Assembly (NCBI GenBank): GCA_018524725.1
Contig: JAEUWP010000120.1
Location: 1-64,000 of the forward strand
Direction: 5' to 3'
DNA length: 64,000 nucleotides
DNA from: Podaxis mareebaensis
Lineage: Eukaryota; Basidiomycota; Agaricomycetes; Agaricales; Agaricaceae
In this document: in pieces, positions 1-64,000 of the stretch
How positions within the stretch are numbered: position 1 is the stretch's first letter
Layout of the letters: the number at the start of each line of letters is the position of its first letter
Translations under genes and position numbers: made by a program
Notes under the pieces: model-generated
Databases searched by the model: none
What the model saw: only the letters and a program-made list of their open reading frames with translations
Told to the model about the DNA's origin: nothing

Positions 1-81
1 CATTCCTAAGTCAAAATTAAGTCCAGTTTTTACTAAGTTGAAAAAAGTCATTTTAAGCTTTGCCAGTTTTGCTGATGCAGC

Positions 82-1536
82 ATGTTGAAACCTCTCACAA
101 CCTGGAATGACATTCCTCCTGAAATCATCGAGAAAATCCTAGACTACTCAGATGATTCTTCACTCCTCGTGCTCAGCAAATGTAATCATCAACTCAACTA
201 GATGGCTCTCTATCAATATCTCGAGCCAGAGAGGACAGGTATACTTCAACACCATTCCATCTAATCACCTGTCTGTCTCCAAACCTTGAACAAAAAGGAT
301 ATCATATACACTCTCAACATCACACTATGGCTTCCATACATCCAGCATCTTTGCTGGTTTAGCCCCAAATACATTGACAAAGCACGTATTATCTGCAATA
401 TTAGGGGTCTCACTAGTTTGGTTGCAAAATGCACTCCGCCCCTCAAAACTTTATGGGTTGCAAATGCTCGAGTACTCGAACTGGAGGAATACTTGCTTTC
501 AGAGTTATTGCATGATTTGCTTGAAGCTGCCCTTTTGAAGGGATGCAAAACCCTGGCACTTGAGACCCCTTGTGGGTGGATTGGTCATCAGGGGGAAGAA
601 CAGTGAACTCTATGGTCACTGAAACAGTGGCTTAATTATTGGCTATCTTCATATAGCCACACCAACTCTAACATCTCTGGTCAACACCAGCCACTCACCC
701 TTGGCACAGCATGCTTGTGAGAGCTGGACATAAAATTGAACATGCTTTTTCAACCTTCATTCCTGCCACACTTTTCTAGCATCCTCTGCCAACATACTGC
801 TACCCTCCATCATCTCTCTATTACCTCTTATGAACAAGCTAGTGACAAGGCTTGGGAGGAGTATTTTGCCCCTTTGCACTTTCCGTCCCTGGAGTTCTTA
901 AAAGTGAAACTCTTAGTGCAGCCACAACAAATTATTGATTTCCTTTCTCGGCACCCCACGCTTACAACCCTTGAAATTTCCTGTCTGGGTTTCCCAGATG
1001 GTTGGCCAGAAAAGGCATGGGCAATCTTACTGGGCTTGAGGTCACTAAAGGGTGATGCACCAACCATCACGTGGTTGCTCAAATGTTCCAATGCACGTCC
1101 TCAACTCAACAACATCCATGTTACTTTGGAAGTTGAGTTATAGCTTAAAGAAACCTGTTGTATTGGTTTTGAGGAAGTGATTGATGCCATTGGTGGATTG
1201 TCTTTGACTGCACCATTGAAGCTCGAGATCAACCTCGACTTTGGTTTGATGTCCTCATTACCTTGGATGCAGGAACATATCACCCATGGTATGGAGAAAA
1301 GAGGCCTGAGGTATTCACTGAATTGGTCAAGAGTAACAAAGCTAAAGCTTTATAGTTGCCACTGTTGGTTGTGGTTCCAGTGGGTTCCCAAGTTGATGAT
1401 ACAGTGGTTAGCCTTGTTTACCTCCTTGGAGGAGTTGGAGATGGGAGGCTGTATCTTCAAAGATGATTTGTCAAGCTGAGATTTCTGTGATGCTATCAGA
1501 GCCATTTGTCCTACTTTGAAGGTTTTTGAATATGGT
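82..1536 (+). pseudogene. Decayed F-box/LRR-type gene
   Basis: The ATG at 82 opens a 39-codon frame whose centre reads IPPEIIEKILDYSDDSSLL, an F-box-like helix, and it ends at an in-frame TAG (199-201). Further plus-strand open pieces follow at about 286-606, 736-1143 and 1177-1479. They contain Leu-rich phrases such as LTTLEISCLGF and LEELEMGGC, typical of the repeat part of basidiomycete F-box proteins. Stops and frame changes separate the pieces, so no intact product is possible. The pogo-type transposon begins at 1537 inside what looks like the 3' part. Fungal F-box proteins act as SCF ubiquitin-ligase adaptors, but this copy is dead. The family call rests on the N-terminal motif and the LRR flavour only. 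Confidence 0.5.
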
Positions 1537-1538
1537 TA

Positions 1539-1563
1539 CAGTGATTTACAGTCACTTGACACA
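1539..1563. repeat. Left TIR of pogo-type element
   Basis: 25 bp beginning CAGTGATTTACAG, preceded by TA. It matches the inverted copy at 11623-11647 at 23 of 25 positions. Confidence 0.75.
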
Positions 1564-1653
1564 CCAAAGTGAAATATTTTTTCCCTGGTTCAGTGACACT
1601 GTATCCTCCAGTGAAAGTTACATGAGTGCATTAAAATCAATGTAATCTAAGTA

Positions 1654-2007
1654 TCACCCAAGAATTACAGGTGTATTACAAACTTGTGTAGAGATATGCA
1701 TGTTATACTGCAGAGTCGAAAAGGTCCCTTGAGTGTCACTTGACACAGTGTGACATGGGTGTGACCCCAGCCAATCAATCAGTATGAAATCCACAAACAC
1801 TTGTTCCTTTGCAGGACTGAGCCTCTGAGTTGACACAACATATTCCTCCAGGGCCCATTCTCCATTGATCTGACATGCTAAACTCTTCATTAGGGCATCA
1901 AAATCAGCTGCAAATGCATGAAGTCCCCTTGGCTTGTCCGAAATTTTGTGTTCTTGTTTGTAGGCTTCTGCTGCCTCATTGAGCCTTTTATTGAGCTCAG
2001 AATGCAC
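1654..2007 (-). pseudogene. Transposase N-terminal fragment with CENP-B-type HTH
   Basis: An open frame of 117 codons contains LNEAAEAYKQEH near the start and LSPAKEQVFVDFIL about 60 residues later. Both are characteristic of the N-terminal helix-turn-helix region of fungal pogo-like transposases (usual pattern LNEAAEAYK... LSPAEEQVLVDFIL). The DDE catalytic domain is missing and the frame ends near the left TIR, so it cannot catalyse transposition. Its position between the two TIRs supports assignment to the pogo-type element. It could instead be a domesticated CENP-B-like fragment, but the TIR context makes that less likely. Confidence 0.6.
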
Positions 2008-2137
2008 TTTTTGCTTCTAATGGTGTTATTAAGGTGCCCAGCCAACCACATGGATCAATTTAGAGGCATCCAGTAGAAAGAATGACTGATGAGAGCAATT
2101 GCAGGGTCAGAGAAGTTGTGATGGAGAGCTCAGCTGT

Positions 2138-2893
2138 TGTTACAAGGTTTCTTCTTTGGTTAAGCAATGCCTAAGTTGGAACATATCCTTGTAAGTGAGA
2201 CGAGCAGAGGTCCTAGTCCTGTACAGGTCAATAGGAGCTGCTCTGTTTAACCTCAAGTGGCTGTTCACGTTGTCTCTAGGCAGTGAACTCATGTAGATTG
2301 CACACTCCATAGGACAAGACATTGGAGAGAAGCCTTGGAGGGAAAAGCTGACTACAAGGGCAAAGAGTTGTAGACTTTAACAGGCTACTAGTGCTCAAGG
2401 ACTTATTAAGTGCCAAGAGAAGGTAACACACATTAAGATTAGACTTGGCTAATCTACATATTCAGTCAGTATACATATACTGAGTCCTACGACTACTTTA
2501 GGAAGTAGATCAATAGTAACATAGAAGACGAATAAGAGGGAGGCATATGTCATAGATAAAAAGTCTGCATGAGCAAACATATTTGATGTGAACACAAATA
2601 CAACAGAGGCAACGAAACTTATACCTGGTCCAAATTTAGAAAAGTGTCTAGGAAAGGAAACAGTAAGTTCAGCATTCAATCACAGGTCATTGTCACATGG
2701 AAAATACACTCTGTGGTAATGGCATGCTTTGTCTACCTTCTCACACATTTCCCAATCAAGCGTTTGTTGCAACTCAGTGGTTTCCTGCCAGAGGCTGACC
2801 ATCATGCATTTCATCAAATCCCATTCTTTGTAAGTTTGCTCTTCAGGCTCTTCGGTCTCCTCAGTGATCTTGGAGTCTGCAATATTTGTAACA
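2138..2893 (-). repeat. 3' LTR of element A
   Basis: 756 bp with 7-bp terminal inverted repeats TGTTACA/TGTAACA. On the minus strand it is preceded by a purine-rich tract (GAAGGGGATCA, about 2894-2904), a plausible plus-strand primer site. The third open region of the element continues about 214 nt into this LTR. Confidence 0.93.
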
Positions 2894-4360
2894 TGATCCC
2901 CTTCATAAGGTCGAGTGTCCTCACTCGACTCAGTGACTCCCAGTAATGTTTTCATTGTCATAAAGATATTCATGCATTCCTTCTCCTGTGTCATCCATGA
3001 CATCTCAAAGGGTGTGTTCGATTGATTGAGCTGTCCATCATTGAGGGTGAATGCATTGATCAGAGGCTCTGGAGATGATGGTGGTATTGATGGTGTGATG
3101 GGAGAGGTGTGGAGGAGATCTGTCATGGTGTTTGTCAGCAAATCTAGGTCCTCAGATGTTGTCAGCAGTGGTGAGGCCTGCCCGAAGGAGAGTGTGATGT
3201 TGGTGGTGGTGCAGACAAATGGGTGAAGGAGATCTTGAGTCTCCTGACAATGGGGGTTGAGCTGCAGAGGAGGAGGAAGTTGGTAAGGGGAGAGCTGAGG
3301 GATGAGCATTTTGGGATTGATCGTTTGTGGGAGTGCTAATTCCTCATCCACCATCCTGCTGCCCAGTAGTGGCAGCATGTTTGGTGAGTCTGGCCATGGT
3401 GAGCTGGGCTCAGTCGGTGAGGATTCTGGCATAGTGGAATGGTGGGCATGTTCTGATGGGATTAAGGAAACAGTACTTCTGGTAATGTCTGGGGGCATAG
3501 TGGTGGCAGAAGGGGCAATAGTATCTCATGCATTGATCCACCCTATGACCCACATTGCTACATTGATAGCAGGTGGTGCATCAGTTGGATAGGGTGAGGA
3601 TAGGGCTGTCAGTGATAGCAAGTTCTGTATTTCCAGAAGTTCCTGTTTTGGTGTGTTGTTGATCCACATCATGAAGTTGCTTGGGTACTGAAGAGGTTCC
3701 TTGGTCCTGTTGGGGCAAGGGGTTGCAAGTAACGTTGCCAGATCTAAGTCCAATTTGTGGGTGGAGAAAAGCAGATATGTCCTCTCATGCTTGCAGAATC
3801 ATGCAGTGGGTGCCTCAGAGGTATTGCCTTTCTTGATCAAGTCCTGGCAGGTCAATAACCTGAGTAAAGCAGGCACTGACTTCATTGGCCAGTCTGTTAG
3901 CATGGAGCTGGCAATGTATTGCATTAAACCAAGTTGACCTGAAAGAGTCGAATACTTCAGTTGATTGATTACTGCACTCAAGAGCGGTCCTTGCTCAGGA
4001 AAAGGCATCTTCATATAAAGAGTTGAGTCATACTGCAGCAGAAAGAGCGGCATTGCTTGCTTCTTGTAAGGCATGAGATGGAAGGGTTTGCCTTTGGGTG
4101 CTTTGTGCTTCATGTAGTTGGAATGCCTCAGATATTTGGTGCCTGACTTCTGCAATGTCAGTGACTTGTCTTTGTTGCTCTTCATAGTGGAGGGACTCGG
4201 GGGTAGAGGGGTGATCCTCTGGGGAAGGTGTCAGTTCGTGGGTAAGAGGAGTGGGTGGAACAGAGATGAGGGTCTGTGATGAAGCTCGAGTGAAGGAGGT
4301 AATAGAAGTAGGAGTGGTTGGGTAGTCAGTGGTCGTAGTGTTGCTGGAAGTGAAAGACAT
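2680..4360 (-). pseudogene. Element A third open region (ORF3/ORF4) downstream of pol
   Basis: An ATG at 4360, 16 nt beyond the pol stop, opens a Thr/Pro/Ser-rich N-terminus (TTTTDYPTTPTSITS...). This frame continues with stops to a CCHC knuckle, CYQCSNVGHRVDQC, near 3580-3540. A different frame then carries a 272-codon stretch (3498-2680) with LPQTINPKMLIPQLSPYQLP and an acidic, Trp-containing tail. The tail crosses the purine tract and ends 214 nt inside the 3' LTR. Element B has homologues of both parts, so the region belongs to the family rather than being random sequence. Function is unknown; the knuckle suggests nucleic-acid binding. Relative to B, about 1.36 kb is missing at about 3353-3377. 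Confidence 0.65.
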
Positions 4361-4376
4361 TTGAGTAACTTGCAGT

Positions 4377-7300
4377 TTAGTGGAGGTTGTGTTGCAGTTT
4401 ATAAGCATCAAGGAGGGTTTTGGAATTGCACAGGTCTGTCGAATTTTGCCAGGTTCGTTCTGATTCTGGGTATCCCTTCCAATGCACTAGAAACTCTAGT
4501 CCTTGTCTTCTGGTGTGACGGTGCACCACTATGGCTTTGACTTCCCATTCTTCTTCTCCTTGGATGAGGTCAGGTGGGGGTCTTGAGAAGTGTTTGCCAT
4601 AAATGTCATTTTCAGTGATGGGGTAGAGGTATTGGACATGGAAGACATTGTGTATCTTCCAGTTCTTTGGGAGAGATAGCTCATAGGATACATTTCTGCA
4701 TTTCCTAATAATGGTGAATGGGCCTAATCGATGGGTGGCAATTTTCCTTGATGTGACCTGAATTGGTAGATTTCGAGCATTGAGCCACACTTTCTGGCCA
4801 GGTTCTATTTTTGGCAAAGTGTGTGTTTGTGTCCATTCTGTCATAATTTTGCGTGAAGTCTCATGTGCTATTTTTGCAGCTTCTCAGATATTTATAATCC
4901 AGTTCATTCTTTCTTCGGCTGATGGGAAGTTTGTTGGTGCTAGCTTGGTTGGGAAAGCTTTGAGTGGATGGCCATACATAAGTTCAAACAGTGTTTGTTG
5001 GCAGTTGGTGTGTGTTCTGGAATTATGGGAGAATTCAACTAAAGGAAGGTGTTCGGGCCAGGTGTGGGGATTTTGAGTGCAATAGGCTGATAGGTACATC
5101 TCAATTTCTTGATTAAATCATTTGGTTGATCCATCCGACTGGGGGTGATAGGCAGTGGAGGGGGCGTGATTGATGTTCAGCTTCTTGAACATAGCTTGTA
5201 TCAATTTGGCCATAAATCAGGGATCTCTGTCCAAAATGATTTTATCAGGTATTCCTGTGCAAATGAACACATGTTTGATCAAGATGTCTGTGATTTGATT
5301 GGCAGTGGCAGTTTTGGAAGTGGGTACTATGATTATCCCCTTCATAAGGCTGTGGTCCACCATGGACAATATTGCATTATATCTGTTGGATTCGGGGAGG
5401 TCTGTAATAAGGTCCATGGACATCTGGGTGAAGGGCTGTGATGATCAGGGACCTGGAATCAGTTGGAGAGGAGGCTTCAAGGGTCATCTGTTGATCTTGT
5501 ATTGTTGGCAGGTAGGGCATCCTTTCACATAGTTTGTGATGTAGGTGCGAATGCTGGGCCAAGTGACATATTCTCGAAGTTTCCTGAGGGTTTCAGTGAC
5601 TCCAGGGTGTCCTGCAGTTGGTGCATTGTGTACATGCTGCAATAAGTGCTTCTTAAGCACAGAGTCCATGGGAAGTTGAATGCGACCTTCTTGATCCAGT
5701 TCTGTGGTTCCATCCTTTCTTTGGGCTTCATTTTCAACATCAGGGTCTATGATGTTGACTTTGTCATTTTCTCCTGAACTAGCCAGTTTCATGTTAGCAT
5801 TGGTGAAATCGTTAGTTTGAAACTTTTCTAGTGGGATGGCTACTTTTGTCATTTTGAGTTCCATGTCTTTACTTGTCAAGGCATGATCTGGTCTTCTGGA
5901 CAAAGCATTGGTAGTGCAGTTTTTAGGTCTGGGAATATGGTGAATCTTGATTTTATGGGTGCTAATCACAGTGGACCATCAAATGGTTTGTCTTGATAGT
6001 TTTGATGGCTTGGCCCAATGAATGATGTTATCATGATCTGTCCATATCGTTGTTTTGTAGGGTGATCCATCGATGTAATGACACCATTCTTGTAATGCAC
6101 AGATAATAGCTAGGAATTCTTGTTCTGACACATGGTAGTTCCATTCAGCTTGGGAGAATGGTTTGGAATAGTAGAAGCATGGATGTAGCACACCATTTGA
6201 ATCCTTCTGGAGAAGAACTGCTCCAGAAGCATAGGTGGACACATCGGTTTGAATTTCAAATGGTTTCAAAGGATTGGGAGTGATTAAAACAGGTTCTTCC
6301 AGGAACCATTGCTTTAGCTTTCTAAATGCATCATCAGCTTCTCTTGTCCATTTTAAAGGAATATTGGACTTCTTTAAAAGCACATTAAGGGGTAAGGACA
6401 GGTGGGCATAGTGCTTGATGAACTTGTGGTAGAAATTGCAGAACCTGATGAATTTCCATACGTCTCAGACTGTCTTGGGTGTAGGCCAGTCCACTATTCC
6501 CTTGAGTTTGGTGGGATCCATCTTGACTTCGTTAGGAGAGATAATGAATCTGAGGTAGGTGAGAGTTATTTTCTTGAATTCGCATTTCTCTGGTTTGAGG
6601 TAGAGGTCATGTTTCTGTAAGATTTTGAATACTTCTCTTGTCATTTTTCACAGTTCAGCTTTGGTGGGGGCATGGATGAGGATATTGTCTATATAGACAA
6701 TAACTTTGTTTTACATGATGAGAGGAGCGAGGATAGTGTCCATCATGTTTTGGAATGTTGCAGGACTGTTGCACATTCCAAAGAACATGACTGTGGGTTC
6801 AAATAATCCTTGATGAGTGCAGAAAGCTCCTTTCCATCTGTCTTCTTCAACAATGCAGACATTGTTGTAGCCAAGTCTGACATCGAGTGCAGTGAAGTAT
6901 TTTGAGCCTCATAATTTGTTGAGTATGGATTGGATCGAGGGGATGGGATAGCCATTCTTGACCATGTGCTCGTTGAGGTATCAGTAGTCCTGACAAGGCC
7001 TGAGTTTTCCATCTTTCTTTGAAACAAAGAAAAATGGTGAGGCCATGGGGGATTTTGAGGGTCTGATATATCCTTTTGCAAGGTTTTCTTCAAGGAATTT
7101 GTCAAGCTCCTTTTCTTCAGCGAGGGAGAGTTTATAGGAAGGGAAAGCTTTTGGTACAAAGGTTTCCTTGGTTTCGATCCAGTGGTCCCATTGTCAAGCA
7201 GGAGGGAATCTTTTGCTTTTCTTTTGAGAGAAAAGGTTGAGATATTCATGAAATTCCTGGGGAACTATTTTCTCAGGATCAGTTTCCTTTTTCTGTTCTC

Positions 7301-7975
7301 CTGTTTGAGCTAGTATTTGAGAATAGGAGGTTTTGGTGTTTATTTCAGTGAAGTTTTCCTTGGAGAAATCTTCTTCAAGCTTGTTCACATAGATGTCTGA
7401 AAGAGTGTCATCAATTATTGAAGAGAGTGTGGTGTTTTCTGTTAAATGTCTCCATGAGAGGACTCATTTTGACCAGTCGATGTCGGGGTTGTATTTGGCA
7501 AGCCAAGGGATTCCTAGGATTATTCTAGGTCGTCCTAGATTGATCATTTGCAAATCCATCTTCATTTGTTTCCCATAGATGGTGAAATCAAGGGTAACAG
7601 AATGAGTGATTTGCTTATCTTTGTTCAAGGTTCTGTCGGCATTCCTGACTTTGATTGGTTTCTTTAGTGGTGATGTTTTTAGGTTCCATTTCTCGACCAG
7701 CTGGTGGTCAATAAAATCTCGTCCTGCTCTGGAATCTATCAGTGCAAGGTCTTTTCAGAGAGATGCACAGTGATGGGGCAATAAAAGGTGTTGGATTGGT
7801 GAGTCTTTAAACACAATTCAGAAATGGGTACTTCATTCTGAGAAGAAGAAGGAGGCATAATTTCGTCCTTAGGATGGGGATAAGAGTCAGAAACCAGTCC
7901 GTTAGAGAACAAAAGGGGAGAAGAAAAAGAATCATCCTTTGGTGCATCTTTCTTTCCTTTAGACGATCTAGACAT
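4377..7975 (-). pseudogene. Element A pol: protease, RT, RNase H, integrase, chromodomain (degenerate)
   Basis: A pre-protease piece (7975-7739) is followed after a frame change by a retropepsin-like motif reading LIDSRAGRDFID near 7735, where the usual D-S-G glycine is Arg. RT follows (about 7190-6400); its YxDD box reads YIDN near 6690. RNase H is at 6383-5979 (QTDVSTYASG, TDHDN). The integrase HHCC zinc-binding part is at 5969-5484 (HNAPTAGHPG, CPTC). The core (5423-4884) has both Asp (MDLITDLP, ILDRDP), but the Glu motif region reads STK-stop. The C-terminal piece 4844-4377 has a GPF-type region and a chromodomain (WEVKAIVVHRH...LVHWKGYPESERTW). From 7388 on the pieces share one frame; most interruptions are point stops. 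The pol stop is the TAA at 4377-4379. Confidence 0.9.
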
Positions 7976-8208
7976 GGAGGCTAGTCATCTGAGGCAAAAT
8001 CCTGGATCTCCTTTGCTTGAGCACTGGTGGAGTTCAAAAATTCAGTGAAGATTTCAGCAACTTCTTCATCATCTGCTTCCTGAATTATTTCATTGATCCA
8101 GGTGAACATGACTTTTCGCTTCTGCTGTCTTTCCTTGTCATGGGGTAGTTTAGGGGGTATGGGTGGCTTATGCTTGGAAACCTTTGCTTGGGTGTTTCAT
8201 GGTAGATT

Positions 8209-10067
8209 TCATGTCAATTGTAGTGGGTTCAGTTTCTTTGGACATTCTCGAGTGAAATGTCCTGTCTGTCCACAGTTGAAACATTTCCCTTGCTTAAGGT
8301 CATTGCACATTTTTGGGGTGAGGATGTTCTGAAGGAACATCTCCAGGAGGTCTTGATTTTCTTCAACCTTGTTAACTTCTGCATTGGATTCTTCTTCCAA
8401 GGAATAGTTTTCTTCAAGAGTGATTTCAGAGAGTGCCAGTGCCAGGTTATCCACATCCATGGCATATGAATCTTTATATGCCTGGCTTCTTGACCAATTC
8501 ATATTATAGGATGCTTTCTTCTTCAGTTGGAGTATAGCTCTATTGGTTCATTCTTGGGCATGGCTAGCTCAATAGTTGTTCTCCATGCGGTGCTGTTCTT
8601 CCACTGCTCTCACTGCTTTGAACCAGATGTCGATGTCTGGTCTGGGTCTGAGGGTGATGGTTTTGAGGCCAATTTTGAAGTCCAGTCCTTCTCTGAAGCG
8701 GTAAATGAGTTCTTGGGGATTGACCATCCCTGCTTGGGTCGCAAGGACTTTGAACTCAGAGATGTACTGGTCCACTGGTCTTTGTTTCTGCTTGAGGGCA
8801 TGGAGTTGTCAGAGAGTGTCTTTGGTGTAGTTGTAAGGGAGGAAGATTCTGTCGAGCTCATCTTGGAATGCATTGAACACTCCGAGATGTAATACTCCAT
8901 TGAAGTTGTGTTGGTGGAGGTATTCTGTTTTCCATGGTTCTGCTGCTCCTCCAATGTAGTAGAGCATGAATATGATAGCATCATGGTTGGTAGGGAATTT
9001 ATGCTGGTTGGCGATGATGTACAGGGCACATTGTTGCTTCCATGCCAAGTACTTCTGTGGGTCTCCATCATACAAGGGTGGTGCCTTGTATTCTGGTGTG
9101 GAAGGGGTGGCAGGCATTTGTGCTTGTCGGGGAAAACCAAAACCTGGTGGAGGTGCTCCTGGTTGTCCTGGTGCAGGAGGTCCTGGGGGTGGTGCTCCTG
9201 GTGGTGGTGGAGGTGGTGCTCCCAGTGGTCCTGGTGGATTTGGACCTGGTTGTCCTAGTCCTGACAGTGGTTGTCCAGGTGAAGGTGGTCCAGGAGGCAG
9301 GTGAGGGCTTCCTGTTTACAGCGGGTTTGTTGGCTGAGCTGCTCCAGTCTGAGGCGGGTTTCCCTGATTTCCTTGTACAACTCCAGTTGCTTGATGTCTG
9401 GGAATCACTGGGTTGGTGAAGAGGGGCTGTTGGAAGAATCTTTGGTTCAGGGGTATGATATTGCTTCCAAATGTGAAGGTGGCAGCCTGATTGACAGGTG
9501 CCGTGGAGTCTGTTCTAGGAACCGGTGGTTGTTGCTGCATTGGTGGTTGAACTGGTTGCTGGGGAGCAGGAGTAAGGTGTTGAGATGGTTGTTGCTGGTA
9601 TGGGGGTGGAATTGAGGCTGTGCTTGAAGGTCGAGCAAGTTGCTGAGGTGATTGTACAACAGCAGGAGGGATAGTGACAGTGGCCAACATTTGTTATCTC
9701 CATTCTCTAGCTGCTTCTCTTCTTCCTCTAATATTGGCAGTAAGTCACAGTTCCCAAGGGGCAACTTTGTCAAGGTTAAGAGATCTGACTCTTCTCAGAG
9801 GTCTTGTTCTTGCTAGAGAAACAATTGGTGAGACTGGGGATACTGATCATTGGGCTGTTTCGTCACTGCTGTCTGAGTCCTGGGCTCTAACTCATTCCAA
9901 TAAAGTGGCTGCTTCTCCTGTAATGGCGAGGGGAGTGGGGGAGTGGAAGGACATTCAAGGTTCCTCTCGACAAGGGCTTGAATCAATTCTTGCACTTGTT
10001 CTGGTGTGAGGTCAAGGTGGCAGAGACTGGGAGGGATTAATGAAGATATAGAAATATTGTCCTGCAA
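8209..10067 (-). pseudogene. Element A gag (degenerate)
   Basis: In minus-strand order there is an acidic N-terminal piece (10067-9813), a Pro/Gln-rich linker (9690-9316), a capsid-like Gag domain (9117-8809, with DGDPQKYLAWKQQC and YIGGAAEPW), a further Gag piece (8775-8569) and a nucleocapsid piece (8502-8209). The last contains the CCHC zinc knuckle CFNCGQTGHFTRECP. Pieces from 9690 onward share one reading frame and are broken by a TAA at 9316-9318 and TGA at 8809-8811 and 8569-8571. One frameshift separates the N-terminal piece at about 9700-9800. No convincing ATG precedes the first piece. Gag would package the element RNA, but it cannot be made whole here. Confidence 0.8.
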
Positions 10068-10386
10068 GGAACTCCAGGAAGATGATAAGGTAGAATAAAT
10101 AGAAGAAGGAGCAAATGATTGAGGGTTGTTGATTTCAGATGATCGAGAACTTCTGTCAATTTCTGTTGATCAAGAACACTTTTCGATTTTCATTGATCAA
10201 GAATGCTTTTCGATTTCTGTCAATTGAGAACACTTCACCTTGACAAATGTTGATGCAATTTACAGCCAGGGTCTTCTTCTGACAGACCACCAAACATTGA
10301 GTGGGCATATTATAGGCTTCCTTGCCAGACCACCAAACAATGAGTGGGTGAATTACAGTCGAGAAGGGGGTTTTGGTGTTGTTTAG

Positions 10387-10489
10387 GCACAGCACAAAGC
10401 AATGAGAACCAATGACGTCCTGATGGCACAGCACAGAGCAATGAGAACCTTGGGGCAACTATACGCACAGCACGAAGCAATGAGAATGA
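10387..10489. repeat. 39-bp tandem repeat in the element A leader
   Basis: Three copies begin at 10387, 10426 and 10465 with the core GCACAGCACRAAGCAATGAG, spaced exactly 39 bp. A second imperfect repeat (TGATCAAGAA...CTTTTCGATTT) lies at about 10140-10235. A third pair (ACCACCAAACAWTGAGTGGG) lies at about 10282 and 10325. All are in the untranslated leader between PBS and gag. Confidence 0.8.
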
Positions 10490-10531
10490 TAGTCAGGGTG
10501 AAAGTTACAATGTGGGATTGGCACACAAGGG

Positions 10532-10543
10532 AAGTCTAATCTT
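10532..10543 (-). other. Self-priming-type primer-binding site of element A
   Basis: Two bases inside the 5' LTR edge the minus strand reads AAGATTAGACTT. No TGG-initial tRNA complement is present at the LTR border. The 12-mer is exactly complementary to AAGTCTAATCTT in the LTR (10854-10843). In Tf1/sushi-group elements the 5' end of the RNA folds onto the PBS to prime reverse transcription, and this arrangement fits that mechanism. Confidence 0.65.
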
Positions 10544-10545
10544 GA

Positions 10546-11301
10546 TGTTACAAGGTTTCTTCTTTGGTTAAGTGACACCTAAGTTGGAACCTATCCTTGT
10601 AAGTGAGATGAGCAGAGGTCCTAGTCCTGTACAGGTCAATAGGAGCTGCTCTGTTTAACCTCAAGTGGCTGTTCACATTGTCTCTAGGTAGCGAACTCAT
10701 GTAGATTGCACACTCCATAGGACAAGACATTGGAGAGAAGCCTTGGAGGGAAAAGCTGACCACAAGGGCAAAGAGTTGTAGACTTTAACAGGCTACTAGT
10801 GCTCGAGGACTTATTAAGTGCCAAGAGAAGGTAACACACATTAAGATTAGACTTGGCTAATCTACATATTCAGTCAGTATACATATACTGAGTCCTATGA
10901 CTACTTTAGGAAGTAGATCAATAGTAACATAGAAGACAAATAAGAGGGAGGCATATATCATAGATAAAAAGTCTGCATGAGCAAACATATTTGATGTGAA
11001 CACAAATACAACAGAGGTGACAAAACTTATACCTGGTCCAAATTTAGAAAAGTGTCTAGGAAAGGAAACAGTAAGTTCAGCATTCAATCACAGGTCGTCG
11101 TCGCATGGAAAATACACTCCGTGGTAATGGCACGCTTCATCTACCTTCTCGCACATTTCCCAATCAAGTGTTTGTTGCAACTTGGTGGTTTCCTGCCAGA
11201 GGCTGACCATCATGTGTTTCATCAAATCCCATTCTTCGTAAGTTTGCTCTTCAGGCTCTTCGGTCTCCTTGGTGATCTCGGAGTCTGCAATATTTGTAAC
11301 A
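10546..11301 (-). repeat. 5' LTR of element A
   Basis: 756 bp, the same length and termini as the 3' LTR. It contains a TATA-like box (10877-10889) and, about 30 nt downstream on the minus strand, the 12-mer AAGTCTAATCTT (10854-10843), which can pair with the primer-binding site. Confidence 0.93.
10877..10889 (-). promoter_or_regulatory. Putative TATA box of element A promoter
   Basis: The minus strand reads AGTATATGTATACTG here. It lies about 30 bp upstream of AAGTCTAATCTT at 10854, the likely RNA 5' end under the self-priming model. The same arrangement is present in the 3' LTR and in the LTR of element B. Confidence 0.5.
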
Positions 11302-11622
11302 GCTGTCATGCTGAACAGATTCTATTTTTTTCAGGTCAGTTCAGTGCAACTGCACCCCAGATCTCATTCATAGATCATTGAAAGGGTCTATTACATTCTC
11401 AGAGTAAAAATACACAAAAGATAGGATGGCAAAAGACTCAATTGATCAGACAAAAAGTTGATCATACCAAGTTTAGATCAATTTCATACATGATTTGCCC
11501 CCATCTCACCAGTTTCTGCACCAAATCATTCAGTTTCGGAAATTATGATTGTCATATATTGTATCCATTTTTCAGGATTTTCTCAGGATTTTCGGGGATA
11601 CTGCAGAGGTGTGAGACTGGAT

Positions 11623-11647
11623 TGTGTCAAGTGACCATAAATCACTG
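11623..11647. repeat. Right TIR of pogo-type element
   Basis: Inverted partner of 1539-1563, ending ...AAATCACTG and followed by TA. The two mismatches are CA/TG. Confidence 0.75.
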
Positions 11648-11649
11648 TA

Positions 11650-12139
11650 TTAGAATCAATGTTGGATTAGTCGGGGTAATTGTTCGTCAAAATTGTATGT
11701 TGAGCTTGATGCAATATGTCACGTGGCATATTTCGGGACAAGTATTTTTCAACCTGGTACTTGAGTTCCTAGAAATATAACGCTGTTCGTCGATGAAAAT
11801 TTGCTGGAAGATTACTGTATACCGGAACGGAATTTCCTTGTGGAGCCTCATCGAAAATGTGCTCGCGATATAGATTCGGATTTCCTTATATGGGTAATGT
11901 TCAGGTTGGATGTGTTGTGTGTCCAAGTCGTCTCTCTCAACGCACCCATATTCATGCTTTCCTCACGTCACGAAATCTCATGAATTTCACTGTTTTGTTT
12001 TTTGATGCGCTCGCTCTATTGTGGCAGGCACTCTCTGTCGCCATTCGCCTGCTGAGATGGCTAATAAGCCAATATTTTGAAGCGAGAAAGACTCGAGGTG
12101 TGTTCTTTCCCAATAACCGTTAAAAGACATAATGTTGAA
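11650..12139. other. Intergenic, no clear gene
   Basis: AT-rich DNA between the pogo-type element and the F-box gene. Short open frames exist, but none has recognisable domains. It may hold the first exon and promoter of the F-box gene. Confidence 0.4.
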
Positions 12140-13762
12140 GCCACCGGTTACGGACTAGCCGTTGCACCTCCCGCAGAACCACCAATTCCCGAGAAACCAT
12201 CATTCCAGAATTTGCCGCTTAAACTCCAGACTGAAGTGCTCACATATCTGCATTGGAGAGAAGTCTTGAGGGTTCGACGTGTATGGTATCCTTCGCGGCT
12301 GTGCTGCGGAAAGGCTTACTGATTACTGCTCGCGAAACAGACATGTAAATCTTGGAATCGCGCAACGAAAACGCGCGAAGTCTGGACTAACCTCGTCACT
12401 CGCTTCACATCATTCCAGAATCGCAACCCTTGTCCGGAAGAACCAGTGGAAGCCTACTCTGCAGAAGAACTCGAACGTTGGCTTTTGACGCGTCTATCTG
12501 TGGAATTGGGGTGGAGGAATGAGAAACAAGAGCCGACGCGATATAGACCTATCAAGTGTGCGATGCCGGCGGTGTTCCGTTTAATCGAGGGCGGGCGGTG
12601 GCTGTTGGTTCCGGATGTTGAAGGAATTGGACGGGTGTCGGTATTTGACCTGGATAAGAAGACTCCGACTATGGTGCATCTGATTGAACCGCTGCACAAA
12701 CTGGATGCCAGTCGGACATTATTGATGGCTGTGGACATCGACAGAAAGGTGAGGACGTTGACATTCAATCTCGTGTTGACGACGAATATCGTGCGTGGTG
12801 CGTAGTTTCTTTCCTCTCGATGCGCGCTGCTGGTTAATTCTGTGGAATGGTAGATGCGTCCAGCCCACCGGCACACGTTCGGGTGTACAGAGTGCAGTTG
12901 AAGGGACATGGTAGCAATGCGTATCTGGAAGCTAGACACCTCACAACGTTCACCATACTCGGAATTGGAAAGTTCACAAGTGTGGACATCTCCGGCGAGC
13001 TATTCGCCCGCGCCAAGAAGACGAAAGAAGGCTCGTTCCTTGAAGTCCTCAAATGGCAGCAATCGACGTCGATCACTCATACCCGAGTCAGAATACCCGT
13101 CGATCAAGACATCGTGAGTGTCATCACCACCCTCTTCGTTTCCCTGCTCATTCCGTATCCAGGAAGAATTGCGCATCATCGAAACCAACCGCATCGTTGC
13201 ATTCTCCAAAACCCACATGTTCATCTTTCCCATACCCCCCTTCCAAACTATCCAAGCCAACATCCTCGACGTTTTCGATGTCGTCGCACCGCTCTGGAAA
13301 CTCCCTTGCCCAGGATCACGTCTCTATCGCGGCGGTCTCTCCCCTCTTTACTTTGACATCGCATCCCTCATGACCCGTTTCGTTCTCTGCTCCCAAGACG
13401 CTATCTATGGCATCTCTATCCCCCAAGACAAAAAAGCCAAACCCCGCCTCACGAAGCTCGTGGAATACGAAACAACGACAGAGTCGGGATATAGTTTGGG
13501 TTTGTCGAAGGCATTCTTCAGACATCGGGACTCTAGCTCGACAACGGTTAGTTATATGTGGATTGAGGATGAGGTGAGGCGGAATAGGGAGTTTAGGTTG
13601 AGGGCTTCGGTTGCGATAAGGGAGAGAGGGTATCCTGGACAGTGGGATGCGGATCCACCGGTTGTGGATGAGGCGAGTGGACGAATTGTGCAGTTTACGA
13701 AGACGGGGCTGATTGTGCTTGATACGGGGTTGTGTTATGATTCGCGGACGTCGTGGTGGTGA
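12140..13762 (+). CDS. F-box protein (5' end unresolved)
   Basis: The coding frame is clear from the F-box, QNLPLKLQTEVLTYLHWREV, at about 12210-12270. Exons: to 12280, 12341-12797, 12854-13113, 13163-13762 (stop TGA). Introns 12281-12340, 12798-12853 and 13114-13162 have GT-AG borders and phases that join correctly (VLRVR-RTCKSW, IVR-D-ASSPP, QDI-EELRI). The protein is about 460-480 residues, an N-terminal F-box followed by a long region without low complexity, the form usual for Agaricomycete F-box proteins. By family knowledge it would recruit a target to an SCF ubiquitin ligase; the target is unknown. I could not find an ATG in frame with the F-box, so a small upstream exon is likely. It converges on the MFS gene at 14090. 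Confidence 0.75.
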
Positions 13763-14089
13763 TGAGGGGAGGGCTGACACGCTTCTATCGCCTCATCTGT
13801 TCAATATTTCGTTGCTTTCTTGTTTCCTGTTTCATGTTTTTCCTTTTTTTTTTCTTTCTCTCCTTACCTAGGAGGACCGGCAATGGTGGATCGGATCGGG
13901 TTCTTGGACTGGGTCTACAATTACTATCTTTCTCCAAGCTGAACGAATTGACGAGGTGGTACGAATTTCGCTTATCAGTATATACATAGGTACTATCAAC
14001 ATATTACGATATAACCAAAGCTAAATTATCTTCTGACTACCACCTGTTTTGCAACCGCGCACCTGTTTGATGCATGGCGACGTGAGCTC
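13763..14089. other. Short convergent intergenic region
   Basis: This is the 3' flank of the F-box gene and of the MFS gene on the opposite strand. It contains a T-rich run at about 13845-13860. No gene is seen. Confidence 0.5.
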
Positions 14090-16740
14090 TCACATTGCTG
14101 CCCTTCCTGCAGTCTGGGTCACGCCTCAGTCGTGTATCAAGCATTATTGGGAGGTCGCTCACCTCAATCGGAAGGAAGATCATCAAGAAAGCAGTGGCAG
14201 TCAATAGGGAAGCTGACACAAAAACAGAGCTACGATACACTTGTGTCACTCGCCGCTGAGGAATACAATTATGCTGTTCATGCTCACCCATTGGCGGTTC
14301 CGTTGGACCCTTCACCCGAGGCAGTCGTACTGGCGATCTTGATTACGGGGGCGAGAATCCCGGTTATCCGGTTAAAGCTACTGGCGAGTGCGTCACCTGT
14401 TCCGCGATGTGGAGCCGGAAAAACCTGTAGGTGGGGTAAGCGTGAGCAGAAATGTAGGAAAAATGAATGGTTGAGGCTGACTTCGGGTGTGTATGCGTAC
14501 AAGACACCATACATCTGTAAGTAATGGGAAACTCAGTTATCAGGAAATCAGGAATGAGGTCAACCGGCACGTACAGCGTTTCTGTGAGAAGCGTCAGACT
14601 GTTTCAACTGCCAGAGAAAGACGGTACGTACTGCGTAAGCCCACTGGCGCAAGAATACCCCAGCACATCAGCTGCGTTCCTGCTAGTCGTGAACAAAAAC
14701 AGAAAAACGCCAGTTAGCAGGGTAGAGACTGCCATGGTCAGCTTCCTCCCGCCTAAAACCGTCAAGCCACTCCATATACTCCATCGCCTTGCGACCCCCG
14801 GCGCTTTAGATACTTTTTCTTCGTCGCCTCCGTTTGATTCATCATTACCGTGACTACGAACAGATTTCCGAGTCCAGTCGACGACAAGACAGGCGACGAG
14901 TGAGCCAGGGATGCCCATTACGGAGATAATGACATAGTTTCTGTAAGCAGTGCTGACGCTGGAATCACTAGCAACACGAGTATTGAGGTAGAGTGGGAGG
15001 AAGGCGTTGAAAAGTGGATATGCGAGGCCAATGAAGCCTGATGTTTCGTTTGAATATGAGTCTTATTCATGGTGTGGACATCGTTGTTACATACCCCATG
15101 AGAGAATCGTAATGGTGCTGTTGATTGCGAAGCGTTTGCCTGCGAAGAGTGGCCGAACGTGTGACCTAATAGAAAATCAATGGGTGACAGGTGTAGACTC
15201 GGAAAAGGACGTACAGGGAAAATTGGGAGAAAGAGGATCTGATGACCTGCCACGTCGTTCTTGGGGCGCTGGTTACGCCTGCTGCTGCGTTGATTTCCGC
15301 AAGTTGTTCTACGGTCAAAGAAATGGATTTGCCATTTCGTTTGGCGATGTGTTGAAGGACCTTGATTGCTTCTTCATCTCTGCGCTTCGCAATGAGATAC
15401 TTAGACGACTCCTGGAGGTCGAAAATGATGAATCGCAGTATGAACATGAGAAACGTGAGTGAGCCCCTGCAATTCATAATGCTGAATCAAATGATGGAAT
15501 GTCCGATTAATGTGCAACTCACATAGTGTAGCTGATGCCGCAGGTAAGTCACCGGTCAGGGAGCGACGAAGTATCAGGCAAGTATACATACAAGGTATAT
15601 CTCCAGCCCATGTTTTCTGCCTTGAAACATTGGCCGGCGGCAGTAGTTGACGGGCAGGAAAAATTGCCAATAAATCCCCAAGCTACGACGGAGGCTATAA
15701 GCTGGCCTATCGCCCACCATGCTGAGAGTAAAGTCAATGTCCACTGGGTTGAGAATTGAGCGTCGATCGATTTTCCTATGCATAATAGGCAACTCATACC
15801 TGGTGGGATTGGGGTGTGTGTTCAAGGTACAAGGCACCTGTTGAAAGTCGGATCTTGATTCCCACCGAAAGGATTTATGACGTTTTTTACTCACCATCAA
15901 CCGGAAGGCTGTGAGAAAATGGAACGTTCAGCTTCGAATTGCGTCAACGCTTCATTAAAAGCGCTTACTTTCCGCCAATACCGAAGCCGGTGCATGCCAC
16001 GAGCGACGCGAACGTCACAAAATTGGGGGCCCCACCTGCTGCCAAGCCGAAAACTGCCGCTATAAATAGCGTTACCTGTCAGTGGGAGGATGGATATGGC
16101 GGGGAGCAGAATAATTATGTCAGGTCCGTGATTGAAGTAGCGACGACGTGGAAGCGAGTTCACTGGAGAGACTGTCGCAGACGAGCTTGGACGTACTAAC
16201 ATTGAAGGACAAACGTCTGCCTATGAGATCTGCCAAAACACCCCAGGTTGTCGCACCGAGGATGAGACCAACGTACAGGGCGAGTGTGGCGAACTCTACT
16301 CGGATAGGCAGGAGTTCTTGTTGTACTTGTGGGAGCACGACGGCAACCCCTTGCAACCATAAATCTACCGAGTGATGAGTAGATCATCCACGAGGAAGGC
16401 AGGATCCTCCTTACTATCCGCAAGCCATCCAAGGCCGGTGAGCATAAATAGCTGAATCTGATATCGCCCAAAGCCAATCCTGTCCAATAGTCAGGGCTAG
16501 AGAGCGCAGTTAGGAGATCCCCTTACTCTTTCTGCAAACATTCGTTGACTGTACATTGTCATGAGCGATTGCCAGAAGTGAGGATGGGGGCAGCTCACCA
16601 AGATCACACTTGCGAGCGTATACGTCGTCAATGCCTTCATTATGAATGAGTGTCGGTTCCTGCTTGGTGGAGGATGTCTCGGAGCATCGTGAAGAATACT
16701 GTCTTTCTGGCTGTGAAGTTTTGTTATCCTTGACGTCCAT
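14090..16740 (-). CDS. MFS membrane transporter (sugar-transporter/SV2-like group), 15 exons
   Basis: Exons on the minus strand: 16740-16599, 16548-16527, 16479-16415, 16364-16201, 16075-15969, 15908-15895, 15837-15800, 15743-15592, 15466-15215, 15165-15095, 15037-14628, 14514-14482, 14424-14288, 14229-14163, 14113-14090. They sum to 1698 nt (565 aa). MFS signatures include GATTWGVLADLIGRR (the loop 2-3 motif), FGLAAGGAPNF, WWAIGQLIASVVAW and GVLYAYTPEVFPAPHRGTG. There are about 12 hydrophobic segments and a soluble N-terminus of about 70 residues. It should sit in the plasma or an organelle membrane and carry a small solute; the substrate cannot be told. Two exons are microexons (22 and 14 nt) and the last is 24 nt. 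It is divergent from the DPB11-like gene, sharing about 300 bp of promoter. Confidence 0.85.
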
Positions 16741-17039
16741 AATGTCAAGGTGAAGGGGTTGGGAATTGGGAGCAGCACAAAGTTGCTGGCTTATATTTTC
16801 GGCCGGCTCCTATTAGCTCCACTTGCATGCGTATTAGCCTTCATTTCGAAGCAAAGTCTGAGTGAGTGTTCACTCGTACTACCATATCCAGGAATAACTC
16901 CAGAAATTGATTGCCGTCCCGCCTACTGCCGACGGAAGAATTGCCATTCTAGGCTATCCGCGTACTGACCAGCCCTAAAGCCAATCTCGATGGGTGTGCT
17001 CGACGTTCACGCGTCAATTCTGATTAATTATCTTCAAAA
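16741..17039. other. Divergent promoter region between MFS and DPB11-like genes
   Basis: About 300 bp between two divergent start codons. No gene or clear named motif is seen; it must contain both promoters. Confidence 0.4.
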
Positions 17040-20000
17040 ATGCGACGCAGGACTAACAAGTCCAGCAAGGTATGTGTTGATTCTCTGTCCTAGAACTATA
17101 TTTACAGGGATATATCAGGTTCCAAATGTTAAACTACGACCAGCACCAGCTGATGCCTTGCCTCGGTCAATTTCAGAGCGGTGTTTGGCTGAAGATTCCC
17201 AAGTTGGCAGCGACGACACCACTTTCACAGATTCCTGTCCAAGACCATTTAAGGGCCTTGTATTGTGTGCTACTGGTATTAAGGACAAGGCGCGTGGACT
17301 CTTGTTTAGCGGAAATATGGCTCGAGACTGACACACAGTAGCTGTCGTTATTTAAGAAAGCTGTCGAACTCGGCGCAACTCATGTCAGGGCGTTCACAGA
17401 TAGAGTGACGCACCTTATTGCAGAGACCCATGGAGGGGCGAAATATATGGCGAGTGCTATGAACCCAAAGTCAGAATCTTGACTTATATTGAAATAGTGC
17501 GCGTTGGAACACAAGATACCCATCATGAAGCCTTCATGGATAGAGAAGAGCTACGAAATTTGGTTACGGGGTGATGATGTTGACGTGCAGGAAGTACGCC
17601 AGACTCCCTATTATTCCGATCCTCGACTTATTTATATTAGACAATGGCTACCCACCGCCTTCCAATCTTCACTGATGTCGTATTGTGCTTGTCCGGTATC
17701 ACCGACGTGGAACGACGTCTCCAAATTAATAGGCTTGTCACACAGAATGGAGGCACGTACGTGAAGAATCTGGAGCGTCCCGTGAAAGTTACACATCTGT
17801 TATGCTCTGGAGACGAAGAAACGGACAAAATGCGATATGCGGAGAAGTTCAACGAGCGGAAGGAGGCGGCCATCCACCTAGTCTGGGAGGAGTGGTTTTG
17901 GGACTCACTCGAGTTCGGTGGTGGGTCGACTCTATCTCATTCTTTGGCAATCTCTTAACCAAAGTCACGCTCCTAGGTCGTTTCGACGAAACCAGATACG
18001 AGGTGACTCGCCCACGGCCAGAAAGGAAGGCCCTTCCAGAAAGTATGGCTCAACATTGTCACCAACCATCATGACTGATAATCGTTGTAGCTGCAAGCTC
18101 TCCTCCACCTTCAGCGTTTCCCTCCGAAATGGACGAGATCCCCGCGGCTCCGCCCGTCCTTCCCAAACGACAAACAACTTCCTCAACTAATCAGGAGGAC
18201 GAAGACGAAATGGCCACAGTCAAGGTCCTTCCAGCGGTTACCCTCCAAATCTGGGGTAGCCTTCTCAATAGACGTGGCTACCAAATCTCCGGTAGCGAAC
18301 TCGTGCGGACAACCTCTGCTCCAGCAGTATTCGGAGCGACGGACGAACCTCCAGAGGTAGAACCAGGCAGGAGCGTCATATCGGCATTTAGACGCGCCAA
18401 CTCGTTCGCACCTGCCAAATTTGAGGAAACTGAGGGTGCTTCTGCGTCAAGACAGCCTTTTAGACGGACGGCTACCAGTACAAATGTTTTCGTCAAGTCG
18501 GGGACACCGCTGCCTGCCGTTCCGGAAAAGCGGGGTGAGAGCTCGACGTCGGTGGCCTTGGAGCCTGCTGCTGGAACTTCAAGTGATTCTTCGGCAAATA
18601 AGATGTTTGCTGGATACAGGTTCCGCGTATTGGGAGAGGCGAAGACCCCAGCGGTTAAGAGTGCAATTGAGTCATACGGCGGGCATATGGTTAATGAGTT
18701 GGATGAAGAGGTGGACTTCATCATTGTGCGACTGGTCAGGTGCGTATATAAAGTTGTGGACATTATCAACTTCCGATCCTCACATGGCCTTAGTGGGAGT
18801 AAACTGTACCGAGAGGAAGCGGACCCCGGTCTACGGAGCAAATATCGGACAGAGTGTTGGCTGGAGCGATGCATTTTTGAGGATCAAGTCTGTCCACCAG
18901 ACATAGATATTTCGTTTACGCCTCTTGCAATCAGGACACCTGTCCCAGGTACCTCATACGCCCTCCTGCTGTTCTTTAAGGCTAAAACCTTATGCTAGGT
19001 GCCGAAAAGGTGGTGCTGAGTCTCTCTGGCTTCGATCAATCTGAATCCTGCGGCCTTCGACGACTTCTTCGCGCACTCGGCATCATCCTTGCACCGAATT
19101 TCTCGAAGCGTTCAACCCACCTCTTATGCCCGTCAGGGACTGGTCCAAAGTTCGAAAAAGCGGTTGAATGGGGAAAGCCCGTAGTCAAGATGAGCTGGTT
19201 GGCCACTATGACTTCGACCGGTCTTATCCCTCCAGTTGAGGATCATCTTGTTTCTCGGAACACATCGGAAACGAGCCGTGGTTCCAACCTTGCATCTGGT
19301 GTGCCGATGGCGATTGATGTGAAGGGGAAGGGAAAGGCAAAAGCTATACCACAAGACCTTACTCCAGTTGATATTGGAACGACTATGAATGATATCACGA
19401 ATAGTAAGCTATCCTTACGACTTCCCCCCTTGTCGTACACTGGCTAATACATATCACAGCTGACAGCTCTGAGTCACCCGCCGAGAACGTCCAGATCCTC
19501 GATCTTCCCCCACGCAAACGTCAAGCCACCAAAACCACACCCCAAACTCTCCGCTCCTCATCAACATCGTCATCTTCAGCATCCCTATCCTTCGGCCATC
19601 CGAAATACGGTCTTGGTGCATCAATACCGCCCACGCGTGTACCCTCCCTTGCTTCCGTCCCACCAGTGTCTGGTTCCTCCTCCCCCTCATCTGTACTTCC
19701 GCCCCACATTCAACAGAACGCCCAACAAGAATCTATAACACAGTCCGGCTACTACTCAGCCAACAACACTGACAGTAACAACCAGATACCCAAGCCAACA
19801 TGGCAAGAGCTCGAACAAGAGCGCTTAACTGCAAAGATTCCCTCCTCCCGCACACCATCACCTATGAAACTATCCAGGCACGGTAGCCGATCGTCGATAT
19901 CGCCTGTGAAAATCGATCATGAGGCGACTAAGGCGTTGCAGGAGAGTATCACGAGGGCTTTGAAGAGACATACATCGGAAGAGGATGAGGTGTTGAATGG

Positions 20001-20490
20001 GGGACGAAGTTCAAAGAGGCAGAGGCCTCAGAGACATAAGGCGAGCACCTCTAACTGTAGTATCCACTGAGGCTTGCTGAAGAGGGTCATATAGGCTCTA
20101 ATAAGGCAAATGACCAAACAAGAAACATCGGAGATTTCAACTGATTCAAATCCGATGCCATTAATTCCATTCGCCGCATCCTCGATCAGTCCTTTTGAAT
20201 CATTCGATGTCCCTGAAAGTGACATGCTTCCCATAATTGAGCCTGTCGGAGGGTCGAAGAAGCCCACAAGTAGACAGGAGGGTGGTAGAAGGACGAGAAG
20301 CTCAGCAAATGCGGCACCGGAAGAAGAGGGTATGCGAGTCATGTATGAGGACCCTGGGCTGGCGGATGAAAGGAAGAAGTTGATGAATCTATTGAAGGGT
20401 CAGGGACAGGAAAGTCCGTCGAGGGCTGGAAAGGCACCAGAATCTTCGAGGCGGAGTACTCGGACGAGGAAAGGGGCGAAGTTATCATAG
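17040..20490 (+). CDS. DPB11: DPB11/Rad4(Cut5)/TopBP1-type protein with four BRCT domains
   Basis: Eleven exons: 17040-17069, 17119-17289, 17342-17449, 17498-17593, 17641-17920, 17977-18042, 18091-18739, 18794-18948, 18999-19403, 19460-20040, 20095-20490; total 2937 nt, 978 aa. BRCT1 starts FKGLVLCATGIKDK and ends PIMKPSWIEKSYE. BRCT2 (FTDVVLCLSGIT...VWEEWFWDSLEF) follows directly, as in Dpb11. BRCT3 (FAGYRFRVLGEAKTPAV...TECWLERC) and BRCT4 (VVLSLSGFDQSE...MSWLATM) form a second pair after a linker. The tail is Ser/Pro/Arg-rich and basic. The family binds phosphorylated Sld3/Sld2 for replication-origin firing and activates Mec1/ATR at stalled forks, in the nucleus. Two introns, perhaps three, begin with GC instead of GT (17450 and 20041; 17290 has a GT alternative). 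Confidence 0.9.
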
Positions 20491-20626
20491 CCAGTGAATT
20501 GAAAAGAGATCTCTTGTTATTTTTATTCCACAGTTCGTATTTATAGACAGTATACCTACAGTGTAGTTTATCGTTTATTGTGATCAATCCTTTGGTTTGC
20601 ATACAACGAAACGAGTCGCACGACTT

Positions 20627-23255
20627 TCACAATGTGAAGCGGAAAGTCGGATCCCTGTCTCCAATGGGTGCTCTGGTTTTCCCTGATTCAACGAGGCGTC
20701 TGTATTTGACGAGGTTGTGCTCTCTCCTTCCTTCAGCTCGGGCTTTATTCTCATACCAACAATATGCCCTGGATGAAAGATAAGAGGAAAAGAAGTTGAA
20801 AAGAAAAACACTGACATGTTTAAGACAACCATGAACCAGGAAAACACCAACAATGCGAGGACTATGCTGTTCCCTTTGACGAAACGGGGTACCTGGTCTG
20901 TATCCGGCTTCTCGTCAGATATCAGAAGTAGATTAGATGGCTTCGACTGAACCTGCGGTGTAAACGAAGGTCGCAACGATTCCCCTAATGCGAAATGCGA
21001 ATTCAAGTAACGAGGATTCGGCAAAGCCCTTTCAATCGCACACGCACTCACAATTGCCAAGAGCAATCTGGAGGCCAAGCGACGCGGCTCTCTTGTAATA
21101 GCCACTGTGGTTATTGGCAAGCGTGGAAACGATTCCAGGGGAACAAGGGAATCTGTCCGCAAGGAGAATTGTGGGTGAGTCGAAGATAGAATGACTGTGG
21201 AGAAGAGCAGTACGTACGCTCCAATGCCTACGAGAAAGAGAGCCGCATAGCGTACTTGGTTGCTATTGGTTACGATGGCGATGATGAACCCTATTGCACG
21301 ACAGTCAAAAACGAATAATTTGGTCGCACTTTGTAGTCCGGGAAAAGAAAGAAAAGGGCGAACCTGTAATAGCGATCGGCACGAAGCCAAGAACGAATGG
21401 TCCTCGAATTTTCATTCGATCACTAATGAACGCGACAGCAGCTGGGGAAATCGTATGGTTGTGAATTGGAATGGAAATAACATCGTTGGTCGAGAAGTAG
21501 CCTGACCTGTCAATGCAGCGGATGGGATGTAGGGGTACACTAATCCGGCCGGTTAGCTCTCCGAGAAGTTAATCGATGACGAAATTGCTGATATATGCAT
21601 ACCTGAGTGAATCTGGGCCTGGACGCCAGTATATCCCAGTTGAGAGACAATCGTAGGTCTGAGATTTCAGTCAACTCGGGCACGGCGGGAACGAAAATAT
21701 TGGGGTTCACAAAAATAGAGAATACGAGTAGATGGCGACAATGTTGGAGAAGAAGGCGGATCCTGTGACCCAAGTCTGAACGTCAAACAGTCCTTAACAG
21801 CATGTGAGACTGGAACTGGTGAGCGTGTATGCACCCATGTACCTCGTCTGACTTCGCGCCATTCAAATTCCTCCTCTGATGTCTGTGGAGGGCCGTGGTC
21901 CGGAACATCGATCTGGTCATCGGATCCTTTCTCTGAATCGACGGGGCTTTGAGCTGTCTCCGCCCTCCAGGTTGGTACATGGGTTTCCACAGGAAATGCG
22001 AAAGCATGGGGATTCTTTCGAGTGTAGTGTTGAACTGACCCAAGTTCCGTCAGGGTTCATGTAGGATTCCTTTCGTTGATAGATCGGGAAGCTTACCGTA
22101 TGCATAACGCTCTTCGTCATCTAGGAACCTGGCGGAACTCAGATCCGCAGGCAGAATAAATGCGGCAAGCAAGCCCAGCAATACGGTGGCAGTTCCTTCT
22201 AGAATGAAGATCCAGCGCCAGCCTGCCAGACCACCAACCCCATCCATCTTCAGTATTGCAGCCGCTAGAAGGCCTTCAACGAGTCAGAATTGCTCCGGTG
22301 TAGATGAGTATGGGATGTGAGTACCTCCAAAGGCACCAGATAAAGATACTGTAGGAGAGGTGAGTAAGAGTTATGTATTTTTCCGAGATGACAGGATACA
22401 ACATACCAACTGAATAAAAGGATCCCATCCTGTCCATAATACATGACGCCTGGCTGCGAAGCAACGCCAGTTGTACAACTTACCTGAATTGCAGTTTATG
22501 TCGGGGATACAAATTGCTCATATACAGAATCTACGAAGTGAGCACATGAGTTCATCGATTATCATGCGTTTACGAGCACACGGACCATGCAGGGAAATAG
22601 GCTGCCCTCACAAAAGCCGAGGAAGAATCGTGCAGCAACAAGTCCGGAGAAATTCTTCACGAATCCAATACCGATAGTCGAAATACCCCATGTGCAGGTG
22701 AATATGGGGAGCCAACGGTTGGCTTTTACTTTTCGGAGTAGTAAATTGGATGCTGTGTTGATGTGTAGAAGGGTCAGGGTGAGAACACTGCACAAGGGTC
22801 CTGCTACTTACGAATATCCACCACTATGTACCTGTGTGGGCGTTGTCCAGATCAGCTCTGGTTCTACGGATGTTCAGATTGACATACGCGATGAAGAAAG
22901 CTGATAGAAGTGTTATCGGCTTAAGCTGGTATCTAAATTGTATCGAAACTTGCCTGCTAATCCGATGTTAAAGTCATTTCCTTGGAGATGAAGATCCTTC
23001 TCAAGCCCGGCGATCCTGGGAAATTTCGTCACTAAATTCATTATTCACGGATGATAAGGCTAACGCACCTTGCATTGCCAATGTTCGATCTATCAATGAA
23101 ATTGGCAAACCAGAGCTACTAGGTGTGAGTATATGAGAAGCATAGTAGATATTGGGGCTCACGAAGGAAAGGCAAGGAATGACGTTCCAATCTAACTTCC
23201 TTAATACTCGACGACGCAACAGGTCCAACCTTTCTTCGTCTATCGCCACTACCAT
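20627..23255 (-). CDS. MFS transporter, anion:cation symporter type (allantoate permease/TNA1-like)
   Basis: The ATG at 23255 begins MVVAIDEERLDLLRRRVLRK; the stop is the TGA at 20627-20629 after DPTFRFTL, a usual family C-terminus. Recognisable transmembrane blocks in order are LWFANFIDRSNIGNAR, KANRWLPIFTCTWGIST, FVKNFSGLVAARFFLGFCEG, GWRWIFILEGTATVLLG, TWVTGSAFFSNIVAIYS, VSQLGYTGVQAQ and GFIIAIVTNSNQVRYAALF. These match the ACS/DAL5 family of nicotinate, allantoate and related carboxylate permeases in plasma membrane. At least ten short introns interrupt the gene; exon 1 is 23255-23163. One intron starts with GC at 22953 (GCAAGT consensus). Inner exon borders were placed by frame continuity only, and the substrate is not determinable. 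Confidence 0.82.
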
Positions 23256-23852
23256 GGTGCGATAGGAGAGAGCCAGACAAGGTCGACATAATTGTCTATA
23301 TATCTCAAATGATATGTAGTCCAGTCAAGATTAAACAACGATCTTGTGACTATGGAAGGGCAGCGGGTGCAATCAAGGAGACTTCCAAAGAGCCATCGTG
23401 ACCTTGTATGTGGGAGACGTCTGCGCTCTAAATGGACAGTGTGTCTGTGACTACAAGTGGCACATGAAGGTACTAGCGCCAAGTGCACCATCTGAGCGAT
23501 GCGATGAAGGCATGTAAATAACAGGTGCCATTGCATTGGGTGCTGAGCAGGCGAGGGTGACGTCACGCACCATTTGGTCTTGTTTGTCTCTCAGGATAAT
23601 AGTAGCACAGCCACTTGGCGGCCTATGAATCTTCTTTTTGTTCTTGCCCCTATTGTTCTGAAGACTTATATCTGGCGCGCGGCTGCTTGCAACATGTCCT
23701 TCTATACCCTGTTTCCACGAGCCACAGGCTGGCACTTTGACTCCACTTTTTCTGCAACTTAACGAGGGTAGCTGGCTTCCTAGATTGCTCTTTGGACTTC
23801 TAGACTTCCTTCACGATAATCTCAACTAATTTCAACAACATATTTGACCACG
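23256..23852. other. Intergenic (divergent promoters of MFS2 and AA14)
   Basis: About 600 bp between divergent starts. Short open frames have no domain features. No gene is supported. Confidence 0.4.
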
Positions 23853-25171
23853 ATGCTACGATTGCTTACGTTTTGCAGCACTGCTACCTTTATCTTGCCG
23901 CTGGTATCGGCACATTCAGGTGAGACACTCACTTTGTCCAACCATAGTGACGTACTCATGTTTGACTAGCCTTTTGGCACCCTAGCATGTGGGGCTTCAA
24001 CGTGACCGATAAAACATTCCCCTACGATAACCGTCCCGTTACACCTCTTCGCGGCAAAAATTTCAGCGAGTGGTGGTTCCACAATCACCTCGCGTATCCT
24101 CCCAACCCAGGAGACTTCTTCGAGCTACCAGCAGGCAGTAAAGCTACAGCCGAAATTGCTTGTACTAAGGACGCCACGTCGTACTGGGCCATGGCTCCAG
24201 ATGGCGGCCGCGATACTCAAGATAATGAGAATCCTTGCCCTGGTTCATCTAGCTTGGCGTATCACACGAATGGAATTGATGACCTTGAGGGTTGCGCTTT
24301 GGGTATCGCTTACAAGGATAAGGTCGAGGACGTGAAACCTGAAGATTTCACAATCTTTAGTGTCAACCAGACGTGCGTATGGACGAGGCATACGGATTTT
24401 GAGGTCCCCGAGAGGATGCCTGCATGTCCCGAGGGGGGATGTATCTGCGCGTTCTTTTGGGTGCATTCACCCAAGGCGGGCGGTGAAGAAAGTAAGCCGC
24501 ATTTTTTCACAATCATCAACGATCTAACCGCAATGATCATAGATTATATGAATGGTTTCCGCTGCAAAGTCACAAACGCAACCTCCACGGTCGCCCTCGC
24601 CAAACCTGAGATTCCACGTCGCTGCGGCGCAGATCCGGAGAACCATAAACAATACTCAATTCCCTCGAATTGCACGTACGGTGCCAAACAGCCCTTCTAC
24701 TGGCTGAACGACGACAGCAACATGTTCGAAGGCGAACACGCCCCACCCGTCTATAATGATCTGTACAACTTTGCCGATGGTGCCCAGAACGATATCTTCG
24801 TAGATTCGTACGAGAGTAAGCCTGACCCTGGTGTTGTTGCACCATTGCCCGTATTCGCGGATGTCGGGACGGCTCTGAAGCAAGTGTTGGGTATGCAGGG
24901 AAGGATTATGAGGAAGGTGTTGGCTAACGAAGGCGTTAACCTAAACCTCAACGACACTACGACTGATGATTCTGGATCTACGAGTCCTCAACACGCGAAA
25001 AGCTGTAAACAGGCCTCCGCTGCGTTGACTCGAAGAAACCTCGCTTCGGGTGGTGACGTCGAGGTGGACCCAAGGTTGTTCAGGCGTTATGTTCCGCGAG
25101 CCCTCTTGCGGATGACACATACGAGTAGGAGATTGGGTACGGATAAGGGGAGGCTCTGGCATATGTGGTAG
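23853..25171 (+). CDS. Secreted AA14 lytic polysaccharide monooxygenase (xylan-active family)
   Basis: Exons 23853-23919, 23970-24491 and 24543-25171 give 405 aa. A 20-residue signal peptide (hydrophobic, ending PLVSA) is followed by mature HSAFWHPSMWGF, the AA14 N-terminus with the copper-binding His1. The second brace His is probably mature H101 (in AYHTNGIDD), and the axial Tyr is probably Y178 (EENYMNG). Both offsets are two from the H99/Y176 I recall for the Pycnoporus AA14 enzyme, so this is alignment by eye. Other family signatures are FSEWWFHNHLAYPPNPGDFF and VNQTCVWTRHTDFEVP. Known AA14 enzymes oxidatively cleave xylan coating cellulose outside the cell. The tail after the catalytic part is long, Ser/Arg-rich and probably disordered. 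Both introns are about 50 bp with GT-AG borders. Confidence 0.92.
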
Positions 25172-26444
25172 TTGGAAGATTTTGTATAACATTCAAGTTC
25201 TGTAGGTTGGGCTTTGTATCTTAAGCTGTACGATCATTGTAATATTCAAACCCGCATAAGTTGGCTGCTATCGACCGTTTTAGCTGTCGTTCCAAGTTGG
25301 GTACGGAAACTCCATCCGCTGCGCTTGTGGCGTCGATTGGATTCTCGAGGTTGCCCAGGCATCGGAAATACAGCGAGAGAATGTTAGGCTTCTGTGCTCA
25401 AAACTACACATGTCGATAACCTGTTCAGGCATGAATTTCTTACCGATATCGGAGATATAACGTTGATGGGCAACCTTGGCTATCTTCCAACCCTTCAACG
25501 TTCATCACTCTGCTATAGTCGTCTCTCCTGACTGGTAGATCTCCGCGGGCCACCACTGGCGCCTGGAGCACTCTCTGCAATGAGCTTGAAAAACTCCGAA
25601 AGACTTCAGGGTCCGCTGGTAGTACCGGCACGAGACCAGGTAATATCTGATGGTGCTGGATAACCATGTGGGTCGGACGGTTCTTGCGAAGGTGATTGAT
25701 GATAACGATACATTGGCACCGTGCTACGGATATGATGCCTTCATTAAGTTGTACAACGTCAGAGTCCTCAAATCCCTGTGAGGTGATGTCTTCACATTCC
25801 GATAGCAATCCACTGCCGACTTGAGTGTTATTTCTTGCTATCTATACTGACCGTGTATTGTGAAAATCAACACAACCATGTGGTTCTTTCCCTGCTAATC
25901 GCGCAGTAATGTAGCCGAAGCGTTAAATAAAGATCCACTTGGGCAGACCGCCGTGATCCCGAGGTGTCGCACACAGTAATTTTAGTCAATGCAAGCTGTC
26001 CATCAAGGATGTCAAACGGGTGCTAGTCCGCTGTGGTGGTCCTGTGGTTGTAGAGGAAGTGAAAATAGCCCCCGGGCAAAGTGACTGCTTATGCCAGGGA
26101 GGGGCACGTTTAGAAGCCCCGAGTCTGCAGTGCGAACCGGTACCTGGAATTGGCGCCGTGCCCAGCCAGTGGACGTTGAGCCAATATAGCAAAGGCCCCT
26201 GTGCCCTCCGTTCAATTCGCACTCCAGGCAACCCATAGCGCCGATACGAAGTCCGGTGAATAGAAAATAATCAGGCTCTGATGAAAGTCTTTCTCATGAG
26301 CGGCTGGCAATCAACACGAAGTCAGATGTACAGTGAATTCCCCTTGTCTTAGACGCCATCAACTTGTAAGCGCCTTTTTGTACATCTACCTCTTAAACTG
26401 GACCACCATGAGAATTGCAGTCACTCTTCTTCCATCGGTCGAAA
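25172..26444. other. Intergenic; no supported gene
   Basis: About 1.27 kb. Minus-strand open pieces at 25808-25440 and 25498-25280 are in different frames and show no domain I recognise. They could be remnants of a lost gene. I see no RNA gene. Confidence 0.4.
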
Positions 26445-28483
26445 ATGATTCCACAGAGTTCCAATCCATGGTGAGTGAACCGTCAATTGTTAAGTGATAT
26501 TTATTCTCATAACTAGACCTTTGTTTGTCAGGGGAGCCTCGATCAGCCCTCGCTTTGTATACTCCGCCAACTTGAAAACATCAAAAACTTCTGATACAGC
26601 AACGGGCATGCATGGGAGGGAGAAGGAAAATGGAAAGATCGCTGACCCCTGGGAGGTCTGCGGTGAATTTGCCAAGAAATATGCTGATGAAGAAAATGCA
26701 AGCTGGAAGGAGGAAGTGGACAAATTACTGGTCTTCGTCAGTTTCATAACTATTTGTTTCTTAGGTTTCATTTGGAACTCACGCCCCTCCGCTCTAGGCC
26801 AGTCTGTTTTCGGGCGTCGTAACTGCTTTTGCCCTTGAATCATATCATGCAGTCCAGGAGGACCCTGCGGCAACTACGGCACTGCTGCTTAGGACTATAA
26901 TCCGCCAGCTCGACAATATAACCAACCCACAACCAGGCACTCTCATCGATCTAAATCCCCGAGCTAATGTCCCCCAATCAGCACGGTGGATCAATACTTG
27001 TTGGTTCCTCAGTCTGACTCTCAGTCTATCAACCGTCATGGCCGGGATCCTATGCCTCCAGTGGATGCGTGAATACAGTCAAAGCGCAAATATTCCTCAC
27101 CGAGAGCATCTGGCCATTCGCTACGTGCGGTACGAGGGAATGAAGAAGTGGCAGGTCTCCAATATTGTCAGCGCCTTGCCGATTCTCCTCCTTACTGCAC
27201 TCCTATTCTTCCTTGTTGGACTTATCGGGATTTTGTGGAACACTGATAAAGGAGCCGCAGTCGCAGTATCAGCCTTGGTCGGAATTGCATTCCTGTTCAT
27301 TTTAACTACGACTATACTTCCTTGGTGCCAGAGTCTATGGATTATATATTCCCCACATACTCAGTCGCCACAATGCCCATACAAATCCCCGCAGGCCCGG
27401 ATATTCTACATACTAGCAATGCTCCTCTACCGTCCAATTGGCAACTTGGTATCGAGGTGTTTCAGGGTTGGAGAAAAGGGTCGAGTGCTGGACCCTAAAC
27501 TTCGGACCTGGTTGGACTATGATTGGCTTTTGTTCAATCACCGCCAAGCAGCAGGAGTCCCCGAGGCAGCTGATGTTGGGCGAGGGCTTGGATGGATCGG
27601 AACCACCTTCTTTCAATACGACAGACTCGCAGAAGCCATCTGTCAGTGTCTTAGGGACCTCGATTACCACGTTGTACTGGAAGCCTTCCTTGCCCAGATG
27701 GATGGCGATCGTGCAGAAGCTGTCAGGCGAGCTCAGAGGAGGCTGGGCCTGCCGCATTCCCCTGGTGATTCGGAGGAGCCACAGCCCTCAAAGATTGTAT
27801 ATATGCAAGATCTTATAATATCACATACCCTGGAACATTTGGCGGCGGGCGTCGAGCGGGGGCATATGTCGCAAGTCTTGCTGTCCCAGCGGGTTAACTT
27901 ATTCCTGAAGATCAATGGAAAGAGTTGGACTATGGATCAAGATATCGACTGCCCAGTAAACAAAGTCAACGTGGCCTTGATCGATCTAGATAAGTCCTCT
28001 GAATTATTCCACCTCTCTTTCCAACTAATTTTCGCAGATACAAGGCTACGGATACTACGGTGTATCTATGAGATGATGAGGATGAACATGGAATGTAATG
28101 CGACACATACTACTGGCGCCTTCGAAATCATCCGTTCCATCTGTATTGAGCATTCCGATCCGCACCAACCTCTACCACACGTGCAGATATTCTTGGAGTT
28201 ATTGCGGTGGTGGATCCCAAACCAACCCTTGGTGAATGGAGAGCACAGATTTGACCCGGACCCAGAAAAAAGGTTGAAGCAAGGTGTCCTATTCTGCAAG
28301 CTCAGGCTGGTATCCAGGGGCACTCCTTACGAGACAATAATCAGGGATTACCGTGCTAGGTTGGAAATTCTAATCCGAGAAAGGCTTGGACGAGAGCTGG
28401 AGAGAATACAGGGAGTTACTGGAAAGCCCAGTTCTTTCCCTTACTTGGCGAAATATCTTGCTTGGCGGCAATTTGACTACTAA
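26445..28483 (+). CDS. DUF6535 multi-pass membrane protein
   Basis: Exons 26445-26470, 26532-26736 and 26798-28483 give 638 aa; phases join cleanly (the ATG at 26408 would break the frame). The DUF6535 domain covers residues about 45-220: DPWEVCGEFAKKYADEENASW, then membrane segments ASLFSGVVTAFALESY, INTCWFLSLTLSLSTVMAGIL, PILLLTALLFFLVGLIGILW and VAVSALVGIAFLFILTTTIL. This order (amphipathic start, two TM, QW loop, two TM) is the usual fold of this Agaricomycete-specific family. The rest (about 400 residues) is soluble and helical with no recognised domain. Function is unknown. It converges on the RNase III-like gene at 29342, and a truncated copy lies at 30838-32400. Confidence 0.85.
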
Positions 28484-29341
28484 TGCCTGATCATCAATAT
28501 GTGTTGTAGAATGGGCTCTAATGAACTTGTCTCGTTCCTTACTTTGCTTATCATTCCCTTGGGCACGAGAATGTTAATGCGTATTCGGGGTTTGCCTTGT
28601 GGATTGAATTTGGAAGCAGGCGACTTTCAGGTTCCACGACTTCATTGACTTCACCATTTTTCCCCATCATTCGGAACTCCCACATCGACACCTAACTGAC
28701 TCACCGTAAGGACTCGCACCCTACATCCGCTTATCTTCATCTTCCACACCACGCACATACTCTCTTGTAACCCGTCTATATTTACCAATGGTTGCCATCT
28801 CACCCAAGGATTGCTAATCCTCGGAAACCTATATATCCCACCCTGGCAGCTGACCTTACTTCACCCTCACCACTACGCCGCCCCAATACACGGATTGAAA
28901 GACGTCACGCGGATCATAAATTTAAGTCCCCAACTCGTAAAGCCTGATGATTTGCACTCACATACCTGAAACGACGACATTTAGATGTGATTCGAAAGTT
29001 GTCTTCGGCTCAGTTGGCGACATTCCTTCATCTGAGTCGGACATTTACTCATGCTCTTAAACATGTATTTCAGGTCATTTATTGATACTACTAGTACATT
29101 TGAAATATAAAATTCAGACATATTCATCACATAAAATTCAGACGTATTCATCAATGCCAACTACCACCAGAAATCACTTGCCTTTCTGACCCGCTTCGCA
29201 AAAATATGGTGCACGGCAGAGATTCAGGAAGCAAAGCGAGCTACTGGCAGTGTGGCGTTGCTCAGGGCAAAATCGGAGCGAGACTACTCAGGCACTGAAT
29301 GACCGAGTAAGCGAATGATTATCTTAGGATTATCAGTGTAG
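28484..29341. other. Spacer of duplication unit 1
   Basis: No gene. It holds two copies of a 24-bp repeat (29107-29154, core ATTCAGACATATTCATC). The same spacer, with different repeat numbers, is found in units 2 and 3. Confidence 0.6.
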
Positions 29342-30292
29342 TCACTCACAACGTCCCCATCCCATTACTTCCCAGGCTTCGCGAGCTGCGAGTTCCTTAG
29401 CTTCTTTCTGATTCTTGCCTACGCCCTGACCTTTGATTTCGCCGTTGACTGAGGTAATAAATGAAACGAAGGCAGTCGCAATGCAGAGGTAACACAGCTT
29501 ACGACAGCACTGGACCGTCCAGGTTGGGGTATGAGAGGAGCCTTCGGATCGAGCGGGGTAGGTCACCGTGTAATGTTTCTGTTGAGCAGCTAGATTGAAT
29601 TGAGCCAAAATCTGGAACTTGTTCCTATCGGGTGTCGACCCCTGGGGCGTAGTCGACGCGTTGCTTTGGGAATAAGGAGGGGGAAAGGGGTTCGTGGGTG
29701 GGGGAGGGGACTGAGGTTGGACACCTCCCGGTTGGTACGAGTGACCAATTCCTGTCGGTAGGTTAGGAGCTGGTGCTTGAGGATCTAGGACCTTTGAGAC
29801 CCATTGCTGGATGGCCTCCGAACCACTCTGTAGGAACGAGGCGCCAATATATTTGTGGAAGAAGTACCTTGCTTCCTGCAAAGGATGAGGATTTCTGCTT
29901 GTTAATTTAAGAATACGTACTGGGTCCGTATCGAGATTAGGCAATACTTCTGGAGAACATCTGATCTTGCGTTTGAGATCGTATGAATTCAGCAAATATA
30001 CGAAGTCAGGCGAGGGGAGTGAGTTCTATACCCATGGAAGTTTAGCCGGCTGAACGATACATTATAGTGAGCTGCTGCTGTGTACCTGGATATCGTCGAC
30101 GGCCATGGGAGGATCTTTCATGAAATAATGATAAGCAAGCGCTTGATCCAGGACACGACCGCCAAGGAATGCCAAACGCGCAGGACTCTTGAAATCATCA
30201 TGTGCGGCAGGTGACATGATAGAGTCGTGCGTGTAGACAGCGAGCGTCAATTCCTGATCAGTTATCGGCGGAAGGGGAGGTAGTTCAGCCAT
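29342..30292 (-). CDS. RNase III-like + dsRBD protein, copy 1
   Basis: Exons 30292-30086, 30025-29921, 29875-29503 and 29448-29342 give 263 aa. The N-terminal part carries LTLAVYTHDS and ARLAFLGGRVLDQAL, corresponding to the RNase III motifs L..ALTH.S and ERLEFLGDAVL. The acidic catalytic residues of the second motif are Ala and Gly, so catalysis is unlikely. A Pro/Ser/Gln-rich linker (PPPPTNPFPPPYSQ) follows. The C-terminus is a double-stranded-RNA-binding fold: ILAQFNLAAQQKHYTVTYPA...TWTVQCC, then NGEIKGQGVGKNQKEAKELA AREAW across the last intron. It probably binds dsRNA in nucleus or cytoplasm without cleaving it; a mitochondrial mL44-like role is an alternative. It is one of three tandem paralogues with identical intron positions. 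Confidence 0.8.
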
Positions 30293-30837
30293 ATCAGACA
30301 ACAACAGAGAGTGACGCTGAAAGATCAAGTAAAGGATACTGTAGTTTGTCAGGACTTAAATGCCGATTCAAAACAGACGGAGGCTCCAGAGAAGGATCGA
30401 ATATTCTAAGGGAGTCGATGGCCTTTGATAAGATTCTGCTGCGATCACCGAGCTTTGTGTGATAGATGTTTCTGGTGTGATCCTGCACCGTGAAGTAAGT
30501 AGAGGTAGGTTGGTTAGAAACAAGGATGGTCGTGTGGGGGCGCAGCAAGGGTGCCGAATCGGGAAGAGCCGAGTTTTGTGATCCTAACTTATCACTTCGA
30601 AGAAAAAAATACACTTTCGCAATGCTTGGTCTTAAGGATAGTCGGCGACCATTCCCTGGGGCACTTTCTTCAAGTTAGCAGAATGGAACATTCCATAGGC
30701 GGCGGGGCCAATTACTCGCCCAGCCTTTTTGACCTTCCATCTAGTTGCCGCTTGTTCCCTACCAAATGCAGCTTCTCTTACTTAACATTGGGCGAGCTAG
30801 AAATAGGATCGACCTTCTTACGGTCCCCGAGAGATGA
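30293..30837. other. Upstream region of copy 1 and end of duplication unit 1
   Basis: Promoter side of the copy-1 gene. The end of this stretch (CTAGAAATAGGATCGACC, about 30797) recurs at about 36161 at the end of unit 3. Unit 2 starts at about 30838. Confidence 0.6.
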
Positions 30838-32400
30838 AAAATGAAAGCTGGAAGGAGGAGATGGACAAATTACTGGTCTTCATTGGTTTCATAACCATTT
30901 GCTTCTTAGGTTTCATTTGGAACTCACGCCCCTCCACTCTAGGCCAGTCTGTTCTCGAGTGTCGTAACTGCTTTTGCCCTTGAATCATGCCATGCAGTCC
31001 AGAAGGATTCTGCGGAAACTACGGCACTGCTGCTTAGGACTATAATCCGTCAGCTCGACAATATAACCAGCCCCCAACCAGGCACTCTCATCAACCTCAA
31101 TCCCCGAGCTAATGTCCCCTAATCAATACTTGTTGGTTCTTTAGTCTGACTCTCAGTCTAACAACCGTCATGGTCGGGATCCTATGCCTCCAGTGGATGT
31201 GTGAGGACAGTCAAAACGCAAATATTCCTCACCGAGAGCATCTAGCCATTCGCTATATGCGGTATGAGTGAAGAAGTGGCAGGCCTCCAATATCATCAGC
31301 GCCTGGCCGATTCTCCTTCTTACCGCGCTCCTATTCTTTTTCGTTGGACTTATCACGATTTTGTGGAACACTGACAAGGGAGTCGCAGTCGCAGTATTAG
31401 CCTTGGTCGGAATCGCATTCCTCTCCATTTCAGCTACGACTACAGTTCCTTGGTGCCAGAGTCTATAGATTATATATTCCCCGCATGCCCAGTTGCCACA
31501 ATGCCCCTACAGATCCCCCCATGCCCGAATATTTTACATACTAGTGATGCTCTTCTACCGCCCAATTGGCAACTTGACATCGAGGTGCTTCAGAATCGGG
31601 AAAAAGGATCGAGTGTTACACCCCAGACTTCAGACCTGGTTGAACTATGATTGGCTTTTGTTCAATCACCGTCAAGCAGGAGGGGTTCCCGAGGCGGCTG
31701 ATGTTGGGCGAGGGCTTGGATGGACCGGAACCACCTTCTTTTAATACGAAAGACTCGCAAAAGCCATCTGTCAGTGTCTTAGGGACCTCGACTACCACGT
31801 TGTACTGGAAGCCTTCCTTGCCCAGATGGATGGCGATCGTGCAGAAGCTGTCAGGCGAGCTCAGAGAAGGCTGGACCTGACACAGCCCCCTGGTGGTTCG
31901 GAGGAGCCTCAGCCCTCAAAGACTGTATATATGTAAGATTTGATCATATCACATACCCTGGAATGTCTGGCAGCAGGTGTCGAGGAGGGGCACAGGGGTG
32001 TATCTACGAGATGATAGAGAAGAACATGGAATGCAATGCAACACATACTACTGGCATTTTCGAAACCACCTGTTCCATTTGTACTGAACATTCTGATCCG
32101 CACCAACCCCTATCACGCGTGCAGGTATTCTTGGAGCTATTGCAATGGTGGATCTCAAACCAATTCTTGGTGAATGGGGAGTGCAGATTTGACCTGGACC
32201 CGAAAAAAAGTTTGAAACATGGGTCCTATTCTACAAGCTTAGGGCTGGTGTTCAGGAGCACTCTTTATGAGACAATAATTAGGGATTACTGAGTTAGGTT
32301 GAAAATCCTAATCCGGGAAAGGCTTGGACGAGAGTTGGAGAGAATACAGGGAGTTACTGGGAAGCCCAGTTCTTTCCCTTACTTGGCAGCAATTTGACTA
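30838..32400 (+). pseudogene. DUF6535 pseudogene (unit 2)
   Basis: It is homologous to 26698-28480 but starts at exon 2's AAGCTGGAAGGAGG, so the first exons are missing. It retains PILLLTALLFFFVGLITILW and NYDWLLFNHRQAGGVPEAAD but is broken by stops (for example TAG after CQSL near 31466 and TAA after TTFF at 31742) and by frame changes. A deletion of about 200 bp at about 31998 joins the region after LAAGVE directly to CIYEM. No functional product is expected. Confidence 0.9.
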
Positions 32401-32758
32401 CTAATATGTGTTGTAGAATGGACTCTAATGGACTTGTCTCATTCCTTACTTTGTTTATCGTTCCTTTGGGCACGAGCAATGTTAGCATGCAGTTGGGGAT
32501 TGCCTTATGGATTGGATTTGGAAGCAGGCGATCTCCAGATTCCGCGACCTCATTGACTTCGCCATTTTTTCCGTCACTCGGAACTCCCACACCGACACCT
32601 AACTGACCCATTATTGTCTGAAACTACGACATTTGGATGCGATTCGAAAGTTGTCTTCGGCTCGGTTGGCGACATTCCTTCATTCGAGTCCATCATTTAC
32701 CCATGTCCTTCAACGTGTATTTCAAGTCATTTGTTGACACTACTAGTACATTCGAAAC

Positions 32759-32854
32759 ATAGAATTCAGACACATTCATCACATAAAATTCAGCCATATT
32801 CATCACACAAGGTTCAGACGTATTCATCGCACAAGATTCAGACTTATTCATCAA
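32759..32854. repeat. 24-bp minisatellite, four units (unit 2 spacer)
   Basis: Units start at 32759, 32783, 32807 and 32831, each close to ATAAAATTCAGACATATTCA. The equivalent spacer has two units at 29107-29154 and one at about 34500-34523. Confidence 0.85.
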
Positions 32855-33041
32855 TGCCAACTACCACCAGAAATCGCTTGCCTTTCTGACCTGCTTCGCA
32901 ACACTATGGTGCACGGCAGAGAATCAGGAAGCAAAGTGAGCTACTGGCAGAGTGGCATTGTTCAGGGCAAAATCGGAGCGGGACTACCCGGGTACTGAAT
33001 GACCGAATAAGTGAATGGTTGTCTCAGGATCATCAGTGTAA

Positions 33042-33989
33042 TCACTCACAACGTCCCCATCCCATTGCCACCCAAGCTTCACGAGCTGCGAGTTCCTTCG
33101 CCTCTTTCTGGCTCTTACCTACGCCCTGGCCTCTGATTTCGCCGTTGACTGGGGTAATAAATGAAATGAAGGCAATTGCGATGTAAAAGTAACACGGCTT
33201 ACGACAGCATTGAACAGTCCAGGTTGGGGCATGAGGGGGACCTTCGGATCGAGCGGGGTAGGTCACCGTGTAATGTTTCTGTTGAGCAACTAGATTGAAT
33301 TGAGCCAAGATCTGAAGCTTGTTCTTCTCGGGCGTCGACCCCTGAGAGGCGGTCGACGCGTTGCTTTGGGAATAAGGAGGGGGAAAGGAGTTCGTGGGTG
33401 GAGGAGGGGCATGAGATTGGGAACCCCACATGTAGTACGAATGACCATTTCCTGTCGGTAGGTTGGGAGCGGGTGCTCTAGGGTCTAAAACCTTTGAAAC
33501 CCATTGCTGGACGGCCCCGGGACCACTTCCTAGGAACAGGGCGCCCCCGTATTTGTGGAAGAAATACCTTGCTTCCTGCGAAGAATGAGGATTCCTGCCT
33601 GTTGATTTAAGAATACGTACCTGCTCAGTATCGAGACTAGCGATTGCTTCTGGAGAACATATGATCCTCTGTTTAGCACCGGATGTATTCAGCAGATGAA
33701 GGAAGTCAAGCGAAGTGAGCTGGTTCTAAGCGCGTGGGTATTTAGCCGGCTGGATAATGCATTATAGTGAACTGCTACTGTGTACCTGAAGATCACCGAC
33801 GGCCATGGGAGGCTCCTTCATGAAGTGATGATAAGCAAGGGCTTGATCCAGGACATGACGGCCGAGGAATGCCAAACGCGCAGGACTCTTGGGGTCATCG
33901 TCGGCCATAGCCGATAAAGAGTCGTGCGTGTAGACAGTCAGCATCAAGTCCTGGTCGGTTATTGGTGGAAGGGTGGATACATCAGCCAT
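33042..33989 (-). CDS. RNase III-like + dsRBD protein, copy 2
   Basis: Exons 33989-33786, 33725-33621, 33575-33203 and 33148-33042 give 262 aa; all splice sites match copy 1. The N-terminus is MADVSTLPPITDQDL with TVYTHDS and ARLAFLGRHVLDQAL; the positions of the RNase III acidic residues are Ala and Arg. The dsRBD (NGEIRGQGVGKSQKEAKELA) is intact. The middle domain and linker differ most from copy 1. It looks functional, and shares its likely dsRNA-binding, non-cleaving role with the other two copies. The product could be redundant or diverging after duplication; the conserved reading frame with many silent-looking changes suggests selection, which is not proven here. Confidence 0.8.
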
Positions 33990-34308
33990 GTCGCACGATA
34001 ACAGAGGAGTGATGCTAAAGGATGAAGCAGGAGGATACTGCAGTTTGTCAGGCTTTATGTGCTGATTCGAAGCAGGTGGAGACTCCAGAGAAGGATCGAA
34101 TATTCTGAAGAGGGTCGATGAACTTTGATAAGGTCTTGCTGCGATCACAGAGCTTTGGGTGGTAAGAGACTTTGCTGGTATGATACTACACTGTGAGTAG
34201 AGGCGGGTCAGAGAGGAACAAGGATGGGAACTGATCGAGTGGAGGCACAGTAAAAATGCCGAAACGGGAATCGCCGAGTTTTGTGATCCTAACTTATCAC
34301 TTCGAAAT

Positions 34309-34349
34309 GGATGGCGATCGTGCAGAAACTGTCGGGCGAGCTCAGAGAA
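34309..34349 (+). pseudogene. 41-bp DUF6535 scar at the unit 2/unit 3 junction
   Basis: ATGGATGGCGATCGTGCAG and the bases after it match 27699-27739 of the DUF6535 gene, in the same orientation. The sequence then jumps straight to the spacer (compare about 28965). This is all that remains of the DUF6535 gene in unit 3. Confidence 0.85.
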
Positions 34350-34699
34350 AATGATTACCTGAAAAGACGACATTTGGATGCGACTCGAAGGTTGTCTTCG
34401 GTTTGGTTGGCAACATTCCTTTACCGGAGTCCATCATTTATTCTTATGCCTGAACGTGTATTTCAAGCTATTTGTCAATGCTACTAGTAGATTCGAAACA
34501 TAAGATTCAGACTTATTCATCAATGTCAACTACCACCAGAAATCGCTTGCCTTCCTGGTCCGCTTCGCAACACTATGGTTCACGACAGAGATTCAGGAAG
34601 CGAAGCGAGCTACTGGCAGGGTGGCATTATTCAAGGCGAGAACCAAAGCCAGACTACTCGGGCACTTAATGACCGCATGAGTGACTGGCTGGCTTGAGA

Positions 34700-35658
34700 T
34701 CAATAGTAGGGGCACTCACAACGTCCCCATCCCATTGCTACCCAAGCTTCGCGAGATGCAAGCTCTTTGGCCTCTCTCTGACTACTGCCTACGCCTTGTC
34801 CTTTGATTTCGCCGTTGACTGGGGGAATAAATGAAAGAAGGTAATTGTGATGTAAAGGTAACACAACTTACGACAGCACTGAACTGTCCAGGTTGGGCTA
34901 TGAGGGGGACCTTCGGATCGAGCGGGGTAGGTTACCGTGTAGTGTTTCTGTTGAGCAGCTAGATTAAGCTGAGCCAAAATATTGGATTTGGCCTTATCGA
35001 GTTTCGACCCCTGAGAGGCAGTCGACGCGTTGCTTTGGGAATAAGGAGGGGGAAAATGGCTCGGGGGTGAGGGAAAAGCCTGAGATTGGGCACTCCCTCG
35101 TTGGTACGAACGACCATTCCTTGTTGGTAGGCTGGGAACTGATGCTTGGGGATCTAGAGCTTTTGAGACCCATTGTTGGACGGCCTCGGGGCCACTTTCT
35201 AGGAACAAGGCGCCAAGGTATTTGTGGAAGAAGTGCCTTGCCTCCTGCGAAGGATAAGACTTTCTGCTTGTTGATTCAAGAATACGTACCAGCTCCGTAT
35301 CGAGACTAGCTTGTGTTCCTGGAGGGCCTACGATCCTACGTCTGGCACCAGATGTATTTAGCAGATGAACGAAGTCAAGCGAGGTGAGCTGGTTCTATGT
35401 CCATGGGAACTTAGCCGGCTAAATAATGCATTATAGTGAACTGCTGTTGTATACCTGGAGATCACCGACAGCCATAGTAGGTTCCTTCATGAAATGATGA
35501 TAAGCAAGTGCTTGCTCCAGGACATGACGACCAAGGAATGCCAAACGCGCAGGACTCTTGGGGTCATCATCTGCGGCAGATGATAAAGAGTCGTGCGTGT
35601 AGACAGCCAGCATCAGGTCCTGATCAATTATTGGTGGGAGGGTAGATACATCAGCCAT
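34700..35658 (-). CDS. RNase III-like + dsRBD protein, copy 3
   Basis: Exons 35658-35455, 35394-35290, 35244-34872 and 34818-34700 give 266 aa. The N-terminus is MADVSTLPPIIDQDLMLAVYTHDS and the second motif ARLAFLGRHVLEQAL. The dsRBD reads NGEIKGQGVGSSQREAKELA. The stop used by copies 1 and 2 after GWGRCE is changed to a Cys codon, adding four residues (CPYY). Everything else is intact. It is closer to copy 2 than to copy 1 in the N-terminal domain, so copies 2 and 3 probably separated last. Confidence 0.8.
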
Positions 35659-36199
35659 ATCGGACGCTAACAGAAGTGCGATACTAAGGGATGAAGCAGA
35701 AGGATACTGTAGTTCGTCAGGCTTTAAATGCTGATTCGAAACAGATGGAAGCTCTAGAGAAGGATCGAATATTCTGAAGAGGGTCGATGATCTTTGATAA
35801 GATTCTGCTGCGATCACAGAGCTTTGGGTGGTAAGAGATGTTGCTGGTATTATGCTGTGTTGTGAAGTAGAGGTAGGTCAGATGGAAACAAGGATGGGAT
35901 AGAGACGCAGCAAAGGTACCGTCATAGGAATCGCCGAGTCTTGTGATTCTAACTTATCACTTCGAAGAGAAGGAAACATTTTGCGTCGTGTCTGGTCTTA
36001 AGATAGTCAATGACCATTCTCTGCTGCGCTTTCTTCAAATAGCAGAATGAGGCATTCTATGTGCGGCGGAGCCCATTACTCGCCCGGCCCTTTGATCTTC
36101 CACCTAGCTGCCGTTCGTTCCCTACCAAATGCAGCTTCTCGTACTAAACGTTGGGCAAGCTAGAAATAGGATCGACCTCCTTATGGTCCCCAAGAGATT

Positions 36200-37738
36200 G
36201 CTCCTAACTTGGAGAATGATGGTGTCCACTGCGGCGAATCTTGTCCCCATATGGTCCAAGTGTAACCATCACCCGAGGAAACCTGGAGAATGTTAATTCA
36301 GGTTTGACCGGGACAATTTCATATCGCAGGATTCTAACTATGTATGACCAACTTTGGAACTTGAGAAGATTGAAGCTGCCAAGCGGCGGAACATTCTCCA
36401 AGCTCCATGACGCCCAGAAGCACCGGTGAGTTGTGCAGCGGTCAAGTAGTCGAAGCTGAACTTATGGGGCTCTTGCATGAATCGTGGCCGTTTTGCATTG
36501 CCCACGGAATAACAACTTGAAGTTACCCAGCAAAGATATCAAAATTTTTTCCGGCGGAGGCGAGCAAGTACGCCTCTTTTCCCGCTTTGTTCGATGTTAT
36601 CGCATATACAACCACCGGCTGCTCAACTAATCAATCAACTCGAATATTTGCCCAAAGGGAAGCTGTAACTTACTGCTCAGCGGACACCAACGTCGGTTAC
36701 AGTGCACAGTAACTGTACCACCGAAGGCACTGAATTGTTACTTCCACACATCGTCTAATGGCGAGCCTTCAGAGCGTCTTGATGTCGGAGAATTTTCCGA
36801 CACTATATTTGGAAGATTCGTAGTTCCTCAGGGCGAGCTGTCTCCCCGCGCCATCCAACCATGAGCACCGGCACGCCGGGTTAGACAGGGGCTAACATTC
36901 GAGAGGCTCGGAGTCTTTCAGCCTTGGTTGGCTTGCGACCCGGTGGTATCACTACCCGACGTCCGAGTCGGGTTTGTGCTGGCTCCGCCAAATTACGCAG
37001 ATGCCTTCCCATTAAGATGAATGGAAGAGATATCTACCAAAAGGACGTAGTAGGAGCTTCAATGTGGGATGGCGCTAGGAAGAAGTGATGTGATCCAGTA
37101 TACATCACAACTACAGCGCTTTATTCTTAACCTTCCTCATCCCATATGTGGCTCATTGCATGATGGAGGGTGAGAAAAAACTGCTGCCGCTCAGCTTCCC
37201 GATCATATCACTCATACATGTATTGTCCAAGAGTCCCAACATATCTCTATTCATACAAGCTACGGCATACTGCAATCCATCTACAAGAGCCCCGATAAAA
37301 TCCAATTACCCGGCAAACAATCATACAGTAAGGATCAAAAGATAATATACAACCGACGAGAATATAAATAACACGAAACATCAACCCGAGTCGGAAATGA
37401 AGTGATTGATGCAAGACTGACAAGTGTAGATGGATGTATGATGGATAGACGGGAGCATGATTAAACGAAGTGTAGTGGATTCCAACCGATGGAATCAAGA
37501 AACCGCATGGAATAGAAGCAACGTGCAAACGTAAAAGAGATATAGATCAGCGCAGAAATATAATCCAAGCCATACCATCGGTCTTCTCACCGAATTCCGA
37601 GTCCCAATCCGAGCTGTTCGCAGTAACACTAATGCCGGCGCCAGCGTCAGAGTTCCAGCTTTAGTACCAAACGACTAATTCCCGTCTGGTCGGGGATTGG
37701 GTCAAATCGAGTCAGGAAGGTATCCAAGCTAGGAGAAT
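36200..37738. other. Intergenic; no supported gene
   Basis: About 1.5 kb. A short plus-strand open frame at 36241-36429 has no recognised domain. The GC-rich stretch at about 36840-36990 was inspected for a tRNA and does not fold as one by eye. The part from 37148 on is the 3' flank of the Ser-rich gene. Confidence 0.4.
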
Positions 37739-39228
37739 CTAGGCATCCGAATGGCCATCCAACACCTCAATGCAAAACTGCCGCCAATCCACCCGTTTTG
37801 GAACATCATCCTCCAATGCGCTCTCGAAAAACAGCATTGCGTCTGATTCAGGCACAGGCGCCTCTTCCTCCTCTATCGTTGGTTCCGCCTGACCCTTTAT
37901 TTGAGCCCGATCAGAAACGCGCAGGGACCTAGCGACACGAAGACCAGGGTCTACAGAGTTGGACTTGGGCGCCTTGTCAACGCTATTGTTGGCGTCGTTG
38001 TCGTTGTCAGAGTTATCGCTCTCGGGGATCGCAACTGAGATAGATGCGGACTTGGTAGGGAACAATGAACGGACGCGTGATCGCGTCGAAGTCCAGGAAA
38101 CAGGGAATGATTGTGAACGTGTGTGTGAGCGTGATTGGGAGTGAGGGTGGGGTTGAGAGAGAGAATCAGTATGTCGGCGGGTGGTGCCTGACGTAGATGG
38201 GCTGTTTATAGCGGTCGCGATCGCAGTTGAGGTGGTAGAGGAGGGAACGACGTGAATCGAGGCAGGTCTCTTCTTCTCTAATAAAGCCCTTGCCCCAGTC
38301 CTTGCGCGAGGGAGATGTAAAAACGAGGTGTCTGGGGACGGGCTCGCGGAAGAGGATGGGATATTCAAGAACGAATTCCTAGAGGATGATGAGAGGAACG
38401 ATGACGCAGATGCAGATGAGAACGACGAGAACGAGAATCTATTCGATTGCGGACGAGTGGGTGCTGAGAGATTGCGATGGCGGACGGGGATGGCTCCAGA
38501 CGGGGAAGACGATTCACGGAGGTCGACGTCAACAAAGAATGACTTTGAACTCGGGGATGATGAGAATGGGTCAAGGAGTTCTGGTGCCAGCTGTGGTTCT
38601 GCAGTGACACGTGCAAGGTACTCAAGGCTACGTGGATACCATATACCACATGTACATGCGACACACATATACGATCACGGAGATGACAACCAGACGATAC
38701 ATAGGACAGATGCATAGATGATGTGATCATGAGCTTCACGGGATCACATAAAACAAAAACATAAGACACATACCCACTATTCGGACATTCAGGCCAGGAC
38801 AAAGAATCAATGTCGACGGCGTCGTCGATGAAAGAGTCGCTGGAAGTAGACGACATCCATCCAGACTCATCATTGGCCATACTACGAACAGTAGTACTCC
38901 GGGGTCTTCGGTTGCCAAATAAGTGGTGGGTGATGGATATCAATGATGAGCGACGGTGTTGCTTCCCGGAGGTACGACTATGGCGTCTTGTATCGGAAGA
39001 CGAGGACGAAGATTTGGATAGGGGGATGAATCTCGATGTGCGTCGTGTTTGCTGCTTCATAGTCTCTGTCTCGGAATCTGAGTCAGATGAGACACCATCA
39101 AAGGAGAGTGGAATCGGTGCAGTCCCCAAAGCAGATTTGGCACGATTTTCCGTTGCGAACCGTCTCGAGACAAGTCGAATGCCCGAGGTGAAGAAGTCGG
39201 AATAGCCGGGCGCATGAACAGAATACAT
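37739..39228 (-). CDS. Ser-rich hypothetical protein
   Basis: Exons 39228-38774 and 38627-37739 (intron of 146 bp, acceptor GTAG) give 447 aa. The start is MYSVHAPGYSDFFTSGIRLV. The protein is dominated by Ser, Arg and Thr tracts (SSSSSSDTRRHSRTS, SFSSASASSFLSSSSR, SRSHTRSQSF), with Asp/Asn runs near the end and a conserved-looking C-terminus (VDWRQFCIEVLDGHSDA). No enzyme domain, signal peptide or membrane segment is seen. Low-complexity basic/Ser regions suggest a phosphorylated, largely disordered regulator, but that is inference. I do not recognise the family. It has its own long promoter (39229 onward). Confidence 0.65.
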
Positions 39229-40556
39229 GGCGGATGTAGGCGGAGGGCGGTACCAGCAGTGAGCGCTAGTAGAGCCAAGGGTCGGGAGTGGAGTGGGGGA
39301 GAGGTGCAGAGGATCCACAGGCAAAGTTAGGTTAATATATGTCGCTTCTCTCTAGCGCCAAGCCGTTATTATACAGTCAGTCAGGGGATAGGATGTTTTG
39401 GAGATCCCATCAACCAGGTGGTGTGGCGGTGACGTCGACAACGGACGATTCTCTCTGTTGTACTTGTCAAATTAAGGCAAATCGTCTCCACGGGTAAGAA
39501 TAGAAAAAGGGGGGAAAGAGAGGCGTAACAAATAAACAGTGGCGAGTCATAGCCTCTCGTGAGTGCGCGGCGTTGATCTAAAGCTACGATGTTCTTGTAT
39601 GAGTCGCAGCTCTTGATTGTGGATCAATTACCGTACTTTTGGTCAGTGTTCAGGTATTGGCGCTTAGCAAGGGCGATCAGTTCCGACTCAAGCGTTTGGT
39701 GTTCGAGTGGCATATAAGGCTTGGGGAGTGTGCTTATTACGATTTGTCATGTGGTGTATGGCGAATTTTCCGTTGTCAAACCTGTTGTAGGTCAGTTGTT
39801 CGCACCCAAGGGTGATGATGATATGCTTACTGGGGGTTTGGAGTGGGAGTTGAATTCAATGGCAACGGGAGAGGAGCCTCATCATATGATACACCCATTT
39901 TTGGTCGAAGGATTGATGCGGAAAACTGTGCTAAGAGGTCTGAAAGGAGCCGAGTGATATCAGTAAGAGAAGTAGACAGAAGTTGATGTCGGTTTAGAGA
40001 TTCAACAAGTCAGCAAATATAAAAATGGGAGTGGTGCGCTCTGCGAGGCGCTGCGATGTAAAGAAGCACGAGTGCTGTGTCTGAACAATGGGGGGGGGGG
40101 TTTGAGGCTTTGATGTCCGCGGATTGGTTGGGCAAAGATAAAATATGATGGATCAGTTCCGTCGGGCAATTGTGCCTATGACTGTTTGAGCGAATCGCCG
40201 AGAACGAACACGTCTATGCTCATACAGCAACATCATTGATAGATGTCGGGTGGAGTGATTTGCAAAATGTGTTATGCATATTAATTGGACAACAGGTATC
40301 GTGTAGCAATGTCCAAAAGTCTGGGACTGCGTCGTGGGTGGTGAAACTGAAAAAAGGCTGGCGAAACTCCGGAGCGAAGGGAGAACAAGAACGCGGTCAC
40401 CACACTTCGTCAGCCAGATCGAGTCCCACAAGAATGGATGATTCGGATTATTCGGCACATGTTAGCAGTGCCTGTATTTGCAATTTGGTGATGAGTATTG
40501 CCCTCGGACGGCAATGAATGGAGACGATATTACATGGTACCACCCTGGAATATATT
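39229..40556. other. Long upstream region of the Ser-rich gene; no supported gene
   Basis: About 1.3 kb without a convincing coding region; an open frame at 39721-39957 lacks codon structure or domains. It contains a run of 11 G at 40090-40100. The right end is the 3' flank of COA6. Confidence 0.4.
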
Positions 40557-40907
40557 CTATCGCTTGCTGTTCTCTGCCTGCATTTTCGCCTGAGCGAGGC
40601 GTTCCTTTTGTGCGTCGGCGATGATTCGCCGCTGGTTGAAGTACGCGATCTGCATATGTGGAACACAATAAGGAGTTGCAGTGGAAGGATAATTGATGCG
40701 GCGTGGACGCACCCAGCTCTTAGCGCAGTTGTCCTCGTACAGCTGCTTCTCTTTTGTGCAAGCATTGCCTTCGCCGCCGGCCTTGACTACATTGGCACGA
40801 TCGAGGCATTCAAAGTATGAATCCCGGGCATCCCAGCATATCTGGCGGTTTTGTCTTGATGGTTCAGACTTTTCTTCGGTCTTGTCGCTCCGCGAGAGCC
40901 ATCCCAT
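40557..40907 (-). CDS. COA6: Cytochrome c oxidase assembly factor 6 (Coa6)
   Basis: Exons 40907-40713 and 40649-40557 give 95 aa; the 63-bp intron lies after CAKSW. The start is MGWLSRSDKTEEK. The twin-cysteine CHCH fold is visible: C-X9-C in CWDARDSYFEC and C-X10-C in CTKEKQLYEDNC, followed by SWIAYFNQRR, the Coa6 C-terminal signature. Coa6 works in the mitochondrial intermembrane space, helping deliver copper to Cox2 (CuA site) with Sco proteins. Length matches the family. CHCH proteins lack a cleaved presequence and are trapped by Mia40, which fits this N-terminus. Confidence 0.92.
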   Translation of the reverse strand: MGWLSRSDKTEEKSEPSRQNRQICWDARDSYFECLDRANVVKAGGEGNACTKEKQLYEDNCAKSWVRPRRINYPSTATPYCVPHMQIAYFNQRRIIADAQKERLAQAKMQAENSKR

Positions 40908-41356
40908 GGTGGACGGGTGATGGCGAGACTTGGACGCGACTTCCTGAAACGTTCCGGGAAGTGCGCACGTGATGGTTCCCATCCGCAAATACCTGCCTGT
41001 GAATGTACTTGAAACTCTCAACAAGTCCTACTCACACAGTGCTATCTGCGGTGGAATAGAGTTATCTGGGTTTTGGCTGACTGGCATGCTCAATTTTCAT
41101 ATTTTATCCTATTGAGCGCGTCGATTTATTGGCATGGGAGACACCTGCCGAATCAGTAATCGGTCACTTAGTCAGATGGGTCGAATATGCCAAGACCGAC
41201 TACAACAGTCCAACACCAACAGCGACGACAGGCTTTGTTATCTATCATCTACCTTCTCTGCACGCACACCTACCTCGAGGTACAAGACTACGTTACATTA
41301 CGCGCATCCTCTAACCACACTATGGACATTGGGTGCACAAAATAATACCAACCTCC
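40908..41356. other. Divergent promoter region between COA6 and TBC gene
   Basis: About 450 bp between divergent starts. No gene is seen. Confidence 0.4.
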
Positions 41357-44300
41357 ATGGCATCCACACATCTCAAAACTCCAACCCAGTCGCATCCGCT
41401 GTCTTCCGAGGAACTGCCATCACGCGGTCGTAAGAGTCGTGAACCGCCTCGCCAAGGTGCTCGGCCAGCATCAAACTACTTTACCCTCAAAGCACAGCTC
41501 GAACGGAACACCGCTGGGGCCCCAAATTGGGATGGGAGCGTTCGGGGATACAGTAAACTCAACAAGGGGAGACATTCGGATGCACAGGCACGGAACAAAA
41601 CATCCGCGACGTCGTTATGGGATCAGCAGCACCAGGATGGAACCCCTCTGTTCGTAGTGGGGTCATCCGAGGACGACATCACTCCAAGGAAACGACCTGA
41701 TCCAGAATTTGTGATAACCGAAGTATTCGACTCGAACCAATATGGTCCGCTCGTCACTGGCCATGTATTATCAACCAAGTGGCATGAATGCTCTGATGAT
41801 GCCATTGAGGCAGCTGTCTCCAAGCTCAGTTCGATGGAAGCACCTGGTGACGTTGTCAACCATCCGTATTTCACCGCATTGCGCATTCTGTCCTCTGCAT
41901 ACCACAGCCTAACATACACACGATCGGAACTGGAGGAACAAGGACGGTTAATGAGGGAGAAGGAAGCTGCGCGGAGGCAAAGAGCAGAAGATCTACTGTC
42001 CGAGTTGCAACCCTCGGAAAGGGACATCGCTCGGCGTGTCGTTCAGTCCATATTCACCAATGATGATGAAAGCCTCCACCAGGTCCAGAGAAAGCAGAGT
42101 GCCATGGTATGTGATTCCCATTTCAAACCTCGCTGCTCACTGACACGTGTATAGTCTCTGATAGAATCGCTGAGCGAAGCTATTGCAGACGAAGTTCCGC
42201 TTTCTCGAAGCATACCGGAGCCCATGACACCAATGGCGGAAGAAACCACATTCCAACTCGATCATCCATCCGAATCTACGCCAGATCAATCCTCCACTCC
42301 TATAGACGGCACTCCAACTAATCACGAACACTCTTCCCTCGACGAACCCAACCCCCCCTTTCCACCAGAACCTCCTCTCCCAGATGCCAAACAACGACAG
42401 GATCGCGCCACAATAGGCGATTGGATGGGCACGTTATGGGGCAAATCCAAAAATCCCCGTTCTCAGGATGTGCAGGCTGCTGCAAGTTCCTCCTCCAGCG
42501 ACAACACACTTCCTGTTAGACCCCCAGGCCGACGCAAGACCACCAAGAGCGTGTTTGGCACACTCGGTATTTCCATCCTTAATCCGGTACCTCGCGACAC
42601 ATCCAAACGACACATTGTGGAAAACCCCGTCCCCCCACAAACAGTCTCCGATGATGCCGAGTCTACCAAATCTATGGCGCCTTCGGCAGACCTGTCCACC
42701 GCACCTTCCGTCGTACCATCTGCTGTGTCGTCACCCATCCAGCATGCCTTTGTGCCAACCCTTGCAGCCCCTACCCTGACAACAACACTGGACCCTCCAA
42801 CGAAGGCGTCATCGGTGTCGTCGGTTACAGCATCGTCAGCTGATCCGCCAGCGGTTATGATGCAGGGTGCAACACTTCGCGCGATTGCTCATGCGACTCG
42901 CGTTATGGCCAATGACCCGAGTAGTATCCTGACCGATCAAGGCCGCGAAACCAGTACACTTATTGCAACACTCGCGATGGAATTGATCAAGAACGCCCGT
43001 GATGAGGGCATCAACTTCCGCGAGAAGCCGCTTAAGGAACGAAAGGAGGTTAGCGGGATGGCCAAGGATGAGAATCCAGCTGAGCGGCCCATAGCCACCT
43101 TGAGTACGACCTCTGGAACCGATGCGACTATGTCTCTCAATCGCGCGCTGGGTTCGACCTCAACTGAAGGGGTGAAGAAGAAAGGGAGAAATGCAGGCAT
43201 TGCCCGCGTGTCTTCCCCCTTCGCTTCCCCGCTCTTCGGTTCCTTTGGCCGCCAACAGCGCAAATCTTCCATTGTCCAACCATTTTCGACCCAATCCACC
43301 ACTGCCACTAGCCACCAGTCTTCGCTCAACCCTGGAGCTCCAACGCAACCTCCATCTCAGCCTCCAAAGCCCAAACTCGCATCCGTTCCCCTCGAATCCA
43401 TCATTCCCGCAACCTCTAAACCACCTACGCAATACCTCTCTCGTGGATACACGTACACACCTCTGACATCACGCGACTTCCGTTTCAGTCTCCCGTTATC
43501 TGTACCTCCGCCCCACCCCCACTCTGCTTCACGTTTCTCACCATATAGCGGTGATGGCGACGATGGCGGGAGACCTCCATTAACAGACCGATATGGATTC
43601 ATTTACGATGTTACGTTGTACGATGTGTTGCTGTTGATCCGTGCGAGGGAGTGTCGGAATAGCGCGCCTGCGTGTTTGACGGGAGTGAGGATTGCCGATA
43701 GGGAGGAGGATAATAGCTGGCCTGAGGATGATGGAAGAAGTGCTGGAAGTGGGAGAGGGAAGGGCAGGGAGGGTATCGAGATCGTGAAGGGGAAGTGTAC
43801 ATGCGATGGGGAGTCGGATAGCAAGAGCATCAGAAGTGGTGAGCGAGGGAGAGGGGATGGTGAGGAGTCAATGGCTTCGCCCTTAGGTGATGGGCAGTCG
43901 ATGAGCGTCAAGTCGCGTTCGTCGTCAAAGAGCCGGAAGAGGAGCTCGGTGGCTCTTTCGTCTGGTGCGACTACTTCGACGAACACGCATTCGAGTAGTG
44001 GTGGGACAGGTCCGGCATCCCTTGCTACGTCTATTCTAAGCGTCAACGACGATACCCCGCGACATGCATGTGCGAATACGATCCGGAAACTACTGGACCA
44101 GCTTACGGAGATCCATGACCAACAACAGGCGGCGCAGCGGAGAGAGTGGAATGTATTTGTGAAACAGCGATCGCGGATCAAAACATCCAGCAATAAGCCT
44201 TCTTCTGCTCCTGCTGGGGCGTCAAACACGATCCTTGGTCTTAACATCAATCTCGGTCTCACGAACAGTGATTCTGTAGATGATGACGCCGACGAGTTAG

Positions 44301-45374
44301 GACATACCGAGGGTCTCATCAACTTTGCGCAACTTGGACTCTCGTCTTCAAGGGACGAACGGAGGGAGTTTGATCGCCTTGTGAGGAATGGGATCCCTCT
44401 TTGTTTCCGATCGAAGGTGTGGATGGAGTGTAGTGGTGCGCTGGAGCTTAAGGAACCAGGTCTGTTCAGGGACCTGCTTGAGGCAAAGGCGGAGGATGGC
44501 CCTGGAAGTGTTGTGGCAGAGATTGAGAAGGATGTGGGGAGGACGATGCCTCTGAATGTGTTCTTTGGAGGTGACGGTGCGGGGGTAGACAAGTTAAGGA
44601 GGGTATTGGTTGCATATAGTCGGTGCGCGTCTTGATTTTCGTTATTCGCAAATTGAGTCCTGACTTTGGCCTTGCAGACGTAATCCTGCCGTTGGGTATT
44701 GTCAAGGCATGAACTTGATTACATCGACAATATTACTTGTCCATGCGGACGAGGAGGATGCGTTCTGGATGCTTGTAGCGATCGTGGAGAAGATTCTTCC
44801 TGAGGATTTTTTCTCACCTTCGCTGTTACCTTCGCGTGCCTGTCCACTTGTTCTGCTGGACTATGTCGCTGAGCACCTGCCAAAGCTACACGCACACTTG
44901 ACAGAGCTTGGGATCGACCTTGGGGCGATTTGTTTTTCGTGGTTCTTGTCGCTGTTTACGGATTGTTTGCCTGTTGAGGTATGTTATTGGTTCTATCAGC
45001 TTTAATGATGGAAAGCCATAACGGTGCCGCGCAGACTTTATTTAGGGTATGGGATATATTTCTTATTGATGGGCTCGACGTGCTATTCCGGATAGCGTTG
45101 GCCATCCTACGAAGAAACGAGCAGGAGTTGCTCTCATGCGAATCGATACCTGCTGTGTACGTCGCACTGGAGAACTTGCCAACGAGGATGTGGGAGGCGG
45201 ACAAACTCCTCCAGGTGCGTCTCCTTCGCCTCGTGCTGTATGTATGACACTAAACTATGCCTTGTGATTTTTACATAGCTTGAAGCTGAGCTTCGACCCG
45301 CACTCATACATTCCGATATCACTGCTAAGAGGAACAAACACGTCGCTACACTCTCGCAGTTGGTGTCGCAATAA
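41357..45374 (+). CDS. TBC-domain Rab GTPase-activating protein
   Basis: Exons 41357-42106, 42155-44622, 44678-44978, 45035-45214 and 45279-45374 give 1264 aa. The long N-terminal half is Ser/Pro/Thr-rich with a short charged helix (EEQGRLMREKEAARRQRAED). The TBC domain occupies about residues 1000-1230: RLVRNGIPLCFRSKVWMECSG, then YSRRNPAVGYCQGMNLITS, LGAICFSWFLSLFTDCLP and LFRVWDIFLIDG. The YCQGMN box carries the glutamine finger; the IxxDxxR box that normally supplies the arginine finger should lie in the stretch after DVGRTMPLNVFFG, where no clear IPxDxxRT is seen. It may be a weak or atypical GAP. Rab GAPs switch off Rab proteins on transport membranes; which Rab is unknown. Confidence 0.85.
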
Positions 45375-45920
45375 TCGTCAACTATCTCGGACTGTCTTTT
45401 CATATCGACCTACCTCTCCCTATTCAATGCGCTGTCTCTATTTGGTTCAGATGTACAATTTTGGTTATGGCTTAACTTAGGCAATGTCGTTAGGATCTTA
45501 ATTCTAACTCATGTATGTAGGGTATAGAGCTCAAAAATTGCATTCTAGTGCCAGTAGTTTTTAGTGTCTTATACGAGCAGCAATCACATTGGTCTTAAGC
45601 AGTTCTCTTATGTAGTGTTACAAGACCTGGAGGAGATCATAAAATATGGGCGTCGAAGGTCTACTTTTCGCCCCCGTGCTCTTTGATTTTCCTTCTCTCC
45701 AGGTCAATCAGTCCTTCATGGCAGTTTCTAGGGGATAAAGCTTAAGGCAGTGATATCAGATACTTGCTGCCAGAATGCTCGTGGTGCGAGCTGTCACCTG
45801 CTGTCACCCACATAGGACAAGAGCGCCTACTAACAGCCTACTAACTCACCACACGCATTCCGGACTACCTTCGCTCTCACTGTGGACTTATCATCAACAA
45901 GGTCACGATAACTCTTACAA
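45375..45920. other. Intergenic / NLR promoter
   Basis: About 550 bp with no supported gene. Confidence 0.4.
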
Positions 45921-47457
45921 ATGTATCACCAGGCACCTCCACCTGGTTATGCACCAAGCTCCGGATCTCTTCCCGGAAACAAAGAACATGGGGAACAAAC
46001 CAACGGTACGTTCCTATAACCTGGACCAAGAGCCGAAGTCTCATACCTTAGATCCTCCAGAGACAAATGGACCTCCTCCTGTCCATTTCTTCTATGGAGC
46101 AAATAACTTCGCAATTAACGGTTCAACTATGATCGGGCTCAACCAAAATTTCTATTCAGGGAGACCAGGTTCGCGTCCTCATACTCAGATGTAACCAATC
46201 AACTTAAAAGATGTACCAGTGCTTTCTATCCTCGACGAGAAAAGGGCCGCTGGAGCAGAGGTAGACTCCTCCGCTCGCGATCCCCCCCCTCAATGCCACC
46301 CAGAGACTCGCAAAGACCTCAGGGAGAGAATCACGTCTTGGCTTATAGATGCGGTGGGGCGAGATTGGAATATGCTGTGGCTCATGGGCCCCGCCGGTGT
46401 GGGCAAATCGGCAGTTGCACAGACCATTGCGGAGGACTGTCAAGAGATCGGGCGTCTCGGCGCTTCATTCTTCTTCTCGAAGCTCAACGACCTTACCGAC
46501 CCCAGCACTGTCATTCCAACACTGGCTTATCGCCTTGCTGCCAATCACGCCGAGTACAGGAATGCGATCACGCAGATTATTGCTGACGATCGCTCGATTC
46601 TGGACAAGACGTTGCGTGTTCAGTTCAAAAAGCTCATCACAGAGCCGTTCCGTTCGCTCATGATCCAGAACCCGCTCATTGCTCAGGAGCCACTTCTAAT
46701 TGTATTAGATGGCCTGGACGAGTGTGACGGTGAAAAAGCGCAATGCGAGTTCATCGATCTTATTGGCGAATATGTTCGTTTGACGAACCCATCACCTCTG
46801 CTGTGGATGATCTGTAGTCGCCCAGAATGGCACCTCAAGCGCATATCATCCAGGGCCGATTTTTATGTGAATTGCAGGCACGAAGAGCTGACGGTTGATG
46901 CCGCTACCGACAAGAAGGATGTCTACTGCGCTCTCAAGGACGGCTTCAATAAGATCCGTGACGAGTTTTTTTGGGACCTTCACGGGGCTGAGGCAGAAAA
47001 ATCATGGCCGACGGAGGTGCAATTGCAACGCCTAGCAGATGCGTCAGGTGGACTATTCGTCGTCATCTCAACTCTCCTGGGGTTTGTTGGTGACCCGGTG
47101 GTCGGGGATCCAGACAGGCAGTTGGGGATTTGTCTATCGTTCCTGGGGGATGCTCGCACCCCAAATGCAGCCAATCCGCTGCACGGGCTAGATCTCCTGT
47201 ATCGTCGAATCATGTCGGCCGTTCCTGCAGATGACTTACCATTCACAAAACTTATTCTTGCGTCCTGCCTTTTTTTCCCCCAACCTCGAAACACTCTCCC
47301 AAGTGCCCAATTTCTTGCGAATCTCCTTGGCCTAGATCAGCCCACCTTTTATTGGGTCCTTCGCAAACTACATTCCGTGGTCAAGGTTCCCCCTTCCGAG
47401 TTGGCACATAAGAAACCTTTGGCACTCGTCCATGCATCATACGGTGACTTCCTTTGA
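45921..47457 (+). CDS. NACHT NTPase of the fungal NLR type, prematurely ended
   Basis: Exons 45921-46005, 46061-46168 and 46211-47457 give 479 aa. A Pro-rich start (MYHQAPPPGYAPSSGS) is followed by a Gly/Asn motif, FFYGANNFAINGS, common at the head of Agaricomycete NLRs. The NACHT domain has Walker A GPAGVGKSAVAQ, Walker B LLIVLDGLDEC and a sensor-like LLWMICSRPEWHL. Fungal NLRs sense non-self or cell damage and trigger cell death or heterokaryon incompatibility. The frame ends at a TGA right after ALVHASYGDFL, a point where relatives continue (see 47458-48010). No WD40, ankyrin or TPR repeats follow. Element B begins about 1 kb downstream. Confidence 0.85.
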
Positions 47458-48010
47458 GACTCGAAATGATTGGGAAAGTTTGCTCTCGATGAGGCACAAG
47501 CAAAATGTGACATTGCTGCTTGTTGTGTCCGGTTCTATAATCGCTATATCCAACGAAATTGCCTGTTGTCAAGTAGGTCTCATTCTTTCTTCCTCCGAGG
47601 GACACATGAATCATTTTTGGGCAGGTTGCTGGCTCGCCCCAGCACCGTTCCCCGAGTGGCAGTGGGCTCAAGAATGCACAGGGGTGGACACTGACCCATT
47701 CAAAGTCGCACAATACTGTTGGAACACTTGCTGTCAAGTTGTAGGTGAAGCAGAAAGAGTGGTTGTCATGGCAGAGCTTTGTACATTCAATTTCTGTCAC
47801 CTTGATTCCATAAGGCTGTCAGACGAGTTTACGAAATTTGTGCAGTGGGTAGGTCGGGGGTCGGTAAGTTGTTGGCTGTATACGGATCTCCTAGCACTGA
47901 TTCTACTTATAGTGTCACCTCCAGAGCCCTGCCCTACTTCGGGCTACACCACCAGCTTCCGAAGTAGAATCCAGTATCCTCAATGCATGCTGCAGTTTGG
48001 AATGTGACTC
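47458..48010 (+). pseudogene. Remnant 3' part of the NLR gene
   Basis: After the TGA at 47455-47457 the same frame continues with a second TGA at 47467-47469, then LGKFALDEAQAKCDIAACC and FYNRYIQ, the usual NLR continuation. A probable intron follows (acceptor near 47625), then FKVAQYCWNTCCQV and LCTFNFCHL...FVQWV. Both stops could come from CGA. Either the gene is dead at its 3' end or the shorter 479-residue form is used. Confidence 0.6.
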
Positions 48011-48478
48011 CTTTCAGTGGTGTGCTCAGCCACCCTTTATGGCTGAATATAAATTCAGCTCTTTGCATTGCCCTAAGCATGATCCTCTATACTATGTAGG
48101 GTGGACACTTGCAACACGAGTCGCGACAAAACCAGCAGGTACGTTTTGGCTTGGGCATGGTGAAAGAGTTGTGGTGGTTGTGGTATGGGATGGGTACCCA
48201 AAAGAGACACTCCCCTCCATATTAGGGTCAGCTGCAGAGTGGATGAGGCATGGTACAGTCATGAACAATTGAACTCGACGACTGTATCTCAAGATTGGCT
48301 TGTTGAATATCCAAGACTCTCTGGCAGATGATTTCCTGACTCTGCGAAGCAAGAGGAGGGTTTCTGTTGGAATCCAAATGCACATTGAGACATGAGCTCA
48401 GGGGATGACAAGATGATGTAGCTAATGGACAATGGTGCTTAGTAGTCTGATATGCAACAATTCAGTAGATACATGTTA
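48011..48478. other. Spacer between NLR remnant and element B
   Basis: No supported gene; short open frames on both strands without domains. Confidence 0.4.
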
Positions 48479-49245
48479 TGTTACAAGGTTTCTTCTTTGG
48501 TTAAATGATGCCTAAGTCAAGACCTATCCTTGCAAGAGATGAGCAGAGGTCTTTGTCCTGTACAGGTCTGAAGGAGCTACTCTGTTTAACCTCAGGTGAC
48601 TATTCATGTTGTCTCTAGGCAGTGAACTCATATAGATTGCACACTCTGTAGGATCAATGCTAGAGAGAAGCCATGAGGGAAAAGCTTTCACAAGGGTGAA
48701 GAGTTGAACACTTAACAATGTCTGTCAGATAGACAAGTAACACACATTACTGGGGTAACACTCATTAAGATTAGACTTGCTAATCTACATGTCCAGGCAG
48801 TATACATATACTAGTCCAAGTGACTACTTAAGGAAGTAGATCAAATGTAACATAGAAGATGAAAACTAAGAGGAAGGCATAGAAGTGGAGCATAGGGCAT
48901 AGGGCATAAAGGTGCATACAAAAGTCTACAAGAGCAAACATAATTGATGTGACACAAGTATGATAGAAGAGACAAAACTTATACCTAGTCCAATAATAGA
49001 ATGTGTTTAAATATAGAAGAAGATATAAATTTAGCATTCATCACAAATCATTGTCACAAGGGAAGTAAACTCCATGATACTGGCATGCTTCATCTATCTT
49101 CTCACACATTTCCCAATCCAGTGTTTGCCTGAGTTCTATCATCTCCTGCCACAAGCTGATCATCATGTGCTTCATCAAATCCCATTCTTCAAGTGATTGT
49201 TCCTCAGTCTCTTCAGTCTCCTCAGAGTTGTCAATATTTGTAACA
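48479..49245 (-). repeat. 3' LTR of element B
   Basis: 767 bp beginning TGTTACA and ending TGTAACA. It is clearly homologous to the LTRs of A, including AAGATTAGACTT at 48767-48778 and the TATA-like stretch just beyond. Confidence 0.9.
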
Positions 49246-49690
49246 TGATCTCCTTCATAATGTTGAGCATCCTCACTTGACTCAGCAACTCCCAGTAACA
49301 TTTTCATCATCATAAGGATATTCATATATTCCTTCTCCTGTGTCATCCATGATGCTTTGGAGGGTGCATTCAATGGACTGAGCTGATCATTGTCAAGGGT
49401 GAATACATTGGTCTATAGCTCTGGGGATAGTGGTGTTGTTAATAGCATAACAGGAGAAGCATAGAGGAGATCTATCATGGTGTTTGTCAGGGAATTGAGG
49501 TCTTCTGATGTTGTTAGTAGTGGTGAGTCCTGTCTGAAGGAGAGTGTGGCCTCAGTGGCAATGCAAATGAATGGGTGAAGGAGAGCTTGAGTCTCCTGAC
49601 AATTGAAGTCTAGCTGAAGAGGAGGAGGTAGTTGATATGGAGAAATCTGGGGAATAAGAAACCTGGGATCAATTGTCTGTGGCAATACTA
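49041..49690 (-). pseudogene. Element B ORF4-type tail running into the LTR
   Basis: Two pieces (49685-49413 and 49373-49041) match the C-terminal 272 codons in element A: LPQTIDPRFLIPQISPYQLPP, LLTTSEDLNSLTNTM, then ASWMTQEKEYMNI and the tail ending YHGVYFPCDNDL. As in A, the frame ends at the same point inside the LTR. One interruption separates the pieces. Conservation in both copies shows it is a family feature. Function unknown. Confidence 0.6.
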
Positions 49691-50273
49691 GTTTCTCATG
49701 TTAGGATGGTCCTTATTGCTGGTCACCTAAGCTTTGCTAGGGGGTGGCTGTCTCACTAGATGGTTCACAGAGGTGCTAGGATCTAGCAAGAAGGATTACA
49801 ATAAGAAGGTGGCAAGGCAAGTGTCTAGTTAAGCACACTTCAGAGGTTGAACATCTATTAGTTGAGGATATGACCAATAGAACATTTACTACCACACTGA
49901 TTGTGAAACTAATGTCAATTGTAAGAGTGAGAGAACACAGGTACAATTTAAGAATATAGGAAGCTTGCACTTCCAGTACATGAGCAGCTATTTAAGCTCT
50001 ACTTCTAATGTCCTAAAGTGGTAGCTATGTCAAAGTAATGCTGTGTGTCTGAGAGTCAATAGAAGCATAACTATGGAATGGAGAGAATAGAGACTAAGAC
50101 AAGAATAGAAACTAGCTATTTAAGGAAATAGTTCAAGTCTGAGTTCAGGCAGGATACAAGGATATGAGGCAAATAGTCTGTAACAGCAAAGATAAGAAAG
50201 AACTATTTACTGAGGATATTACAAGTCCATATCAGAATGAAGGTGTCCATTGGCTGAGTTAGAGGAGTAAGAG

Positions 50274-52052
50274 TCAGGAGATGAGACAGCTGGGAATGGC
50301 AAAGTTCCCTAAAAGGGGTGAGTCAGAAGAGTCTGACTTGTGCATTGGACTGCAGCACAGTGAGGAAGATGATGATGATGACAAGGATATGTCTGCAGTG
50401 ACATAGGGAGGTGGATATGGTGGAGGATCTGCAGCAGGTTCTTCAGGGTTTGACTCATTGATGCCAGGGATGTTGGAGGCAATGCTATGTAAGGGTGGAA
50501 GCTGTGTATGATGGGGAGGAATGGCCAGAGGGTCATTAGAGTTAGGGTCAATGCAATAGACTTCTACTTCTTGAAAGTAGAGTCCATGAGCAACTTCATA
50601 CTTGATGATATGTGGGATGACCTTGGGCAGATACATCATGTAGGGATAGAGGAAGATGATTGGCTCTCCTGTGTAGGGGATCATCTTCTAACCATGGGCC
50701 CAGGTGGAGTCAAAGTTATTGTGGATAGTTTGAATGTATAACCTGTCAGGATTGAAGACATGGGTGAAGGGAGCATTTTCCCCAGTGATGCATAATATCT
50801 CTGTCATCATGCAGTCAGTAGAATAGAATAGTGGTCCAGGTGTCAGCCAGTCTTTAGAAAATAATAATGCATGGCCAGGAAGGTGATGATTGGCAAAAGC
50901 TTCATTGTGGTACTGGACTGGGTCTTCAGTTGGCATACTGGTATCTTGAGTAGTATGGTGGGAGGTGTTGGAGGGTCCAAGCTTGTGGACTAAGGTGTGA
51001 TAAATAACATTGCAGTGGGGCATGCTAGGCATGTTCATAACACATTGTCTGATATCAAACTGCCAGGCAGGTTGCTTGGTGAGTCTGTCAGTGGTGAGGT
51101 GGGCTCTCTCAGCAAGAATTCTTGTGTAATAATATCTGGGATGTATTTGGATGGGGTTGAGGAAGCAATACTTCTGGTAGTATCCCAGGGCATAGTAGTA
51201 ACAGAAGGGGCAATAATATCCTGGGCATTGATCCACCTGATGACCCACATTGCTACATTGATAGCAGGTGGCACATTGATCAGATAGAGTGAGAATAGGG
51301 CTATCATAGCAAGGAGGTTCTGGATCTCCAGAAGTTCCTGTTTTGGTGTGTTGTTGATCCACATCATGAAGTTGCTTGGGTATTGTAAGGGTTTCTTGGT
51401 TCTGTCACAGTAAAGGGTTCTGAGTAACATTGCCAGATCTAAGTCCAATTTGTGGGTGGAGAAAAGCAGATATGTCCTCTTACACTTGCAAAACCATGTG
51501 GTGGGCACCTGAGAGGTATCACCTTTCTTGATCAAGTCCTGGCAAGTCAATAACCTGATTAAAGCAGGTACTGACTTCATCAGCCAGTCTGTTAGCATGG
51601 AGCTGGCAATGTATTGCATTAAACCAAGTTGTCCTGAAAGTGTTGAGTACTTCAGTTGACTGATGACTGTGCTCAAGAGTGGACCTTGCTCAGGAAAAGG
51701 AGTCTTTGTATAGAGATTGGAGTTGTACAGCAGCAGAAAGAGCAGCATTGCTTGCTTCTTGTATGGAACTAGTCAGAAAGGTTTGCCTTTGGGTGCTTTG
51801 TGTTTCATATAATTCAAACACCTCAGATATTTGGTGCCTGACTTTGGCAATGTCAGTGACTTGTCTTTGCTGTTCTTTATAGCATAGTGACTCAGGGGTA
51901 GAAGGACAGTCTTCTGGTGATGGAGTAGGTTTCTGAGTGAGAGGAGTTGGAGGCACAGAGACAAGAGTCTGCAATGATGCTTGAGTAAAGGAAGTAATAG
52001 AAGTTGGAGTGGTTGGGTAGTTGGTAGTAGTGGTGTTAGAAGTGGTAGACAT
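50274..52052 (-). pseudogene. Element B ORF3 with CCHC knuckle
   Basis: The ATG at 52052 (MSTTSNTTTTNYPTTPTS) lies just past the pol end. The same frame, broken by point stops, continues through a helical Gln-rich region to a knuckle CYQCSNVGHQVDQC followed by CPFC, then an open stretch to 50688 and a final piece (50684-50274) ending in Ser-rich LSSSSSSSLCCSP. This is about 590 codons, the fullest version of ORF3 in the window. Helix-rich N-terminus plus CCHC knuckle gives a Gag-like layout. About 1.36 kb of it and its 3' flank (about 49702-51065) is missing from element A. Confidence 0.6.
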
Positions 52053-52084
52053 TCAAATAGTTTGAGTCTTCAGTTGAGTTTGTA

Positions 52085-55000
52085 CTGTCATTTATAAGTG
52101 TCAAGGAGGGTCTTGGAAATGTGCAGGTCTGTCAAATTTTGCCAGGTTTGTTCCAAATCAGGGTATCCCTTCCAATGGACTAGGAACTCTAATCCTCATC
52201 TTCTTATGTGATGGTGGGCCACTATGGCTTCAACTTCCCATTCTTCTTCTCCTTGAATGAGGTCAGGTGGAGGTCTTGAGAAGTGTTTGCCATAAATGTC
52301 ATTTTCAGTGACAGGATAGAGATATTGGGTGTAGAAGATGTTGTGGATCTTCCAGCTCTTTGGGAGAGATAGCTCATAGAACATACTTCCTAATAATGGT
52401 GAATGGGCCTAGTTGACAGGCAGCAATCTTCCTTGGCATGACCTGAATAGGTAGATTTCAAGCATCAAGCCAGACTTTCTGGCCAGGTTCTATTTTTGGT
52501 AGCATGCATATTTGTGTTCATTCTATTATAATTTTGTACAAAGTTTCATGAGCTATTTTTGCAGCTTCTCAGATATTAATGATCCAATTCATTCTTTCTT
52601 TAGCTGATAAGAGTTTGTCAGAGCTAGCTCAGTAGGGAAGGCTTTGAGTGAGTGGCTATACATAAGTTCAAATGGAGTTTGTTGTCAGTTAGCATGCATT
52701 CTGGAGTTATGGGAGAATTTGACTAGTAGGAGGTGTTCAGACCAAGAGTGGGGATTTTGAGTGCAATAGGCCAATAGGTACATCTCAATTCCTTGATTAA
52801 ACCTTTCAGTTGATCTGTCTAACTGGGGGTGATAGGTGGTAGAGGGGGCATGATTGATGTTCAGTTTCTTGAACATAGCTTGTATTGATTTAGCCATGAA
52901 TCAGGGATCTCTGTCTGAAATGATTTTATTGGGTATTCCTGTATGAATGAACACATGTTTGATTAGGATGTCTGCAATTTGATCAGCAGTAGCAGATTTG
53001 GAAGTGGGTACTATGATTATCCCCTTTGTGAGACCATGCTCCACTACAAACAATATTGTATTATATCCATTGGATTTGGGGAGGTCAGTGATGATGTCCA
53101 TGGACATTTGAGTAAAGGGACATAGGGATTGGGGTCCAGAAATCAGCTGCAGAGGGGACTTCAGAGGTCATTGAATAATCTTATACTGTTAGCAGATTGG
53201 GCAGTCTTTCATGTAGTTCATGACATAGGCTCATATGCCAGGCCAGGTGATGTATTCTTGAAGTCTTCTGAGCATTTCAGTGACTCTGGGGTGTCTTGCA
53301 GCTGGTACATTGTGTACATGCTGCAATAGGTGCTTCTTAAGTGTGGAGTCCATAGGGAGTTGAATGTGACCTTCTTGATCCAGTTCTATGGTTCCATCCT
53401 TTCCTTTTTAAGCTTTATTTTCAATATCAGAGTCTATGATGTTGATTTTGTCATTTTCTCCTGTCTTAACTGACTTTGCATTAGCATTGGTAAAGTCACT
53501 AGTTTGAAACTTGTCTAGTGGGATAGCCACTCTAGTAGTTTTGAGTTCCATGTCTTTACTAGTTGAGGTATGGTCTGGTCTTCTAGACAAAGCATTAGCA
53601 GTGCAGTTTTTTGAACCAAGGATATGGCAAATCTTGATTTTATGGGCACTGATCATTACAGACCATCAAATGGTTCATCTTGAGAGCTTTGATGGCTTGG
53701 CCCAATGAATAATGTTGTTGTGATCTGTCTATATCATGGTTTTGTAAGGTGATCTGTCAATGTAATGACACCATTCCTGTAAAGCTTGGATGATGGCAAG
53801 GAATTCTTGCTCTGATGCATGATAATTCTATTCAGCTTTTGAGAATGGTTTGGAGTAGTAAAAGCAGGGGTGTAGTACTCCATTAGAGTCCTTTTGAAGG
53901 AGGACTGCCTCTGAAGCATAGGCAGATGCATCAGTTTGAATTTCAAATGGTTTGGAGGGGTCTGGAGTGATTAAGACTGGTTTCTCCAAAAAGTGTTGTT
54001 TTAATTTGTTAAACGACTCATCTGCTTCTTTTGTCCAGTGAAAGGGGGTATTTGACTTTTTGAATAAGGTGTTAAGGGGTAATGACAGGTGGGTGTAGTG
54101 CTTGATGAACTTGTGATAGAAATTACAGAACCCAATGAATTTCCATATGTCTTGAACTGTCTTGGGAGTTGGCCAATCCACTATTCCTTTGAGTTTTGTG
54201 GGGTCCATCTTGACTTTGCTCAGAGAAATGATGAATCTGAGGTATGAAAGAGTCATTTTCTGGAATTTGCATTTCTCAGGTTTGAGGTAGAGATCATGCT
54301 TTTGCAAGATCTTGAGTACTTCTTTGGTTATTTTCTTGAGTTTAGTTTTGGTTGGTGCATGGATGAGGATGTTGTCCATATAGACAATGACTTTGTTTTG
54401 CATGATGAGGAGAGCAAGGATAGTGTCCATCATGTTTTGAAATGTTGCAGGGCTGTTGCACATTCTGAAAAATATGACTGTTAGTTCAAATAATCCTTGG
54501 TGGGTATAGAATGCTTCTTTCCATCTATCCTCTTCCATGATTCAGATGTTATTGTAGCTGAGTCAAACATTGAGAACAGTGAAGTATTTTGATCCTTGTA
54601 ATTTGTCAAGTATGGATTGGATGGAGGGAATTGGGTAACCATTTTTGACCATGTGTTCATTGAGGTACCAGTAATCTTGACAAGGCCTGAGTTTTCCATT
54701 TTTCTTTGAAACAAAGAAAAATGGGGAGGCCATAGGGGATTTTGAGGGTCTGATGTATCCTTTCACAAGGTTCTCCTTGAGGAATTTGTTGAGCTCCTTT
54801 TCTTTGGCTAGGGAGAGCTCATAGGAGGGGAAAGCTTTTGGAATAAAGGTCTCTTTGGTTTCAATTCTATGGTCCCATTATCAAGTAGGAGGAAATCTTT
54901 TGCTTTTCTTCTAAGAGAAAAGGTTGAGGTAATCATGGAGCTCCTTTGGGACAATCTTTTTTGGGCTGGTTTCCTTCTTTTGTTCTCCCATTTGGGTGAG

Positions 55001-55412
55001 TATTTGTGAATAGGAGGTCTTTGCATTGATTTCAGTGAAATCTTCCTCAGAGAAATCTTCTTCAAGTTTGTTGATGTAAAGTTTGGAAAGAGTGGTGTCA
55101 ATTATTGAGGAAAGTATGGTGTTCTCCATCAAACATCTCCATGAGAGAGTTTGTTTCAACCAGTTGATATCAGGGTTGTATTTCATGAGCCAGGGGATTC
55201 CTAAAATTATTCTGGGTTGTCCCAGATTAATTACTTGCAAATCAGCTTTCATTTGCTTCCCATAGATGGTAAAGCTTAGGGTGACAAAATGAGTGATTTG
55301 CTTATCTTTATTCAAGGACCCATCTGTGTTCCTGACTTTGATTGGTTTCTTTAATGGTGACATTTTCAGGTTCCAGGTTTCAACTAACCAGTGGTCAATA
55401 AAATCTCATCCT
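52085..55412 (-). pseudogene. Element B pol (partial, degenerate)
   Basis: Protease-flanking and RT start at 55363-54911 (MSPLKKPIKVRNTDG...LQVINLGQPRIILGIPW). RT fingers are at 54766-54563 ([20 protein letters not shown]). The RT palm through RNase H is one open frame, 54538-53828 (MCNSPATFQNMMDTIL, then YMDN for YxDD, and QTDASAYAS). The integrase HHCC part is at 53656-53170, and the core is at 53107-52685 with both Asp and an intact Glu (STERFNQGIEMYL). The chromodomain region is at about 52400-52130. Many stops; inactive. The protease motif is cut by element C. Confidence 0.85.
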
Positions 55413-55417
55413 GCTCC

Positions 55418-55682
55418 TGTAAGCCTACTGAGGCTTACTTAGAGCTTAGACCTTAAGTTCATACCAATGTACAATAAACCCAATGTATTGGGATGTATGT
55501 AGTGTAGGTATAAGGTCAGCTGTCATGACAACAGCTGACAACAAGAATATAAGGAATATTTTCCTGATGGATGAAGTAATCCATTAGGGTTAAGTAGACA
55601 GTGGGAATTAAACAAATAATAAATACAAGATTGATTGACAAGAAAAGGAGATGGCCATGATAGTAAGGGCTTAACCCTTACA
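55418..55682 (-). repeat. 3' LTR of element C
   Basis: 265 bp, TGTAAGCC...CCTTACA on the plus strand. On the minus strand it is preceded by a purine-rich AATGGGGAGTG. Hairpins sit at both ends (GTAAGCCT/AGGCTTAC at 55419-55438; GTAAGGG/CCCTTAC at 55663-55681) and inside (GTCAGCTGT/ACAGCTGAC at 55515-55539). Confidence 0.75.
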
Positions 55683-55852
55683 CACTCCCCATTGAGACCA
55701 TAGGGTACAGTCAAGAATTTCAGGACACAAGTAACAAGGTTACTTGTGGTGACAAGTGGGAGACAGGGACACATATAGCACCCAGTCAGCAGTAAAATTT
55801 AGATGAGGTGATGGATTACCTCATAGGGGATGTAGGGCTGGAGTCAACTTGA

Positions 55853-58420
55853 TCATGAAGGTGACAAGGATGAGCATGAGTGTGAAGAGGCGATCAATGA
55901 GGATTTGCTGATGGGGTCTTGAGATGAGGAGGCAGAGGCATTGGCCTCAGCCAGGATGGTGATGGGTGGGAGATCAGATGCAAGGGCAGGGGTGTTGGCC
56001 TCAGTCATGGTTGTGTCAGATGAGTGAGATTCAGTGGCAGTGAGTGTGGATACAAAGGCATTGGCCTCTATCATTTGGGCATCCATATTGAGAGCTGCTC
56101 CATCAGGAATGGCAGGTGCCATCTTGTCAAGAGTTAGCATGAGAGGATGGGTCAACTGCAATTGGGATGGGGGTGGTTCCAGCAGATGCTGAGGGTAGTC
56201 ACAGTTCTGTAGGAGCCAGAAGTAAGGCAAGGCCCCTGCTGGTAACCATCCTCAGGAAACAAAGTGTTCCCCCTTTTCTTGTCAAGTATTCTTGTACTCA
56301 AAGTACAAGAATCGATTGAGGTTGTCATCAGTGGGATGTCTCTATCCATCCCACTCTGGAATTGCCAGTGGTTCATGATACTGGTTGAAGTATTCCACTT
56401 GGCAATTGTCATGTTCATCATATAAATCATGGTGTAGTTGGTCACCATGATAGGTGTGGTTGAGCCACCACAACCTGAAGAGATATGCATGGTCTACCCA
56501 TGAAGTGGGTATACCATTATGAATGAGGACATGAGCCACATCATTGAGGCTCAAGTTGTGTGCAGCATAGGAGGTTATGTCCAGGGACTGTATCAAAAAT
56601 ACAGGCCCATTTTGTGAGGAGTAGGCATGTTCTTGGGGAATGTAACTGTTATATCTGGCAATGAGTTCCCAGTATAAGTTCAGGGTCATGAGGAGGATAG
56701 CAAATAACCTCATGAACTTCTGTGATGTGCTCTTGTTGGATGGGCTCAGTGCTCAGCCCAAGCCATAACCAAAGATGCAACAGTGGTGGACAAGTTGTCA
56801 CTGTTCAAATGCAATGCCATTGTAGGCATTGTGAGTGTTGGGGTTTCTGTGGATGAGGAGATATTGACCTAGGAGGTCAATATTGAAAAGCTGAGGGCCA
56901 GTCAGCATCAGGAGGCCTTTGCCCTCATTTCATTTGAGAATGTTTCTGGTGCCATGATCTTGCATGGCATGTGGAATGGGCTCAAGCCTAGTCATGTATT
57001 CCCTCTGCATTCCAGGCACCAGGAAGTTAGGGTCATATCCCTTGAGGTTCAAGATAAACTCCATAGCATCATTGTGATGCTCTGGCAGAGTTGCAGTTAT
57101 GATGCTGTGCAGTTCTTGGAGTAGGAAGTATGCCTTGAACCTGCTGTGGATGTTGATATGGTGGTTATTCATAAACTGCTATAGTCATATGACTTGTCTC
57201 AGGGTTGTTGGTAGACCCTGACCTGCAATGTGGTGAACTGTACCTTTCTTGTTGCTGTGCATGAACTCCCTGCCTTGGAGTTCAGTGTTGGCAGCAAGTC
57301 AGGCATTTGTGCCTGCAAATACTGTGTTTATTTGCTGGCAATAATATACATTATGTGACAACATTCCTTGCATGGAGTTGTCACATTCTCTGATACCCAG
57401 CTCAGTACCCCAAAGTCCCCAGAGGTCAGGAATCCTGCCTCCTCATCTGATGAGGTCAGAGATGCCAGTGCAATTGTCGTCTCCAGATGATTGTGCTTTT
57501 TGGTTTTTCTTGTTTTTCTTATGATGATTCCTTGATGAATTGTGGTCTTCATCACTTGAGTATTCCAGTCCTGAAAGCTGTTCCTCCAGGTTGTCTGGGC
57601 TGTACTGGATGAACTTGTGGTGGATGTGGATTATGGGTTCTGGTAGAAGATTTCCTGGCAGGCACACCAGGATAGGTTGGCCAAAGGAGAGTCCTTCAAA
57701 CAAGGACTCTGATGGTATGATACTGCTCAAGGTCAGTTTTGTTGACCTTGAGACTGTGCTTGTTGAGGGTTCATGCATGGGGACATTGATGTCCCCAGAT
57801 GGTACTTCCTCAATGTAGGGTAATGTGATGTCAGCTGGGGGTGGTAGTGGCTGATGTAATGACAATGTAGCAGGTAGTGGTGAGGGTTGGTAGCATTGGC
57901 AAGGTAAAGGTTTTACCTCACTACCCATGTGTGGTGTTGAGGTGGTGGAGTCTTGTGGGGTGCTTGGCACCCCCCATTGAGAAGATGATGTCAATTGGGA
58001 TGTTGCATGTCATTTTGCTGGCCATTCCTCCTCCTGGTCCAGTTTCTCACTTAGTTGTCATTGCAGGTTGGAAACCTGCCTTTGCAATAGGCTGTTTCAT
58101 CCTTCAAGCATGATGAAATGGTCCTGTAGACTGTGGAGCTTCATTAGAAGCTCCTCAATAATGGTGTTGCAATCAGTGTGTTTTGAGCTGGTGCTCAGTT
58201 CAGATATCAGGTCTAAGGGTAGACCTGCTTTGTTAAGTTGGTTCATCAGCTCTTGGACATATTGGTTGTCCTCAAGCTCTACATCTATGGCCCTTTGCTT
58301 TCCTTGAGCTTTTGAGGAGAGCATGGGTGTTGTTAGTTCTGGTGGATTTTGTTTACCCTTGTCCTTAGAGGACAAGGGTAGTGTGGGGTTTGGCACCTTA
58401 CTCCTTCCTCTGGTTGACAC
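55853..58420 (-). pseudogene. Element C extra ORF between chromodomain and 3' LTR
   Basis: Five open pieces (58420-58097, 57994-57443, 57172-56930, 56713-56342, 56230-55853) all lie in one frame, so this was a single ORF of about 855 codons. Stops at piece ends are TGA at 58097, 57443, 56930 and 55853 and TAG at 56342. Landmarks: a charged N-terminus with KGKQNPPEL, a heptad-like NQYVQELMNQLNKAGLPLDL, a Pro-rich middle, LHSIITATLPEHHNDAMEFIL, LSLNDVAHVLIHNGIPTSWVDH and a Ser-rich tail. I recall similar sequences in other Agaricomycete Gypsy elements but know no function. No zinc knuckle is seen. Confidence 0.7.
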
Positions 58421-59162
58421 TACTGAGGAGGATCTGGATGAAGGAGTAGTGTTACTCCTTCATGGTTCAGGTGCCAGTGGTGGGTTGGGTGCCATTGTGG
58501 TTGGTTTCTGTGTGGAGATGGGCTGATCTTGGGTCAGCTGTTGGGGCTGTTGAGGAGTGGTTGCCATTTGCAGGTTTGGTGCAAGCAGCTGCTGGGTGAA
58601 TGGCACAGGTTATTGGTGTTGAAACAGTGGGTATGGCATCAGAGGAGGAGGGTATGGTCCATACAGTTGTGGAAAACTGTACATGTGTGGTAGTGGGGGG
58701 TAGTACAGAGGATATGGGTATCCTTGCATGAATTGTTGAGGTAGTGGGGGCATCACATGTAAATGCAATGGGTCCATTTGGTTGATGCCTTGGGGTATCA
58801 TACCTACAAGGCTGGTTAGTAGTGCTTAATGGGCAGCTAGCTACTGCCCATCATGTGTTTGTGTCAGGTCAGGCAATATATCCATTGGCCTCCCCCCCTT
58901 CAAGGCCCAATATAGGGCCTCCAGTCTGTGCAGGGTGATTGGTATCACCCAGCACCAGTTGTTGTTGTTGTTGTTGAGTGTGCTGGTTGTATTGGCTATG
59001 CTGGGAGTCCATGGGTGTGGTTGAGGTGAAAGGATGAATTAAAGTTATTTGTCCAATCTTTGTGTTCCCAAACATTGGGAATGCAATCCTCAGGGTCAAG
59101 TGTCCAATTTTGGACACCATCAATTTTTCCACAGATAGTCATTGACTGATCCATGGTAGCTG

Positions 59163-62100
59163 TCAGATTGACTTAACACCTTTCAGCTCTAGATACCAAT
59201 CTAGAGCTGCTAGGTCCTTACAATGGCTATATGGCTCCCAGGTCATATTGCCTAAACTCCAGCAGACTTGGAACTCTGCCTTGCCATCATTTGTAAAACA
59301 ATGACTGATGATTCTGTTGATGAACCATTCATGTTTGTTGTCTACATCAAAGTCATACAGTTCTGGTTTATTTTGGCTAGGGAATAGTACATTGTCTGAT
59401 GCATTATAGGGCTGCAATAGGGAGATGTGGAACATTGGGTGTATTCAACATTCCTGTAGGGCTGGTGGTAGCTTGAGACAGTAGTTAGACATCTCAGGCT
59501 TAGCTTCTAGGACCTTGAATGGTCCTATAAATTTTGGACAGAGTTTGTGAGCTCTGCCTTTTGGCAGGTTCAAGTTCTTCATGGAAAGGAATACCAGGTC
59601 TCTGACTTTAATGTCAGGCTCAGGCCCTCTCCTCTTGTTTGCCTGGTGGGTTTGAAAAACTCATGCTTCTATGATAGCATCATGCACAGGTGGCTTCAGC
59701 AAATAGTCTAACACCCTTAGGGGGTGTTAGGTTGCCCCATATCTCTCAGATCATACTGGGCATGTATCCACTGTTCAATTCAAATGGTGTGTATCCTGTA
59801 GTGGCAGATATACTCAAGTTTATAGCAAACTCAGTCATGGGTACCTTGTCTACCCAGTTTTTTTGGTCATGGCTGACCATTGCCTGGAATATCTGTCTGA
59901 TATTCTGGTTCATGCATTTGGTCTGCCTGTCCATTTGTGGGTGGAATGATGTGGACATTAGGAGCTTAGCTCCTAAAATTTTATGGAGTTCTACCCACCA
60001 AACAGAGGTGAACTTTGAATCTCAATTGCTAATGATCAAGCTAGGGAGGCCATGCAGCCTCATGATTTCTCATAGGTATATCCAGGATAACTCAGATGCT
60101 TTCATCTGCATATGCACTGGAATAAGGTGTACCATGCTAGTCATTCTACAAATGACAACCCAAAGGTAATTGAAACCCTTGGATTCAGGGAATGGACCAA
60201 CAAAGTCCATTCCAATGGAGTCCCAAGGTTTGGTTGGGACCAGTAGTGAGTGTAGTTCTCTGGAAGGTTTCATATTCAAGACCTTTGAATGTTGGCATAT
60301 CTCACAGGTTCTACAGAACATGCATGCATCTTTGGCTAATTTTGGCTACCAGTACCACCTTCAGAGGTACTCTGCTGTCTGTTGGTTGCTGAAGTGACCA
60401 ATAATCTCATGAGCTTTATTCAAAAGCTCTGTAATTAAGGATCAATTGTTGGGAACGCATACTACCTCCTGTCCTTGTGGGGTAGTTCTTTGAATAATAC
60501 CATCATCATTGATGGTAAAACCACTGTATTTCTCAGGTACTTCAAGCACCACTGAAAATATGGGGTTGGATGCATATCCTGATGTGATTGTTTTTGTCAC
60601 ATTGATTGGGAGCTCCATTGGAGCTTTGGTGGTGATGTTACCTGTTAACATGTCTCCCAGTGTTGGAGACTTGATGAGTTGTTCTTGTGGCTCCTGTTGA
60701 GCAACCTGTCTCTGGGCTGCTTCTTGAAGCTCACGAGCTTCGATCTCTCATTCTTCCTGCCATTTGTGCAGGCAGGTGCTTCAGTGCAATGGTCACTTGA
60801 CCATTGCCTTGACTCTGTTGAGGAGATGCTCAATCTCCTCAGCTTGTTGTAGAGGTAGGTCCTTGCAGTGAGGATCAATTCTGTGATCAACTTGGATATA
60901 TTCTCCAGGGGAGTGTTCCTCTCCTGGAGTATCACTTTCAAAGTAGTGAGACAGGCAGTCTGCTACTTTATTTCATTCTCCTTTGACATATGTAATGTCA
61001 AAGTTAAAGTATGATAGATAGTCCATCCATCATCATTGTTAGCTAGACAAATGCATTTGAGTTTTGAAAAACTCCAGCACCTTGTGATCCATGATAACAT
61101 GGATCCAGTAGCCAACAAGCTTGTCCTCCCACTTCATTAGTGCTTCTAAAATCACTAGTGTCTCAAGTTTGTGCATGGCATAGTTCTGCTGTGCTGGGGT
61201 GAACTTCTTGGACATGAATCCTACTGGGCAGCAGTCTGCCCAGGTGGGTCCTTGTCCATACATAGCCCTGACACCTGTCTTAGAGGTGTTGTAGATGATC
61301 CATATGGGTTCCCCAGTCCTGGGGTCTATTGGTTTGACAATGGGAGTCTTCTCACAGATCCTCTTCACTATATCAAAACATCATTGGTGAAGGGGCCTCC
61401 AATGGAATGGGGTCCCATTCTGAGTGATTGTGAGCAGTGGCCCAGTGTATGCAGATACATCTGGCAAGAAATTTGCCAGGTAGTTGACAAGTCCAACAAA
61501 TCATTGGATGTCAGTATAGTTTCTTGGAGTGCACCACCCCCAAATATGAGTCAGTTTGTCTTCATCTGGGTGTATCCCTTGGTCATTGATAATATGACCA
61601 AGGCAGTCAATGTGATCTGTGTACAGATCACATTTGGATTGTTTGATATATAGCTTGTGTTTGCACAGTTGCTTGAACACAAGCCATAGATGATCTTTGT
61701 GCTCATCTATCAAGTCAGAGAATATGAAGATGTCATCAAGGTATATGTGTATACATATACCTATGACATCACAAAATATAGTGGTCATCAACCACTGAAA
61801 GGTTGCAGGGGCATTACAATCCCCCTGCTACATTATGTTGCTGACATATGTGCCAGCAATTGTAGCAAATCCCATTTTGTCTACATCTTCCAGATGTACT
61901 CAGACTTGCTTGTAGGTGTCAGTGAGATTGATCTTGGATCGATATCATGCTCAAGCAATGTCTTCTCAAATGACATCTTGGTCTGGCAAGAGTGTAGCAT
62001 CCTTGATGGTGTTTTTGTTTCATTGTTGTGCATTGATGACAGTTTGTAGTTGACTGTCTTTGGGATGTATAGTAATGGCACTACTTGGGAGATATGTCAT

Positions 62101-63728
62101 GGCTCCCACCATTTTGCATTCACATAGCAGTTGAGTTTCTGGTGAAACTCCCCACACAGGGATTGTGGGCATCTGGGAGTGAAGTAGCTATACTTCTTAC
62201 TCTCATCAATGAGGTTTATTTCATGATTTACTTCATAAAATGGGGGAAGCTTGTCTGGAGGACCATGCATTATGTCCTTGAATTCATTGAACCACTGCTG
62301 GTGCAGCATTGGTATGTCCTTCTTGGAGTACTAGCCTTGTCACTCAGGGTGGTGATTCCTCTTCTCAGCATTAATCTGAGTGTTTTGTATCCATGTTTCT
62401 GAATCATCTTCCACTGGAAGATGAGTGATGAGCATACTGCAGAGTTGATCTCATACCATTTTATCAGGGTAATGTACCCTGGTAAACTCCTGGGTTTTGA
62501 CTATGTCATCAAGGTTGGGTTGTATGAACCCAGTCAATGTTGGTAGTTCGTCCCCAGGACAATGCATTTCCCATATGCCACAGACCATGGCATTCCATTC
62601 TGTGGGCATTCAGGGGTCATAATACCACTTGAACATTGGGTTCTGAGTGGGTCTGTCTATCAAATGAGACTTGTATCTCATTTTTTGTGGTCCATGAGGG
62701 GCATTTTGTCCCTCTTGATTTGGTGAAGGGAGTGCTTTCTCCTTTGGTTTGTTTTTCTTGGATGAGACCTTGTGTTCTTCTTGACCCACATCCCCCCTTC
62801 AAGAGTTCATGGAACTCTCGACCTTTTCTAGGAGGTGATGGCTATCATGGGGTAATGTTTCCCCTCAGGAGCTTTGTTCATCATCTTGAACTGCTTCTAT
62901 GGATGTTTGATGGACATCATCCCATTGAACATCCTCCACAAGTCAACTTGACTTGTTTTTGTCAGTTGCATGGTGGCAGTGCAGGTGAGTATCTGATTCA
63001 CCAGCAAAGTTCACTACTTCTATGGTTTCACTTCCAATTCTGACTTCATTCTTGATGAAGTCGAGGATGACATTGTTCATACACATGAATGGCATACCGA
63101 TTATCATGTTATAGCAATCAAAGTTTGCTATATCTACATACATACAGGTACATATGTTTCCAATGGCAACATTTACTGTTGCTCCATACTTGACAGTGGA
63201 TTGACTGCCCACTGTCCCCAGTTGCAGTGTGTGAGGGTCTAATAGTTCATTGACCCTGATGCCAGCCACTTGTGCAAACATGGGGGTGATGCCAGTAGTC
63301 ATACTACCAGAGTCCCACAGTGTCCAAGTGTCAATACCATTGACACTGACAAGAGTGGCAAGACATTGTTTCTCACTGAGGGAGGCTTGGGGCCAAAGGA
63401 TCTTATCCTTCTCTTTATGGAGGGTAACACAGCATACCCTCACTTTGTGGTCTGGTTTCTTGCTGGGCTCAACAGTGAGAGCATCAACAACATTGAAGTT
63501 GTCACAATCTTTGTCATTGATGTCTTCTGCATTGCCAATCATGGCAGCAAAATCATATTTGTCATCAATGTCAGATCTGTAGTCTGATTTGATGACTTTG
63601 ACTTGTACTAGTTCATCTCCATTTGATGAACTAGACTCTGGTTCTTCTTGGACCTCAGTGTTGTCATCTGAGGTTGAGTCCTGTTCAATTTCTTCAACTT
63701 CTTGTTGAAGAACTTCTTTGTCATTCAC
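59163..63728 (-). pseudogene. Element C pol: protease, RT, RNase H, integrase, chromodomain (degenerate)
   Basis: Protease at 63728-62943 (TLWDSGSMTTG with intact DSG; NMIIGMPFM). RT pieces at 62309-61881 and, in a different frame, 61791-61501 with an intact YLDDIFIFSD. RNase H at 61368-61039 (NTSKTGVRAMYGQG, ETLVILEALMKWEDKLVGY). Integrase has HEIIGH at about 60410, C..C and DFVGPFPESKG at 60321-60070, and a core C-terminal half at 59958-59746, where the Glu motif reads QTKCMNQ (Glu replaced by Lys). The chromodomain piece is 59435-59163 (FINRIISHCFTNDGKAEFQVCW...MTWEPYSHCKDL). At least two frameshifts and many stops, so inactive. Confidence 0.85.
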
Positions 63729-63734
63729 TGGGAC

Positions 63735-64000
63735 AACTGTGTGTGTGGCTCATATATAACTGCATCATTTCCCCTTCTCTGGGCATTCTTGTGCCCAGTG
63801 ACCATGTTTTCCACATTCATAACAAGGCCCTTTTTCTGTGGCCTTGTTCCCTTGGATCAGCTTCACAGGTGCTCTGTTTTGTACCTGAGGTTTGAATTGG
63901 GCCTTGGGTTTATGTTGTTGAGGTGGAGGTCTCAACAGCTGCTTTGGTGGAAAGGTGTTTGAGGGTTGCCTTAGCTTGTGAGCAGGAATGCAATCCCATC
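63735..64000 (-). pseudogene. 3' end of element C gag with CCHC knuckle
   Basis: CYECGKHGHWAQECP (C-X2-C-X4-H-X4-C) is encoded at about 63824-63780, in frame with the protease ORF. Two TGA codons separate them (KGK-stop, YI-stop). The remainder of gag lies beyond the window. Confidence 0.7.

What the first reader, a model, noticed from the sequence alone, without database searches (positions are those of the whole stretch)
55418..63940. A retrotransposon saturated with short perfect hairpins
Element C contains at least 22 perfect inverted repeats with arms of 8-12 bp and loops of 2-10 nt (listed in the feature), plus dozens with arms of 6-7. They run through LTR, spacer, extra ORF, chromodomain, integrase, RT, protease and gag. 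For random sequence I estimate one or two with arms of 8 or more and about 0.1 with arms of 10 or more in 8.5 kb; I found about ten of the latter. They overlap protein-coding sequence, so the protein has evolved around them. Elements A and B, similar in age and also low in CpG, show nothing comparable on reading. Possible causes: template-switch (quasi-palindrome) errors of this element's reverse transcriptase, accumulated over many cycles, or selection for a folded RNA (packaging, protection, or control of translation). I know of no described Gypsy family with this property. The dsRBD gene cluster in the same window is a tempting partner, but no link is shown.
Basis: partly seen in the sequence, partly recalled or inferred. 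Interest (0 to 1): 0.88.

Follow-up and report, generated by a model that had tools for sequence, protein, structure and literature searches.

The report
Retrotransposon studded with selected perfect hairpins
A mushroom retrotransposon family carries a short, perfectly paired hairpin about every 100 bases along its length, and natural selection kept those stems while the element was active, which points to a genome-wide folding function.

Summary
Element C has 73 perfect inverted repeats (arms >=7, loops 2-12) against 7.0 in dinucleotide shuffles, and 12 against 0.05 with arms >=10. The family shares it: sister groups C and D (about 65% DNA identity) carry about 6-11 per kb; 37 sampled loci of other retroelements have 0-3.3. 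The host is an agaric fungus.

The hairpins are not a mere by-product. Between subfamilies about 25% apart, stems differ at 8% of sites, loops at 28%, the rest at 27%; the contrast holds in non-coding DNA and at third codon positions. A neutral simulation cuts 31 hairpins to about 6. Changes shared among copies avoid stems; private, mostly post-insertion changes do not (group C p about 1e-6; group D not significant).

Predicted RNA folding excess (MFED 23-30%) is above coronavirus values and comes mostly from these hairpins. A few template-switch footprints show one way stems arise. G-U pairs are tolerated no better than A-C, so whether RNA, cDNA or both is selected stays open. Inferred function: compaction and shielding of the genomic RNA.

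The parts
55418..55682 (-). LTR (265 bp; 3' LTR of the sense transcript); its partner lies outside the window at contig 66805-67069
   Evidence: 91.7% identity between the two LTRs, TG..CA ends, 5-bp duplication GCTCC; hairpin 55515-55539 inside it
55683..55853 (-). non-coding spacer (limits approximate, carried over from copy L078)
   Evidence: no codon periodicity in L078 sense 2956-3401; 7 hairpins in that stretch of spacer plus LTR
55854..59100 (-). extra ORF after pol (decayed here; limits approximate)
   Evidence: in L078 two open pieces of 564 and 420 aa parted by one stop; differences from L077 concentrate at third codon positions; no Pfam match above cut-off
59125..60021 (-). integrase C-terminal part with SH3 (Tf2-1-like) and weak chromodomain
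   Evidence: L020 equivalent: PF24626 E 4.8e-17; PF00385 20.5 bits, under the cut-off of 25.1
60028..61500 (-). RNase H and integrase region
   Evidence: protein match C335:60028-61500, 85% to L020, 12 stops inside; PF17917 and PF17921 in L020
61501..62928 (-). reverse transcriptase region (limits approximate)
   Evidence: C/D homology and RT domain PF00078 in many relatives; the L020 piece itself gave no Pfam match
62950..63702 (-). protease region (approximate)
   Evidence: L020 equivalent: PF08284 27.0 bits, cut-off 20.3
61609..61634 (.). perfect hairpin, 12-bp arms, loop 2
58354..58380 (.). perfect hairpin, 12-bp arms, loop 3
56288..56312 (.). perfect hairpin, 11-bp arms, loop 3; its 10-bp core is unchanged in both the 75%-identical subfamily copies
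58438..58463 (.). perfect hairpin, 11-bp arms, loop 4
59184..59209 (.). perfect hairpin, 11-bp arms, loop 4; present in 22 of 25 aligned C copies
57778..57797 (.). perfect hairpin, 9-bp arms, loop 2; arms identical in both subfamilies
55515..55539 (.). perfect hairpin in the LTR, 9-bp arms, loop 7; arms conserved in both subfamilies while the loop differs

Best explanation
This is a Ty3/Gypsy, chromovirus-like lineage of an agaric fungus whose nucleic acid is organised as a chain of short, local, perfectly Watson-Crick-paired stem-loops: arms mostly 7-12 bp, loops 2-14 nt, one per about 100 nt, about a fifth of the sequence. Shown: the hairpins are family-wide and not chance, and in group C their stems were kept by purifying selection while the element was active, in coding and non-coding parts alike. 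Shown at three places: stems are perfected or loops inverted by reverse-complement copying (template switching). [quoted passage not shown] Inferred and least sure: the folding compacts and shields the RNA, for example from annealing to complementary RNA and RNA-directed silencing, until it is packaged and copied.
For: Hairpins 73 against 7.0; C and D copies about 6-11 per kb, 37 other loci 0-3.3. Stems 8.1% against loops 28%, rest 27% between L078 and L077, reverse 10.8%; non-coding stems 8 of 118 and 2 of 84 sites against 91 of 288 and 99 of 324; third positions 17 of 137 against 389 of 834. Neutral simulation 0.21/0.20 stem divergence, hairpins 31 to about 6. Shared/private changes 55/104 in stems, 286/217 elsewhere, p 1.2e-6. 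No comparable drop in 10 comparisons of five other-family pairs. Density is kept although only 14-47% of hairpins share a place between C and D. MFED 22.9-29.5%, falling to 3.5-9.2% when one arm of each hairpin is scrambled. The sense strand gains somewhat more folding energy than the antisense (25.5/23.2, 23.4/19.4, 25.4/20.2 kcal per 350 nt).
Against: G-U is tolerated no better than A-C in sense stems (shared 9 to 18, private 26 to 46; arm ends), unlike classical RNA selection. No stable-tetraloop preference. Controls A and B also fold slightly better on the same strand, so the sense advantage may be unspecific. Group D alone gives no significant shared/private contrast (p 0.49), and one of eight within-C pairs shows no stem conservation (L020 against L035, p 0.19). 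Non-CpG covariation inside C is near control (5 of 267 pairs against 2-4). No RNA probing or small-RNA data exist here; shielding is untested.
Confidence: 0.55

Rival explanations
1. Dispersed docking sites: the element's Gag, or the extra-ORF protein, recognises short perfect duplexes, and many such sites along the RNA drive packaging and particle assembly, as proposed for several ssRNA viruses.
For: Hairpins run through the whole element, LTR and spacer included; selection acts only in the active phase; the lineage has an extra ORF without known domain.
Against: Known dispersed signals carry a shared loop motif (e.g. PMC7612645, abstract as listed); here loops vary in length and evolve like the rest of the sequence, and stem sequences differ from one another. 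Spacing is not clearly regular.
Confidence: 0.25
2. The selected molecule is single-stranded DNA, the minus-strand cDNA (or both strands), for example hairpins that pause the reverse transcriptase, promote strand transfer or protect cDNA.
For: Pairing is strictly Watson-Crick: G-U no better than A-C, and hairpins serve both strands. Copies look mosaic: several are 86-89% identical in pol but about 75% in the 3' part, which fits frequent recombination.
Against: No precedent known to me; predicted folding gain is somewhat larger on the sense strand. A function of the integrated DNA is unlikely, since private changes are as frequent in stems as elsewhere.
Confidence: 0.13
3. Mutational by-product: the element's reverse transcriptase, or host replication, switches template within quasi-palindromes and makes perfect hairpins faster than point mutation breaks them; no function.
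For: Reverse-complement footprints: D copy L067, C copy L026, C copies L015 and L034; strict scan 4 reverse-complement haplotypes among 12339 clusters in C, reversed control 1; none of 850 in a Copia control. Perfect stems greatly outnumber one-mismatch stems. The process is documented for RNA genes (PMC8794818).
Against: Stem sites change 2-4 times less than other sites, in non-coding DNA too, whereas neutral conversion between arms should not lower the substitution rate (standard theory, recalled). Private changes hit stems normally. The strict scan found none in D (890 clusters).
Confidence: 0.07

Closest known systems
[quoted passage not shown]
   Same: Many consecutive local stem-loops through coding sequence, high MFED, positions poorly conserved between relatives, paired sites less variable for recurrent but not for singleton changes
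   Different: Here an LTR retrotransposon of a fungus; stems are short and perfect, G-U not favoured; MFED 23-30% against 15% for SARS-CoV-2 and 23.4% as that paper's highest value; non-coding parts included
Template-switch origin of RNA hairpins (PMC8794818, abstract and one results section read)
   Same: Reverse-complement copying perfects stems and inverts loops
   Different: There single RNA genes and replication errors; here a whole element, with only a few footprints found and evidence for selection on top
Yeast Ty3 and Ty1 genomic RNA structure (PMC11381356, abstract and outline; Ty1 papers listing only)
   Same: Folded genomic RNA of an LTR retrotransposon
   Different: A well-folded core and specific sites are described there; a dense array of short perfect hairpins is not mentioned in what I read
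Dispersed RNA packaging signals of ssRNA viruses (PMC6281560, PMC7612645 and others, listings only)
   Same: Many stem-loops spread over a genome
   Different: Those share a loop motif for the coat protein; none seen here
miRNA-like structures in maize transposable elements (PMC10760457, abstract and opening of the introduction)
   Same: Local hairpins inside transposable elements
   Different: Those are pre-miRNA-like folds correlated with small RNAs; here stems are 7-12 bp and conserved by selection

Membership tests
Ty3/Gypsy LTR retrotransposon | LTRs with TG..CA ends and a target-site duplication | tested here: met
   265-bp LTRs, 91.7% identical, TG..CA, GCTCC on both sides
Ty3/Gypsy LTR retrotransposon | pol order protease, RT, RNase H, integrase | tested here: met
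   PF08284, then the RT region (no Pfam match of its own piece), PF17919/PF17917, PF17921 in sense order along L020; relatives carry PF00078
Chromovirus | chromodomain at the integrase C-terminus | tested here: inconclusive
   PF00385 20.5 bits, E 4.6e-4, below the cut-off 25.1; neighbouring SH3_Tf2-1 domain clear
GORS | strongly raised folding energy against shuffles throughout the genome | tested here: met
   MFED 22.9-29.5% in the C and D stretches tested; A 3.6, B 1.3, L060 -1.4, L062 2.7
GORS | paired sites under constraint | tested here: met
   for group C; group D not significant
GORS | structure shown by probing of the RNA | not testable with these tools
   no RNA data
GORS | genome of a positive-strand RNA virus | tested here: not met
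   it is an LTR retrotransposon, so it works like GORS but is not filed as a member
Dispersed packaging signals | shared recognition motif in the loops | tested here: not met
   tetraloops listed differ; loop lengths 2-14; loops evolve like the rest
Mobile hairpin elements | hairpins inserted as extra sequence | tested here: not met
   36 of 37 hairpins compared between L020 and L041 align without gaps; the one exception lies at the end of the alignment
Known structured RNA families | Rfam match at gathering score | tested here: not met
   0 matches in window 55000-64000

The most novel reading that the evidence does not exclude
A retroelement lineage whose genome is held under selection as a dense array of strictly Watson-Crick hairpins that its own reverse transcriptase helps to write by template switching: a genome-wide pairing code, unlike classical RNA folds in that G-U is no substitute and loops and stem sequences are free, acting in genomic RNA and/or single-stranded cDNA.
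Probability: 0.25. Interest if true: 0.92.

Novelty: new variant of a known kind. Interest (0 to 1): 0.76.

Why it matters
Genome-wide folding has been discussed for RNA viruses as a link to persistence and escape from RNA-sensing defences. A retrotransposon family with a stronger and simpler form of it (short perfect hairpins, dozens of copies of different age inside one fungal genome, other families of the same genome without it) makes the question testable: what selects for such folding, does it shield from RNA silencing or help packaging, and do template-switching polymerases supply it. The dead copies give a built-in neutral control that viruses lack.

Tried and rejected
Chance, composition and codon usage: rejected. 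Low CpG as a cause: rejected, copies with CpG ratio 0.94 (L020) and 0.01 (L034) are alike in density. General host property: rejected for the loci sampled and the window's genes. Within-family covariation: a first count (405 of 430 double changes keep pairing) was largely a CpG-decay artefact; with CpG columns removed 5 pairs of 267 show compensatory types against 2-4 in six slid controls. C against D without CpG: 31 of 84 double changes pair, slid controls 17-23 of 74-93: weak. Mobile hairpin inserts: rejected. Loop motif and stable tetraloops: 1 of 32 tetraloops listed for four stretches. Regular spacing: a trend at most (2 of 6 stretches at or below 0.05). Ascertainment bias from choosing perfect hairpins in one copy: checked by reciprocal comparison, private changes, simulation and other families. 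Relatives elsewhere: none in IMG/VR; 6 loci in prokaryotic MAGs, 28-39% identical, 0.15-1.5 hairpins per kb. DNA of other fungi could not be reached. Rows dropped: L010 and L029 left out of the 5-kb alignment, L036-L038 (fragments) out of all alignments; L026, L033, L034, L035 (divergent or mosaic) out of the shared/private counts; L040 out of the D contrast.
Full report
What was checked. Element C of the finding is a decayed LTR retrotransposon on the minus strand. On its contig it runs from window position 55418 to 67069, beyond the window's end, with 265-bp LTRs (91.7% identical), TG..CA ends and the target duplication GCTCC. Perfect inverted repeats with loops of 2-12 nt number 73 with arms >=7, 41 with arms >=8 and 12 with arms >=10; twenty dinucleotide shuffles give 7.0, 1.8 and 0.05. 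The excess is strong at loops of 2 to about 15 nt, highest at about 4-9, small at 16-35 and absent beyond; mirror repeats do not show it. Element B lacks it, element A shows a weak excess, the genes between none.

It is a family property. The genome has 37 Mb in 429 contigs. A 2-kb integrase-RT piece matched 26 further places over most of its length at 84-90% identity. The 27 loci including the window's own have 6.6-10.8 hairpins (arms >=7) per kb at CpG ratios from 0.01 to 0.94; three loci with fragments have 4.5-5.7. A sister group D, about 65% identical in DNA and 60-67% over 492 residues, has 6.3-8.9 per kb in eight loci. Other retroelements have 0-3.3 per kb: 28 loci around integrase places listed, three of the nearest Gypsy relatives and six related loci in prokaryotic MAGs. 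These are a sample, not a census. The RT-integrase tree groups C and D far from the others (built on blast-derived columns, 14 Copia-like or poorly covered loci, L048 and element A left out by low coverage). The host is an agaric, probably Agaricaceae: its AA14 gene at 23987-25171 is 73% identical to Macrolepiota fuliginosa and 64% to Agaricus bisporus.

Coding does not explain it. In the 1476-base open stretch of L020 there are 14 hairpins with arms >=7; shuffling synonymous codons leaves 1.5 (maximum 4 in 40 shuffles), codon-order shuffles 0.6. Seven further stretches of L020, L017 and L041 behave alike. The hairpins sit mainly in synonymous choices, with a small share from the amino-acid sequence.

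Selection on the stems. The 3' part of the element occurs in two subfamilies about 25% apart, here L078 and L077. Stems perfect in L078 differ from L077 at 8.1% of 516 sites, loops at 28%, 8-base flanks at 27% and everything else at 27%; without CpG sites 5.6% against 24-27%; the reverse comparison gives 10.8%. In the non-coding spacer and LTR, stems differ at 8 of 118 sites and the rest at 91 of 288; in reverse at 2 of 84 and 99 of 324. At third codon positions stems differ at 17 of 137 and the rest at 389 of 834. In pol, seven of eight comparisons within C and four of five between C and D show lower stem divergence than shifted masks at p < 0.05; exceptions are L020 against L035 (0.19) and L041 against L020 (0.08). 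Choosing hairpins that are perfect in one copy lowers the expected stem divergence. A neutral two-branch simulation with the observed site rates gives 0.21 and 0.20 and lets hairpins fall from 31 to about 6 and from 33 to about 7, whereas both real sequences keep theirs. In five pairs of other families (10 comparisons) no stem drop reaches 0.05. In seven comparisons within a Copia family stems are slightly lower each time, the lowest p being 0.03.

A second test uses dead copies as the neutral yardstick. Changes private to one copy are mostly post-insertion; changes shared by three or more copies date mostly from the active phase. In 21 C copies (CpG columns excluded, four divergent or mosaic copies left out) stems have 55 shared and 104 private changes, against 286 and 217 elsewhere, p 1.2e-6. 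A variant with 54/91 against 267/194 gives p 1.6e-5; polarised by group D it is 57/47 against 244/98, p 0.003. Private changes are about as frequent in stems as elsewhere, so stems are not mutational cold spots. At third codon positions shared changes fall on 29 of 275 stem sites and 146 of 741 others; private ones on 30 and 97. In group D, with seven copies, the contrast is not significant (31/70 against 171/322, p 0.49).

What kind of structure. In 350-nt windows the folding-energy excess over shuffles (MFED, ten shuffles per window) is 22.9, 28.5 and 26.6% for three C stretches and 29.5 and 25.9% for two D stretches, against 3.6% for A, 1.3% for B, -1.4% and 2.7% for two other Gypsy loci and 15.3% for a Copia locus. 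Scrambling one arm of each perfect hairpin with arms >=6 leaves 3.5, 5.8 and 9.2%. A paper on coronaviruses gives 15% for SARS-CoV-2 and 23.4% as its highest value, describes several hundred stem-loops whose positions are poorly conserved, and reports that singleton changes are spread equally over paired and unpaired sites while recurrent ones favour unpaired sites (PMC7642675, passages). That parallels the pattern here; its windows and shuffles differ in detail from mine. Between C and D 14-47% of hairpins with arms >=8 have a counterpart at the same centre (shifted control 3% on average, 27% at most), while density is kept.

RNA or DNA. Classical RNA selection should spare G-U over A-C. It does not: among shared stem changes 9 give G-U and 18 A-C, among private ones 26 and 46 (polarised 8, 11, 15, 25), and arm ends show no excess of G-U over composition. 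Of the tetraloops listed, one is of a specially stable class. The antisense strand folds well too (MFED 14.6-22.0%); the sense gain is larger by 2-5 kcal per 350 nt, but A and B also fold slightly better on that strand. So the property shown is Watson-Crick complementarity. This fits RNA folding with a strict threshold, structure needed in both strands, single-stranded cDNA, or quick repair of any mismatch by arm copying.

How hairpins arise. In the D copy L067 a 15-nt stretch equals the reverse complement of the neighbouring stretch of its relatives (my reading of the rows); it turns a 5-6-bp stem into one of at least 10 bp and inverts the loop. In C, L026 has an inverted loop, and L015 and L034 share another. 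The strict scan found 4 reverse-complement haplotypes, at three places, among 12339 change clusters in C (reversed control 1), none among 890 in D and none among 850 in a Copia control; one of the three places is an ordinary stem difference, and L067 was seen only by the looser scans. Loop haplotype pairs that are reverse complements number 27 in C against 5 reversed, but several lie at CpG-decay sites. Template-switch mutation is known to create and repair RNA hairpins (PMC8794818, abstract and one results section). It can supply stems; neutral conversion between arms should leave a site's substitution rate unchanged (theory, recalled), so it does not by itself explain the conservation.

Results against expectation. 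The covariation first seen inside the C family was largely CpG decay and vanishes into the control range without CpG columns. Compensatory change between C and D is only modestly above slid controls. Hairpin spacing, on average 95-119 nt, is not clearly more even than random.

Reading. The best-supported statement is that a Ty3/Gypsy lineage keeps its length folded into short perfect hairpins by selection, with template switching as one source. The functional step is inferred: shielding or compaction of the genomic RNA, as proposed for GORS, or docking of an element protein. The element also has an extra ORF after pol, in L078 two open pieces of 564 and 420 aa, with no Pfam match above cut-off. 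The first piece has one homologue in the protein search, from Agaricus bisporus at 27% identity; the second was not searched. Nothing links it to the hairpins yet. In print: searches for ordered RNA structure with retrotransposon (five papers), template switching with hairpins and retrotransposons (nine), synonymous-site stem-loop selection in retrotransposons (none), and fungal or Ty3 elements with hairpins (three, 10 of 26 listed) showed no title or abstract opening that describes such an element; most subscription journals are not in that library.

Noticed in passing
window 29345-30025 (-), 33045-33725 (-), 33765-34433 (-): Two ORFs with a double-stranded RNA binding motif (PF00035, 31.2 and 33.5 bits) and a neighbour with a sub-threshold RNase III-like match (PF14622, 17.8 bits, cut-off 35). 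No link to the element was found or sought.
   Followed up: no
L002, L004-L008, L049, L050: Copia-type and unassigned elements of the same genome show a milder excess of folding or short hairpins (L005 MFED 15.3%; arms >=6 in L004 19 against 7.5, L049 16 against 4.0), with at most weak stem conservation.
   Followed up: partly
window 1-10500: Element A has a weak hairpin excess (17 against 7.0 with arms >=7). A and B are 81.5% identical over 4.4 kb, so they belong to one family.
   Followed up: no
L078 complement of 1710-3401 and 447-1706 (window about 55854-59100): Extra ORF after pol, two open pieces of 564 and 420 aa parted by one stop; no Pfam match above cut-off; one homologue of the first piece in Agaricus bisporus, 27% identity.
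   Followed up: partly
C copies, e.g. L034, L009, L023, L020: Copies form a series of CpG decay (ratio 0.01 to 0.94), and stops inside their frames are mostly TGA, as expected from methylation and deamination of CGA.
   Followed up: partly
stems of 21 C copies: Private changes at A-T stem pairs are skewed: 23 give A-C and 7 give G-T in the sense orientation, a strand-asymmetric mutation pattern that I did not explain.
   Followed up: no
C copies on C286, C280, C287, C345, C347 against the window copy: These copies are 86-89% identical to C in pol but about 75% in the LTR/extra-ORF part, so 3' modules seem to be exchanged between subfamilies.
   Followed up: no
window 23987-25171 (+) and 46195-47457 (+): An AA14 lytic polysaccharide monooxygenase gene (PF22810, 482.5 bits) and a NACHT/NPHP3_N-type ATPase ORF.
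   Followed up: no
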